Assembly (NCBI GenBank): GCA_037178675.1
Contig: JAYMGJ010000288.1
Coordinates: 1 to 64,000 of the forward strand
DNA length: 64,000 bases
Source of the DNA: Scleroderma bovista
Taxonomy: Eukaryota > Basidiomycota > Agaricomycetes > Boletales > Sclerodermataceae
Direction: 5' to 3'
Position 1 is the first letter of the stretch. Every line of letters begins with the position of its first letter. Of the stretch, positions 1 through 64,000 are shown in pieces. Position numbers and translations under genes: made by a program. Below the pieces are notes generated by a model that worked only from the letters and a program-made list of their open reading frames with translations, did not search any database and was not told where the DNA came from.

Positions 1-470
1 ATTCAAAGGACCTGGCACCAAGTCAAATACGGCATGGTCTGGGTCAATGTATAGCTGGCAGACATGCGCCGTGGCAGCTTTGTCGACCATAATCTATTGT
101 CTCATCAGAAAATGACCGCATTTGTGAGTTCCAACTAACCTTCAATTGTAATGCACCATAGTCTTGGGGAGTGTCAAAAATTAGTTTGGCTATGCCATGG
201 GGCAGAACCTCCATGCAACATTAGTCCACATAATGCACCTACTTTTTCACGTGTAACATGGTCAGACGAGGGTGAAAATCGGCCGTGTGTCACGGGCCAG
301 CGGAGGACAAGCCCAGCATTAACTATTATCATGTAACACGGGTGGGCTACACACACCAATATTGTCACCATGTGATTTCGGTGGGCTATGATGGTGTTTA
401 AGGAGGTGTGATGGATGGGGATATAGTTGTTGTCACCATGTCATATGGGCCAGCCAGGATTTTACTCCAA
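1..470. repeat. Degenerate GTGGGCT-type repeats at window edge
   Basis: No gene is supported here. From about 240 the sequence contains scattered copies of a GGTGGGCT core and its variants (GGGCCAGC, GGACCAGC). These are the same kind that make up the longer array at 1985-3010, so this is probably the outer part of the same repeat-rich flank of the KDZ element. The two short reading frames on opposite strands at 151-371 overlap each other and look like chance. Confidence 0.45.
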
Positions 471-1760
471 TGCACATTAATGGACCAGCCCAGGATTACT
501 GTAATGCAAAGGTAATGGGTTGGCTGGCAAAGACAAGTACCAATACATCTAGTAAGGGGTGATCCAACCAACCCTGCCAGGGCGTGTTCTACCGTGGATG
601 GGTTGAAGCAGGGGGATCTACTGTGGGTTTACAGGGGTGATCCAACCACCCTGCCAGGGCTTGTTCTACCATGGATGGATTGAAGCAGGGGGTCCTACCA
701 CGGGCTGTCCTACCGCGGGTTGACAGGGGTGATCCAACCACCCTGCCAGGGCCTATTCTACTGCGGATGGATTGAAGCAGGTAGACCTACCACGGGCTGT
801 CCTACCGCGGGTTGGCTCACTCCCTCCGGTCAACTAGTTTGACTACCATGGCTTTGACAACATCCAATGAACATTAATAGATTGACTGGAATGCAAAGGT
901 AATGGGTTGGCTAGAAAAGACCAGTACCAGTATGTCTAGGAAGGGGTGATCCACCCAACCCTGTCAAAGGTTGACCTACCATGGATCACAGAGGGTGACA
1001 AACCATGGGTTGACTTATCAGGAGTTGACTTACCGCAGGTTTACCTCCTGCGGGTTTCCTTACCATGGGTTGACTCAATACCTCTGTAAACCAGGTCGAC
1101 TCCACTCCATGGCTTTCACTACCCATGTACATTAATAGATTCACTGAAATGCAAAGGTAATTGGTTGGCCATAGAAGACACTACCAGTACATCTAGTAAG
1201 TGGTGATCCAACCAACTCTGCCAAGGGCTGTCCTACCACGGATGGATTACAGGGGTTGACCTTACCACCTACCGCGGGTTCACTTACCGCGGGTCGGCTT
1301 GATACTTTCAGTCAACCCAGTCTCCATGGCTTTCACTACCAATGTACATTAATAGATTCACTAGGTAATTGGTTGGCTAGAGAAGACAAGTAACAGTACA
1401 TATAGTAAGGGGTGATCCAACCAAACCTGTCAAGGGCTATCCTACTGGGTGGACAGGGGGTGACATACCGTGGTTAACATACCGCAGGTTAACTTACTAG
1501 GTTGAGGCCACCAGGTTGACCACCATGACTTCACTACCAATGCGCATTAATTGATTTACCGGAATGCAAAGGTAATGTGTGGGCTAGCAGTACTGGCTCT
1601 ACTACCACGGATGGATTACAGCCAGTTGGATATTTACCGAGTGATCTACTGTGGGAGAAGTACCAGTACATACAATAAGGGGTGATTCAACCACTCTGTC
1701 AGCAGCACTGGCTTCACTACCACGGGTTTACTGCCTCCTGTTGGTTGACCACCAACCACT
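471..1760. repeat. Tandem repeat array built on CCGCGG-like boxes
   Basis: A unit beginning CATTAATAGATT and continuing through ATGCAAAGGTAATGGGTTGG and a GGGGTGATCCAACC block recurs with starts near 471, 871, 1128, 1345 and 1543, so the period shrinks from about 400 to 200 bp. Between these blocks lie near-15-bp boxes with consensus TACCGCGGGTTGACT. Four boxes keep an intact CCGCGG (713, 805, 1272, 1287). The rest read CCGTGG, CCACGG, CCATGG, CTGCGG or CCGCAG, mostly single or double CpG transitions of the same palindrome. No coding region was seen. The array looks like a subterminal repeat block of the element carrying the KDZ genes. Confidence 0.75.
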
Positions 1761-1984
1761 ATGGATTCCAACAGAGATGGAAAACCTACTTGGCCTTTAC
1801 TCTCAGTAGTTGACAAGAAATTCCTTTATCAATGCCACCACAGGAAGACTGTGGGCAACCGAAAGTGGTTGACCATCAGGCATTTGGCTATCTCAATTGA
1901 TCACAACAAAATACTACCACAAGTTTATCACCACTAGTTGGCTATTCAGTTCCAGAACTATGGATTACCCGTGGGTGGAATAAA

Positions 1985-3010
1985 GGCAGGCTTAGTGGGC
2001 CCATGTTCCATAGTAGCACACAAATATGTGTGCCAATGAGCTCCACGTGAGCGCATATATTATTCCATCATCCTTCTTATAAGGGGATGGTGATATTACA
2101 CCACCCCATGTAAAATGGATGGGCAGTTATTATATGGACCCATAGATACGGGTCAGCCAGATTACTACTTACTGTGAGCCTTGTATACAATGACACCGAG
2201 TAGTACAAGTGAGCTGATAGTGGCTTGTTCCAATGGGATACAGGTGAGCCCATGTATCATTTAATCATCCCATATAACACAGGTGGGCTGTGTATATAAT
2301 GTCCCTATGCTATAGGTCAGCCCACATACCACTGTCCCCTACAGTTTTGGCAGGCACATATTCTTTGCTGTCATGTAGCACGAGTGGGCTGTGATATGCA
2401 TGTACACATGGTGTATGATAGGGCTGTTATTATATGGTCCTGTGTGACACGGGTCAGCCGAGGGAATGCTGTCCCCTGACAAACAGGTGAGCCCCCATAC
2501 ATTGACACAGGTAGCACGAGTGGGCTGAGAATTCATTGTTTCAATTGGATACAGGTGAGCCCATTCAAAATTTAATCATCCCATATGACACCAATGGGCT
2601 GTATATTTATTGTCCACTATGATATAGGTGGGCCCAAATAACACTGGCCCTTGTTGTGTGAGTGGGCCCATATTCATTGATGTTGTGTAGAATTGGTGGG
2701 CTGGGGCAAGCATGGTCATATGGTGTATAGAAAGGGCTGTTTTTCTATGGTCCCGTGTGTATCGGGTCAGCCGAAATAATTGTGTCCCCTAACAAACAGG
2801 TGAGCCCGCATACATTAACACGGAGTAGTACCAGTGGGCTGAGAACTGATTGTTGCAATGGGATACGAGTAAGCCCAAATGTAATTCCACAATCCCGTGT
2901 GTCATGGGTAGGCTACAAATATACTGTCCCCTACCATATAAGAGGGCCTATAGTTTGCAGCTTCAAGTATAATAGGTGGGCTGATATTAAATTTACTGTC
3001 TAATATGGAT
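1985..3010. repeat. About 310-bp tandem repeat, roughly three copies
   Basis: The phrase GAGTAGTACaAGTGgGCTGA and its surroundings recur near 2191, 2500 and 2817, giving a period of 309-317 bp. Inside each unit are alternating GTGGGCTG and GTGAGCCCA cores about 60-75 bp apart, some in opposite orientation. Copies 2 and 3 align over nearly their whole length (2395-2580 against 2700-2890), with many CpG-type differences. No reading frame is conserved between copies, so this is non-coding. The stretch 1761-1984 between the two arrays holds nothing recognisable. Confidence 0.7.
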
Positions 3011-3332
3011 GAGCCCATATCTTGCAATCCCAGGAATGAGGGGTGGGCTGGAATCCGGTTTAGGACAAAGCCGCGGCAGGGTAATGGTGCCTAAGCTATG
3101 GCACAATGATTTATCTATAAAGGCCCCAGGGACGCTATTGATGTACCAAAATATACAGGTGGGTAAGTTAATGAATGCTCAGGAGATGTTCCCTAAAAGC
3201 AGCTGCGGCAGAATGGCTCACTTCCAGACAGCCAGAGCACAGGATAAGTCACTAAGTAAGTCGCGACCATATTTTAAGATTTTTTAGTAAATTTTCTATG
3301 ACAATCATATTTCTACAAGTACCTCCATGTAT

Positions 3333-4594
3333 TTACACTACAGTAGCCCTCAACAAATGCTCCACACCATTGATCCTCATCCAGTCGGCACACCGTGGAA
3401 CATGTGCCCACTGATGGATATTATCCCTCATATAGTAAGTCAAACAATACCGGTTTCCTTCAACAGCATTGACCCCATGCCGGAGGAGCCTCCCGGAGAA
3501 TGCAACCACGGTACCTGGCTTATAGACTAGCTCGATGCCGAGGGTGGGGATGGCCATTACACAATCAGTGTATTCCCCAACATTGACAATGATGTCGTAC
3601 CAGCTGGCACGTGACTGGGGGTCACGGTGAAGTGGGGTCGACCGATTGGCGATAAGGGAAATATTGGTGAATGCAGTAGGCCAGAGGGATAGGGCACGGT
3701 TCATTACCGGGTCATACATAGAAGACCAATCCTCCAATGTACTCATTTCTCGCATACCGTCCTCATAGAGCTGTGGATGCATAATCGACAACACACCCGA
3801 TACGATGGCAGAAGGATATATCATATCTTGCAGCCACTGAAATCCCGCGGGTGTGTTAAGGTCCACTGATATAGAGGCATTTTCATGCTGAATATGGGAT
3901 GATGAGTAGGTCCATCCGATAATAGATATATACCCACATAATGACCCATCTGGTGCCTTGCAGGAGATAACTCCAGACACCCGGTCACTTGCCTATCTTC
4001 CCTATTAAAATACCATGGTTCTGATCGCCAGGTCCGCCCAGTTATACTGCTGGCCAGTTGTGTATGAAGCGGACTTAAAGCATGCAGAATATTTGCCTGC
4101 ATTTATTAATGAACATGGTCAAAAATAGGCAGTATTGGGGCATACCTGTGTTGGGCGTGCCAGGGCACCAGGGAGATACCAGAGTGCTACGGTCCCACCC
4201 TCCCCCAAAATAATAGAGGGTTCATCCAGGACACCAGAGAGAGTTGGAGCGAACTTGGAAAGAAAGGACTGCTCCCTATCCACATTGGTACCAGGCTCCA
4301 TTGCTGCCAATGACTCCGCCAGTCTCAAGAGGTCCACACCAGACTCAACTAGAAACACATAAGTACCTTGCCAAATAGATATTGGAAATACATACCTCGA
4401 TTTTGATATGCAGTGACCAAAGTGGCCACCATTTGATGCATCCCAACCGAAAGGTCAACAGGGAGATCAAGAGGAATGGGAGGTACCGCGGGGAGTGAGT
4501 CCCGGAATGCCAAAGAACAAAAGCACTGTCACATGTATCCAGCAACACGTTGAGAGAGCGTATAGTTGGTCGGATATGACACAGGACTAGCCAT
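3333..4594 (-). CDS. TET/JBP-family 2-oxoglutarate/Fe(II) dioxygenase
   Basis: Predicted nuclear enzyme that would oxidise the methyl group of 5-methylcytosine (or thymine) in DNA, using Fe(II), 2-oxoglutarate and oxygen. The exon model is 4594-4396, 4348-4146, 4096-3989 and 3956-3333, 377 residues. The C-terminal exon carries the double-stranded beta-helix signature: HRD (280-282) for two iron ligands, the distal iron ligand in LRHGV (His330), and Arg339 in GNRYCLTYYMRDN for 2-oxoglutarate. This wording is typical of basidiomycete TET/JBP paralogues, which are known to be linked to KDZ transposons. Oddities: codon 22 is TGA (4531-4529) where CGA is likely, and the third intron would be only 32 nt, so that junction may instead be a one-base frameshift. 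The catalytic part is undamaged; a start at Met46 or so would bypass the stop. It shares a divergent promoter with the gene at 5044. Confidence 0.8.
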
Positions 4595-5043
4595 GGAGGG
4601 GATTGAATTGAGGGGAAAAGAAAGGAAGATATGCCAGAATGTGTATTGACCTATCCCGGGATCCCATGCTGCGGCAATCAGGATATGGCAGGAATCGGTC
4701 ACCAATTACCGAAATCAGTCACCAATTGAAAATAAATAACAATAACAATAACTGCCAAATATCCCTACCAATTCCAAAAATGGAATTTAGCCATGCCAGG
4801 GAACAACCTATATGCTGACCGTGGGTAGCCACTGCCGAACTGATATATCTCATTCAAATTGGAACACAAATGATAAACCAATCAGATTTGAATGGAAGCA
4901 ATGTGGCAGTAATTTTGTGTCCGCGGAAATAACTAACTTTTAATTGTACCGTGATCATTGTTTGAGGAACAATGGTCCGGTGGCATGTGGGAATACGAGA
5001 GATTCTATTATAAATATTGACCTTTGATCCTGATCCTGCATCG
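4595..5043. promoter_or_regulatory. Divergent promoter region, TET/JBP and 231-aa gene
   Basis: A 449-bp gap lies between the two start codons on opposite strands. It contains one CCGCGG (4921), a direct repeat with the core GTCACCAATT near 4698 and 4717, and a TATAAATA-like stretch near 5010 just ahead of the plus-strand start. Promoter function is inferred from position only. Confidence 0.4.
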
Positions 5044-5837
5044 ATGGATTCTGAAGCAATTGTTGCGCGCAGGCTGTCCCTGACATTGCAATATATCGGC
5101 ATCCGATTCAGGCGGTTCGTGTATTCTTTGCAGCAAAGCAGTGACCATGCCATTCTGGAGAAGATCAACTGGTATGGACATGTTCACGCAGAAGTGGTGT
5201 GTTCTTCCATATTGAAACTTTGAATATGACCATATCCCCCATGTAGGCACTTTTGGAGTGGCTACTTGCTGCGTGCAACAGAAAGGGGCTAGTGATGCAA
5301 GTCCCCGCGGTCGCAGCACATGTGATGGATTGGGTATCTGTGGTGGATCCGGATGCAGAAGCTTTGATGGAACAAATCAAAGAAATAAATGTATTCAAGG
5401 TGTATCATCGGGAGGCTAGAGTCTGCAGCACACACAGTACACCACGGGAGTGGTGGGTGTGGGGGAATAGTGGAGATATACCACGGACAACCTTCACCCA
5501 GCTGGTCACAGAGGCGGAGAAATTCTTTGCTGAATACCAGGTAAGGTTACATTCATGTGCGATGATAAGCTAATAAAATTGTCAATAGCCTGGGGACTTT
5601 GCAATCCCAGCTTTATTTGATGTCCCAGAAACCCCCCACATTGGCCTGAAGGATCTCCGACTACAAACTGAGCAAATGTTGGAAGAAACTGATGAGAAGA
5701 TCTTTCATCAAAACATGGTGTTGCAACATCTGGTTGACCGCATGGCTATGGTGGAATATTTGACCGATGCAGGGGATGAACTGGAGGACAAATGGGCGGC
5801 ATCCGCGGATAGATTATGGAGAGGCACAAATGAGTAG
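5044..5837 (+). CDS. Unknown 231-aa protein of the KDZ element
   Basis: Three exons (5044-5196, 5247-5540, 5589-5837) join in phase 0 with good GT..AG ends and give 231 residues with no internal stop. I do not recognise the family. The N-terminal half is mixed helical (a Leu/Ile-rich stretch from residue 8 to 30, then a block starting ALLEWLL at 52). The last 70 residues are acidic and heptad-like, with repeated Glu/Asp and Met/Leu spacing, suggesting a helical or coiled-coil tail. The ATG at 5044 was chosen because it is the first in the frame. It is head to head with the TET/JBP gene and tail to tail with the transposase (150 bp between stops). CCGCGG occurs in exons 2 and 3. Confidence 0.6.
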
Positions 5838-5986
5838 TGTGGCCATCCCAATAGTGACACATGACAATTATGATTTTTTCCTGTCCACATTGAATGATAG
5901 TTGAATTATCTGACTGATGTTCCCCATAATAATGAACATCACAAATTATGACTCAATGACACAAATAATATGCAGCAGTCACGGGA

Positions 5987-8900
5987 CTACTGACAAAGTC
6001 TACCCAATTTGTTATACATGTCATATTGCCTTGCTGCATAACATGCCAAGCCGCGGTCACCACATAATGAAGCCTTGGAGGCATTTTCCTCCCAGCGATT
6101 TGCCCGGGTCCTGAAGAAGGTATGTGTCCAACCCTGTTCTGCAGTTATCAACTCCACTTCCTCAGTCCATCTGTCTCGCTTTGCCTTTGCCCGCAGCCAG
6201 TGGACACGGTAAACTGGTCCGAATCATTATTCTGAAGGGTATATGATGGTGCATGGAAAGGCTTACATTCTGACATCCAATCATTTTTATCAGTGTCTTT
6301 GGGTATATCCATAGTCCAAAACCATGCCAAAGAGTCATGGCGATGTCCCCTTGCATTGGGATCTGAGACCGCGGTGCTGACTGTGAGATCCTTTTTGGAA
6401 AGTACTTTATAGCGGTCCAGGATCCTCGGCTCGGCCTCTAAGGCGATCATTTGCTTTCTGCAACGGTGGTAGACCGCGGCATATCTTTTTACCATTGCAT
6501 CCAGGTCAGCTACCTTTTTCCATGCGCAGGTGGTCCCCACATAGTTCCTCCCATGTCTGACCTCTGTCCGAAACAACACCGCCTTATCTGCTAGACCAAG
6601 TCGTATTTCATGTAAAGTGTCATTGGCCTGACCTTGTCTGAGCTGAAGTTCTTGCTCCACCAGGCCAATCAGCCCTAGCTCATGGCAGCGCGGCACACCT
6701 ATATAGGACGGAAGTGGTAGTACGGCGTGCTCAGCACGCCCTGGAGCCAGAGTAATGAATGTATCATCTTCATCACTATCAGTATCTGCTCCGTGAATCC
6801 CATCAAGTGTACTGTCCCAGTCTGGGCCCAGAAATGTTGCCGCGGTCTGCACCAAACTATTGATCTGGGATTGTAGCCTGTCATGTCGGCGTGAAAGGTC
6901 AAGCCTTTGGGATTCAGTAGCCCTTGCATCAATCTTTCGTGCATCCAATGAGAGGACTACCTGTGCCTCTTCCACTCTCAGGGCTCTGGCCATCCACATG
7001 GCAGATCCCCGCAGTGAACCCGCAGTTGGCATTTCTATGAGCTTCATCTCCACGGATTTAATGCTTGGGGCTTACCCCACAAAATCAAAATTGTTATCTA
7101 TCTTCCACTGTGAGGCTTACCTTTTTCCAATTGGACTTCAAATATATCCATTGCCTTCGGATTTGTCAACCTTTCAAGAAGTGCCTTTGTCTCCTGGTCC
7201 TTCCAAATTTGACGGAGGTGCTGGGGAACTGTTGCGTCCAAATTTGCAAAGGAATCACTAGATGATGTGAGATTTCGTCTTGCAATTGTCAGTTTCCTCT
7301 TCAAAGACAAAGCTGGAAATTGTGAATACCACTCCAATATTGCACACTTGAGGACCACTCACGCATGCGGACCATCTTTAAGAAGTTACTATCGTTCATT
7401 TGGAAGTCAAGCATTTCTTGCCGATGAGGGGCAGCCATTCCTCGTGTAGAAGGGGAAACAATATTTAAGGAAGCCCACAGAGTTTCCATTATTTCCCCGT
7501 CCACATTGCCAACACCAGGAATGAAATTCGGGGAATACCTCACAAAACATTCACTTTGGTGTCCATGGACATGCCAAATTCCAATTCCAGGTTGGATCCT
7601 TAACGCTGGTGGAAGAGATATGAACCGATTGCCTTCTATCCGCCTTTGCAGATTTTTGCTGTATTGACAATTGATGTCATAGAAATTTACCACCTGCTGT
7701 TCCTGGCCCATTCCATGGCGCACTGCGTGCACCAGGGCATAGTCCATGTTGATTTGCCTAGTCACCAGTCAATGTCAATTTGTCATGGTATACCGCGGAC
7801 ATACTGCTCTCCCTTTTGAAAATCCACCATGGCATGGGGAATAAAGCAGCCATGTCTTGCACAGGCACACCCACCAATTCCGGTTGAAGCCAACTGACTT
7901 CTATTTGAATTAGCCTGGTTGACTGCCCGGTGATTGCTGCAGTCCGATTTCTGACCACGGCATTGACAGCCACCGCGGGTTGGTAAATGACCATGGCTCA
8001 AGGGATGGATAGCTTACCTCTATTCGATTCGCACTCCCTGCTAAATATGTTCTATAAGCCCCTGATGTTACCATGAATCCCTTCCCATCCATCAACCAGA
8101 CCTCATTAGGAGCTGATTTGAGCAACATATGCTCGGCTTTGAAATTTCCATCCATCGCAATTATGCGAGCATATTTCCAGCTACCATTATCAGTAGGATT
8201 TGTCAAGGGTACAAGATCATAACTCACTGCGCTAGATCCACCTCTCCCGCGGGTGGAATATTGACCCCCGGTTGAGGACATGCCGGGCAAAAGAGGACCA
8301 GCTCCCCTGGCCCAGGGTCTGACGACCCTGCATGAAATCCCTGCCACTTGAGAAGTTTCAGAAGTCTCCATGCCCTGGACACTCTCAGAAGCTCCTTGTA
8401 CCTATTCTGTCATGGCTACATCAGTACCGCAGTAATGAATGGGCTACTTTACTCACCGGCACAGAATGCGGGAATGCATTGGATGTCACTCTCTGCAGCT
8501 TACTATAGTAGTTCATCGCGGTCGTTCCACATTCCACATTATCCCGAATAAAATCATCCAGCACTTGGAAGCTAAATGCGGACCTGGGACTCTTGGTTGT
8601 TGCAGGGAAAAGGCCAGCCATCATGAGCTGTAGATGTGAATCCTCGGAACCACTGCAGCTGCAGTACCGAATATCACAAAAGTGCACTCCATTTGTGTGC
8701 ACCAAGGTTAGACAACCTCTGTCCCGTGGTCTAGTCAGATGAGGCGGTCGCCCATCATCCTCCATATCTTCCCAAGCCTCTTCATCGTCGCTTGCAATAT
8801 TCCCACGGCTATATCCCCCTCTGGGACAAGGTTTTCCACCGTGGCCCAAGTGCATCACAAAACCAATCTACTCTATTAATTATCATGTAGATATGGTGAA

Positions 8901-9490
8901 AGAAATGACACACCAGGCGAAGAGAGAAGTCCTCAAAGAAGGTTCCAGTCCATCTCTGAATCCGATGGAAGGGACTCTGCTGGTGTGCATCCAAGCAACA
9001 GTTACTGCAGAACATTGGTCTATGAGCACACTCTGTGCACCTAAATGTCGCATCCTTTCCACAGCACATGCAGATTTTTGATTCCATGGGTGACTCCATT
9101 TCCAGCAGCACGGACAAATATCTGGCCTTGAAGGGCAGCCAGTCTTGGAGATAGTGATCCTATGGTCGGATGAAATAAACTCTGAAATTAAAGGGGGGTG
9201 GGGATCAATCTGACCTGGTTCCTTGGCAATCTACATGCTCGCAGAGGTGGGTCATCTATGGCAGCATATGCCTCTACAGGTTCATCAGGAAAGAAATTGG
9301 TGTGCTCTAATGCAGATGAACCAGCCCGAGTTGGGGATTGATTGTCATCAGCTCTTTCAATGCGTGCCTTCTTTCGGGGTGGAGCCTTGACTATCTTGTC
9401 CTTGGATCGTCTACCTGATCTTACTGTCTTCCATGTCACCTGCATTACAGGTGTAGATGGTCCAGCTTTAACTACCTTGGACTTCCCCAT
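5987..9490 (-). CDS. KDZ (CxC2-type) transposase, intact
   Basis: DDE-type transposase of the Kyakuja-Dileera-Zisupton superfamily, expected to cut and move this element. Ten exons: 9490-9215, 9159-8914, 8867-8457, 8406-8228, 8180-8018, 7950-7805, 7757-7363, 7312-7121, 7070-6267, 6213-5987. All nine introns are 46-67 nt with consistent phase, giving 1012 residues without a stop. The basic N-terminus is followed by the CxC2 cysteine cluster (about 122-160, ending FHRIQRW), then the KDZ core: MDGNF (Asp381), a CxRHG segment, FYDINCQY (Asp501), HGHQ (538-541) and DGEIMETLWASLN (560-572). These acidic residues are the likely catalytic set. The C-terminal third is the conserved helical region ending in the KDZ-typical WLRAKAK...DRW and a Tyr/Leu-rich tail. 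An upstream in-frame Met exists at 9508. No damage was found, so it may still be active. Confidence 0.93.
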
Positions 9491-9917
9491 GATGGTCTCT
9501 GGACGCAAAGCTCACAGAAAGGATTGCTTTTGACCTCAAAATGCCTCATTGCAATACCTTGAACTCGGACAACTTCAATGATTGCATTGGGATCCTCGGT
9601 TCCCAATCTAGTTCGGGACAATCTTCAGGTACAAATGAAACATTTCCAAATATGGAATGAGATCTTGAGATAGGCGAATAAGGGTCGGGAAAATGGACGC
9701 TGACGAAATGGACCTTTCCATGTATGGTATAACATTTGCAAATATTCCCAGAACCTTTCCAAATAGGCCTCGGGTGCCGTGTTATATTTGCACATAAATG
9801 GGAAGGGAGGATCAAGGGTCCCTGTGACATGGGAAGGAGGTGACCGCGGGAACTTTGTTCAACAACCCGGTATGCGCACCAGAACTTAGGAATTGCGGCA
9901 AGGGTTCCACCTCAGTC
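9491..9917. promoter_or_regulatory. Divergent promoter region, transposase and 14-exon gene
   Basis: A 427-bp intergenic gap between oppositely oriented starts. It contains one CCGCGG (9844) and a short repeated motif in both orientations (CATTTCCAAATATGGAATGA near 9640 and GGAACCTTTCC-like blocks near 9750). No clear TATA box was seen. Promoter role is inferred from position. Confidence 0.4.
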
Positions 9918-12900
9918 ATGTCTGATTCTGAATACAGCAGCAGCAACAGTGGTGGGCACTCCGATGGCTCAGGCCAAGGCAAGACCCCCCTCCGAAAAGA
10001 TGAGGTCGCAATTATCCAGGGGAAATTGGAACAGTGGATGGGCGCTGATGCGACAAAGAGGAAGTCTATTTTCAAGGACATTGCGCACACTGTTCAAGGG
10101 CTGGAGGCCAACAGGACCCTCAAGAGTAACCAATGGGTGGTCAAGAAGAAGGTGAGTGCTTCCCCCAATTTAGAGGTGTTACAATAATGTGTCTTCATAG
10201 GCAATTCAGACGTGGCTCTATAACCACAGTTGTACCCGGAAGAAAAAGCAACTTGTCAAGTATGGCCGGAGATGGAATACCCGCATGGTGGTAGCACACC
10301 AACACAAGGAGAAAATAGATTCTTTACTGACAAGAGCTGGGCATGCACCCGGATCCAAGGGGTATATTAAATTTTATCAACAGGCAGTGGGAAAGGTGAT
10401 CAAGAAAATGAGCCCAAAGCAGATCGAGCAAGCAGCTGGGACGGCGAAGGAATGGAACAACAGCCACCCCCCTGCAGAGATTCAAGCAAAGTGAGTATAT
10501 TATTCCATTCCCGAATTTCACTCAGGTGTGGGTAGAACCGCGGAAGCAAAAGGCTGGAAGTTTGCACGGGAGTTTTCAAAGGAAATGTGGAAGCAATGTG
10601 GTGCAAGAGTGGTGGTGATGGCGGCTTGGAAAGATGCTGCAGGGGATATTATGTATGGCCTGTAGGTGCGGTCATTGGGTGTGGATACTTTTACTAACAC
10701 CAGCAGGCACGACTTCAATGATGAAATAGGTGATGGAAAGATGTTTGAGGGGTGGGACAGGGTAGAGAGCAAATGGGAGCGATATGCCCATGAGGTGTTT
10801 GGGGTGCAGGAGGATGCTGGGGAACCTTCCGAGGACGAGGATGAAAACCAGGTGCCAAGAAGAAAGCCCAGCTGAGGTAAACGGCGCCCACGGATTAACC
10901 TCCCCTCCAATGAGGATGGGACACTGTCCATCCCTGTCATTCTCAATATGAATGCACAAGACAAGAAGGATGTCGTGCGGGCATTCATTGGTTTTTATTA
11001 TGGTAATGTAAATAAGATCTGGAAATTAAAGACTAATGGTGTCACACAGGAAAGGCTTGTGACCGCCAAGATGTCACTGTTCCCTGGGCTGCCATTGCAG
11101 AAGACCGCGGCATATATATCTCTGGCCGGTATTGGCCAACCAATGTAGCCTTCAGGGAACCCTCTAGGCTTACAAACCAGGAGGCCACTGCCATATTGGA
11201 GTGGTGGCGAGACAGGCAGGTGACTTATCCAACTGATACCTTCAGGTTCAAGAGATGGTTGGAGTCTGACGGGTCAGTCCAATCCGCGGTTAGCCAATCC
11301 CACCGCAGTTCTGCAAAGAGTGGTGTCAAAAGACACTGGAAAGGTATGGATAATGTTATTGAATAAGGAACTACTAAGGCATGATTAGAACCTTCACTGG
11401 ATGATGATGAGGAGGAGGAGGAGGAGGAGGAGGAGGAGGAGGAGGAGGAGGAGGAGGAGGAGGAGGAGGAGGAGGAGGAGGAGGAGGAGGAGGAGGAGGG
11501 ATGATGATGAGGAGGAGGATGATGATGAGGGTGATGAGGGTGATGAGGGTGATGAGGACGAGGACGAGGACGAGGATGACGATGAAGATGCATTGCCGCA
11601 GCAGGAAAGGCCCCGCGGCTCTGCAGCGGGACACTCTGGCCAAAAAGCGCCAGTCAAGGGTCGCAGGAAAGGTGAATATAATCATATTAAATATGCCACT
11701 ACTGAGCCATGGTCAGAACCTGCCATCAATGAAGATGACGACATGGAAGCGGATGAAGAGGGAATGCCGTGGCATACAGGGCCCGCGGGTCCCTCCAGGG
11801 CCGGAGGCCAGCCAAAGGACCTACACAGCGGCGCAAATATTCACAGTAAGGATTTACCTTCATGTGTCTTAATATTGTTGACATATGTTAGGAGGTGCTG
11901 AGCCACGACGCATGGGTGGTAAAGGACACTCAAAGGGAAAAGCTGGTGACAAAATTGCAGACAGTAAGTGGGAAGGCGTACTACCCTAGGAAGGTACTCT
12001 AACTAACATGCCAAGACTCCGCTTTGGATGAAAGGGACAATGGTTCCAGTCACAATATCAAGGTTGGCCCGCCCAACAAGGCATATTTTATTCCTGCTGG
12101 ATCCGATCAACATAAGGATGCTGAACCTGTGAAACAAAAAGGTGAGAAATACATTATATGACGGTGAAAATTGACAAACAATACCGGATGATATGGGTCA
12201 TGCACCCACAGATACGATGGTAAATCATCCTGTGGTCAGTGACAAACCAAAGCCGCGGGTGAAGACCAAAGGTTTGTCTAATGTTATGCGGTCACACATT
12301 TATTAATAGTTAAATCTTTTATATATCATTGAAGAGAAACAACCTGCAGCAATTGGTGAGACTAGTGCTACAATGCAGCAGGAAACGTTGGTGCCTTCCC
12401 TTCCTGCAGCAGAGGTCGGAGCAACTAGACCAGGGGCCAAGACAAAAGGTAAGAGTATTGTGTGCTGTTAAACCTTCAATGTGTTTCATATATTACATAA
12501 CTTCAGAGAAACATGGTGTGCTCCCAGGGAAAAGCACTGCTGCCCATAGGACAAAAAATGGAGCTGCATCGGTCACCGCGGCTAAGACGGCAACCGAAAT
12601 TAAAGGTACCAGTATTCTAATATATACACACATCTTATCATACTTCTAACATATGTTCAGAAAAAAAATCTACGTTAGGTAAAAGTATTCCCGCAGCTCA
12701 GCAGGCAATCACTGGTCCTTCCAAAACATCAATTGACCAGCCACAGGATAAGCGAGGTGCCAAGATGACAGGTAAGTTTGTCATTGTGTATCTTATATAT
12801 ATAATATATATTTACAACAAGAATTCCCAGACGCCAGAACAAGTACTCGCCGGGTGCAGTTTGAAACCGCGGGCCCTGCCACCGGTGACAAGGCACCTCC

Positions 12901-13072
12901 CGGACAATTTGCCACAGAGCCTGCAAATTCAGACAGCATCGTGCCAATGGTTCCTGAGCCACCTACCGCCATGGCTGCGCCTGCACAGCGGCAGTCCACC
13001 TGGCATAAGAGGCTTCCACCGCGGCTTGAGGACTACCTGGACGACCGCATTCCAAAGAGATCCCGAAAGTAG
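9918..13072 (+). CDS. KDZ-element accessory protein, 14 exons, damaged
   Basis: Exons: 9918-10151, 10201-10490, 10536-10652, 10707-11002, 11050-11343, 11389-11671, 11717-11845, 11892-11963, 12016-12141, 12212-12271, 12335-12448, 12507-12605, 12661-12771, 12831-13072; about 821 residues. The first five exons encode a globular region of a family common in mushroom genomes beside KDZ transposons (I recall blocks like KxAExKG..FxxxxWxQCGxRxVxxxxWKD and VPWxAIAxDR); its function is unknown. Exon 6 encodes a Glu/Asp run. Exons 7-13 are short, low in complexity, and all flanked by phase-1 introns; exon 14 ends in a basic tail. Two lesions: codon 270 is TGA (10873-10875) where the frame otherwise continues into Gly-Lys-Arg, and the GAG run has one base too many, at 11498-11500. 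A nuclear or chromatin role is only a guess from the charged regions. Confidence 0.65.
11409..11500. repeat. (GAG)n microsatellite coding poly-Glu
   Basis: About 30 uninterrupted GAG triplets, followed by GAT/GAG/GGT/GAC triplets to 11590. In the spliced frame of the accessory gene they encode an acidic tract. The run ends in GAGGGATGAT where GAGGATGAT would keep the frame, so one G is extra. This may be slippage or a sequencing error in the repeat. Long poly-Ser, poly-Leu and poly-Arg frames here are artefacts of the triplet. Confidence 0.9.
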
Positions 13073-13145
13073 TTACCATACATGCATGTAAATATATTAG
13101 TGAGAAAGTATTGTTTTCCGGTTCACTATATACACAGGAATGTAA

Positions 13146-14688
13146 TTACAACATGGTAGGATCCAAGTCCTCCATATCATACATGCCATTGTCTGAGTCG
13201 GATCCCTCACCTTTGTCCATGTGCACCAGTCTCTCCCTCATCTCTGCATACTGTGCCCAGCCATTGACAAGCCTTCTCCATTCTCGTGTCTCTTCTACCA
13301 ACCTATCCGCATATTGTTTGTACATCACGACCATCGGTTTGTCATAGAGGTCGTCCAGTTTGGTGACCCTTCTATCCTTTGGGTGAAATCTTGCAGCTAT
13401 TTCACGGGCTGTTGTTACTATTTCTTTGTAAGTATCAATACAATATTATCCAACGAGAACTCACATTCATGCCACGGCCCATTGAACCTACCGCCGTAGA
13501 TGTCCATGTTGGCCATACTGTAGACTAACTGCCACCATTTATCTATGGACCTGTGAGCTAACAGTATCAAATTCGAAGGCAAACTTACCCTCCGCAACCT
13601 TTGGACAGGTCACCTCATTCAGCTCGGTTTCCGGCGCCTTTCCTTTCTCCAGCACTCTATTGTGGGTGGTGGGACTGGTACCAATAACCCTTGGCCACTG
13701 GTCCTTGCGGGAAATTTGTTCCCTGTCAGTATCGCTATCAATAGTTGATGCAGGGTGTGGCGACATCGACATGGATGATTGAGTTAGCGGTGAGAGTGGT
13801 GTGGATAACCCGCGGAATATTTCTTGGGGTCTTTGGGGAGGGGGAGTCCATCCACCACTGTTGGTGGATGTGTCGGTATCCATGGAGACTTCTGATGGAC
13901 TTTTTTGTATGGATGAAGGTGTCGGTACCTCTTGTAATTTGTTGTGGGGCCCAGCATCGCAGGGATGTCTCCCTGTTGGTGGGAGTGCGGGAGGATCCCA
14001 ATCGGTAGTGGAGGATTGATCTTGTCGCAACAGTTGCTCTTGTTCATCCTTACGAAGCGCGACTTCCAAGGCCGGGAGAATATTTGGACTGGTGCTGTGC
14101 ACCGACATTGCAGCACCGGGGATCATACGCGGCCGGACGTGTGGTGGAGACCAACCCCTGCTGCTACTGGAACTTGCTGAAAAGATTTTATAAGGTGCAA
14201 TAAAGGCAACAAATAGAATACATACACAACCCACTCCGAGAAATCGTCATAGCCGCGGTCATGGACGGCAGATACTGTGTTGGAGACCCGCCTGTGCTCC
14301 TCTCACTAGCTGCAAACATGAAATGAATTATAAGAAATATAAAACAATAAATACATACCTGAATCCCTTTGAGACCTCACGGAAGGACTATTTGAAACTT
14401 TGGTGTCCACCAGCATTGTGGAATCCGTGGTTGCTGGAATCCACGGTGGAGACCATCCAGTGCTACTATTGCTCGCTGCGATGATTAGATTAGCAGTGCC
14501 TAATATCAAGAGAGATATACAAATGCGAGGTGCGTGTAGCATTTCTAATGGGAGGTATCCATCCTGGGCTACCGAATAAAGCTAATGAAAATAAGTTTGG
14601 GAGTTACTTTGAGGAGACTTGGATTCATAGACATACCTGAGTTGGCTGCGCCATCATCTATGAATCTCACATTCCTTTGCCCACTCAT
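13146..14688 (-). CDS. Unknown KDZ-element protein with repeated Ser-Pro-Trp exons
   Basis: Six exons (14688-14637, 14475-14359, 14309-14226, 14176-13589, 13542-13465, 13417-13146) give 396 residues with no stop. Every intron is phase 1. Exons 2, 3 and 4 start with related modules (A-S-x-S-S-T-G-W-S-P-P and variants), and a fourth copy (GGWTPPPQRP) lies inside exon 4, suggesting exon duplication. A further decayed module (GSPGWIPP) can be read inside the first intron near 14570. The middle is Ser/Thr/Pro-rich and probably disordered. The last 130 residues look folded: an aromatic WWQLVYSMANMDIYGG segment, then a charged helix with regular YADRLVEE..EWRRLV spacing, ending acidic. I do not recognise the family. 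It converges on the 14-exon gene (73 bp between stops) and diverges from the Zn2Cys6 gene. Confidence 0.6.
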
Positions 14689-15507
14689 GATGTAAATAGA
14701 GGAACGAGGTACGACGGAGTGCAAGGGTGGGATGGACAGGTCCGGAATAAATATATATTGTATGGACTAGCTTATATAAGACATTTCCACGGGCACAATG
14801 AGCCACATGATGTCATCGGTGGAATGCAGCCTGGAATGTATCTACAATGCGCCCATTATTCCATATTTAGGTTGTAATAGGGCATCATCCACGGTAATTG
14901 TGTATAATATCACGGGCAATATCCCAAATGTTATCCTCCAGGCAGATAGTGGTACATATTACATATAATGGTAGGTATTTGACTATTTGACTTGTCCATC
15001 ATGTGGTGGCCATGGCAGTCAAATTTTACTAATTACCTGTCAGCCGCGGCTTTACCCATGGAGTGGACTCTGGTTTGATTTGTCTAACTTCATATTTTGG
15101 GTGAGATTGTGGTATTACTGTCTGTACAATTTGCCATTTTTTCATGTAGTTTGAACAGTCTGAAGTATGTATTATTTTCCCGTAGTCAATGGAAGCAGAT
15201 GCAATGTAATGATCTTCATAAATTCATGATTGTCATGTGTTCTCTACCAGCATTATTCAATACGATATTTTGGAGGAGTAACATACAATTCTTACATACA
15301 TTTATTTCCAGACATGTGGCAGGCTTCTCCGACATTCTAGGTCATCGGCCATCATTTCCACATGGTGTGACATACATCTGTCAATCTGACACCGTGGCCG
15401 TAGTGGACCCTGGATGACGTAACCATAATAAATATTCAACCTTGCCGTGAGGATTCCACACCGCATCCTTGCTATCCACCTCCAATCACCCTTTGTCTCA
15501 TTCTGCT
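14689..15507. promoter_or_regulatory. Divergent promoter region, unknown and Zn2Cys6 genes
   Basis: An 819-bp gap between oppositely oriented starts, A+T-rich, with one CCGCGG (15044) near the middle. Short reading frames at 14677-14877 and 15097-15417 have no splice support and no recognisable composition. Regulatory role is inferred from position. Confidence 0.35.
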
Positions 15508-17385
15508 ATGTCTGCCCAGCCTTCGACTGCCCTACTCGCACCCACATCTGACCTGTCCGGTCTTTTTGACACTCCCATGACGCCTGCCGAAATTATCGCG
15601 GATGCCACGTCCGTCATCATCTCAACGGTCGCAACCATTAAGAAAACGAAGGATATGACGCTGTGGATGCAGGTTCAGCGGGATGTCTGGACTCAGTTGG
15701 TAAGTTATCATTTTATGCTAGTTTCATTTAGCTGATACCTGGCAGAACCGTGTTAGAGCAGTTGCAGGAGATGTACCCCGTGGTTTGAGCATTCCTCCCA
15801 TGCTCATGGCCCTTGACCGGTACCTGGAAGACCCAAACAATGGTATTACAGAGTGGCCGAGGTGGCCTGAACTTCTACAGTGCCCATTGGAGACCGTCGC
15901 TGACCATCCATGGTCACACCGCGGTCCGCCATGTCAGGACGGTGGAGCGGTTCCAGCAGCAATGGAAGACACCCAGATGGACGGAGAGGAGGAAGTGACA
16001 GAGGCTGTGGATAAGGGGAAGGGAAGGGAATATGAGGTGAGTAATGATGAGGTTAGCTCGTCACAGGCAGCAGGTGGTGAGGAAGTCAGAGGGAGTCGCC
16101 GCGGTCATGGGCGTGGGCAGACACGGGGACGTAGCCAGTCCCGTCGCCCTCGCAAACGCGTCAAGTCTGCTCCGATGGTTGACAGCGACGAGGAAGAGAA
16201 CCCCACTGGTCGTGGTTCCAACAAGACATTCGACCTTCAACACCCCCCACCCGACTTTCCGATCCTTCCAGCTGTGGACCGGTGCGACTACTGTGCCCGT
16301 CGCCAGCTGCCCTGTGCGAGGAAAGAAGATCGCGCATGCTTCCAATGCAACAAATCGAAGCATGGGTGCAGCCTGGCATCCAAACGGGGGAGGTCTCGGT
16401 CGCGGTCGCGTGCACCAACCAGGCAAGCCAGTCGCAGGGTGTCTCCTCCATTGAAGACAGTCCCACTGGCACCTACTCGCGTCAACCCTTCCCGTTCGAC
16501 TCGCAAGCGCAAAGCTCAGAGTCCCATTCCCACGGATGATACCCCACATCCCCGGTCTGCACCCCGCCCTCCTACACCTGGGCCATCAAGGGGCAGGCAT
16601 GAAAGTGAGTGATTATATTTCCTTTTTGTGTTCTTCTGAAAGTCTAAACAGAATTTGATGGAGTGGTTATAGTCTGACCGAAATGGCTGTCAAAATCCTG
16701 CGACCGCGGCACAAGTGCAGAATGGAGCGAGCATGTGACCACTGCGACAACGAGTGCCTGCAGCGAATGCTCGCAGTTGAAAGAGGATTTGGGCAATGTT
16801 AATCAAAGACTCAACGCCCAGGAGCTGGAAATGGACACCCTTCGTCAGCTGGTGGAAGATTTGCGATCAAGTACGCTCGCTGCCCCTCCAACGCCATTGC
16901 CCACCGCTGCTGTGCAAACATCCACACCTGTGGACGGTCCTGCATCCGATCCAGGTCCCATTTCACCTTCCTCGGTCCCTGCATCTGCTGGCCTCACCTT
17001 CCACACCACCGCCGATATGCCCGACGACCAGGTGCCAGGTCAGTCTCCATCTACAGCACCTGCGTTGCTGGAGGGCCAGGATTCCTCAGTTGCAGATCCC
17101 CATCCAATTGATGTGCCAACTGACCTGCTGGTGACTCTGTGGTCGCCCACCGGGGATGCACACTCACCGCGGTCGGTGGACTCCGGTGTTGATGAAGACT
17201 ATGCGCCACCCCCCCGCCCTCTTCCGACAAATGCCTCAGATGCCACAATGGTCGTGGATACTCCCGCTGTCCCCCCTCCCACCATTGTGGTCACATCACC
17301 AGATGTGTCGGCACCGGGTCCCACGGGTATTGTCGAAGGATCGGTAGGTGATGGGGTGGATACCCAAATGGATACAACTGCATGA
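15508..17385 (+). CDS. Zn2Cys6-cluster protein with basic region and coiled coil
   Basis: Three exons (15508-15699, 15746-16604, 16721-17385) give 571 residues without a stop. Residues 1-110 are a short helical domain. An acidic stretch (about 130-180) and a basic Arg/Ser segment (about 185-215) with nuclear-localisation character follow. Cysteines 244, 247, 254, 262, 265 and 272 have the spacing C-x2-C-x6-C-x7-C-x2-C-x6-C, that of the fungal Zn2Cys6 binuclear cluster, and are followed by an RSRSR-rich basic tail. Exon 3 opens with a heptad region (about residues 360-390) suited to dimerisation, as in Gal4-type factors; the rest is Pro/Ser/Thr-rich. Likely a DNA-binding protein of the element. 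The cluster sits mid-protein rather than at the N-terminus, so it may be a structural zinc site instead. The second intron (116 nt) is the least certain part. Confidence 0.65.
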
Positions 17386-19390
17386 TTTGTTACTTACATT
17401 TTTTGTATGTTTCCCTCTTGGACTATTCTTTTTGTACACCCAAACAATTTTTCTTTTTTCCCTTTATGCAAGTCTTCTACTTACTTGTGTCATTGGAGTA
17501 CTGGAATGTCATGCATGCATTCTTTGAATATATAATTTGTGTCTTTCAATAGTGATTTAATGTACCCGGTGTGATTAATTTAATTAATTCCATGTCAAAT
17601 GAGGCTAACCGCGGCTTTTGAACATTCAGCAGGCTAGGTATTTGAATATGAAACTCTTTGTGAACCCCTGTTCTTCACAGTGTAATTTATATTTTTGTAG
17701 ACCATGTCTCTATGTTTTTTCTATATTAATTAAACTAGTGTACACCCCATTTTTTGCGGGTACTACCATGATCTGAATAAACACTGATATGGTGATCGGA
17801 TAAGGTTGTATCTACCCACCGTCACCACGGTCTATTTTATGTAGTTCCTCAACTAGCATCCTACCAGCAGAACAGCAGTAGCTATATGCAATTGAATTGA
17901 CTGCGGTACCTGGCACTGCCCAACCCAATCTGACCAATCCATTGTCAGTTCCCACGCCATATTAAGTTATTGTATATTTATCTGTTGTTTTCATCTAGCA
18001 TAAGTTTCTACCCAATCATTTTGCAGCATAGCATGCTGTTTGTGGTATCCCTCTTCTCTTTGATTGGTACTGTTATCCTAGTAGATAGTGTATATAGTAT
18101 CATCCACTTGTTATCCACACCTCCATATAATCAGTTAATTTCCAGGAAGTACCTGCATTGTCTTTCTAAGGCCTCTGAAAACTAATTCACCACAGGTTCT
18201 AAGCCTTGAGGCAATCATGGCTTGGTTCATATTTAATGTGTCCTGATCTATATATTAATGTTTCTCTACACATTCTTACTATGCTATTTTGAACATAATG
18301 TATTCTTGTGTGGGTGTTTCAGTTGTGCCTGCTGAAATGACTGCAGGTTCAGTCACATACCGCGCAGCTCGTGTGTTCAGCAACATCCCACTGACTAATT
18401 ACCTTCAAAACCTTACACTTTGTTAATTTCACCATAATCTAATAAATTTCAATAAGTGTTAATGACTGCTGATTAGTATACTTCGCCGCCGCAGTACAAT
18501 TCTCCTGTGCTACCAGTAGGGAACATAATCACTAGTAATCATTGGCACCCATTCCCTGTATCTACCCACTGCACCCACGGTGATGAACTCATTCACACCC
18601 AGATTTCATTCTAGGCAAATTTACCTTTGGCACCGTACTACCTAGCACTTGTATGCTGGGTTACCTCTCTAGCAATATCATGTATCCACTGGTAATTTGT
18701 TCCCGCGGGTGATATACTAATATATCTAACAGGATACTGTATTTAATTGCTCTTGATGTGCGTCTTCACACCTGCTGTAGCATTCCATCATTCTTATTAG
18801 TATACTGCGGTATGTCACCCACAAGGTCCTGCTCTAGTTGTTATGCTACCTCATTTCCTTTCCTATCTCTTGTGGTGTACCAACCAAACAAACCGCGGAT
18901 ATGTAGCATCCGCGGATCCCATCCTATTTATTCCCCCCCCCCCCCTCATGGTGCTTTGTAGTATCACCAACAACAGTTTCCATCCCATTAAGTATTCCCT
19001 TTTTCCATTTACTACAAAAAGCCTGCGGGTGTTTCCTTTTCCGCAGTCCTGCATGCCTAGCGGTATGCCCTGCTTTGTGCTGATTCTATACAGCTTTGCT
19101 ATATGCTTTGATTACAATGCAATATGGGCCCATCAATTACCATGGATGATAGCAATGTCTGGGTCCAACCCACTGATATGGTGATAACACATTATGTACC
19201 CCCCATTAATATGCGGCACAATCTTTTCAGGGCTCATTAGTATGATTCCATGATAATATTTAATTTGATCTATATACCCTCCCCTTAATTGACACCCTAG
19301 CCCATCCTCACACATTGCAACAATATCCTAGTAGCTAGCCAACCTGTACAAACCGATAACAACTCATCCAGGGCCCTCTGTCCACTGGCC
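17386..19390. other. Gene-free right flank of the KDZ element
   Basis: No convincing exon on either strand: the reading frames present are short, lack conserved motifs and overlap. The block still contains CCGCGG at 17609, 18703, 18893 and 18910, and several one-step variants (CTGCGG near 17902 and 18804, CCACGG near 17824 and 18573). It is therefore probably the right subterminal part of the KDZ element. No terminal inverted repeat could be matched, because the left end is not in the window. Confidence 0.5.
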
Positions 19391-22110
19391 TGTCATACTC
19401 GGCCGATTTTCACCCTGGGGTGGCCGTGTAAGACAGCCTAAGTAGGTGCATGGGCTCATTAGTCAACTTGCTAGTAGGTTATGAAGAAACATACCTTATT
19501 ACGGTCACAACATTTCACAGTGTGATTGACATGATCATGATAGTGATCCAGCTTGCACTGGAGCCAAGGTATAAAAATCCATTGGAAAATCATGCTGGCA
19601 AGTTGACCTCATCAGTGTCTCGAAGGCATACAAGGTGTGGACTTACAGCTGCAAGATATTATTCATGTCATACCAACCACGCTGGACACCCTCTTCCAGT
19701 AGAGCTTCAAACCCAGGGGTGAATCGTTGGTGTAGCTGAGACCACATTATTTCAGGTTTGATGTTCTTCTTGGATCGCATCCATCGATGTTGCAGTGTCC
19801 CTGCTAGTGCCGGGTCATGCCATTGGCACAGCATCGTCTGAGCATTTGCAATACCAAAATTTTCAGTCCCAGGGTTGCTCTGGGACACGAGCAGAACAAC
19901 TGGGAATGTAACTTGTCAGTAGATATTAATGAGGGACAACATGTACTTACAGCCAAGTTGATCTACCATGTTGAGATAATAAGACAGAATAAGCTGTGAG
20001 TGATGGTTGGAATGCCAGACACGGATCCAAAGGATCCTCCCAGAAAATGGCTCTATGCCTGTATGGAGGGCGAGGCTGAACTGAAGCCACTTGTCATGCT
20101 GGTCGATGGCCCAGATATCATTGATGCCGGCTGCCCAAAAATGGCGGCGCTGGAGCCACCGTGCCTTGCGCTGGCGAATAAGATGTGGTTCATAAGTAGT
20201 AAAGTAGTCTCGTATGACACTTCTGTACATGCAAGGTTAGGCCATCCACATAGTCCTAGGCAAAAGCACGGGTACGGGTGTACCCGTGCGGGTCCTGGGT
20301 GTGGGTACCACACAGGTGCGGGTGTGGGTCAGCACTGGGGCACCTGCACCAAAACCCGCACCCATGGGCACGGGTACAGCCACCCGCGGAAGTTGATTAC
20401 ATAACATAGTACTGACGTCTCGCGCATCATAGTATTCAACTACATACTGTGCCAAGGTAAGCCCTCTCCTACTCTGATCACCTTGGCTACTAACCTTTTG
20501 ATGTCACTCCCCAGTCCTTCTCTGTCCACCTTCCGCTCGCCGTCGCTTGGTTTACGACGCACCCACGGCCACATGGATGACAGCAACGACCAGCATTGAC
20601 AGCGCAGCCACCACCACGACCACCACAATGATGCACCCGCGACCACGACGACCTGCACGACGACCAGTGTCACGGCCATCATGTCCCTCTGGATGACGAC
20701 AATGACGACGACGACAGCAGCGCATCCACGCCAGATCGACGACGACGACGACGGCAGCGTGTCCACACGAGCACGATGAAGATGACAATGTCGAGATGCT
20801 GATGGAAAATGCCATGGCGAGACGATGACGACAAGGACAGCAGCGCGTGCACGCCAGAATGACAACGACAATGACAAAAACCAGCATCAATGGCGCAGCC
20901 ACCACCATGACAAAGACGACGACGACGAGGCATGCATGGCAAATGCCACCATGACACGGCGACGACGACAATGGCGACGGCAGCAGTGCGTCCACGCCAG
21001 AATGATGAAGACGATCACGGTGAGTCGGCAACGTGTCCACGCCAGCACGAAGACATCGAGACGCCCACGGCAAGACAACAACAACAACGCCAGTGCGTGC
21101 ATGCCAGCGCCAGGACGACGGAGGTGACCACCCCTCCACCCAGCCTCGCAATGACAACGAGACGCCCATGGCAAATGCCAAGGGTGAGAGGACAACAATG
21201 ACGCCAGCGCGTGCACACCAGCGCCAGGACAATGGGGGCGACCACTCCTCCACCCAGCCTCGCGATGACGACGATCGGACGCCCGTGGCAAGGCGAGACA
21301 ATGACAATGACGCCAGCGCATGCACACCAGCGCCAGGACAACAGAGGCGACGATCCTTCCATCCAGCATGACCACACGATGACCATCACACGACGGCGAC
21401 AACCCTCCACCCAGCGCAATGACATTGACGATCGTCGACCTCCCCACCCCCCGTTCTAGCGCGATAACGTACTGTATCATGTTGTAGCTACAATTTATTT
21501 ACTTCAGTATATAGTATTACTACGCCCGAAGGTCCCACCCGCGCGGGTGTCTTTTCGGGTGGCAAAATCTGCAATCCGATAAGACACCCGGACCCATGGG
21601 TCCGGGTGTTCAATTAGCACGGATCCGGGTGCGGGTATGCAGGTGGACACCCGTGGGTACACCCGTGCCATTCCCTACATAGTCCTGACCAATCAATATG
21701 CGTACTGACCATGACACACACATATTCATCTCATGGAACAGAAGACTTATCATTTCACGAGCACCTGCATTCAGGTACACAGCTCGCAATTCTTGCATGG
21801 CATCTTGGATTGACTCTGGAGTATGCCCTTGCTGATGGGTTCAAATCAAGCCCATCTGCTTGTGTATCTTGATAAACTTTGTGAGGCTATAGAAAAGATG
21901 ATGGATCAGTTGTGATATATGCGACAATTTCATGAAGGCTAGTCACACATACCCAATACCATACTGATTTGTATCAATATGTTTATGAAGTTCTTCTACA
22001 ATTCGTTTGTCAGTAAATTGTGCCTTCCATAAGCACATGATGAGTGGTTTCATATCCTCCAGAGGTGCTAGGCAAACAGGGATTTGAGTCAACTAGCACA
22101 AGTGATCATG
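19390..22110 (-). pseudogene. Integrase-core transposase-like gene, decayed
   Basis: Minus-strand exons can be followed from about 22110 to 19390: an N-terminal helical part (LHKHIDTNQYGIG, then KFIKIHKQMGL), AGAREM and CVSWSVR near 21780-21700, then the integrase core (FWAAGINDIWAIDQHDKW near 20130, GTENFGIANA near 19860, LQHRWMR..KKNIKPEIMWSQL near 19790) and a WIFIPWLQ segment near 19590. These are landmarks of a DDE integrase-core family abundant in mushrooms. The acidic residue expected before PGTEN is Asn (SNPGTEN), explicable as GAC to AAC after a C. The 5' exons are missing, one junction gives TGA, and the reading fades below 19440. A hAT-like element (20257-21677) lies between the AGAREM exon and the catalytic exon, probably in an intron. 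Certainly non-functional. Confidence 0.7.
20257..21677. mobile_element. hAT-like non-autonomous element, copy 1 (1421 bp)
   Basis: The ends are TAGGCAAAAGCACGGGT on the left and, reversed, TAGGGAATGGCACGGGT on the right. An 8-bp target duplication CATAGTCC flanks it (20249-20256 and 21678-21685). Eight-bp duplications and TA-G-starting inverted ends are hAT-superfamily features. Subterminal DNA is rich in GGGTGCGGGT/GGTACCC blocks. The interior (20560-21450) is low-complexity GAC/CAC/AGCGCC-type repeats with no transposase. It is nearly identical to the copy at 38525-39953. Confidence 0.85.
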
Positions 22111-22407
22111 GAGACATCTTTACTAATGTGTGGGTTTGTTTTGATTAGGCATCAAAGGCAAGGGACACAAGAAAAGTGGTACAAAAGCAAGGCCCATCCT
22201 GGGCTTATAACATGGATGCTAGTATGAAGGAGACAGCTGGTGATGCAGACACGGAGTCCAAATTTATTGACACTGAGTTGAGGCCAGTGATAAGACTGCA
22301 CTTCTCACCTCATGTTGAGGACATGAGGAGACCATGAAGTCCTGCATCGCCTATTCTTGCCTTCTAACATCCATCAAATCACACTCAACCTCCACTTCCT
22401 ACACAAT

Positions 22408-22600
22408 CACCGCTCTCTGGTAAGAAACAGTGGCTACCCTTTTGAGGTCATGCACAACTCACCAGCTAGATAGCATCCCAGGTCGTGCTGTCAGGCCATC
22501 TCTTCTTGGCCCAGACATGTACTTCCTATGCAATCTCTGCTCTCTGGTAAGAAAAATGTCTACCCTTTTGAGGTTTTGTGCAACTCACCAAGCATCTCTT
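22408..22600. repeat. Short imperfect direct repeat
   Basis: A block of about 60 bp starting with GCTCTCTGGTAAGAAA and ending CAACTCACCA occurs at about 22411-22466 and again at about 22540-22592, roughly 127 bp apart. The gap 22111-22996 is otherwise without a supported gene. Confidence 0.5.
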
Positions 22601-25600
22601 GGCCCAGCGTGCAGACATATCTCCACCCAATTTCATTTGATCCCACCATGCGTCAGTCATCCATGGGCCATCCATGGGTAAGTAAGCTGCATGTTGAACT
22701 TCTCCCAGAAAGCTAATGTCATGTCCCACCTATGATAGGCATTACTATTACTGCTTTTGCACTCCTCGCCTAATGATGGGTGGTCGACGACAATGCACAA
22801 CATTCAGATGCAGCCTTCAAGCCTCAGGGGAAGCGCGGGTTTGCTCACACACGATGCAGAGGATCAAGGTATCAGTGTCTGCCAGAACTTATTGATTGTT
22901 TGGGGACTCATGACGGAGAAGTGTGCTGATGGTTTTAAAGGCCATTGGTCCCACAGACATTTCATTGCCTGCCGTCATCCCAGGATTATCTCCCTTATGT
23001 CCACCCAGCCAAAGGTTTCAACCCAGTTCACAGAAGATGTGTTTGCCAAGAAGGATCACTATTGTGAACGCCCAAAATGCAAGGCATTGATACGTCAAGG
23101 GGAACCTGAATTTTATATCGCTACCATCGAGCCTGGGCAACGTGGTCGTGTGGTTTGCAGTAACTGTAATCAGCATTACCTTCGGAAGCCCTCGACCACA
23201 GTTCACCATACAGGTGTGTTCTACATTACGAGAGTTAACCTCATCTATTAATGGTATTTGTGGCTTCGGCTTCAGACCAAGTCCAGGCCTCACAGCCTCG
23301 TGAGGCGACTAGTTACGCTTGTCCCGACCCTCGCCAAATCCAGCAATCTGTGAATGCTGCACAGCATGGGGGTTAGTTCCGTCAATGTTCACTGTATGAG
23401 ATTGGCTGATTAGCTGGTGTGCAGCTACCATCAACCCACCCTGGGTAATGGCTATCCCTCGTGGTCCAGATGTGATGGTTCCATCTGCATGGCATGCAGA
23501 CCCCCCACCGCCACCCCGCTCTGCTCACATTCCTTCACACCCAGGATCTTGACCTCAGGTAGGGCATGCCACTGTGGCTCTGCATGCTGGTAACATAGCA
23601 TTGCCATCATTACCACCCCGATCGGGATACACCACACAGCATGCCCGCTACAACCAGGAGCTCGAGTGATGGGCCAAAAGGTCCTTCACTGCCCCATCAG
23701 CAGAGACAATATTGCTCAAAATAGTGGCACACTATGAAACTACTAACACCAAGCATGCCTGCAACCAGAGCATGATATTTGGCGTGAGTCTTATAATTTC
23801 AATTTGATTCAGGACACTGATGGTAGCATACAGAATATATGTGAGGGGAAAAAGGATATCAATGCCCTCATAACTGCCAATGGTCTCGTCACCATTGCCT
23901 TCGAGACAATTATCCCGAAAATCTGGATGTTTTGCCCCTCATTCCCTTGGTGCGTGAACGAGTTCATCGTGCAAGATACAGAATGGGTGGACCTTGGTGC
24001 CCATTGTGCACCATTGCCCTACTTTTATTCTCAGTGTCTCCAGCCTGCCCAAAAGAATTCAAACATCTACACATTTAAGCCCAAGCAGTTCATGTTATTT
24101 GTGGTCGTCCCTGCTGCACAGTGGGCCAAATATGAGGCATTCATCAATCCTCCAGCTGGTGATTCAAATGCAGCACCTTCAACTTCAAACGAATGTGACT
24201 TGCCATTCTGCCCAAGTGTCGACAATGGCTCCATGTCCTCTGATAGCTTGGCTACTTGCCCTTTCCAGCAGCGCTATGCCCAATCCACAGTTATGCCTAC
24301 GTGGATAGGTGTACCTTTGGTGCAACCCAACGAAGGTAAGCCACTCACTAGTTGGCTGCAGATTAGATCAAACTGATCACACTCAATAGCTGCCAGGCCT
24401 GCCCAGCCTGCCCAAAGGGAGGTGGGTCTGTTTTTGCATACAGCAACCAGTATGTATGACCTTGTGTCATCCTCTCGTAGAATGGCCCCTTCCAACTCCA
24501 CTGATGCCAACCCAATGACCATCAAATGCACCATTGTAAGCCTTCCTCCCGCTGCCAGGTCACCCCCTAGGAAGATCCCAGCCATAGCACCCTTCTCATC
24601 ACATGGCCATACAAATTTACTCAAAGAAGCCCTCAGATTTGGAGGCTCATCAGAGCTTGACATTGACAAAGGTGAAGATTTTAACTCTGACACCATTTAG
24701 ATACTCATATGTATTTTTAGTCTTAATGGAGTCATTCCAGAGCATTCAATTCCACCCTATCCCTACATGACTGTTCTTGGAGATCCTGGAGAATCACTGG
24801 TACCGATCCTTTGATCTGGAATGATCAGAATCCTATCCTGGCAGGCTGAGGGTGGACCAGTCTCCTGGTTCTTTGATTGGTATTGGCAGATTCAAGACAG
24901 TGCAATCTGGTTTGCTGATGCTCACCCCACCATCCATGTCTGGCCTGGGATCGAAGGCCCACCAGGACGTGGTTGTCAAGCGCCCCTTTTTCATGCCTCA
25001 ACCAAAGCCTCCCAAGGCTGGCTCTCAGTCTAGTCGCATGGTTGCCACCCCTCCTCCAGCACCTGAAAAGCGCCAGATTTCCCACTTTGTATTGGCGGAT
25101 GAACTTTCGAAGCTTCATTGTGAAGCAAACACACTATACTGGGCAAAAGCACTTCTGTTGTTGACGTACGACTTCATCAATCATGCTATTGCTGATGCTC
25201 ATTAGCCTCCCCCATTCGACATTCCCCATCTATGCTTTGTGGAGGCTGGTTTGGCCTTGGCCCATTCTCAGACCAGTAAGGAACCTGTGAAGGGCAAGTC
25301 ATCCAGCACATTGTGCAGTGTGTACCTACTCGAAGAGAAAATCGATGGTGGCAGCGCAGTTTTTACGAAGTTTATTCACAACATGGACTGTGGGCCTTCA
25401 CTCGATGAGGATGAGGTGGGATACAACATTGCCCAATTTCTGGCGTTTATGCAACACATCCAGTATACCCAAACCAGCAAGCTTGTATTTATATCCGACT
25501 ATCAGGGCAAGTAGTGACAGCTGGCTACCTCTTGCTTTCTATTTTTTCTAACCTGCTTTACAGGGAGTACAACCCTTCTCACAGACCCACAGATTTTAAC

Positions 25601-25603
25601 CGA

Positions 25604-27702
25604 TGTGAGTCAAAGTGTGGATTTGGGTCAGAGTAATAACCCAAACACAACACCAACAAAGGACTATGAAAAGGTGCGAGTGGTGGTTTACCTCCGTGGT
25701 GTCCAGAGAGGATGTGCTGAGGAGGGGGAAAGGGGATCTACACCAACAGGGTGATGCAGATGATGATGCAGGATACTCCTGGGGTACAGGAGCAATAGAT
25801 GATGAAGGGGATAGGGGTCTAGACTCTTCCTAAAGCCTAGGAAGTGTCAAAGTGGGGATTGGGTTGACTGGGACTGAAACAGTGATACTACACCTAGAGG
25901 TTGGTGCAGCAAAGAGGCAAGGGGGCTCCTGACGTCCAGAAGCAATGCAATATGAAGGATAGACAGGCTAGACTCCGCTTGAGCCTAGAGAAATACTTGG
26001 ACTTGAATAGATTGAATAAAACTTGAATATCAGAGTCTTTAGACCTTCACTGAAGCCTACAAGACTCAAAGAACTGAGGGGATACTGACTGAGAGAGTCT
26101 GAGAGAGGGATAATTTTGTGCAATTGGGTCTTTTTTCACTGGGCTGAGCCCAGGGGTTTAAATACATGGGGGGGCACAGCATTAAAGTACAAAAAGAGAA
26201 GGGAGTAAGCAGAATTTGTCAAGGATTGGTAAGGAATTGGTGAGAGCTTTGTAAGGGGTTTGTAAGCAATCAGTAAGCAAGGCATAAGCAGGAATGAGTA
26301 AGCATAGGGAGCATGAATAAGCTGCTGAGTAAAGGAATGAGTAAGCTGCATGACAAGACTGATTGGTAAGGGAGTGAGTCATCAGCTGAGTAATATACCA
26401 AAAATGCAAAAGGGATAGAGTAATACTGATGACAAGAGAGCATCAGTAAGCAAGGGATGAGTCACTGCACAGCAGAAGGAGTCATTGATGCACAGCCTAA
26501 GAAGTTTGATGGGGGGCTGTGTACCATCAAGAATTTGATGGGACAACAATGGGGAAGATCTGAGATAAATAGGGGGATTTATCTGAGACAAAACAGCCAC
26601 AAGAAGGGTACCAGGGGTCCAGAGGTCTTTTTGGGGGGTCAGCATACACTAAGGTATAGTGCATGTGTTCTAGTGCCACTGAAGCACAACCAAGGGCTCC
26701 CTTGATGAGCTCTCTTCTGGGAAAGAACGAGAGAGGGTTCTTCTTCCTAATAGCACTATAAAGTGGGGGCATAACTGTCATGGTGCTGGGGGACGTTGTC
26801 TGAAAGTAGGGAAGCGGATGGAGTATTGAATTTGATGCATCCAGGGAAGCGAGACAAACGACAGAGGGAGATGGACATGGCAAGTATCTGGGAGGAAGGG
26901 ACCATAGGCTGAGGGCTCAGGGGACACAGAGACGACCAGAGAAGACTTCTCAAGCTTGACAATAGACCTAAGATGACCAAAGTACATCCTTGACACAGGA
27001 CTGACGAGGAGAACGCGCTGACTGAGAACGAGAGGGACTGAGGGAGCAGGCTGGGAAGATATGTGCCAGGCAGTGCACAGGAACTCTGGGAGAGGCTGTC
27101 CTAATGGCAGGACATAGTGGAGATCTGCAGCAATAGCAGAGAAATGATCCAGAGAAAATACAAACTCCATAGTGAGCGATGAAGCGAATGTCTGGATTGC
27201 AGGGGGAATATCTCCATGGGAAATGAACAGATTTGCGTCGGAACTTGACAGGCAGATAGACCACGTTCTAGGCTCTCTGACGGTATAGTCACATGCCTGA
27301 TAGCTTCAGAAATGATGGAGCTATTCAAAATATTGGAATACCGGCACTGGGCGCCTAAAAATGACATTTGGGCACTAAAAATCATTTCTTCTCTTTCTCC
27401 TTCGTTTCTCCATCAATTCTTCAGCTTATTTGATCGTTCTGGTATGGGAGGTGGACTGCAGATGTGTGCATTCCTTTCTCATACCACAATTGACATTATT
27501 CCTTCAGTTTCTTCTGCTTCTTGGTGGTTCTCATGCGATAGATGACTGTCTGCATTGGCATTCATTTCTCGCATCAGGATAGTCTTCTTGTGCGATAGAT
27601 GCCTACAATGAGGGTCCATTGTGCTTATCCTTCACATAAGGATCATTCAATATAGGCCTTATCTTCCATGTTCACTGTACCAAACCTGTTTGGTGTGTGA
27701 CA
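25604..27702 (-). mobile_element. Solo LTR, family 1, copy A (2099 bp)
   Basis: On the minus strand it runs from TGTCACACACCAAACAGG to TTTGACTCACA. It has TG..CA ends, a TTTAAATA box (26154-26161) and the GGGCTCAGCCC palindrome, followed by a presumed R/U5. Target duplication: CCGA on the left (25600-25603) and CCAA on the right (27703-27706). The host alpha-kinase reading resumes when one copy of the duplication is removed. No internal retroelement sequence is present. Confidence 0.85.
26778..27170 (-). CDS. Conserved U3 ORF of LTR family 1, copy A
   Basis: A 130-codon frame starting MEFVFSLDHFSAIAADL, on the LTR sense strand and upstream of the LTR promoter. The same protein, with a P-L-P-E-hydrophobic-CTVWHIS, LGQRVLL-x-SP and YFGHLRSIVKLE core, recurs in every long copy of LTR families 1 and 2 in this window. 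There is no signal peptide and no motif I recognise. Conservation between families argues for coding, but the function is unknown. Confidence 0.5.
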   Translation of the reverse strand: MEFVFSLDHFSAIAADLHYVLPLGQPLPEFLCTAWHISSQPAPSVPLVLSQRVLLVSPVSRMYFGHLRSIVKLEKSSLVVSVSPEPSAYGPFLPDTCHVHLPLSFVSLPWMHQIQYSIRFPTFRQRPPAP

Positions 27703-28380
27703 CCAACCTGTAAGTTGTTCTTCTGTATGGCTCAGTTTGGTATCACTGAGAACATTGATAGCTCGGTTGGGGAGGGCCAAGACATTTTTAGTGAAGGGAA
27801 CATGGAGAACACCGTCCGTCTATTTGAAACGCGACACAGATGCAATCACTTCTGCAAATGGCCTGGGTTTGGCCTTAAGAGGTTCGGGGCCAGCACCATA
27901 AATGAGCCGACTAGGGCCATGACCAGGATGGAGTTGCCAGTGCTCTGACATCTATCCCCGAATTCCCATATCCCCATCAGCCATCTCGTGGCTTGTTGAC
28001 TTACTTGGACACTTCTTGGCCTTTCTCGATCCCTGCTCTCAGATCCTGTGTCACTGCACATACACTGCTGTCTTTCTTGACCTCCTCTTGGCACATCTTG
28101 AACTCTCACACTTGCTTCTTGCTCAATTTTGGTAGCTTCGGACTTCTGTGGATAGAGAATCAGTGTATAATATTCTTTGTACTAGCTAAGAAGTGGACAA
28201 TGCCATGCACTTTACTTGACTATAAAGTGAGAACAGGGGGAGGGCTGCAAGTCAGGAGTGATGGATAGGCCACCAGCTACAGAAAATAAAGAGCACTGGG
28301 TGGTCATCAGCAGTGATCAACCTGGAATATATAGTGCCTGGTAAGTAAACTCGTGTTGATATATGTCATCTATACTGAGA

Positions 28381-29374
28381 TGGCACGTAGCCCTAATCTC
28401 CACTGTGGATGTTCCTCTCCACCACTTCCCATTGCTATCCAGTGTCTGTCATTGGCTGAGGCCAGGATAGTAATAGCTCAGCTACAGCCAATCTTGGATC
28501 AGGCACCTCACAATCCGCTGACTTGTGACCTTCTGTCATTGTTCAGTGAGTCCAAAAAAGTGTGGAAGATATTCAACGAGCACAGTGAAAAAATTTTCCC
28601 TGTTGTGGTTGGTCAACGTGTGGGCATCCATCAGACAAGGTGTGATATACAACCAAGCCACACTAATTTTGTATTGATGCTTTCACAGGAAATCAGCCTT
28701 ACACTCACTTGGCAGTTACATGTATCCGCTGTGGAAAGAAGTGCCCACTTTCTGGCAGGCACTTGCCTATATGATTGCGAAGGGAGTGGAGGAGCTTCTG
28801 GTGAGTGCTCTCAAGTGTGACAACAATACACTGATTGTCCCTGCAGGAACCTCTGCTGGACATTCCAGATCACATCGTGGAAAGTGAAGTTCACAGGGAA
28901 TCTACTGTTCCAACTGCCAGTTTCACTGCTATGTCTTTGTCCAGTTGGAATCTCCCACCTTTGAACACAAGCGCATCTTCAGCAAGGCCAAGCACTCCAC
29001 CTCAAACCAACTTGATGAGTCAACGGATGATGAACACAAGTGGATCTTCAGCAAGGCCATGCGCTCCGCCAGCAACTCAAAGCCTAATTTCACCTTCACC
29101 AATTGTACACACCCATATTCAGAACTTGCACGGTGTAGTTGAAAGTCGTTACTACCCTTTGAATGTGGGCACAGTTGCACTCCCTTTCTGTGACCAACTG
29201 GGGATTTATGGCCGGAAATATTTAATAGCACATGGATACATCAAAGGCTCTATAGCAGTTGTTGTAGAGGCGCATCGTAACTCACACACTGCTCAGGACT
29301 TCGCACTCACCCTTGCATGTCATGGCCTTCCCATGGCGGAGGGCTTGTTTTTATGGGAGTTGTCAAATATCTAG
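28381..29374 (+). CDS. Hypothetical protein, three exons
   Basis: The best model starts at ATG 28381 with exons about 28381-28609, 28699-28800 and 28847-29374. The joined frame gives LSLFSESKKVWKIF...PVVV, then LGSYMYPLWKEVPTFWQALAYMIAKGVEELL, then a Ser/Pro-rich linker with two copies of an N-T-S-x-S-S-A-R-P module (about 28960-29080), ending with a short block YYPLNVGTVALPFCDQLGIYGRKYL. The aromatic middle resembles mushroom proteins of unknown function that I have seen near transposons. The third exon is open to a TAG at 29372. Splice sites 1 and 2 are inferred. The interval 27949-28380 holds nothing else clear. Confidence 0.4.
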
Positions 29375-29394
29375 TTTACTGCCTACTTATATTA

Positions 29395-29775
29395 TGGCGA
29401 GATGTACTACTGTACAACGGCGAGATATACTACTGCACAACAGTGTGAGTTTCTACTGCATGACGGTGTGAGTTTCAACTTCATGACAATGTGATGTAAT
29501 GATGCCCTACTGTATGACGGTGTGAGGTATGGATGACGTAAATTTCTACTGTACGACAGTGTGACGTCCTACTGTATGACAGCGTGACGTCCTACTGTAC
29601 GACAGCGTGACGTCCTACTGTACGACAGCATGACATCCTACTGTACGACGGTGTGATGTACAGACAACGTGACTTTCCACTGTATGACGGTGTGATGTGC
29701 GGACAACATGACTTTCTACTGTACAACAGGCGTGATGTCCTACTGTATGACGGCATGATGTACGACCAAGGTGTC
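29395..29775. repeat. Minisatellite, about 21-24 bp unit
   Basis: Fifteen or more imperfect copies of a unit near TACTGTACGACGGCGTGACG, with variants at most CpG positions (TACTGTATGACAGCATGATG, for example). No coding sense. The following 29776-30163 is unannotated. Confidence 0.8.
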
Positions 29776-31116
29776 AGATGTCCTTTTGAAAAACTTCAGT
29801 CCAAAAATGGGTTTGCACACCGCACAACTGCAAGCCACTGTTCGGCCGACAGAATTCTGGAGCGTGAGTGTCTGGCTTTCCATACATACCTAACATGGGC
29901 CAAATGGGTGTTGTGGAGTTGGACAACATGCCGCAAGACATGAATGGTGATCGATTCTGGCGAGAGACTGTAGATCATCCTGTAAATATGCAAACATGTC
30001 AGTAACTTCATAAATGAAGACCACAGATTCCAACTTACTGAAACATGGGGCTGTCAGAAGGTGCTGGTGATGTAAGCACTGAAGTGTGATGTACATCATG
30101 GTGGCTGTGAGATGATACCTTACATAAGTACATCTCACTTGTCAAACACCATCTACTGTATATATGCCCCCTCCACCTACCTCGAAGCCCAGCCAGCAAG
30201 CTGAGGCTACAAAACGCTGGCTTTCCAAGCCTGGGTAAGCCCTCTTATTACAAACAACATACCTCCTCTCATCTTGACCAGTGTTCGAGAGGCACAGAAC
30301 GAGAAATCACACATCCGAATGCAACAGTAAGTGCTTGCTATGTCTGTACTACTCTGGACTAACTCGGTCTTGTAGACTTTGGGAAAGGTATGCTATATAT
30401 GTATTGTCCACGCTACTGACATCAACAGACATAGGAGGAAGGCCAGTATGGATGCACAAGTGCCCACCCATGAAATCAGCGACCGCCATTGCACGCTGTC
30501 ACGCACCAAAGGTGTTTGGTACTGTGAACATGGAGAAAGTTAGCCAATGAATCAATGCAAAGAATGCACACCCAAGATCTGTTGAAAGATTGCCCCGACT
30601 TGAGGGATAGAGACAGCACTCACTATCTCTCTCATGCAAAGCCAAGACTATCCTTATGCAAAGGATGAGTACAAGTTCGTCGTAGCCATCTATCGCACAA
30701 GAATGACTATCCTGGTGCAAGAAATGACTGCCAACGTCTAGCAGTCACCACTTGCGCAAGGACCAGCCAAGAAGCAGAAGAATTCAAAGAAGATGACTGT
30801 TTTTGGTATGAGAAAGGAATGCAAGCAACTGCAGTCCAACTCCCATACCAGAGCAACCAAAGAAGAAGAAGGAACAATAGAGCAACGAAGGAGAAAGAGA
30901 AGAAACGAATTTTAGCGCCCAAATGTCAAAATTAGGCGCCCAGTGCCGGCATTCCGATTTTGTGAATAGCTCCGCCATTTCTGAAGCTATCAAGCACATG
31001 ACTATATGGTCAGAAAGCCTAGACCGTGGTCTATCTGCCTGTCAAGTTCCGACATAAATCCGTTCATTTCCCACGGAGATATTTCACCCGCAATCCAGAC
31101 CTCCACTTTATTGCTC

Positions 31117-31509
31117 ACTATGGAGTCTGCATTTTCTCTGGAACATTTCTCTGCTATTGCAGCAGACCTCAACTACGTCCTGCTCTTGGGACAGCCTCTC
31201 CCAGAGCTCCTGTGCACTGTCTGGCACATACCTTCCCAACCTGCTCCCTCAGTCCCTCTCGTTCTCGGTCAGCGCGTTCTCCTCATCAGTCCCGCATCGC
31301 GCACGTACTTTGGTCACCTCAAGTCTATCGTTAGACTTGAAGATTCATACCTGGTTGTCTCTGTGTCTCCTGAGTCCTCTGCATATGGTCCTTTTGTCCC
31401 AGAGTCCTGTCACATCCATCTCCCGCTATCATTCATCTCACTTCCCTGGACACGTCCAATCCGCTACTTGCAATTCTCTTCCCTGCTATCCCGCAGCAAA
31501 CGCAAATGA
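31117..31509 (+). CDS. Conserved U3 ORF of LTR family 2, copy 1
   Basis: 130 codons starting MESAFSLEHFSAIAADL. The frame stays open upstream to about 31006. The product is homologous along its whole length to the ORF in family 1 LTRs, with conserved PLPELLCTVWHI, LGQRVLLISPASRTYFGH and HIHLPLSFISLPW blocks. The C-terminal 15 residues differ between families. Function unknown. Confidence 0.5.
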   Translation, partial: TMESAFSLEHFSAIAADLNYVLLLGQPLPELLCTVWHIPSQPAPSVPLVLGQRVLLISPASRTYFGHLKSIVRLEDSYLVVSVSPESSAYGPFVPESCHIHLPLSFISLPWTRPIRYLQFSSLLSRSKRK

Positions 31510-32263
31510 AACAGTGCTCTAAAACCCTTCTTAGGAACCCCTACAGAGTACAGAACCTTCTCCCTACTGCTCTAGAGAAGACTGTACTTGGGGAGCACCA
31601 ATTTTCGCGTTTTTGCCCTACAGAAGCTCAACCCAAGGGATTTGTGACACTCTGTGACCAGCTGTGGCTCTACTTGTCATTCCAGGCCCCCTGACACTGC
31701 TCCTTTGGTCGGATCAATTCTTCTATTATCCCCCAGCCACTCCCATCAGTGGCACTGCTTCAGAAGCTCATTTCCAGATCTAAAGTTCAATAAATCATAG
31801 GTTGTGCTTCCCTTCTTTCTGAGTCACACAGAGTCACTCTGGCTCACTCTGACTCACTCTGCTGCGCATTATTCATCCCCTCTTGGCATTACTAATCCCC
31901 ATTACTCCTCTTATCAATCACTTACCAATCATCCTTCAAATCATGCTTATATGCTGCTTATCAATTCATGACTCATGCCCCTATGATTCATGTGCATTAT
32001 GTCATCGCATATGCTCATTTAGCTTCGATCTACTCATCCCATGCTTTCCCCCCCTCTCTTTTGGGCCCCATGCAATGATCTTTCCATATTCTTGGTTGTA
32101 CACCCCTTTTTACCTATGTTTTTGCTCTTTCTTTTGGCTCAGCAGCTTGTTTAGGCTCTCCCCATCGATTACTCAGCCTGATTACACTGCTTACTGATCA
32201 CCTACCAGTTCCTTACCAATCTCTTACCAAGCACTTTGTCATTTGTGCTTACTGGGCCACAGC

Positions 32264-32285
32264 CCCTCCTGCATATAAACCAGCA
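32264..32285 (+). promoter_or_regulatory. TATA-like box in family 2 LTR
   Basis: CATATAAACC about 560 bp before the LTR 3' end, the usual place for a retroelement promoter. The mirrored box lies near 46100 on the minus strand in copy 2. Confidence 0.45.
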
Positions 32286-33959
32286 GCCAAAGGCTGCAAG
32301 GAAGTGCCTGCTTCCCCCTCAATAAAGCAACCACATTCACTCTCACTCACTGTCTATAAGCTCCCTCTCTGTCCTTGGACTTGTAGGTCACTCAGTGCTG
32401 GCCTAAAGCTCCATTATTGCTGTTTATCAGATATACTTGATATCTGATCATTTCTCTAGGCTGAAGCGCAGTCTAGCTCATCTGTCCACTCCATCCCATC
32501 ACTGTCCATCGCATTCTTGAAGCAGGAGCTGTCCCCTTGCTTCCCCCTTGCTCCATCACTCTTACATCACCCCTATTGTCCATCTATCATCGCTCTTCAT
32601 CCCCAGGACTCTTCCTAACCACTGTGGTAGCCTGAAGAAGAGTCAATCCCATCCCCAGTCGCATTCATTCCCCATCAGAAGCCCTTCCCTTCCCTTCTGC
32701 ACCTTGCCTGAAGGCGTGCAGCACATCCCCCTCAGGAGATTAGATACCAGATACGCAAAGGAAGACCACCACTTGCATACTGCTGTCATTTGGTGTTGGT
32801 TGTTGGTTGTTCTGACCTCTTCCCTCACTTAGGCGCACAACGCATACAGCTGAAAATTCTGACTCAGATTGCGATCAAGCTTCCTCTGGAAGTCATTGGC
32901 AATCCACTCACCATGACAATATGGATCCAGTCCCCTCGACTCTGCCAGAACTTTGCATTGCAATCCATGATTGGCAAACAGAGTGGGAGCCCAAGGCCGA
33001 CTGGGACCGCAACTTCAACCTTGCATTGCAGCGAGCCAGGGAGAAAAGCTGGGGTTCGGCTGATCAGTTCTTCAAGGAATGTGAAGCCCATGCACATGTG
33101 GGCTGCCACTTTATCCGTGCGCTTAGGCAACTGGTCCAGGAGTTGTGCCATAGCAGAGGGCCCCAAGACAAACTATGTGATATGTTCTTACAGGTGTTTG
33201 ATCTTCTCATCACTATTGTATCTGAGGTGAAACTCCACAAGTATGCACCCTCAAATCCACTTAGTAAATGTTCGGATATATGCACGTATACAGTAGTTTA
33301 GCTAGCCAATTATTACTTATCCATTATAACATGCTTTTCTGGACTATCACTGGGTGGCTCCTTCGTGAATTCCTTGTGAGATATGGAAGTCAACATGCTC
33401 TGGCAGAGTTCAGGCGTTTTGATGGCGAACAACATAGCAAACAGTTCGCTATTGTAGCATTGTTCTCGTTCAGCATCATTGAATATATTTGCATGAAATT
33501 AGCCCAATGTACAGGGGACCCATACCATGTATTCTAACCCACTGGACATGATCTGGGACAAGAAAGTGTTGTTGATGCTAGTGTGTTAGGTACTGTGATA
33601 GAATTCATATCACACTAAGTCAAAATGTCACAAGTCGCGTCCTGATCCTTCTATGTACACTCCTGCTTGACCTTGCCATAATACACTACAATTCATATGG
33701 TATATAGACACTACCTGCTTCCATTATGCTTCCATTACTTGTTTACATGCTGCCTCTTAGCCAGAGATGAAACATTGATACTTCTGTGTCATGTAGTACA
33801 AGAGTAATACATAGAACTTGGCTACTATGCTACTGAGAGTGTAAGTTTACCTTGCAAGAGAACCAGTCTGAAATATCTGATGCAGAGTCTATGTCTGTTC
33901 CTCTTGGGGAACCCTGCAACTTCTTCCAGAATGGCCCACCAGGCTTGCATCAGCAAATC

Positions 33960-36415
33960 CCTTATTTCGGGACAGTGGCTACAGTAATTACCTTAATAGT
34001 ACAGTATGTGACAGCACTTACAGCATACATTGCCACAGGGTCCCAGTTCCATGGGAATACAGCACTGACACAGCACGATCACAGTACGTGTTACATAAGG
34101 TAACTTTACAAAATTTCTCTAAGTCCCATCACTTACCCCACCCCCACCCCCACTCCACCACCACTGTAATCACATGCGTGTCAAACGTTCACGCACGACA
34201 CTGCCACTCCCACACCATCGCAGTGCAATCGCACTTGCAGGTATGTTTCTTTTTTTCTGTTCTGTATACTAACTATTATTACAGGTCCCTGTGTGCACAC
34301 CCACACCTGCATGCACCTACGTCCGTACGGCACGATCTCCCCCACTGCTCGTATGTTTTTTTTTTGTTTGTTTATGTACTAACTATTATTACCAGCCCAT
34401 TGCATGACACTCGCCCTGCATACACCACGCAGCCCAGCTGATCAACACCAAGACCACGCCAACTAACAACAAGTGACGACAACGAACTCCAACCACCACC
34501 ACAACGCGACGACAACACAATGTTGACCACAACCTCACCCACCACAATGCAACAACGCCAACGACACCACCTCCACCACCACAATGTCGACCACCACACC
34601 AAACGACGGCAACGATAGCCACCACACCCAACGACAGCAACCGCAGCTTCCCACCGACAATGGTGACGACAACTCCCGCACCCAACAGCAACGACGACAG
34701 CCACCGCGCCCAGCAGCAACAATTACCACCACTGTGCGTTGACCACCACCACCACCACTCGTCAACAGCCACCACCCCATTACCAGCATCGATGATGATG
34801 ACGGCAACGACCCCAGCACACACGCATGCACCCTGCGGCACGACCATGACGATGGCCATCACCAATGTAGATGGCAACAACAATGGTGATGACCCCAACG
34901 CCAGCATGCTTGCTTGCTCGCTCGCTGCGGTGTGACCACCAGCGTAGATGGCGACGACCTCAGCGCCAGCATGCACGCACTCTGCGGCGTGACGACGATG
35001 ACGACGATGGCCCTACCGCCAGCATGCACGCACGCAGTGATGTGACCACCACCATGACCAGCATGACAACGACAACGACGGCCCTACAGGCTACCTACCG
35101 CAAGCACGCACACACACAGCGATGCGACCACCACCATGACCAGCGTGGCAACGACAACGACAGCCCTACAGGCTACCGCCAGCACGCACACACGCAGCGA
35201 TGCAGCGACCACCACCACGACCATCTCCACCGCACCCAATGGTGACAGACCACACCACAACGCCAACCACCACCCTCTCCACTGCACCAAACGGCGACAA
35301 AGGCGGCCACTACTGCATGGCTTGTCGACAGCCACCACCCCATCACCAGCGTCGATGACGATGACTCCAGCCCCAATACGACACAACCACCACCGCCACT
35401 GGCATGACGACGACGACCCAGTGCCAGCACGCTGCGACGCAATCACCACCACGACTGGCGACGACCAACACGCACGCATGCTGCAACGCGACCACCACTG
35501 TGACCGGCGACAATGACAACGACGACCCTGGGCAGCCAGTGCTGCCACAGGGACAGACGACAACGACAACGACGGCCATGATCAGGGCAGCCAGCGGGAC
35601 GGACGACGATGATGATGACGACGACGACCTGGACAGCTCCAGGGTCAGATGGCGACAACAACAACGATCAGAGTGCCCACAGGGATGGACAACAACAACA
35701 ACAATGATCTGGGTGGCTGGCACAAGGACGGACGGTGACCACCACCGTATCACCGGCATAGATGGCGATGGCCCCAGCACCAGCATGCACGCACGCTGCG
35801 ATGCGACCACCGCCACCACCAGCGTGACGATGATGACCCCAGCGTCAGCACGCACGCATGCTGTGACGGAACCACCAGCATCACCAGCATCGGCATGACT
35901 CACATGCACGCTGTGATGCGACCACAACCACCGGTGTCGACGACCCCAGCACCAGCACGCGCACACACTGCGACGCGACAACCACCACCGGCGTCGTCGA
36001 CAACGACAGTGATGACCCCAGCACCAGCACGCGCACTGCAGCATGACCACCACCACAGCCCGAGCACCAGCACCAGCTGTTCACGAACCCTGACCACGAC
36101 TATCACGCCTCTAGTATTAATTATCATAATATAGGATATGCAATGCAATACAGTTGGCTACAGTATAATGGCAGTGGGATACAGATAGGTCACAGTGCAA
36201 CAGTGTGATACAGATCGACGACATGGTGCGACAGCATGGTACAATGGGCACAGTATACGAGTCTATCTATATTAGGTATGGTGTGTACAGGACCCGAGAT
36301 CGTGTTGCGATCTGTACAGCGCTGTACAAATGGGGACCCATCTGTATCACTGTGGGGACTGTAGGTGGCTGTACAGCTCGGCACAGCTCGGCACAGCAAC
36401 TTATGGTTTTGCTGA
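33960..36415. mobile_element. GAC/CAC-rich non-autonomous element, copy 1
   Basis: A low-complexity interior (34440-36100: ACGAC, CACCACC, CAGCACGCACGC units) is flanked by DNA full of ACAG/CTGT motifs (33970-34100 on the left, 36150-36400 on the right). The right edge is well marked: GCTCGGCACAGC repeated twice, then CAACTTATGGTTTTGCTGATG, after which the viroplasmin reading frame begins. The left edge is uncertain. A second copy occupies 47874-49403 plus 51507-51698. It carries no transposase; the long frames on both strands result from composition. The interval 33538-33959 is unannotated. Confidence 0.55.
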
Positions 36416-36830
36416 TGGCCTTGGGCATCACACGCAGTTCACCAGCATAGTAGGCCTTGTGGTAGTGCTTCAGAGCATCCTGGAATGTTGTGTAGCTTTT
36501 GTAAATGGCACTGCTGACATGAGTCACCTGTACAGCGGCATCATTCCTAAGTAGTGGTACATAACATATATTGTTTGTTATTTCTACTAGTAATGCACTG
36601 GGATGCACCAATCAAAGAATATTCCAACTTCTTGACTGGCTGTGATAACATAGAACTTGTTGGGAGTGGGAATACTCTCAGGGAGAGTAATTTTCTTCAG
36701 ATGAGGAACATTGGGGGGATATCTTGGTGTGTTGGGTGTAGTAGGGGCCATGGAAGTTGGAGAGCAAAGGTTGGTAGGGGTGCAAGGGATGCAATCCACA
36801 GATCTCGCAGATCGGGGGGTCCTAGGAACT
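36416..36830 (-). pseudogene. Viroplasmin/RNase H1 N-terminal-like domain fragment
   Basis: The minus-strand exons at about 36770-36605 (FYVITASQEVGIFFDW) and 36545-36420 (NDAAVQVTHVSSAIYKSYTTFQDALKHYHKAYYAGELRVMP) join across a 60-nt intron. They match the RNase H1 hybrid-binding (viroplasmin) fold: FYxVxxGxxxGIF, a V-x-G/H-V-S-x-A-x-x-x-Y turn and F-x-T-x-x-x-A-L. The preceding 36800-36680 is Pro/Thr-rich. The coding sense is cut downstream by the GAC-rich element at 36415. The parent gene is unknown. Confidence 0.6.
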
Positions 36831-37036
36831 TGCTCAGTGATTTCCTTGTGTCATTTCACTTTTCTTTCGATATAAGTGGTCTCTGAACTGTCAGGGTTGG
36901 ACTGAGTACAGGTAGTTTCAATGACTGTCTCAGTCTCCACAATAGTTTGTGTAGTAATAGTATTATGGCCTAAATCTGTTTAGTTTAAGCCACAGTGCAA
37001 ATGAATGTACAACATACCTTCATCAACGGGATGCCC

Positions 37037-37407
37037 TGAGATGACCCTAGGCAGAACACCTAAGACCCAACTACACGCGAGACTCTGAGGAGAAATAGGA
37101 CGCGAGGATCTAGAGCAATAACCCAAGATGAGCTCGAATGGGGAGCCTCTGGGTGCTGGATTGCACGGTATATATACTACTATACACGAGGGCTACGCGA
37201 GGCTATCCATGAGGCTACATACAGGTAAAAGGCTATGTAATGACATCACTGTGGAGCTAAGGCTATGCGTAATGATGTCAAGGGTGGCAGCATGTACAGC
37301 ACGAGGTACTGGTCTAGACAAGGTAGATAAGATAGAGGCTGTACACTAAGATAAGATAAATGCTATCTAATCGCAGATTAGATAAGATAAAAAGTTGGAC
37401 CGTAACA
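37037..37407 (-). mobile_element. Solo LTR, family 3, copy 1 (371 bp)
   Basis: On the minus strand it runs from TGTTACGGTCCAAC to GTCATCTCA, flanked by a perfect 5-bp duplication TGCCC (37032-37036 and 37408-37412). It holds a TATATATA box near 37174. The same 371-bp sequence is at 45032-45402. The gaps 36831-37031 and 37413-37612 hold no gene. Confidence 0.9.
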
Positions 37408-37612
37408 TGCCCTGTGATCTTGAGATCAAAGGGATCAGTGCACAGTGAGGATGGCATCATATCAAAGGGTCGTTGGAAATAGATAAGGATCTTTGATGTA
37501 ATGGCTTGAGTCACGTGTTAAAGTTAACTTTGTTTTGAGTCACACGTAGTCAGCCGTAATTGCAGTTCATTTCATTTCACACTGTGAGCCTCTGAGTCAC
37601 CCTTCATTTTAT

Positions 37613-38400
37613 AATGGGTCACACAGGGCATCAGAAGGCTAATCGCACAGGTTTAGCAAGCTCAAAGGTATGGCAGGTTACTTCCTCTTGCCACTTAAAT
37701 GCTCGCACCCTTTGCCCAGTTCAACAAATTCTAGGCCCAAAAAGGATCACAGAGCATGCAGCAGCTGCGAAAGAACACTGTGATGCACGTTTGAACAGTG
37801 AGTTCTGTTGTGCAGCCCTCATCTCCAACAAGTTCTGACATGCTTAAAGCCATGACCCTTGAACAGAAGCAGGCCCTCATGGCCCTCTGTGAGAGGCAAA
37901 CCAACAGCCATTCCGACATGGTGGGTGAAAATACTACAGATTTTGGCGATGACAACCCAGACTTTGGGGCATTTGACAGCATCCTCAGTGACACACACCC
38001 TCTCGAAATCAGTCACACAGGTGGGGAGTTCCAGGAGATGGCAAGGCAAATCTTGGATGCGATGCGCATGAAGTATGTTTCATTGCTTACATTTTGCAAA
38101 GAGACTAATCCTTGATCACAGGTTTTTTGTCTCTCATTGGTCGCACAGGGATTATCAGACCTGCAGGGACCATGCACAGTTACAGGCCATTGCCTTTGAA
38201 TGGCAAATACCAGCAGTGGCAGAAGCCTATCTTACTTGGAGTTTCAGCCATTCACAGTGAGGGCACAGAGGGTTCTTCAAGGAGTTTACTGATGCATCTA
38301 CTAGCAGCATGGACAATTGTACTGGCCAGGTCACACTTAATGTCATAGATGTATTTCATAAGTGGGCCACTCCTCAGCAACTATCACTGACATAATAACA
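37613..38400 (+). pseudogene. Probable N-terminal fragment of a CxC1-type KDZ protein
   Basis: Exon pieces: 37613-37800 (a CPVQQILGPKRITEHAAAAKEHC segment resembling a zinc knuckle), 37801-38070 (acidic, with LEISHTGGEFQEMARQIL) and about 38130-38370 (DYQTCRDHAQLQAIAFEWQIPAVAEAYLTW, then QVTLNVIDVF). The order of an N-terminal zinc site, an acidic linker, an H-x-GGE block, a W-x-x-Q-x-P-x-x-x-x-AYLxW block and a V-I-D-x-F block recalls the front of CxC1 KDZ transposases. The rest, including the catalytic core, is absent; the reading ends near the Copia 1 LTR and hAT-like copy 2. Family assignment is tentative. Confidence 0.4.
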
Positions 38401-38524
38401 TTCAGAAACAGACAAAGTCACGTTCACAATTTTCTCAATGGACCCTTACATTTTGCTGGCGGTGTGAGACAGACAATGTGATTTATAAGAGTGACTGTAA
38501 GTCCTCCAGTTGAGTGTATACAAG

Positions 38525-39953
38525 TAGGCAAAAGCACGGGTACGGGTGTACCCGTGCGGGTCCTGGGTGTGGGTACCACACGGGTGTGGGTGTGGGTACC
38601 ACACGGGTGTGGGTGTGGGTCAGCACTGGGGCACCTGCGCCAAAACCCGCACCCATGGGCACGGGTACAGCCACCCGCGGAAGTTGATTACATAACATAG
38701 TACTGACGTCTCGCGCATCATAGTATTCAACTACATACTGTGCCAAGGTAAGCCCTCTCCTACTCTGATCACCTTGGCTACTAACCTTTCGATGTCACTC
38801 CCCAGTCCTTCTCTGTCCACCTTCCGCTCGCCGTCGCTTGGTTTACGACGCACCCACGGCCACATGGATGACAGCAATGACCAGCATTGACAGCGCAGCC
38901 ACCACCACGACCACCACAATGATGCACCCGCGACCACGACGACCTGCACGACGACCAGCGTCACGGCCATCATGTCCCTCTGGATGACGACAATGACGAC
39001 GACGACAGCAGCGCATCCACGCCAGATCGACGACGACGACGACGGCAGCGTGTCCACACGAGCACGATGAAGATGACAATGTCGAGATGCTGATGGAAAA
39101 TGCCATGGCGAGACGATGACGACGAGGACAGCAGCGCGTGCACGCCAGAATGACAACGACGATGACAAAAACCAGCATCAATGGCGCAGCCACCACCATG
39201 ACAAAGACGACGACGACGAGGCATGCATGGCAAATGCCACCATGACACGGCGACGGCAGCAGTGCGTCCACGCCAGAATGATGAAGACGATCACGGTGAG
39301 TCGGCAACGTGTCCACACCAGCACGAAGACATCGAGATGCCCACGGCAAGACAACAACAACAACGCCAGTGCGTGCATGCCAGCGCCAGGACGACGGAGG
39401 CGACCACCCCTCCACCCAGCCTCGCAATGACAACGAGACGCCCATGGCAAATGCCAAGGGTGAGAGGACAACAATGACGCCAGCGCGTGCACACCAGCGC
39501 CAGGACAATGGGGGCAACCACTCCTCCACCCAGCCTCGCGATGACGACGATCGGACGCCCGTGGCAAGGCGAGACAATGACAATGACGCCAGCGCATGCA
39601 CACCAGCGCCAGGACAACAGAGGCGACGATCCTTCCATCCAGCATGACCACACGATGACCATCACACGACGGCGACAACCCTCCACCCAGCGCAATGACA
39701 TTGACGATCGTCGACCTCCCCACCCTCCGTTCTAGTGCGATAACGTACTGTATCATGTTGTAGCTACAATTTATTTACTTCAGTATATAGTATTACTACG
39801 CCCAAAGGTCCCACCCGCGCGGGTGTCTTTTCGGGTGGCAAAATCTGCAATCCGATGAGACACCTGGACCCATGGGTCCGGGTGTTCAATTAGCACGGAT
39901 CCGGGTGCGGGTATGCAGGTGGACACCCGTGGGTACACCCGTGCCATTCCCTA
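38525..39953. mobile_element. hAT-like non-autonomous element, copy 2 (1429 bp)
   Basis: It has the same ends as copy 1 (TAGGCAAAAGCACGGGT and CCATTCCCTA), with an 8-bp target duplication TATACAAG at 38517-38524 and 39954-39961. It differs from copy 1 mainly by small indels (an extra GTGTGGGTACCACACGG block near 38585, a shorter GAC run near 39250) and CpG transitions. It is inserted next to or in the Copia 1 3' LTR. No transposase. Confidence 0.88.
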
Positions 39954-39961
39954 TATACAAG

Positions 39962-40174
39962 ACTGAAGGGAATCTACCTATAAGAGTGACTGTAAGTCCT
40001 AGGTAGAGTAAGTAAACTGAGAGTAAGGAATGTGTATGTATGGCTTACCTCCAGTCAAGTGTATACGAGACTGGAGGAAAGGAGAGTGGTGTGTGCAGCA
40101 TAGCTATTGGTATGGTGTCCAAAAAAGGAAAGTACGTATATGTAATCTATGATACGACAGTCTGTTCTTCAACA
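39962..40174 (-). mobile_element. Partial 3' LTR of Copia element 1
   Basis: Immediately after the pol stop codon the minus strand has a purine run TGAGGGGGTG and then TGTTGAAG, the same start as the Copia 2 LTRs, at 40174. The far end cannot be fixed, because the 5' LTR is missing and hAT-like copy 2 sits inside or beside it. The phrase TATAAGAGTGACTGTAAGTCC occurs on both sides of that insertion (38484 and 39979), so the LTR may extend to about 38470. Confidence 0.45.
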
Positions 40175-40181
40175 CACCCCC

Positions 40182-43100
40182 TCAGACCTTTGTCAGTACA
40201 AGCCTATTTACCATTTTTTGATGTCCATCACGTGTGAGTGGCTTCGTGAATCCGTCCACAAGCATCTCTGTGGTGGGTACATGGGTGACCTCGAAGGTAC
40301 TGTCTTTGATGTGTTCACGTATGAAGTGGTAATGCACATCAATGTGCTTCGTGCATGTGTGGAAACGCACTTCCTTCGCAAGAGTGATTGCACTGGTATT
40401 GTCAACAGAGAGATGAGTTGTCGGGGGGATTCTGTGGTGTGAAGGCCAACATCGCGCAAGAACTGGCGAAGCCACAATGCCTGCTTCGCGCCATGTGATA
40501 GGGCCATGTACTCGGCCTCTGTAGATGATGTGGCAATGGTGTGTTGCTTTTTACTATTCCACAAGACGGCGGTGTCTCTGAGCTGGAAGACATATCCCAA
40601 CGTCAATCGCCGATCGTCAAGATCATTTGCCCAGCTTGTGTTGGTGTGGCCAGTAAGTAGATCTGGATTGGTATTGCCGACCTTTCTGAGCGTGAGTGCC
40701 ACATCCTGGGTACCTTTGAGGTAACGCAGGACTTGGGTGAGAGCTTTCCAGTGTGGTTTGCCCAGATTCACGCTGTACTGGCCAAGTTGGCTGCTCGCGA
40801 GGCGAGATCAGGCCTGGACACAACGGCGAGCCAGGTAATGGCTCCGAGAACCTCCCAGTATGGGTGTCTAGCCATTTCCTTCCTCTCGTCTTCAGTCTGT
40901 GGGCAGTCTGCTTTGGACAGGACAAGTCCTGGGTCCAAGGGTGTGCTGACTGGGTTGCAGTCGGCCATTCCGAGTCTCTTGAGTAGAGTGCCTGTGTACT
41001 GGGCCTGTGAGATGGTGACTGTGTGATTTTTGCGGTCGTCAATGAGCTTGAAGCCCATTAACCAGTCGGGGTCTTCCTCTTTCATCTCGAACAGGCTGTG
41101 TAGTTCGCAGTGGGTCTCGATGAGCATTGCTCTCAAGTTGGCAATGGTGAGTGCATTGTCAATGTGGATGGCTGTGATGGACATGCCTGTTGCTGTGTGG
41201 TGGGTGTAGACAGCATAGTCGGACAGGAGGCAGACAAAATTGCAGCTGATAAGTTTCTGGTGCATGTACTTGTTCCAGAGGTGTGAGCCTTGTTTTATAC
41301 CATAGAGACTGAGTAGCAGGTTAGCTACTTTGTCCATGCCGTCGCCAAAACCTTTGGGTTGCTTCATGAAGATTTCATGATCAATTGGGCTGTGTAGGAA
41401 CGCGCCAGTAACATTGTCTTGTCCTCGATACCAGCCATGGGAGGCAGCAAAATGTAGGATAATATGGAGCGAGTCAAGGCAGACTGTGGGTGAGAAGGTG
41501 TCACTGTAATCGACACCGGGAATCTGTGAATAACCCTGGGCAACAAGTCGTGCCTTGTAGTGGAGTATTTCACTGCTCGGACCATACTTGATGGCATAGG
41601 TCCAGCGTGATCCAATTACCTTGCAATCTTTAGGTTTCTTGATGAGTTTCCATGTACCACGTTTCTGTAACATCTCAATTTCTTCGTGCATTGCTTTCCA
41701 CCACTGATCCGAGTCTGGGCCTGACATGGCCTCTCAGAAGTTCCGAGGAATTTCATGACCATGGGCTGCAAGGTATGCAGTCTGAGCGATGTTGCCCATG
41801 GTTGTTGGCTTGAGTGGCATGGTCTCGGGTTCCTGAGATAGTTTAGACTGGTTGCAAGTTTCTCGCCGAGTCTTTCACTCTGCCTTTACCTCAGCTTCTT
41901 TAGCCTTTTGCTTCTCGACAGCTTCCTTTTTCCAGGAGGGTCGAGTGATGCGTTCTGATCAGTGGGGTGCACTTGGTGCCAGATTGGGTATAACAGCTGA
42001 AGCTGCTTCTGGCTTAGGTATGGGGGAGGCAGGTTGAGCTGCCAGTGAGTCAGGTTTCGAAGGTGGGGGAGTGGAATCCTTTCCACATTCTGGGACATGT
42101 AGTTGATTAGTAGTGGTCTGATTGGTATTACCCTCTGTCACCCCCTCAATCAGAGCAGTACTGGGGGTAGGTTGGGACACCCCCTTGCTCAGAGTGTTGT
42201 GAGGGATTGGGTTGTCATTGCACTGACTAAACACTTTCTCATAGACAATTACATCCTGAGATGTGACAAATTTATGTTTTGATGGTATCCAGACCTTGTA
42301 GGCTTTGGATGCACGTTTGAATCTGCATAAGATCCCATCTATAGAGTGGGCATCAAGTTTCTGACATTGTTCAGGTGGGACTTGAACATGACAGCGAGAG
42401 CCAAAAATTCAGAGGGTGGCTACGCTGGGCTTTTTGCCATAAAAGGCTTCGTTCAGGGTTGTTCTAGTTAGAGCTTTAGTAGGGCTCTGGTTTTGGATGT
42501 AGTTGGCATACTCATGAGCTTCAGGCCAGAATCCCTTGGCCATTTCGGCATCTTTGAGCATGGCAAGTGCACTTTCGTGAGTAGTTTGGTTGAAGCATTC
42601 AGCTACACCATTCTGTTGAGGGGTATGGGGGGCAGTATATTCGTGTGAGATACCTTTTTGTTTGAAATATCCCCCTAGATTGGCATTAATAAACTCCCTG
42701 CCATGGTCTGATTGAACGATCTTGACTCGTTGGCCTGTGTAGGTTTCGAGTCGTTGTACTAGTGCCTTGATTAGGTCAGGTGCCTCATCCTTATGTCGTA
42801 GAAACTCCTTCCACCCCTTTCGGCTGTGGGTGTCAATCACACCAAGAGTGTAGGTGTATCCTAATATGGATTTATCCAGGGGCCCTTGAAGGTCCATGTG
42901 AATCCATTCTATTGTTTCAGAAGCTTGATTGGTGGCAAATTGGGGGAAGGGTGCCTGGTGGTGTTTCCCCTTTGCACAGCCATTGCAGGGTGTGAGTTCA
43001 CCTGTTCCACAAAGGTCCATGCCTGTAACAAGGTCATGGCAGTTGAGGTATCGAAGGCTCTTTAGGCTAATGTGTCCGAATCAGGCGTGCCAGAGGTCAA

Positions 43101-43815
43101 GATTGGGGGCCGAGCGAGCTGTGAAGGCAGCATCATGCTGAGATGAGGGAGGGGCTATGATACTATTGATTTCATATAGGTTCCCTCGTAGTCGTCCTTC
43201 CATAATGGTTTCACCATTTGGCTTTTTAATGGTAATCCGGCCATTTCGTTGGGTGATTTCCATTCCCTTCCGATCCATTCAGCTCTCTGACATGAGGTTG
43301 TCACAGGCATTGGGGCAGTAGCTAACATTGAGTAGTTTAATAGTATGATCTGGTCTGCCCTTGACTGAGACGGATATAAGGACAGTTCCAGTTCCGAGAA
43401 CTTCGAGTTCTGGACCATTTTTGACTATCCCTTTTATGCTGTCATGAGTTGGAGTGAAGGTGGTGAATGCTGAGCATTCCATGCAGATATGGTTGGTTGA
43501 GCCACCATCAAGTATCCACCCAAATCAGGTCGGGGTGAGGTGCCTGTAAGGTAGGCAGAAAGGTCTGAATCCAACCGACGATTGTCTTCATCTTCATCTT
43601 CTTCGTCAGCAACAGCCTGGTTGGCCTTTTTGCTGGATTTCATTTTTGACCTGTCTTTCCCCTTTCCTTTCTTTGACTTATCCTCCTGCTTCATATCCCC
43701 CTTGTCCTCTTTATTTACCTTCTTATCTTTCCGTTTTCCATGCATAGGCCCCCCCTTGGAATAGCATTCCTCAGTGCAATGGCCTGAGATTCTGCAGTTT
43801 GTACAGTAGGGTTGA
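40182..43815 (-). pseudogene. Copia element 1 gag-pol, 5' truncated and decayed
   Basis: The order on the minus strand is Copia-type. A zinc knuckle C-x2-C-x4-H-x4-C with a Lys-rich tail lies at 43800-43600, and protease WILDGGSTNHIC near 43500. GAG-pre-integrase (LWHA.FGHISLKSL) is near 43090. Integrase at 43020-42409 has GCAKGKHHQAPFP, HMDLQGPL, QSDHGREF and PQQNGVAE. Reverse transcriptase at 41727-40770 has IGSRWTYAIKYGP, SLYGIKQ and FSPTVCLDSL; RNase H at 40771-40184 has SSTEAEYMALS. Six in-frame TGA codons (43281, 43083, 42411, 41961, 41877, 41736) stand where Arg fits; frameshifts lie near 43520, 40770 and 40430. The RT catalytic pair is D-N (HIDN), explained by a CpG transition. Gag upstream of 43815 is lost to the family 1 LTR. 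Confidence 0.88.
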
Positions 43816-43819
43816 CCGG

Positions 43820-45031
43820 TGTCACGCACCAAACAGGTTTGGTACAGTGAACATGGAAGATAATGCCTATATCAAATGATCCTTATGCGAAGGATAGGCA
43901 CGACAGACCCTCATCGTAGCCATCTATCGCACAAGAAGACTATTCTGATGCAAGAAATGAATGCCAATGCTGACAGTCATCCCTCACACAAGAACCACCA
44001 AGAAGCAGAAGAAACTGAAGGAATAACATCATTATGGTATGAGAAAGGGATGCACACCTCTGCAGTCCAACTCCCATATCAGAATGGTCAAAGAAGCCAA
44101 AGAATTGATGGAGAAATGAAGGAGAAAGAGAAGAAATGATTTTTAGCACCCAAATGTCATTTTTAGGCGCCCAGTGCCGGCATTCCGATATTTTGAATAG
44201 GTCTGCCATTTCTTAAGCTATCGGGCACGTGACTATACCATCAGAGAGCCTAGAACGTGGTCTATCTGCCTGTCAAGTTCCGACGCAAATCCGTTCATTT
44301 CCCACGGAGATATTCCCCCCGCAATCCAGACATTCGTCTTGTCGCTCACTATGGAGTCCGTATTTTCTCTGGATCGTTTCTCCGCTATTGCTGCAGATCT
44401 CCACTATGTCCTGCTCTTAGGACAGCCTCTCCCAGAGTTCCCATGCACTGTCTGGCACATATCTTCCCAGCCTGCTCCCTCAGTCCCCCTCGTTCTTGGC
44501 CAGCGTGTTCTCCTTGTCAGTCCTGCATCAAGGATGTACTTTGGTCATCTTAGGTCTATTGTCAAGCTTGAAAAGTCTTCTCTGGTCGTCTCTGTGTCCC
44601 CTGAGCCCTCAGCCTATGGTCCCTTCCTCCCAGATACTTGCCATGTCCATCTTCCTCTGTTGTTCATCTCACTTCCCTGGATGCGTCAAATTCAGTACTC
44701 TGTCTGCTTCCCCACTTTCAGACAGCATCCCTCAGCACCATGACAGTTATACCCCCCCCACTTTATAGTGCTGTTAGGAAGAAGAACCCTCCCTCATTCT
44801 TTCCCAGAAGAGAGCTTGTCAAGGGAGCCCATGGTTGCACTTCAGCGGCACTAGAACATATGCATTATACCTTAGTGTATGCTGACCCCCCCCAGAGACC
44901 TCTGGACCCCTGGTACCCTTCTTGTGGCTGTTCTGTCTCGGATCAATTCCCCTATTTATCCCAGATCTTCCCTATTGTTCTCCCATCAAATTCCTGATGG
45001 TACACAGCTTGCCATCAAACTTCTTGGGCAG
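43820..45031 (+). mobile_element. LTR family 1, copy B, 3' truncated
   Basis: It starts TGTCACGCACCAAACAGG after CCGG (43816-43819), inside the gag of Copia 1, and matches copy C up to CTTCTTGGGCAG at 45031, where a family 3 LTR begins. The promoter and U5 part are therefore missing here, and no right-hand target duplication can be read. Confidence 0.82.
44351..44743 (+). CDS. Conserved U3 ORF of LTR family 1, copy B
   Basis: 130 codons starting MESVFSLDRFSAIAADL, intact, on the LTR sense strand. The frame and both ends correspond to copies A and C. At the position where copy D has a TGA this copy reads CAA and copy C reads CGA. Confidence 0.5.
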   Translation: MESVFSLDRFSAIAADLHYVLLLGQPLPEFPCTVWHISSQPAPSVPLVLGQRVLLVSPASRMYFGHLRSIVKLEKSSLVVSVSPEPSAYGPFLPDTCHVHLPLLFISLPWMRQIQYSVCFPTFRQHPSAP

Positions 45032-45530
45032 TGTTACGGACCAACTTTTTATCTTATCTAATCTGTGATTAGATACCGTTTATCTTATTGTAGTGAACAG
45101 CCTCTATCTTATCTACCTAGTCTAGATCTGTACCTTGTGCCATACACGCTGCCACCCTTGATATCATTATGCATAGCTTTAGCTTCACAGTGATGTCACT
45201 TACTTAGCCTTTACCTGCACGTAGCCTCATGGATAGCCTCGCGTAGCCCTCGTGTATAGTAGTATATATACAGTGCAATCAAACACCCAGAGGCTCTCCA
45301 TTCGAGCTCATCTTGGGTCATTGCCCTAGTTCTCGCATCCTAGTTCCTCTCAGAGTTTAGTGTGTAGTCAGGTCCTTGGTGTTTTCACCTAGGGTCATCT
45401 CACCTGAGCTCGAATCCAAACACTCTTACTTGCTCTACTATGCGCTGTTCCCCAGCCTCGTCAAGGGAAACTATACCTGGACTCCAGGATCAAGGAGCTT
45501 CACCTTCACACCTTTCACGTTCGCACACGG
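45032..45530 (+). mobile_element. Family 3 LTR (45032-45402) plus internal remnant
   Basis: The 371-bp LTR runs from TGTTACGG to GTCATCTCA and is homologous to 37037-37407. It is preceded by GGCAG and followed by CCTGA, so it is not a solo LTR with a clean duplication. The 128 bp after it (45403-45530) may be leader and start of gag of this element, cut by the family 2 LTR. A TATATATA box lies near 45265. Confidence 0.65.
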
Positions 45531-47873
45531 TGTGCGCCTAAGTGAGGGAAGAGGTCAGAACAACCAACAACCAACACCAAATGACAGCAGTATGCAAGTG
45601 GTGGTCTTCCTTTGCATATCTGGTATCTAATCTCCTGAGGGGGATGTGCTGCACGCCTTCAGGCAAGGTGCAGAAGGGAAGGGAAGGGCTTCTGATGGGG
45701 AATATATGCGACTGGGGATGGGATTGACTCTTCTTCAGGCTACCACAGTGGTTAGGAAGAGTCCTGGGGATGAAGAGCGATGATGGATTGACAATAGGGG
45801 TGATGTAACAGTGATGGAGCAAGGGGGAAGCAAGGGGACAGCTCCTGCTTCAAGAATGCGATGGACAGTGATGGGATGGAGTGGACAGATGAGCTAGACT
45901 GCGCTTCAGCCTAGAGAAATGATCAGATATCAAGTATATCTGATAAACAGCAATAATGGAGCTTTAGGCCAGCACTGGGTGACCTACAAGTCCAAGGACA
46001 GAGAGGGAGCTTATAGAGAGTGAGGGAGAGTGAATGTGGTCGCTTTATTGAGAGGGAAGCAGACACTTCCTTGCAGCCTTTGGCTGCTGGTTTATATACA
46101 GGAGGGGCTGTGGCCCAGTAAGCACAAATGACAAAGTGCTTGGTAAGAGATTGATAAGGAATTGGTAAGTGATCAGTAAGCAGTGTAATCAGGCTGAGTA
46201 ATCAATGGGGAGAGCCTAAACAAGCTGCTGAGCCAAAAGAAAGAGCAAAAACATAGGTAAAAAGGGGTGTATAACCAAGAACATGGAAAAATCATTGCAT
46301 GGGGCCCAAAAGAGAGGGGGGGAAAGCATGGGATGAGTAGATCGAAGCTAAATGAGCATATGCGATGACATAATGCACATGAATCATAGGGGCATGAGTC
46401 ATGAATTGATAAGCAGCATATAAGCATGATTTGAAGGATGATTGGTAAGTGATTGATAAGGGGAGTAATGGGGATTAGTAATGCCAAGAGGGGATGAATA
46501 ATGCGCAGCAGAGTGAGTCAGAGTGAGCCAGAGTGACTCTGTGTGACTCAGAAAGAAGGGAAGCACAACCTATGATTTATTGAACTTTAGATCTGGAAAT
46601 GAGCTTCTGAAGCAGTGCCACTGATGGGAGTGGCTGGGGGATAATAGAAGAATTGATCCGACCAAAGGAGCAGTGTCAGGTGGCCTGGAATGACAAGTAG
46701 AGCCACAGCTGGTCACAGAGTGTCACAAATCCCTTGGGTTGAGCTTCTGTAGGGCAAAAACGCGAAAATTGGTGCTCCCCAAGTACAGTCTTCTCTAGAG
46801 CAGTAGGGAGAAGGTTCTGTACTCTGTAAGGGTTCCTAAGAAGGGTTCTAGAGCACTGTTTCATTTGCGTTTGCTGCGGGATAGCAGGGAAGAGAATCGC
46901 AAGTAGCAGATTCGACGTGTCCAGGGAAGCGAGATGAATGATAGCGGGAGATGGATGTGACAGGACTCTGGGACAAAAGGACCATATGCAGAGGACTCAG
47001 GAGACACAGAGACAACCAGGTATGAATCTTCAAGTCTAACGATAGACTTGAGGTGACCAAAGTACGTGCGCGATGCGGGACTGACGAGGAGAACGCGCTG
47101 ACCGAGAATGAGAGGGACTGAGGGAGCAGGCTGGGAAGATATGTGCCAGACAGTGCACAGGAGCTCTGGGAGAGGCTGTCCCAAGAGCAGGACGTAGTTG
47201 AGGTCTGCTGCAATAGCGGAGAAACGTTCCAGAGAAAATGCGGACTCCATAGTGAGCAATAAAGTGGAGGTCTGGATTGCGGGTGAAATATCTCCGTGGG
47301 AAATGAACGGATTTACGTCGGAACTTGACAGGCAGATAGACCACGGTCTAGGCTTTCTGACCATATAGTCACGTGCTTGATAGCTTCAGAAACGGTGGAG
47401 CTATTCACAAAATCGGAATGCCGGCACTGGGTGCCTAATTTTGACATTTGGGTGCTAAAATTCATTTCTTCTCTTTCTCCTTCGTTGCTCTATTGTTCCT
47501 TCTTCTTCTTTGGTTGCTCTGGTATGGGAGTTGGACTGCAGTTGCTTGCATTCCTTTCTCATACCAAAAACAGTCATCTTCTTTGAATTCTTCTGCTTCT
47601 TGGCTGGTCCTTGCGCGAGTGGTGACTGCTAGACGTTGGCAGTCATTTCTTGCACCAGGATAGTCATTCTTGTGCGATAGATGGCTACGACGAGCTTGTA
47701 CTCATCCTTCGCATAAGGATAGTCTTGACTTTGCGTGAGAGAGATAGCAAGTACTGTCTCTATCCCTCAAGTCAGGGCAATCTTTCAACAGATCTTGGGT
47801 GTGCATTCTTTGCATTGATTCATTGGCTAACTTTCTCCATGTTCACAGTACCAAACACCTTTGGTGCGTGACA
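45531..47873 (-). mobile_element. LTR family 2, copy 2 (2343 bp), mismatched flanks
   Basis: Same length and ends as copy 1 in reverse orientation (TGTCACGCACCAAAGG from 47873 down, to TTAGGCGCACA at 45531). The flanks are ACGG (45527-45530) and CCGC (47874-47877), which do not match. The right flank continues the GAC-rich element and the left flank a family 3 element, so the junction suggests recombination between two LTR copies or a deletion. Confidence 0.8.
46861..47253 (-). CDS. Conserved U3 ORF of LTR family 2, copy 2
   Basis: 130 codons starting MESAFSLERFSAIAADL, intact, on the LTR sense strand, differing from copy 1 by a handful of residues (Leu-Glu-Arg for Leu-Glu-His, for example). 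The open frame extends 37 codons upstream in both family 2 copies. Confidence 0.5.
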   Translation of the reverse strand, partial: TMESAFSLERFSAIAADLNYVLLLGQPLPELLCTVWHISSQPAPSVPLILGQRVLLVSPASRTYFGHLKSIVRLEDSYLVVSVSPESSAYGPFVPESCHIHLPLSFISLPWTRRICYLRFSSLLSRSKRK

Positions 47874-49403
47874 CCGCGCCCAGCAGCAACAATTACCACC
47901 ACCGTGCGTCGACCACCACCACCACCACTCGTCGACAGCCACCACCCCATTACCAGCATCGACAACGATGATGGCAACAACCCCAGCACGCACACATGCA
48001 CCCTGCGGCACGACCACGATGACAGCCATCACCAACGTAGACGGCGACAACAATGGTGACGACCCCAACGCCAGCATGCTCGCTCGCTGTGGTGCGACCA
48101 CCAGCGTAGACGGCGACGACCTCAGTGCCAGCATGCACGCACTCTGCGGCATGACAACGACAACGACAACGGCCCTACTGCCAGCACGCACACATGCAGC
48201 GATGCGACCACCACCATGACCAGTGTGACGACAACAACGATGGCCCTACAGGCTACCTACCACAAGCACACAAGCACACACGCACGCAGCGATGCGACCA
48301 CCACCACAACCAGTGTGGCGATGACAACGACGGCCCTACAGGCTACTGCCAGCACGCACGCATGCAGCGATGCAGTGACCACCACCATGACCATCTCCAC
48401 TGCACCCAACGGTGACAGACCACAACACCACAATGCCAACCACCACCCTCTCCACTGCACCAAACGGTGATGAAGGCGGCCACTACTGCACGGCTCGTCA
48501 ACAGCCACCACCCCATCACCAGCATCGACGACGACGACTCCAGCCCCAATACGACACAACCACCACCACCACTGGCATGACGACGACGACCCAGCGCCAG
48601 CACGCTGCGACGCAATCACCACCATGACTGGCGATGACCAACACGCATGCACGCTGCAATGCGACCACCACCGCGACTGGCGACAACAACAATGACGACC
48701 CTGGGCAGCCAGTGCTGCCACAGGGACAGACAATGACGATGACGACGGCCGCGGGCAGGGCAGCCGGCGGGACGGACGTCGATGATGATGACAACAACGA
48801 CCTGGACAGCTCCAGGGTCAGACAGCGATGACAACGATGATCAGAGCACCCACAGGGACGGACGACAACGATCTGGGCGGCTGGCACAAGGACGGACAGC
48901 GACCACCACTGTATCACCGGCATAGACAGCAATGGCCCCAGCGCCAGCACGCATGCACGCTGCGATGCGACCACCGCCACCACCAGCATGACGATGATGA
49001 CCCCAGCGTCAGCACGCATGCACGCTGTGACAGAACCACCAGCATCACCAGCATCGGCGTGACGCGCACGCACGCTGTGATGCAACCACAACCACTGGCA
49101 TCAACGACCCCAGCGCCAGCACGTGCACATGCTGCAACACGACAACCACCACCAGCGTCAACGACAACGACAGTGACGACCCCAGCACCAGCACGCGCAC
49201 TGCGGCATGACCACCACCACAGCCCGAGCACCAGCACCAGCCGTTCATGAACCCTGACCATGACTATCACGCCTCTAGTATTAATTATCATAATATAGGA
49301 TATGCAATGCAATACAGTTGGCTACAGTATAATGGCAGTGGGATACAGATAGGTCACAGTGCGACAGTGTGATACAGATCGACAACATGGTGCGACAGCA
49401 CGG
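47874..49403. mobile_element. GAC/CAC-rich element, copy 2, left part
   Basis: It matches 34706 onward in copy 1, including the tail at 49270-49390 rich in ACAG motifs. It is interrupted by LTR copy C at the sequence CAGCACGG and continues at 51507. Its left end has been removed by the family 2 LTR. The long opposite-strand frames (up to 191 codons) are due to composition. Confidence 0.65.
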
Positions 49404-49934
49404 TGTCACGCACCAAACAGGTTTGGTACAGTGAACATGGAAGATAATGCCTATATCAAATGATCCTTATGTGAAGGATAGGCATGACAGACCCTCATCG
49501 TAGCCATCTATCGCACAAGAAGACTATTCTGATGCAAGAGATGAATGCCAACGCTGACAGTCATCCCTTGCACAAGAACCATCAAGAAGCAGAAGAAACT
49601 GAAGGAATAATGTCATTATGGTATGAGAAAGGAATGCACACCTCTGCAGTCCAACTCCCATATCAGAATGGTCAAAGAAGCCGAAGAATTGATGGAGAAA
49701 TGAAGGAGAAAGAGAAGAAATGATTTTTAGCGCCCAAATGTCATTTTTAGGCGCCCAGTGCCGGCATTCCGATATTTTGAATAGCTCCGCCATTTCTTAA
49801 GCTATTGGGCACGTGACTATACCGTCAGAGAGCCTAGAACGCGGTCTATCTGCCTGTCAAGTTCCGACGTAAATCCGTTCATTTCCCACGGAGATATTCC
49901 CCCCGCAATCCAGACGTTCATCTCATCGCTCACT

Positions 49935-50327
49935 ATGGAGTCCGTATTTTCTCTGGATCGTTTCTCCGCTATTTCTGCAGATCTCCACTATGTCCTGCTC
50001 TTAGGACAGCCTCTCCCAGAGTTCCTGTGCACTGTCTGGCACATATCTTCCCAGCCTGCTCCCTCAGTCCCCCTCACTCTCGGCCAGCGCGTTCTCCTCA
50101 TCAGTCCTGCATCAAGGACGTACTTTGGTCATCTTAGGTCTATTGTCAAGCTTGAAAAGTCTTCTCTGGTCATCTCTGTGTCCCCTGAGCCCTCAGACTA
50201 TGGTCCCTTCCTCCCAGATACTTGCCATATCCATCTTCCTCTGTCGTTCGTCTCACTTCCCTGGATGCGTCGAATTCAGTACTCTGTCCGCTTCCCCACT
50301 TTCAGACGGCATCCCTCAGCATCATGA
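49935..50327 (+). CDS. Conserved U3 ORF of LTR family 1, copy C
   Basis: 130 codons starting MESVFSLDRFSAISADL, intact and in the same position of the LTR as in copies A, B and D. No known domain recognised. Confidence 0.5.
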   Translation: MESVFSLDRFSAISADLHYVLLLGQPLPEFLCTVWHISSQPAPSVPLTLGQRVLLISPASRTYFGHLRSIVKLEKSSLVISVSPEPSDYGPFLPDTCHIHLPLSFVSLPWMRRIQYSVRFPTFRRHPSAS

Positions 50328-50941
50328 CAGTTATACCCCCCCACTTTATAGTGCTGTTAGGAAGAAGAACCCTCTCTCATTCTTTCCCAGAAGAGAGCTC
50401 GTCAAGGGAGCCCATGGTTGCGCTTCAGTGGCACTAGAACATATGCACTATACCTTAGTGTATGCTGACCCCCCCCAGAGACCTCTGGACCCCTGGTACC
50501 CTTCTTGTGGCTGTTCTGTCTCGGATCAATTCCCCTATTTATCCCAGATCTTCCCTATTGTTCTCCCATCAAATTCCTGATGGTACACAGCTTCCCATCA
50601 AACTTCTTGGGCAGTGCATCAATGACTTCTTCTGCTGTGCAAGTGACTTATCCCTTGCTTACTGATGCTCTCCTGTCATCAGTATTACTCTATCCCTTTC
50701 GCATTTTTGGTATATTACTCAGCTGATGACCCACTCCCTTACCAATCAGTCTTGTCATGCAGCTTACTCATTCCTTTACTCAGCAGCTTATTCATGCTCC
50801 CTATGCTTACTCATTCCTGCTTATGCCTTGCTTACTGATTGCTTACAAACCCCTTACAAAGCTCTTACCAATCCCTTACCAATCCCTGACAAATTCTGCT
50901 TATTCCCTTCTCTTTTTGTACTTCAATGCTGTGTCCCCCCA

Positions 50942-50970
50942 TGTATTTAAACCCCTGGGCTCAGCCCAGT
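50942..50970 (+). promoter_or_regulatory. Promoter box of family 1 LTR
   Basis: TATTTAAA (50944-50951) followed at once by CCCCTGGGCTCAGCCCAG, a short palindrome. The same pair is at 52246-52270, 60374-60400 and, on the minus strand, 26161-26135. The position, about 560 bp before the LTR end, fits a retroelement core promoter with a start site just downstream. Confidence 0.5.
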
Positions 50971-51506
50971 GAAAAAAAAGGCCCAATAGCACGAAATTAT
51001 CCCTTTCTCAGACTCTCTCAATCAGTATCCCTTCAGTCCTTGAGTCCTTGTAGGCTTCAGTGAAGGTCTAAAGGCTCAATATTGTCAAGTTTATCCAAGT
51101 TATTCAAGATCTATTCTTTCTCTAGGCTCAAGTGGAGTCTAGTCTGTCAATTCTTCATCTCCCATTGCTTCTGGACGTCAGGAGCCCCCTTGCCCCTCTG
51201 CTGCACCAATCTCTAGGTGTAGTATCGCTACTTCAGTCCCAGTCAACTCAATCCCCGCTTTGACACTTCCTAGGCTTTAGGAAGAGTCCAGACCCCTATC
51301 CCCTTTGTCATCTATTACTCCTGTACCCCAGGAGTATCCTGCATCACTGTCTGCATCACCCTGTTGGTGTAGATCCCCTCTTCCCCTCCTCAGCACATCC
51401 TCTCTGGACACCGCGGAGGTAAACCACCACTCGCACATTTTCGTAGTCCTTTGTTGGTGTTGTGTTTGGGTTGTTGTTTTGACCTAAACCCACACTTTGA
51501 CTCACA

Positions 51507-51698
51507 GCGGTACAATGGGCACAGTATACGAGTCTATCTATATTAGGTATGGTGTGTACAGGACCCAAGATCATGTCGCGATCTGTACAGTGCTGTCACA
51601 GCGCTGTACAAATGGGGACCCATCTGTATCACTGTGGGGACTGTAGGTGGCTGTACAGCTCGGCACAGCTCGGCACAGCAACTTATGGTTTTGCTGAT
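51507..51698. mobile_element. GAC/CAC-rich element, copy 2, right part
   Basis: Continues the element after LTR copy C; it matches 36237-36415 through the doubled CAGCTCGGCA block and ends at TTTTGCTGATG. There it is joined to an internal part of another family 1 LTR. Confidence 0.65.
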
Positions 51699-52766
51699 GT
51701 GTTAGGAAGAAGAACCCTCTCTCATTCTTTCCCAGAAGAGAGCTCATCAAGGGAGCCCATGGTTGCACCTCAGTGGCACTAGAACATATGCACTATACCT
51801 TAGTGTATGCTGACCCCCCCCAAAGACCTCTGGACCCCTGGTACCCTTCTTGTGGCTGTTCTGTCTCAGATCAATTCCCCTATTTATCCCAGGTCTTCCC
51901 CATTGTTCTCCCATCAAATTCCTGATGGTACACAGCCTCCCATCAAACTTCTTGGGCAGTGCATCAATGACTTCTTCTGCTGTGCAAGTGACTCATCCCT
52001 TGCTTACTGATGCTCTCTTGTCATCAGTATTACTCTATCCCTTTCACATTTTTGGTATATTACTCAGCTGATGACTCACTCCCTTACCAATCAGTCTTGT
52101 CATGCAGCTTACTCATTCCTGCTTATGCCTTGCTTACTGATTGCTTACAAACCCCTTACAAAGCTCTTACCAATCCCTTACCAATCCTTGACAAATTCTG
52201 CTTATTCCCTTCTCTTTTTGTACTTCAATGCTGTGTCCCCCCATGTATTTAAACCCCTGGGCTCAGCCCAGTGATAAGAGACCCAATAGTATGAAATTAT
52301 CCCTCTCTCAGACTCTCTCAGTCAGTATCCCCTCAGCTCTTTGAGTCTTGTAGGCTTCAGTGAAGGTCTAAAGGCTCTGATATCTCAAGTTTATTCAATC
52401 TATTCAGGTCCAAGTATTTCTCTAGGCTCAAGTGGAGTCTATCTTGTAAATCCTTCATCTCCCATTGCCCCTGGATGTCAGGAGCCCCCTTGCCCCTTTG
52501 CTGCACCAGTCTCTAGGTGTAGTATTGCTACTTCAGTCCCAGCCACTTCAATCCCTGCTTTGACACTTCCTAGGCTTTAGGAAGAGTCCAGACCCCTATC
52601 CCCTTCATCGTCTACTGCTCCTGTACTCCAGGAGTATCCTGCATCACTGTCTGCATCACTCTGTTGGCGTAGATCCCCTTTCCTCCTCCTCAGCATATCC
52701 TCTCTGGACACTGTGGAGGCAAACCACCACTCACACTTTTTTGTAGTCCTTTGTTGGTGTTGTGTT
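51699..52766 (+). mobile_element. Family 1 LTR fragment (3' half)
   Basis: Begins inside the LTR at GTTAGGAAGAAGAACCC, keeps the promoter box (52246-52270) and most of U5, and stops at TTGGTGTTGTGTTTG, short of the final 50 bp. It has a 33-bp deletion near 52110 relative to copy C. It lacks the U3 ORF. Confidence 0.8.
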
Positions 52767-53121
52767 TGAGTGAGTGTGGTCCACTGCATTTCCATGATGC
52801 AGCACATGAAAAAGTATCTGCTAAAGGAACACCTAGCAGCAATATAACAAGAGATGAAAGTGTCACAGAATAAAAATGTAGAAATGTCAACATCAGCATG
52901 AGCATCTGTCTCCTGGTGAAACTCTAGCCATAGGTGGTTGACAGATTTGAAAACAAGGCCTTCCACAAGACTGTCAAGGGATTGTGACAGGATAAGCCAT
53001 TGTGGGGTGGTCCAAGGATATATTGTTGAAGTAATGGTGCAGTGGGGGGCATGGACAGAAGGGGCCAACTGAGTTAGGCCAATGATGGCTGGCAGAATCA
53101 TATATTAGCCTAGGTTTGGTG

Positions 53122-53920
53122 TACTATGAAGATATACCTACAACTTGCTGTCTTGATTTCCTTGACAACTTGTGCAATGAAGCGAGCAATTGCATTGATG
53201 ATGAGGTAGGCACTGTCCCCAATAATGAAGGAGATATGAAGCAAGGCAGATATAGCGGAGTACAGTAGTTTGTCTGGCAATGCCCACTTTGCAGTTGGGT
53301 GAGTATAATAACAAATACAAGAATTACAAGCTTACCCTCCAAGGAAAGGGACTGATCATAGTCTATGTGGGGTGGCATCATGCAAGATAGCAAGTAATGC
53401 ATCAAAACATCCTCCTGATTCTGAATGTGTTCATCTGGGTGATGCATAATGAGTTCTCTGATGGTAGGAATGATGAGACTGGCAGCTTGAGCATGAAATT
53501 GAGGCGACGAAGCAGGTGTATGTGTGGTTTGAGGATCACGATCATGACTACAACACCTTCAAGCCAGTTGATGGGAGGGTCCCCTGGTTCCCGAGGGGTG
53601 CTGAAATCATGAAATAAACCTAATGCCAACGAGATGACAGTTGCTGTAGACAAACATAATTATATCTAAGCCAAGCACATACACTCCTACAACTTACCAG
53701 ATCCCTCCGAAAACTTGCTTACACTCCTGTGGTGTCGTGCGAAATGGATCACCCTTGTCTCGCCTACTACCATCCCAAGGGTGGATACTACTCCCTTCAA
53801 TTCAAGCGAGTCCTGCTTAGCCATCAAGGGCTGGTCATGCCTTTGAAAAGACCTAGCACCTGTACCAGGGCTGCCATCAGATTTGAATGACCATCCCTGT
53901 AAGTGTGTATCAACCCACAA
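53122..53920 (-). CDS. Hypothetical protein fragment with hydrophobic segments
   Basis: Three minus-strand pieces can be read: 53890-53700 (GWSFKSDGSPGTGARSFQRHDQPLMAKQDSL, then GETRVIHFARHHRSVSKFSEG), 53640-53400 (TVISLALGLFHDF, DPPINWLEGVVVMIVILKPHIHLLRRLNFMLKLP) and, in another frame after an intron, 53290-53125 (LPDKLLYSAISALLHISFIIGDSAYLIINAIARFIAQVVKEIKT). Two of these could be membrane-associated helices. Family not recognised and the start unknown. The preceding 52767-53121 contains an unassigned minus-strand frame. Confidence 0.35.
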
Positions 53921-55768
53921 TCCTTGCGTGGGGTGGGTCCCAAGCCATGTTATCCCCCTGATGGCCTCATCCCAAAGACATGGTCAGACTTGTAGCACCA
54001 TATTTGGCCCTGTGCAAGACAGAATCACCATAGGTGCTTCTGAGATGGCACCCACCCTTGCATCTATGATTCTGAAGGACCTGCCAGCACCATCAACACA
54101 CACTGCTCATGGAGATCGAGGACCAGCACAGCAGCAGTTGATGAAGCAGGCATTGGCATTGCAGAACAGCTCTTTGTCCATGTACTCATTGTGGATCAGC
54201 TTGCCAAAGGTGTGTACCCAGACACTGTATTTTCCTTGTCTGACATGTCTTCCAAGCACATCAAACATCTATTGTGATGCCTTCTGCAAATTTCAGCACT
54301 TCTGAACAATGAGGATTGCAATGGAGATGTGGGCATGCATGTACTGCATGTGAAAGCACCATCATGGGAGTCATCAAGGCACAAGTTTGATTCAGTGTGC
54401 CTGTATGATGGAAACAGTGACAGTCTGCCTCCCAGGATTGTGCCAATGATACTCACCCAAATTCAAGGCAAGGTTGTGTGTGCCTTGCCCTACTAACAGC
54501 AGTCGCAAACTCTGCATCCAGGTCAGTCAGCGAGCTAATATGGTGCAACGAGCTGCAGTGCGAGGGGTCTTGATGACTGATTTGAAATTACTGCATCATG
54601 ATCGGTGGGGTGCATATGATGAGTTGGATATGAAGGTCCACATGAGGGTGATCGAGCACTTACAGTAATGATGCTGACTTGTGGTCAATGCGACTTCCAA
54701 GTACTAATCAGCTCCTGGTGGCGCAAGTGACTCTGGGGATGATTTGAAATGGTTGGAGTTTGGATAAGAGCACTGGAGATGAGGCAGTGGTGGTGGCATA
54801 GTATATGGTATGAAGAAGATTTTTGTTGCATCTTGCAGACCAAGTGAATGCTGACTGTGTGAGTTTCCTGAGGAGATACTCAATTTACGTCTTCATTGAC
54901 TTTGGTAGGGAAAGGTGGGAGTCTCCTGATGATCCAATATTGAACAAGGATGGCATGAATGGCATGTAGTGACAAGGGGTCATCATAATCATAAGATGAG
55001 TAGGGTTCAGTACTGGCAACCATCTTATACGGCTTGGGCACATGGACCCGGGTGAATTCAGAGAATGGATATTCTTTGGTGGGTTTCGAGAGTGTGGGTG
55101 GTATCCAACTTGGATATCATCAATATTGTCAGTACCATGGCAGGGAAAAGCTGGATGAGAAGGTCCTGGCATTAACTGATGTATTTGGGTTCAACAAGGG
55201 GACACACCATTTTCATGTAGTCCTGGATCGCTGTCAATATCCATTGGTGGTGGGGATTCTTGAGAAGTCCAAAGCTCAACAGGATCTGATTGCAAGACCA
55301 TCAGCAGTTGTTATGTGAAGGATAAGGGAAAACATAATGTACTTTGTGATTGAATAGGCTGCCATTCCACTTGGGCCAGCTACATCACCATGGTATTAGA
55401 TCATAAATGAATCAGTACTACTAATAAACATACTATGTATACAACACACCATTGCAAAGTATCTCAGCATATGCAATGTCTTCCCCAGCCCTGTGCCTGA
55501 GACAAGGCTATTTGTGACAAACTCCAGTCCCAGTAAGCTTCATGGTTTTGTGACAGGATTCAAATTCTACACTTTGTTTTTCAGTGGGCATCTCAACAAG
55601 GATTGGAAACAATTGATATGTACAGGAAAGGCACAGGATGGACATGAAGGGACTGCATCATCATGCTGGACCAACAACAAGAGAAGTTGTGAGTTAACAC
55701 TGTTGTAACTCCGCCAACCAATTGCATCTTCAATTTCTCAAATATTGCAACACACTAGAGTGATGGCA
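53921..55768. other. Segment without a supportable gene
   Basis: Several frames of 60-140 codons exist on the plus strand (for example one reading IAEQLFVHVLIVDQLAKGVYPDTVFSLSDMSS near 54150-54230, and another at 55034-55318). Their splice continuity could not be established and no family was recognised. It may be a decayed host gene. Confidence 0.3.
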
Positions 55769-56040
55769 TGTTGAAGTCACATGTGCACCCGGCGTAAATT
55801 GTTGATGAAGTGTGCACAAGACGTAGACTTAGTAATAGTCCTCTTTAGAGTAGATGTTACATGTTACATGTCACACATCACAGTCACATGTCACACTATT
55901 TGTTGTATATAAACAGCGTCCATCGCTTATATAATACAACAGCTCTTGGCCAGCTACTGCTACCATCTCAGGTTGTGCACTCCACCCAACAGGTGAGTTG
56001 GAGTAGCAGTTCCTCTATGTATATAGGTATTGCTTCAACA
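55769..56040 (+). repeat. 5' LTR of Copia element 2
   Basis: Starts TGTTGAAG and ends CTTCAACA, a perfect inverted terminal octamer. It has a TATATAAA box at 55906-55913. Relative to the 3' LTR it has a 25-bp extra ACATGTCACA-type repeat (55865-55890) and lacks a short stretch after CACAAGAC; most point differences are CG against TG or CA. Confidence 0.9.
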
Positions 56041-56052
56041 GGTTATGAGCCC
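56041..56052 (+). other. Primer-binding site, initiator tRNA-Met half molecule
   Basis: GGTTATGAGCCC lies directly after the 5' LTR. It is the reverse complement of the anticodon stem-loop GGGCTCATAACC of eukaryotic initiator tRNA-Met, the internal priming mode known for Copia and Ty5 rather than priming by the tRNA 3' end. Confidence 0.7.
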
Positions 56053-58835
56053 TGTGAGCACACTGTGTGCAGCAATGCACCAGGCAGTGCTCCAGCTCCC
56101 TGAGCATCACTTTAACTAGCTCGATGCTGTGGACCACAGTGAGCTCCTAGTTGAGCCCCTGCACAGCCACAAGGTGAAGTTGGTTGACGACTTGCGCCAG
56201 ACAGCAAAGCTCCTAGTTTGAGTACCTGTACTGCCACAGGTGAAGTTTGTCGACGACTTGTGCTGGCATGACCCTAGTCATGAGTTAGCTGTTGATAGAA
56301 GTGTTTTCACTAGCACTCAGGTGTTTCTTCTTTTCTTGCTTGTCTGTTGTCGCATTCACTTGCTGACTCCGTTGACTCCCAACAGAATTCACCATGTCCA
56401 GCGCTCTCGACAAAATGGTCCCTGTGTTCACCAGCTCCAACTGGCAGCAGTGGCACACTTCTATGCAGGCCTACCTCTGGGCACAAGGCCAATGGTATGT
56501 CTACTTGACGACCCAGCCCACTGACAGCCACGATGACCATAAGGAGTGGGACAAGAATACCAAAAGGGTGCTTGGTAATATCACCTTGCGCCTTGCCCCC
56601 TTGATCCAGGTCACCATCTCAAGTCTTGACACTGTCAAGGACATCTGGGACCACCTGAAGAAGAACTTCGGCACCCCCAGTATCGGCTCTGCCTATGCTG
56701 AGCTTAGCAAGCTCCTGTCAACTACCATTCCTGCTGGCTCCCATCCTGCTCTGGCTATCATGAAGGTGCTTAGCCACTTCACTTATCTCAAGGACACCGG
56801 CTTCAAATTCCCTACCCCCATGCAGGCCATGATTATCCTTTGCAAGCTCCCTCCCACTATGGAGATTGTAGCTCAGATTCTCAGTCAAACATCACCAGAT
56901 GAGATCAAGAACCTGAAGCCCGATGGGATTGTCAAGGCCGCTACACTCTCCTTCAAGCAGAAAGGTGCCTCTTCTCATGGCGGTGGTAAGGGCCCCCAGG
57001 CCAACAAGCTTAGCACTGTGAAGCGCAAGTCAGCTGACCCAAAGTTTGCCCAGCAGCAGCAGCAGCAGCAAGGCAGGTCCAACAGCAGTGCGAGCGGAAA
57101 TGCTCCTGCCCAAGGACAGGGAGGCTGTACTCGACATGGCGGCAAGAAGGCTCACACTTGTCATGAAAATGCCCAAAAAGCCACCTTTGCCACCTACGTC
57201 CACTACAATGGACCAGAGCCCACCATCGACCCCCACGCCTTGGCCCATACTCCTGGTGCTGCCCACTACGGCCCCCCCGCCTTCGATAATACTATTTGGG
57301 CCTTCAACTTGGCACACCGTTTGGGGGTAGAGCCCTCCTGCCAAACCATCTGCACCCTCAACCAAGTTGTGTCGATAGCTAGTGCGAACCTGGACCAGCC
57401 CAAGGCCAGTCCCTCCTTGCTGAAGCACCCTCATCTTGAGGAGTGCATCACCACATATGAGGAGGATGCCATCTCCCTTGGGGATGATGAACCATATGCC
57501 CACGAGCCCTGTGCTGACGACAAGTTCGGCAAAATTGATGTGATGGTCCTTGACCGCTACAACGCGACATCAATGGCGATGGGCATGGAGGCCAGCCTTT
57601 TCAGGCAAGTACCTTCTGCACATGTGCTGACCAACACTGACACGCTCCCTTTACATGTGCACTACATACCATCACTGTATATAGCGAGTAGTACCTACAA
57701 TATGTCATGTCATGTCTCAAGAAATGCATATATTTGTTCCTGTTTGAATAATGCATGCTGTGCTGGCTGTAAGGGAAAAATGGTTGATGATAGTGAACTA
57801 TCTGGTGCCTTCTGGCTACTAGACTCTGGTGCATCCCGCCACTTTACTGGTGACATAGGTGATTTCGCCTCCTACAATGCACTAAAGCGAGCACACTATG
57901 CCAAAATGGCTAATGGTGTAGCACTAATTGCTGGCATTGGCACGGTATTACTCTGGTGCCTAGACCACAACTCTGGGGATGAGAAAGTAATCACACTCAC
58001 CCAAGTGCTCCATATGCTAGGTGCTACTGCATGCCTTATTTCTATGGGCAAAATGCTCCAGCGTAATTACAGAGTCACTGGCAATAAGAGAGGGATTAAC
58101 CTCACCAACAAGGCACAATGCTTATGGTTTGGGCCAGACCCAGAAGACGATCGCAACATCATTTTTGGGATTAGATCTATCCTGATAATTAGATCTAACT
58201 ATATCGCCTCTGTGAGCAAAGTCGATTACAACATTATGCACCAGAGATTTGGGCACCCCTCTAAGGAAGTACTCTGACGTGCACAAAAGCATACACAGTG
58301 CTTCCTGGAGATCCACTTTCCTACTGAGGACTGTGTTTGCCCTGGATGTGCTCTTGGCAAGATGCCCAATCAAGCTTTCCCAGAAAATGAAAGACATGCT
58401 TCCAAGCCTTTTGAGCTGGTGCACTCTGATCTCAAATCCTTCCTGGTTACATCATACTGGAAGTTTAAATACATCATCACCTTCTACAACAACTATACTT
58501 CTCATGCCTGGACTATGCCTCTTTGCTCCAAAGCTGCAGCGATTATGGCTGCCAAAGATTTCCTCAAAATGGTGTGTGTCCAACATGATACGCATGTCAT
58601 TGGATGGATGTCCGATGCTGGCGGAGAGTATAAATCCGATCTGTTTGATCGAGCACTCCTTGAGAAAGGAATTAAAATATACCAAAGTGCTCCAAGAACC
58701 CCCATGCAGAATGGCCGCACTGAGCATCTAGGGTACACTCTCATGGATAAAGCTGAGTCTATGCGGCATCAAGCCTGCATTCCTGACTCCTGGTGGGAAT
58801 TCGTGTTTGCTCACGCAACCCACATTTACAACCAT

Positions 58836-60936
58836 TGTCATGCACCAAACACGTTTGGTACAGTGAACATGGAAGATAATGCCTATATCAAATGATCCTT
58901 ATGTGAAGGATAGGCATGACAGACCCTCATCATGGCCATCTATTGCACAAGAAGACTATTCTGATGCAAGAGATGAATGCCAATGCTGACAGTCATCCCT
59001 CGCACAAGAACCACCAAGAAGCAGAAGAAACTGAAGGAATAACATCATTATGGTATGAGAAAGGAATGCACACCTCTGCAGTCCAACTCCCATATCAGAA
59101 TGGTCAAAGAAGCCAAAGAATTGATGGAGAAACGAAGGAGAAAGAGAAGAAATGATTTTTAGCACCCAAATGTCATTTTTAGGCACCCAGTGCCGGCATT
59201 CTGATATCTTGAATAGCTCTACCATTTCTTAAGCTATCAGGCACGTGACTATACCATCAGAGAGCCTAGAATGTGGTCTATCTGCCTGTCAAGTTCTGAC
59301 GCGAATCCATTCATTTCCCACGGAGATATTCCCCCCACAATCCAGATGTTCATCTCATTGCTCACTATGGAGTCCATATTTTCTCTGGATTGTTTCTCCA
59401 CTATTGCTGCAGATCTCCACTATGTCCTGCTCTTAGGACAGCCTCTCCAAGAGTTCCTGTGCACTGTCTGGCACATATCTTCCCAGCCTGCTCCCTCAGT
59501 CCCCCTTGTTCTCGGCCAGCGCGTTCTCCTCATCAGTCCTGCATCAAGGACATACTTTGGTCATCTTAGGTCTATTGTCAAGCTTGAAAAGTCTTGTCTG
59601 GTCGTCTCTGTGTCCCCTGAGCCCTCAGCCTATGGTCCCTTCCTCCCAGATACTTGCCATATCCATCTTCCTCTGTTGTTCATCTCACTTCCCTGGATGT
59701 GTTGAATTCAGTACTCTGTCCGCTTCCCCACTTTCAGACGGCATCCCTCAGCACCATGACAGTTATACCCCCCCACTTTATAGTGCTGTTAGGAAGAAGA
59801 ACCCTCTCTCATTCTTTCCCAGAAGAGAGCTCGTCAAGGGAGCCCATGGTTGGGCTTCAGCGGCACTAGAACATATGCACTATACCTTAGTGTATGCTGA
59901 CCCCCCCAGAGACCTCTGGACCCCTGGTACCCTTCTTGTGGCTGTTCTGTCTCGGATCAATTCCCCTATTTATCCCAGATCTTCCCTATTGTTCTCCCAT
60001 CAAATTCCTGATGGTACACAGCTTCCCATCAAACTTCTTGGGCAGTGCATCAATGACTTCTTCTGCTGTGCAAGTGACTTATCCCTTGCTTACTGATGCT
60101 CTCCTGTCATCAGTATTACTCTATCCCTTTCGCATTTTTGGTATATTACTCAGCTGATGACCCACTCCCTTACCAATCAGTCTTGTCATGCAGCTTACTC
60201 ATTCCTTTACTCAGCAGCTTATTCATGCTCCTATGCTTACTCATTCCTGCTTATGCCTTGCTTACTGATTGCTTACAAACCCCTTACAAAGCTCTTACCA
60301 ATCCCTTACCAATCCCTGACAAATTCTGCTTATTCCCTTCTCTTTTTGTACTTCAATGCTGTGTCCCCCCATGTATTTAAACCCCTGGGCTCAGCCCAGT
60401 GAAAAAAAAGGCCCAATAGCACGAAATTATCCCTTTCTCAGACTCTCTCAATCAGTATCCCTTCAGTCCTTGAGTCCTTGTAGGCTTCAGTGAAGGTCTA
60501 AAGGCTCAATATTGTCAAGTTTATCCAAGTTATTCAAGATCTATTCTTTCTCTAGGCTCAAGTGGAGTCTAGTCTGTCAATTCTTCATCTCCCATTGCTT
60601 CTGGACGTCAGGAGCCCCCTTGCCCCTCTGCTGCACCAATCTCTAGGTGTAGTATCGCTACTTCAGTCCCAGTCAACTCAATCCCCGCTTTGACACTTCC
60701 TAGGCTTTAGGAAGAGTCCAGACCCCTATCCCCTTTGTCATCTATTACTCCTGTACCCCAGGAGTATCCTGCATCACTGTCTGCATCACCCTGTTGGTGT
60801 AGATCCCCTCTTCCCCTCCTCAGCACATCCTCTCTGGATACTGCGGAGGTAAACCACCACTTGCACAATTTTGTAGTCCTTTGTTGGTGTTGTGTTTGGG
60901 TTGTTGTTTTGACCTAAACCCATACTTTGACCCACA
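58836..60936 (+). mobile_element. Solo LTR, family 1, copy D (2101 bp)
   Basis: From TGTCATGCACCAAACACG to TTTGACCCACA, inside the Copia 2 integrase. The flanks are CCAT (58832-58835) and CTGT (60937-60940). A target CCGT would restore the family-typical reading IYNRTPVARL across the site, so both duplicates appear to have decayed at the same CpG. Confidence 0.88.
59367..59705 (+). pseudogene. U3 ORF of LTR family 1, copy D, truncated
   Basis: Same ORF as in copies A-C (starts MESIFSLDCFSTIAADL), but it ends after SLPWMC, because ATGCGTCGA of copy C is ATGTGTTGA here. The two CpG transitions create the stop. Confidence 0.6.
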
Positions 60937-63440
60937 CTGTACTCCAGTGGCTCGCCTACGATGGCGCACCCCCCATGAAATGCTTAAGGGGGAGATGCCT
61001 AACATCAACCACCTCTGTGTGTTTGGCTGTGGAGCTTTTGTCTACCTCCCAGCCTCGGCTCGAGCAAATAAGATGGCTCCCAAGTTGGAGCTTATGACTT
61101 ATGTCAGTGTTGCCCCTGGCAATGAGTGCAACCTTTTGTTTATGCACTCCACCAATGCAGTGTTCACCGCTGCTCATGCTGTCTTTGATGAGCATCACTT
61201 CCCTCACTGCCCCAAAAACAGGCATGAACCTCTCGAGAACCCTTTTGGAAGGGTAAATCCGAAACCTATCACTGATCGACCAGGGAACCCCCCTGATGAT
61301 ATTGACAGTGATGACAATGTGGAACATGACCATGGCTACCCACATCCCCAAGCACAGGATGACAATCCAAAGCACAAGGAACCTGAGGCTCCTGAGGAAG
61401 AGCCTAATCAACCAAATCCTCCCCATACACCATCTCCAGTGCCTCCACTGGCACCGAGAACGCCTTCACCAGCTAGAAACCCACCACCTCCAGCACCGCA
61501 GTGCCCTGGCCAAGCTGAATGCTGCCAGAATGCACTGCAACCCCCTGCAGTGAATATCCCTGCCTGCCCCCAACATGAACGTAGAGCGCCATTGCGCCCC
61601 AGTAACGTGTATGGTGAGCAGTGACATCCCATTGAGCAACTCCAGGATATCAAAAGTGCCTCTCAATGGCGAGAAACAGTGGGTGAGGCCCCTAGGCCCC
61701 CACAACTGGACACACCAGACCATATCCCTGGTGGTTTCCCCAACACCTCTGCAATGCCCAGTGAGGAAAATGTGCAAAAGATGTGTGAGGAAGGGGGAGC
61801 AAACCTAGTCTGATTTCTGATGGGCAAAGCCCTCGAAACCCATGAGCCTCAATATGAGAGCATCCGCAACTGGTCCTACAAGGACATCGCTCGCTTACCC
61901 CAAGCTGAGCAGAAACTCTGGTGACTTGCTTGCCAAGAAGAGCTCGATGTGCTGTGAAAGCACAAAGTCTTTGAGCTAGTTGTCCATCCCCAAGACCAGA
62001 AGGTCATAAAGAATTGATGGGTCTTTGACATTAAGTCAGATGGCTGCAAGAAAGCCCACTTAGTAGCGAAAGGCTTTTCCCAGGTCAAGGGATTAGATTT
62101 CAACCAGGTCTTCTCACCAGTCATGTGCTTTGAAACAGTGCGCCTCATGCTTGTGCTTGCTGCACTTGAGAATTGGTATATTACTGGACTCAACATTCAG
62201 AGCACCTACTTGTATGGCAAGCTCGATGAAGAGATCTATATGGAACAACCTGAAGGGTTTACAGTTCCTGGGCAAGACCGCAAAGTGCTCTGCCTCTGGC
62301 ATGCCCTCTATGGCCTCAAACAGGCCAGCCTAGCTTGGTGGCACACACTCGATGAGTCCCTCAAGGAACTCTGGTTTGAGCACCTTAAGTCTGAAGCAGG
62401 CATCTTCTTCTACAAGAAGAAAGGCACCAACATCATCATTGGAATTATATATGTTGATGACACTTTATTCTGTGGCCCTAACAAAGCTGTTGTTGATGCC
62501 ATCAAAGTGCAATTCATGCGCAAATGGGAGTGCAGAGACCTTGGAGAACCTAAGGAGTTTCTCCATATGCAAATCACTCGCAAAGGTCATGCTATCCACT
62601 TGGATCAGTGTGCATACCTCCAAAAGGTTGTTGAACGCTGTGGCATGCTCAATGCAAAGTCTGCAAGCACCCCACTGCTGGCTGGCTACTATGCTGCCAA
62701 AAATACAGAGCCTGTTGATGTGGATCTCTGCTCCTGTTTCCAGATGGTTATTGGGTCCCTCCTGTATCTTATGTTAGGCACTAGGCCCAACATTGCCTTT
62801 GCAGTCACCCATCTCTCGCACCATGCTGCGAATCCATCCCAGGACCACCTAAACAAAGCGCTTTACATCTGTTGCTACCTAATTTGGATGCCTACATACT
62901 CCCTAGTATACAATGGTGGATCCGGTGCTGGCCTGATTGCATGCATGGACTCAGATTGGGGATCAGACCCTACCTCTCACCTCTTGCAGACGGGTTTCTA
63001 CCTGAAGCTTGCAGATGGCTTGATTAGTTGGACTTCTTGTGCACAGAAGACTATTGCATACTCGTCCACTGAGGCCGAATACATGGCTTTGAGTGATTGC
63101 GCTCACCAAGTTACCTGGATTCAAAGTTTACTCAATGAGCTCAGCTACAAGCTGAAAGCTATCCCAATCTGTGGTGATAATCAGGGGTCCATATTCATGG
63201 CATCCAACCCTGTGACAGAGCCTTGCTCCAAGCACATCGACATCTGCTACCACAGAATCCACGAGTCAGTCGCGAAAGGTAATGTGGAACTATTCTTCAT
63301 TGATGGTGCTAAGAATCCTGCCGATCTGCTCACCAAGAACTTACCACATGAGAAATTCATGAAGTTCAGAGCTCAACTAGGCTTACAGTTTCCCTCTGGC
63401 AGCATCTAGTGCCTTATTCACTGAAGTGCTCTACATGCAG

Positions 63441-63711
63441 CACAGCGAGGGGGAGTGTTGAAGTCGCACGTCAGCATAAACTGTTGACGAAGTGCACACA
63501 AGACTGCAACCCATATTAGTGTAGACTTAGTAATAGTCCTCTTTAGAGTAGATGTTACATGTCACACTATTTGTTGTATATAAACAGTGTCCATCGCTTA
63601 TATAATAAAACAGCTCTTGACCAGCTACTGCTACCATCTCAGGTTGTGCACTCCACCCAACAGGTGAGTTGGAGTAGCAGTTCCTCTATGTATATAGGTA
63701 TTGCTTCAACA
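63441..63711 (+). repeat. Polypurine tract and 3' LTR of Copia element 2
   Basis: CAGCGAGGGGGAG (63442-63454) is the polypurine tract. The LTR runs 63456-63711, with TATATAAA at 63577-63584 and the terminal CTTCAACA. The remaining 63712-64000 has no recognisable gene. Confidence 0.88.
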
Positions 63712-64000
63712 CAGCAAACACCTTGAATTTAAAACAAGCCACTTGCCTACTAAGAGTGATCCAACACATGAGCACAACATTGAAATGGAGAATCATCAGA
63801 GACTGAACTACAGAAATGTTGAAAAAATTGGTTGCATTTCCAGTTGCAGTGACTCCCTTTTTTTTGGTTATAAACTTTGTTTATAGTACTAGTAGGCTAG
63901 TAGTAATGGGTCCACAGTGATCTTCTTTGCTTGTTGGGCCATTTCTCTGGTAGTAGTATCTGTCTTTGTAGTAGCACTGCTACACATCTCTCATGCCCTG

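Follow-up and report, generated by a model that had tools for sequence, protein, structure and literature searches.

In fungi, TET/JBP genes are carried by transposons in great number, and the question that we address is whether the enzymes are aimed and, if so, how. A 2014 paper is said to have been the first to link KDZ and TET/JBP. Untargeted TET action was suggested by the 2025 survey in PMC12730594, in the main text of which the terms zinc, CCGCGG and subterminal do not occur. Here we analyse 64 kb of Scleroderma bovista contig JAYMGJ010000288.1 (the window), in which one KDZ element is rich in the palindrome CCGCGG. An initial annotation had read this word as a dispersed recognition site maintained by selection, for a transposase or accessory protein, for methylation or for TET targeting.

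Structure and gene content of the element

The features used in the analysis are as follows.

219..225: target-site duplication, left copy (7-bp CATTAGT)
226..19456: complete KDZ transposon of family F1; the sequence common to copies begins at 226, with CATTAGT at both ends
498..1700: subterminal degenerate repeats, with units such as CTACCGCGGGTT
713..18915: 38 CCGCGG sites (713, 805, 1272, 1287, 3071, 3845, 4486, 4921, 5305, 5803, 6051, 6369, 6474, 6840, 7793, 7973, 8247, 9844, 10538, 11105, 11284, 11613, 11783, 12253, 12576, 12867, 13019, 13810, 14253, 15044, 15919, 16099, 16704, 17167, 17609, 18703, 18893, 18910)
3336..3992, minus strand: TET/JBP dioxygenase exon (PF12851, E 2e-19, domain at 3426-3863)
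7304..7768, minus strand: KDZ transposase exon (PF18758, E 6e-32)
8424..8867, minus strand: CxC2 cysteine-cluster exon of the transposase gene (PF18803, E 3e-24)
9828..13072, plus strand: third gene, no family found (open frames, tblastn)
15451..17385, plus strand: gene of a Zn2Cys6 protein, the candidate reader (open frames 15451-15735, 15722-16612 and 16678-17385)
16283..16369, plus strand: Zn2Cys6 cluster C-x2-C-x6-C-x7-C-x2-C-x6-C (cysteine pattern, modelled fold)
19457..19463: target-site duplication, right copy (7-bp CATTAGT)

The element starts with CCACAT, finishes with ATGGGCT and has an imperfect inverted repeat. It belongs to the KDZ superfamily, with PF18758 and PF18803 well above cut-off, and it is a TET-bearing transposon, with the TET/JBP gene inside it. 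Besides the third gene without a family, it encodes TET/JBP, KDZ, CxC2 and a Zn2Cys6 protein. The TET-bearing Kyakuja (KDZ) elements of Agaricomycetes, as described in PMC12730594, likewise combine both genes, KDZ transposase and TET/JBP, within a single element with a 7-bp target duplication, but their ends are reported there as CA..TG without inverted repeats.

Number and distribution of CCGCGG

The whole window has 42 copies of CCGCGG, 38 of them in 713-18915 and the other 4 at 20384, 38675, 48749 and 51411, while dinucleotide-shuffled windows contain 3.37 on average and 8 at most (n=100 shuffles). Density reaches 1.98 per kb within the element, against 0.09 per kb for the rest of the window, so the word is indeed concentrated in the KDZ element; the earlier figure of about 31 copies in 3.0-17.7 kb agrees with the 31 that we count in 3071-17609. 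The hexamer count that had been proposed as a check puts CCGCGG at the top of all hexamers in 1-19200, with 38 copies against 1.25 expected under a dinucleotide model, and only 4 copies occur in the 44.8 kb of 19201-64000. Nor is the word equally frequent in the genome at large, where 7,400 copies in 51.8 Mb correspond to about 0.14 per kb; the reversed control GGCGCC has 7,239. The CpG observed/expected ratio is 0.52 inside the element and 0.47 outside.

Within the element the spread is even, with 4, 2, 4, 5, 2, 5, 5, 3, 4 and 4 sites in ten equal slices, and the density is 2.2 per kb in coding frames and 1.8 elsewhere. Of the sites, 16 are in 15 long open frames, where codon phases 0, 1 and 2 hold 3, 8 and 5 of them, which bears out the annotated presence in every phase. 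Four sites (713-1292) lie within the subterminal repeat units, and tandem spread of CCGCGG accounts for a few sites at most. The statement that only the six bases are shared did not survive, as the preceding base is A in 38-42% of cases and T in 10-14% (F1 window, F1 copy C173 and F2). The yeast Pdr1/Pdr3 element has T before its CCGCGG core, unlike F1 and F2, which avoid it.

When pairs of CGG were examined in everted, inverted and direct orientation with gaps of 0-12, only the everted pair with gap 0 stands out in F1, and nothing clear appears in F4-F6. Pairs of CCGCGG 60-90 bases apart occur at 242 places genome-wide, against 46 for the reversed word. Of the first 50 places listed, 48 fall inside F1-F3 elements or no more than about 21 kb from one, the allotment being made by eye.

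Conservation of the sites

CpG transitions account for most of the differences between copies of the element; between the window and C343 they make up 155 of 200 transitions. Among recent copies, CpG loss at sites and at other CpGs is 0.37 and 0.27 for window-C343 (p=0.07), 0.41 and 0.27 for window-C212 (p=0.21), and 0.36 and 0.31 for C212-C343 (p=0.51). Both kinds of CpG decay at similar rates here, so methylation aimed at or withheld from CCGCGG, the former suggested initially, is not seen in the recent copies. Between the diverged copies C343 and C173, on the other hand, loss is 2.5 times less at the sites (0.19 against 0.48, p=5e-8), and the contrast with the recent copies has p=0.0007. 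Conservation extends to the outer, non-CpG bases of CCGCGG (2/67 vs 90/528, p=0.001), and transversions are few inside the sites. In coding sequence, 15 sites are observed against 2.3 under synonymous shuffling (at most 7 in 500 shuffles), which rules out an amino-acid or codon cause of the coding sites. From these sequence comparisons the sites look to be under selection, because CpG loss is spared between diverged copies and coding sites exceed the synonymous expectation.

The candidate reader

Zn2Cys6 proteins follow the spacing C-x2-C-x6-C-x5-12-C-x2-C-x6-8-C and bind CGG triplets. The protein at 15451..17385 has this spacing, and its six cysteines are invariant in 7/7 aligned sequences. 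We file it as Zn2Cys6 by cysteine pattern and fold rather than by Pfam, since the PF00172 cut-off of 21 bits is not reached (15.8 bits in F6 and 14.0 in F5, with no match in F1, F2, F3 and F4). All 14 structural matches listed for the modelled fold are zinc-cluster entries, and the predicted domain has the two helix/loop repeats of Gal4. The middle frame (15722-16612) has dN/dS = 0.18 against C173. Cysteines 2 and 3 are separated by a loop that F1-F3 have in common (ARRQLP, ARRMLP and TCRMLP) and that differs in F4-F6. Identity between F1 and F4-F6 is 31-36% for the Zn2Cys6 protein, 66-72% for CxC2, 69-77% for the KDZ exon and, by tblastn, 38-49% for the product of the third gene.

Yeast Pdr1 and Pdr3 recognise CCGCGG as a core (PMC3091778), and the element-encoded Zn2Cys6 protein is the likeliest candidate reader of the word. 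Of the initial interpretation, the dispersed, element-tied site with signs of selection is retained; direct reading by the transposase or TET gives way to the Zn2Cys6 protein, which was missing from the earlier gene list and is likelier.

CCGCGG and other words among KDZ clades

Extending the search to other KDZ copies, as the annotation had advised, we found CCGCGG in the sister elements F1, F2 and F3; it is absent from F4-F6 and from 27 distinct other KDZ loci of the same genome. Clades F4-F6 probably hold other CGG-containing words, with moderate statistics. With raw counts, the 4-mer and 5-mer z values of F4 and F5 exceed four window controls. With binned counts, the scores (F4 4.7-6.7, F5 6.9-8.0, F6 4.5-6.5, F3 7.7) overlap with the controls, which reach 6.7 and 8.3. 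With flank-merged counts, F4 (7.5-9.7), F5 (9.5-9.6), F6 (7.7) and F3 (7.4) score above the other KDZ loci, taken in nine groups (at most 5.3), but are level with one window control at 9.0 that arises from coding repeats. CCGCGG in F1 and F2 scores 14-25 by this method, against at most 9.0 in controls. The flank-merged scoring left out L046, L048 and L052, which the binned scoring took in. Agreement among copies of F4 (or of F5) is not independent because the copies are homologous. L046 and L047 (a partial F4 element) and L048 (a 99% copy of L043) add little. One KDZ clade (C74, C127 at 115 kb, C252, C324 at 16.7 kb and C491) has TET at a distance of up to 2.5 kb and no neighbouring match to Zn2Cys6, and another, at C306 (27.9 kb) and C766, has a Zn2Cys6 protein with 46-48% identity. 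In a cross-species comparison, the 23 protein relatives all come from metagenome-type sources.

Discussion

That the CCGCGG words are selected binding sites for the element's own Zn2Cys6 protein, serving an element-wide self-recognition that keeps copies open, seems to us an even call. The protein would sit as a dimer on the two everted CGG triplets of CCGCGG and, with sites evenly spread, would recognise and coat the element DNA wherever a copy sits. It may recruit to the copies the TET/JBP dioxygenase of the element or, alternatively, chromatin factors, the most likely use being to keep the copies open to expression and transposition. In F4-F6, diverged Zn2Cys6 proteins would go with, probably, other CGG-containing words. 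A broader proposal, which we put forward tentatively, is a lock-and-key self-identification: every KDZ clade with a Zn2Cys6 gene would have its own dispersed CGG-based word and a fast-evolving reader that marks only its own DNA for TET, word and reader changing together at clade splits.

Another protein of the element, either the CxC2 of the transposase or the product of the 9.8-13 kb gene, might instead read CCGCGG for transposase loading or DNA compaction. Cysteine clusters may bind DNA, CxC2 and the third gene travel with the motif, and the third gene diverges between clades. However, the KDZ and CxC2 exons are still 66-77% identical between clades with differing words, the sites cover the whole body and not the ends alone, and CGG recognition is characteristic of Zn2Cys6 proteins; we consider this reading unlikely. 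Somewhat less credible still are plain transcription-control sites of a host or element zinc-cluster activator, with no anti-silencing role. Such sites would suit the Pdr1/Pdr3 core (PMC3091778), but coverage of the whole element, with coding density equal to the rest, is unlike that of promoter-bound sites.

A direct sequence preference of cytosine methylation or TET enzymes could be imagined from the two CpGs in each CCGCGG, the prevalence of CpG transitions and the TET gene of the element, yet the similar CpG loss in recent copies and the conserved outer bases make it improbable. An origin by chance or composition, through biased sequence, codon usage or tandem duplication that related copies then inherited, has very little to commend it: a top hexamer z of 9-13 is possible in ordinary window segments and four sites lie in tandem repeats, but the F1 and F2 flank-merged scores, the coding excess over synonymous shuffling and conservation against CpG decay all go against it.

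For the self-recognition by the Zn2Cys6 protein, the best reading by analogy is a system that may work like VANC of the Arabidopsis VANDAL elements and is built differently. In both, as described in PMC5735166 and PMC10398659, a DNA transposon is densely set with a short motif specific to its family, and related families differ in motif (for the KDZ clades, probably) and in the diverged protein that the element encodes. VANC motifs are reported there mainly in non-coding tandem repeats, whereas the F1 sites are single, dispersed and present in coding DNA in all phases; and motif binding and demethylation, which the F1 Zn2Cys6 protein is only supposed to perform, were demonstrated for VANC. Unlike VANC, the candidate F1 reader belongs to the Zn2Cys6 class, and its KDZ element carries a TET gene as well. 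With the yeast Pdr1/Pdr3 sites of PMC3091778, F1 shares the CCGCGG core, the everted CGG triplets and the Zn2Cys6 fold class, but those sites are in host gene promoters and the F1 sites run across the element.

A dispersed conserved site together with a candidate element-encoded reader makes TET targeting directly testable. If the proposal is true, it would be a case of sequence-specific transposon anti-silencing outside plants, made from different parts, and one in which protein-coding sequence has acquired a binding site, in every codon phase, through selection.

Structure and genes of the element

Bases 226-19456 form a 19.2-kb insertion that is structurally complete and whose inverted ends are imperfect. 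A 7-bp duplication, CATTAGT, lies on both sides of it, and the sequence common to copies elsewhere begins at base 226. Its features are listed here; gene frames are given stop to stop, and their coordinates need not be exon borders.

3336-3992, minus strand: exon of a TET/JBP dioxygenase (Pfam)
7304-7768, minus strand: KDZ transposase exon (Pfam)
8424-8867, minus strand: CxC2 cluster (Pfam)
about 9828-13072, plus strand: gene without a family match (open frames)
15451-17385, plus strand: frames of a zinc-cluster protein, whose six cysteines are spaced as in a zinc cluster (open frames)

A coiled coil is suggested in the frame at 16678-17385, which has a sub-threshold match to CEP63 (E 0.02) and was otherwise judged by eye. 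The third gene (9828-13072) contains a long GAG/GGA trinucleotide tract at 11399-11590, where alignments of the element to other copies break. Also in the window are four stretches rich in CGACGA/GACGAC (20.6-21.5, 34.5-36.2, 38.9-39.7 and 47.7-48.6 kb), where the minus strand has long open frames; the four look like copies of a single acidic-repeat coding sequence.

Density of CCGCGG

The window holds 42 CCGCGG, and 38 of them are within 713-18915. The initial annotation had described the word as concentrated in the element, and the hexamer count agrees: CCGCGG tops the list for the first 19.2 kb, with 38 found against 1.25 expected from a dinucleotide background, while the other 44.8 kb has 4 (0.09 per kb). 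Genome-wide (51.8 Mb) there are 7,400 occurrences, or 1 per 7 kb, close to the 7,239 of the reversed control word GGCGCC. Taken with the window counts, this means that the frequency of CCGCGG is unremarkable genome-wide and its density very high in the element region.

The sites are distributed evenly along the element. Fourteen coding frames, 7,008 bases in all once an overlapping frame is omitted, contain 15 sites, compared with a mean of 2.3 and a maximum of 7 in 500 synonymous codon shuffles of the same frames; therefore, amino-acid needs do not explain the sites. Their density is 2.2 per kb in coding frames and 1.8 per kb outside. When the omitted frame is added back, the 16 sites divide by phase as 3, 8 and 5, and so they do occur in every codon phase, as had been claimed.

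Sister families

Parts of other elements were compared and grouped into families according to the identity of their zinc-cluster gene, which has at least 135 matches genome-wide, to the window's copy.

Table. Zinc-cluster gene identity to the window and CCGCGG per kb (C-numbers are contigs of the same genome)
F1: 80-97% (full-length matches); window 1.98, C343 2.65, C212 1.80, C173 3.64
F2: 61-64%; C86 2.74
F3: 56-60%; C2 1.00
F4: 33-39%; C78 0.32
F5: 35-41%; C560 0
F6: 35-37%; C324 0

Other KDZ copies, to which the initial annotation had proposed extending the search, have 0.08 CCGCGG per kb (27 distinct of 30 loci), and among the matches listed a zinc-cluster match lies within 15 kb at 1 of the 30 (C306). 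Pairs of CCGCGG spaced 60-90 bases apart occur at 242 places in the genome, compared with 46 for the reversed word; 48 of the first 50 listed fall inside F1-F3 elements or no more than about 21 kb away from one, as assigned by eye from the listed coordinates. A KDZ clade at C74, C127, C252, C324 (16.7 kb) and C491 has TET within 2.5 kb and no nearby zinc-cluster match among those listed.

F4 and F5 likely have words of their own. CGGCA is enriched in F4 (84 against 19.5 expected in C78, 59 against 14.8 in C595, 47 against 13.5 in C270), and F5 is enriched in CCGG/ACCGG (CCGG: 64 against 19.5 in C560, 44 against 13.1 in C463). For F6 there is a hint of its own word in the weakly enriched ACTCCG (18 against 2.8). 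Every one of these words includes CGG or CCG. Their excess over chance depends on the test used: flank-merged scores of 7.5-9.7 lie above those of the other KDZ loci (nine groups, none over 5.3), one window control reaches 9.0, level with the F4-F6 words, and with the binned score the words and controls overlap. No conservation excess of the F4 and F5 words was found over short distances between copies.

Conservation and decay of sites

Between the window and C343, 155 of 200 transitions are CpG transitions, an excess of which is a mark of deaminated methylcytosine. Such transitions dominate the differences between copies, and genome-wide there are at least 166 KDZ and at least 150 TET/JBP matches; the genome is likely both strongly methylated and KDZ-rich.

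In these recent copies (window-C343), CpG loss was 0.37 in sites and 0.27 elsewhere (p=0.07). In C343-C173, about 89% identical, it was 0.19 in sites compared with 0.48 elsewhere (p=5e-8). The contrast between the two comparisons gives p=0.0007, with C343 common to both and neighbouring CpGs partly dependent. For window-C173, where the window is the more decayed copy, the gap is small (0.36 against 0.47, p=0.046). Changes other than CpG decay are also rare in sites, a site being counted if present in either copy, which somewhat lowers the expected change. Transversions number 5/200 in sites and 39/528 in flanks in the diverged half (p=0.014), and 1/234 and 28/615 in the other half (p=0.001); the outer two non-CpG bases are kept, with changes of 2/67 against 90/528 (p=0.001) and 1/78 against 52/615 (p=0.02), respectively. 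In the diverged half, transversions hit 3 of 32 sites, compared with 36 of 73 GC-only CpG hexamers, which overlap each other.

One-step neighbours of CCGCGG in the window copy are in excess only by CpG transition (49 against 12.5) and not by transversion (26 against 25.1), and therefore many former sites are gone from this copy. Across families, a 3.4-kb alignment of F1 (C173) with F2 has 6 sites in common, and F1 has 3 and F2 has 2 of its own; F1 and F3 have 2 in common, and of the 8 sites that only F1 has, 6 occur in F3 as derivatives by CpG transition. Of the F1 sites aligned to F4, F5 and F6, none is present there (0/6, 0/6 and 0/8), these alignments being mostly one stretch of the transposase gene and thus largely the same few sites three times.

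Discussion

Coverage of the whole element body by sites fits better with marking of the element than with transposase loading or plain control of transcription. The main text of a 2025 survey of TET-bearing fungal transposons contains none of zinc, CCGCGG and subterminal (PMC12730594), and KDZ, Kyakuja and CCGG are absent from passages of a Laccaria and Coprinopsis study on oxidised methylcytosine (PMC8889193). No KDZ element with a dispersed motif or with a zinc-cluster gene was reported in the titles and abstract openings searched, a coverage outside which most subscription papers fall.

The VANC proteins of the Arabidopsis VANDAL transposons are described as binding short family-specific motifs, located mainly in non-coding tandem repeats, and as stripping methylation (PMC5735166, PMC10398659). 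The element would be alike in the outline of its working, but it is not a member of the VANC system. From the sequence evidence we infer that a dimer of the zinc-cluster protein would bind CCGCGG along every copy of the element, and that the bound dimer would keep the copies accessible, most likely by recruiting the element's own TET/JBP enzyme.
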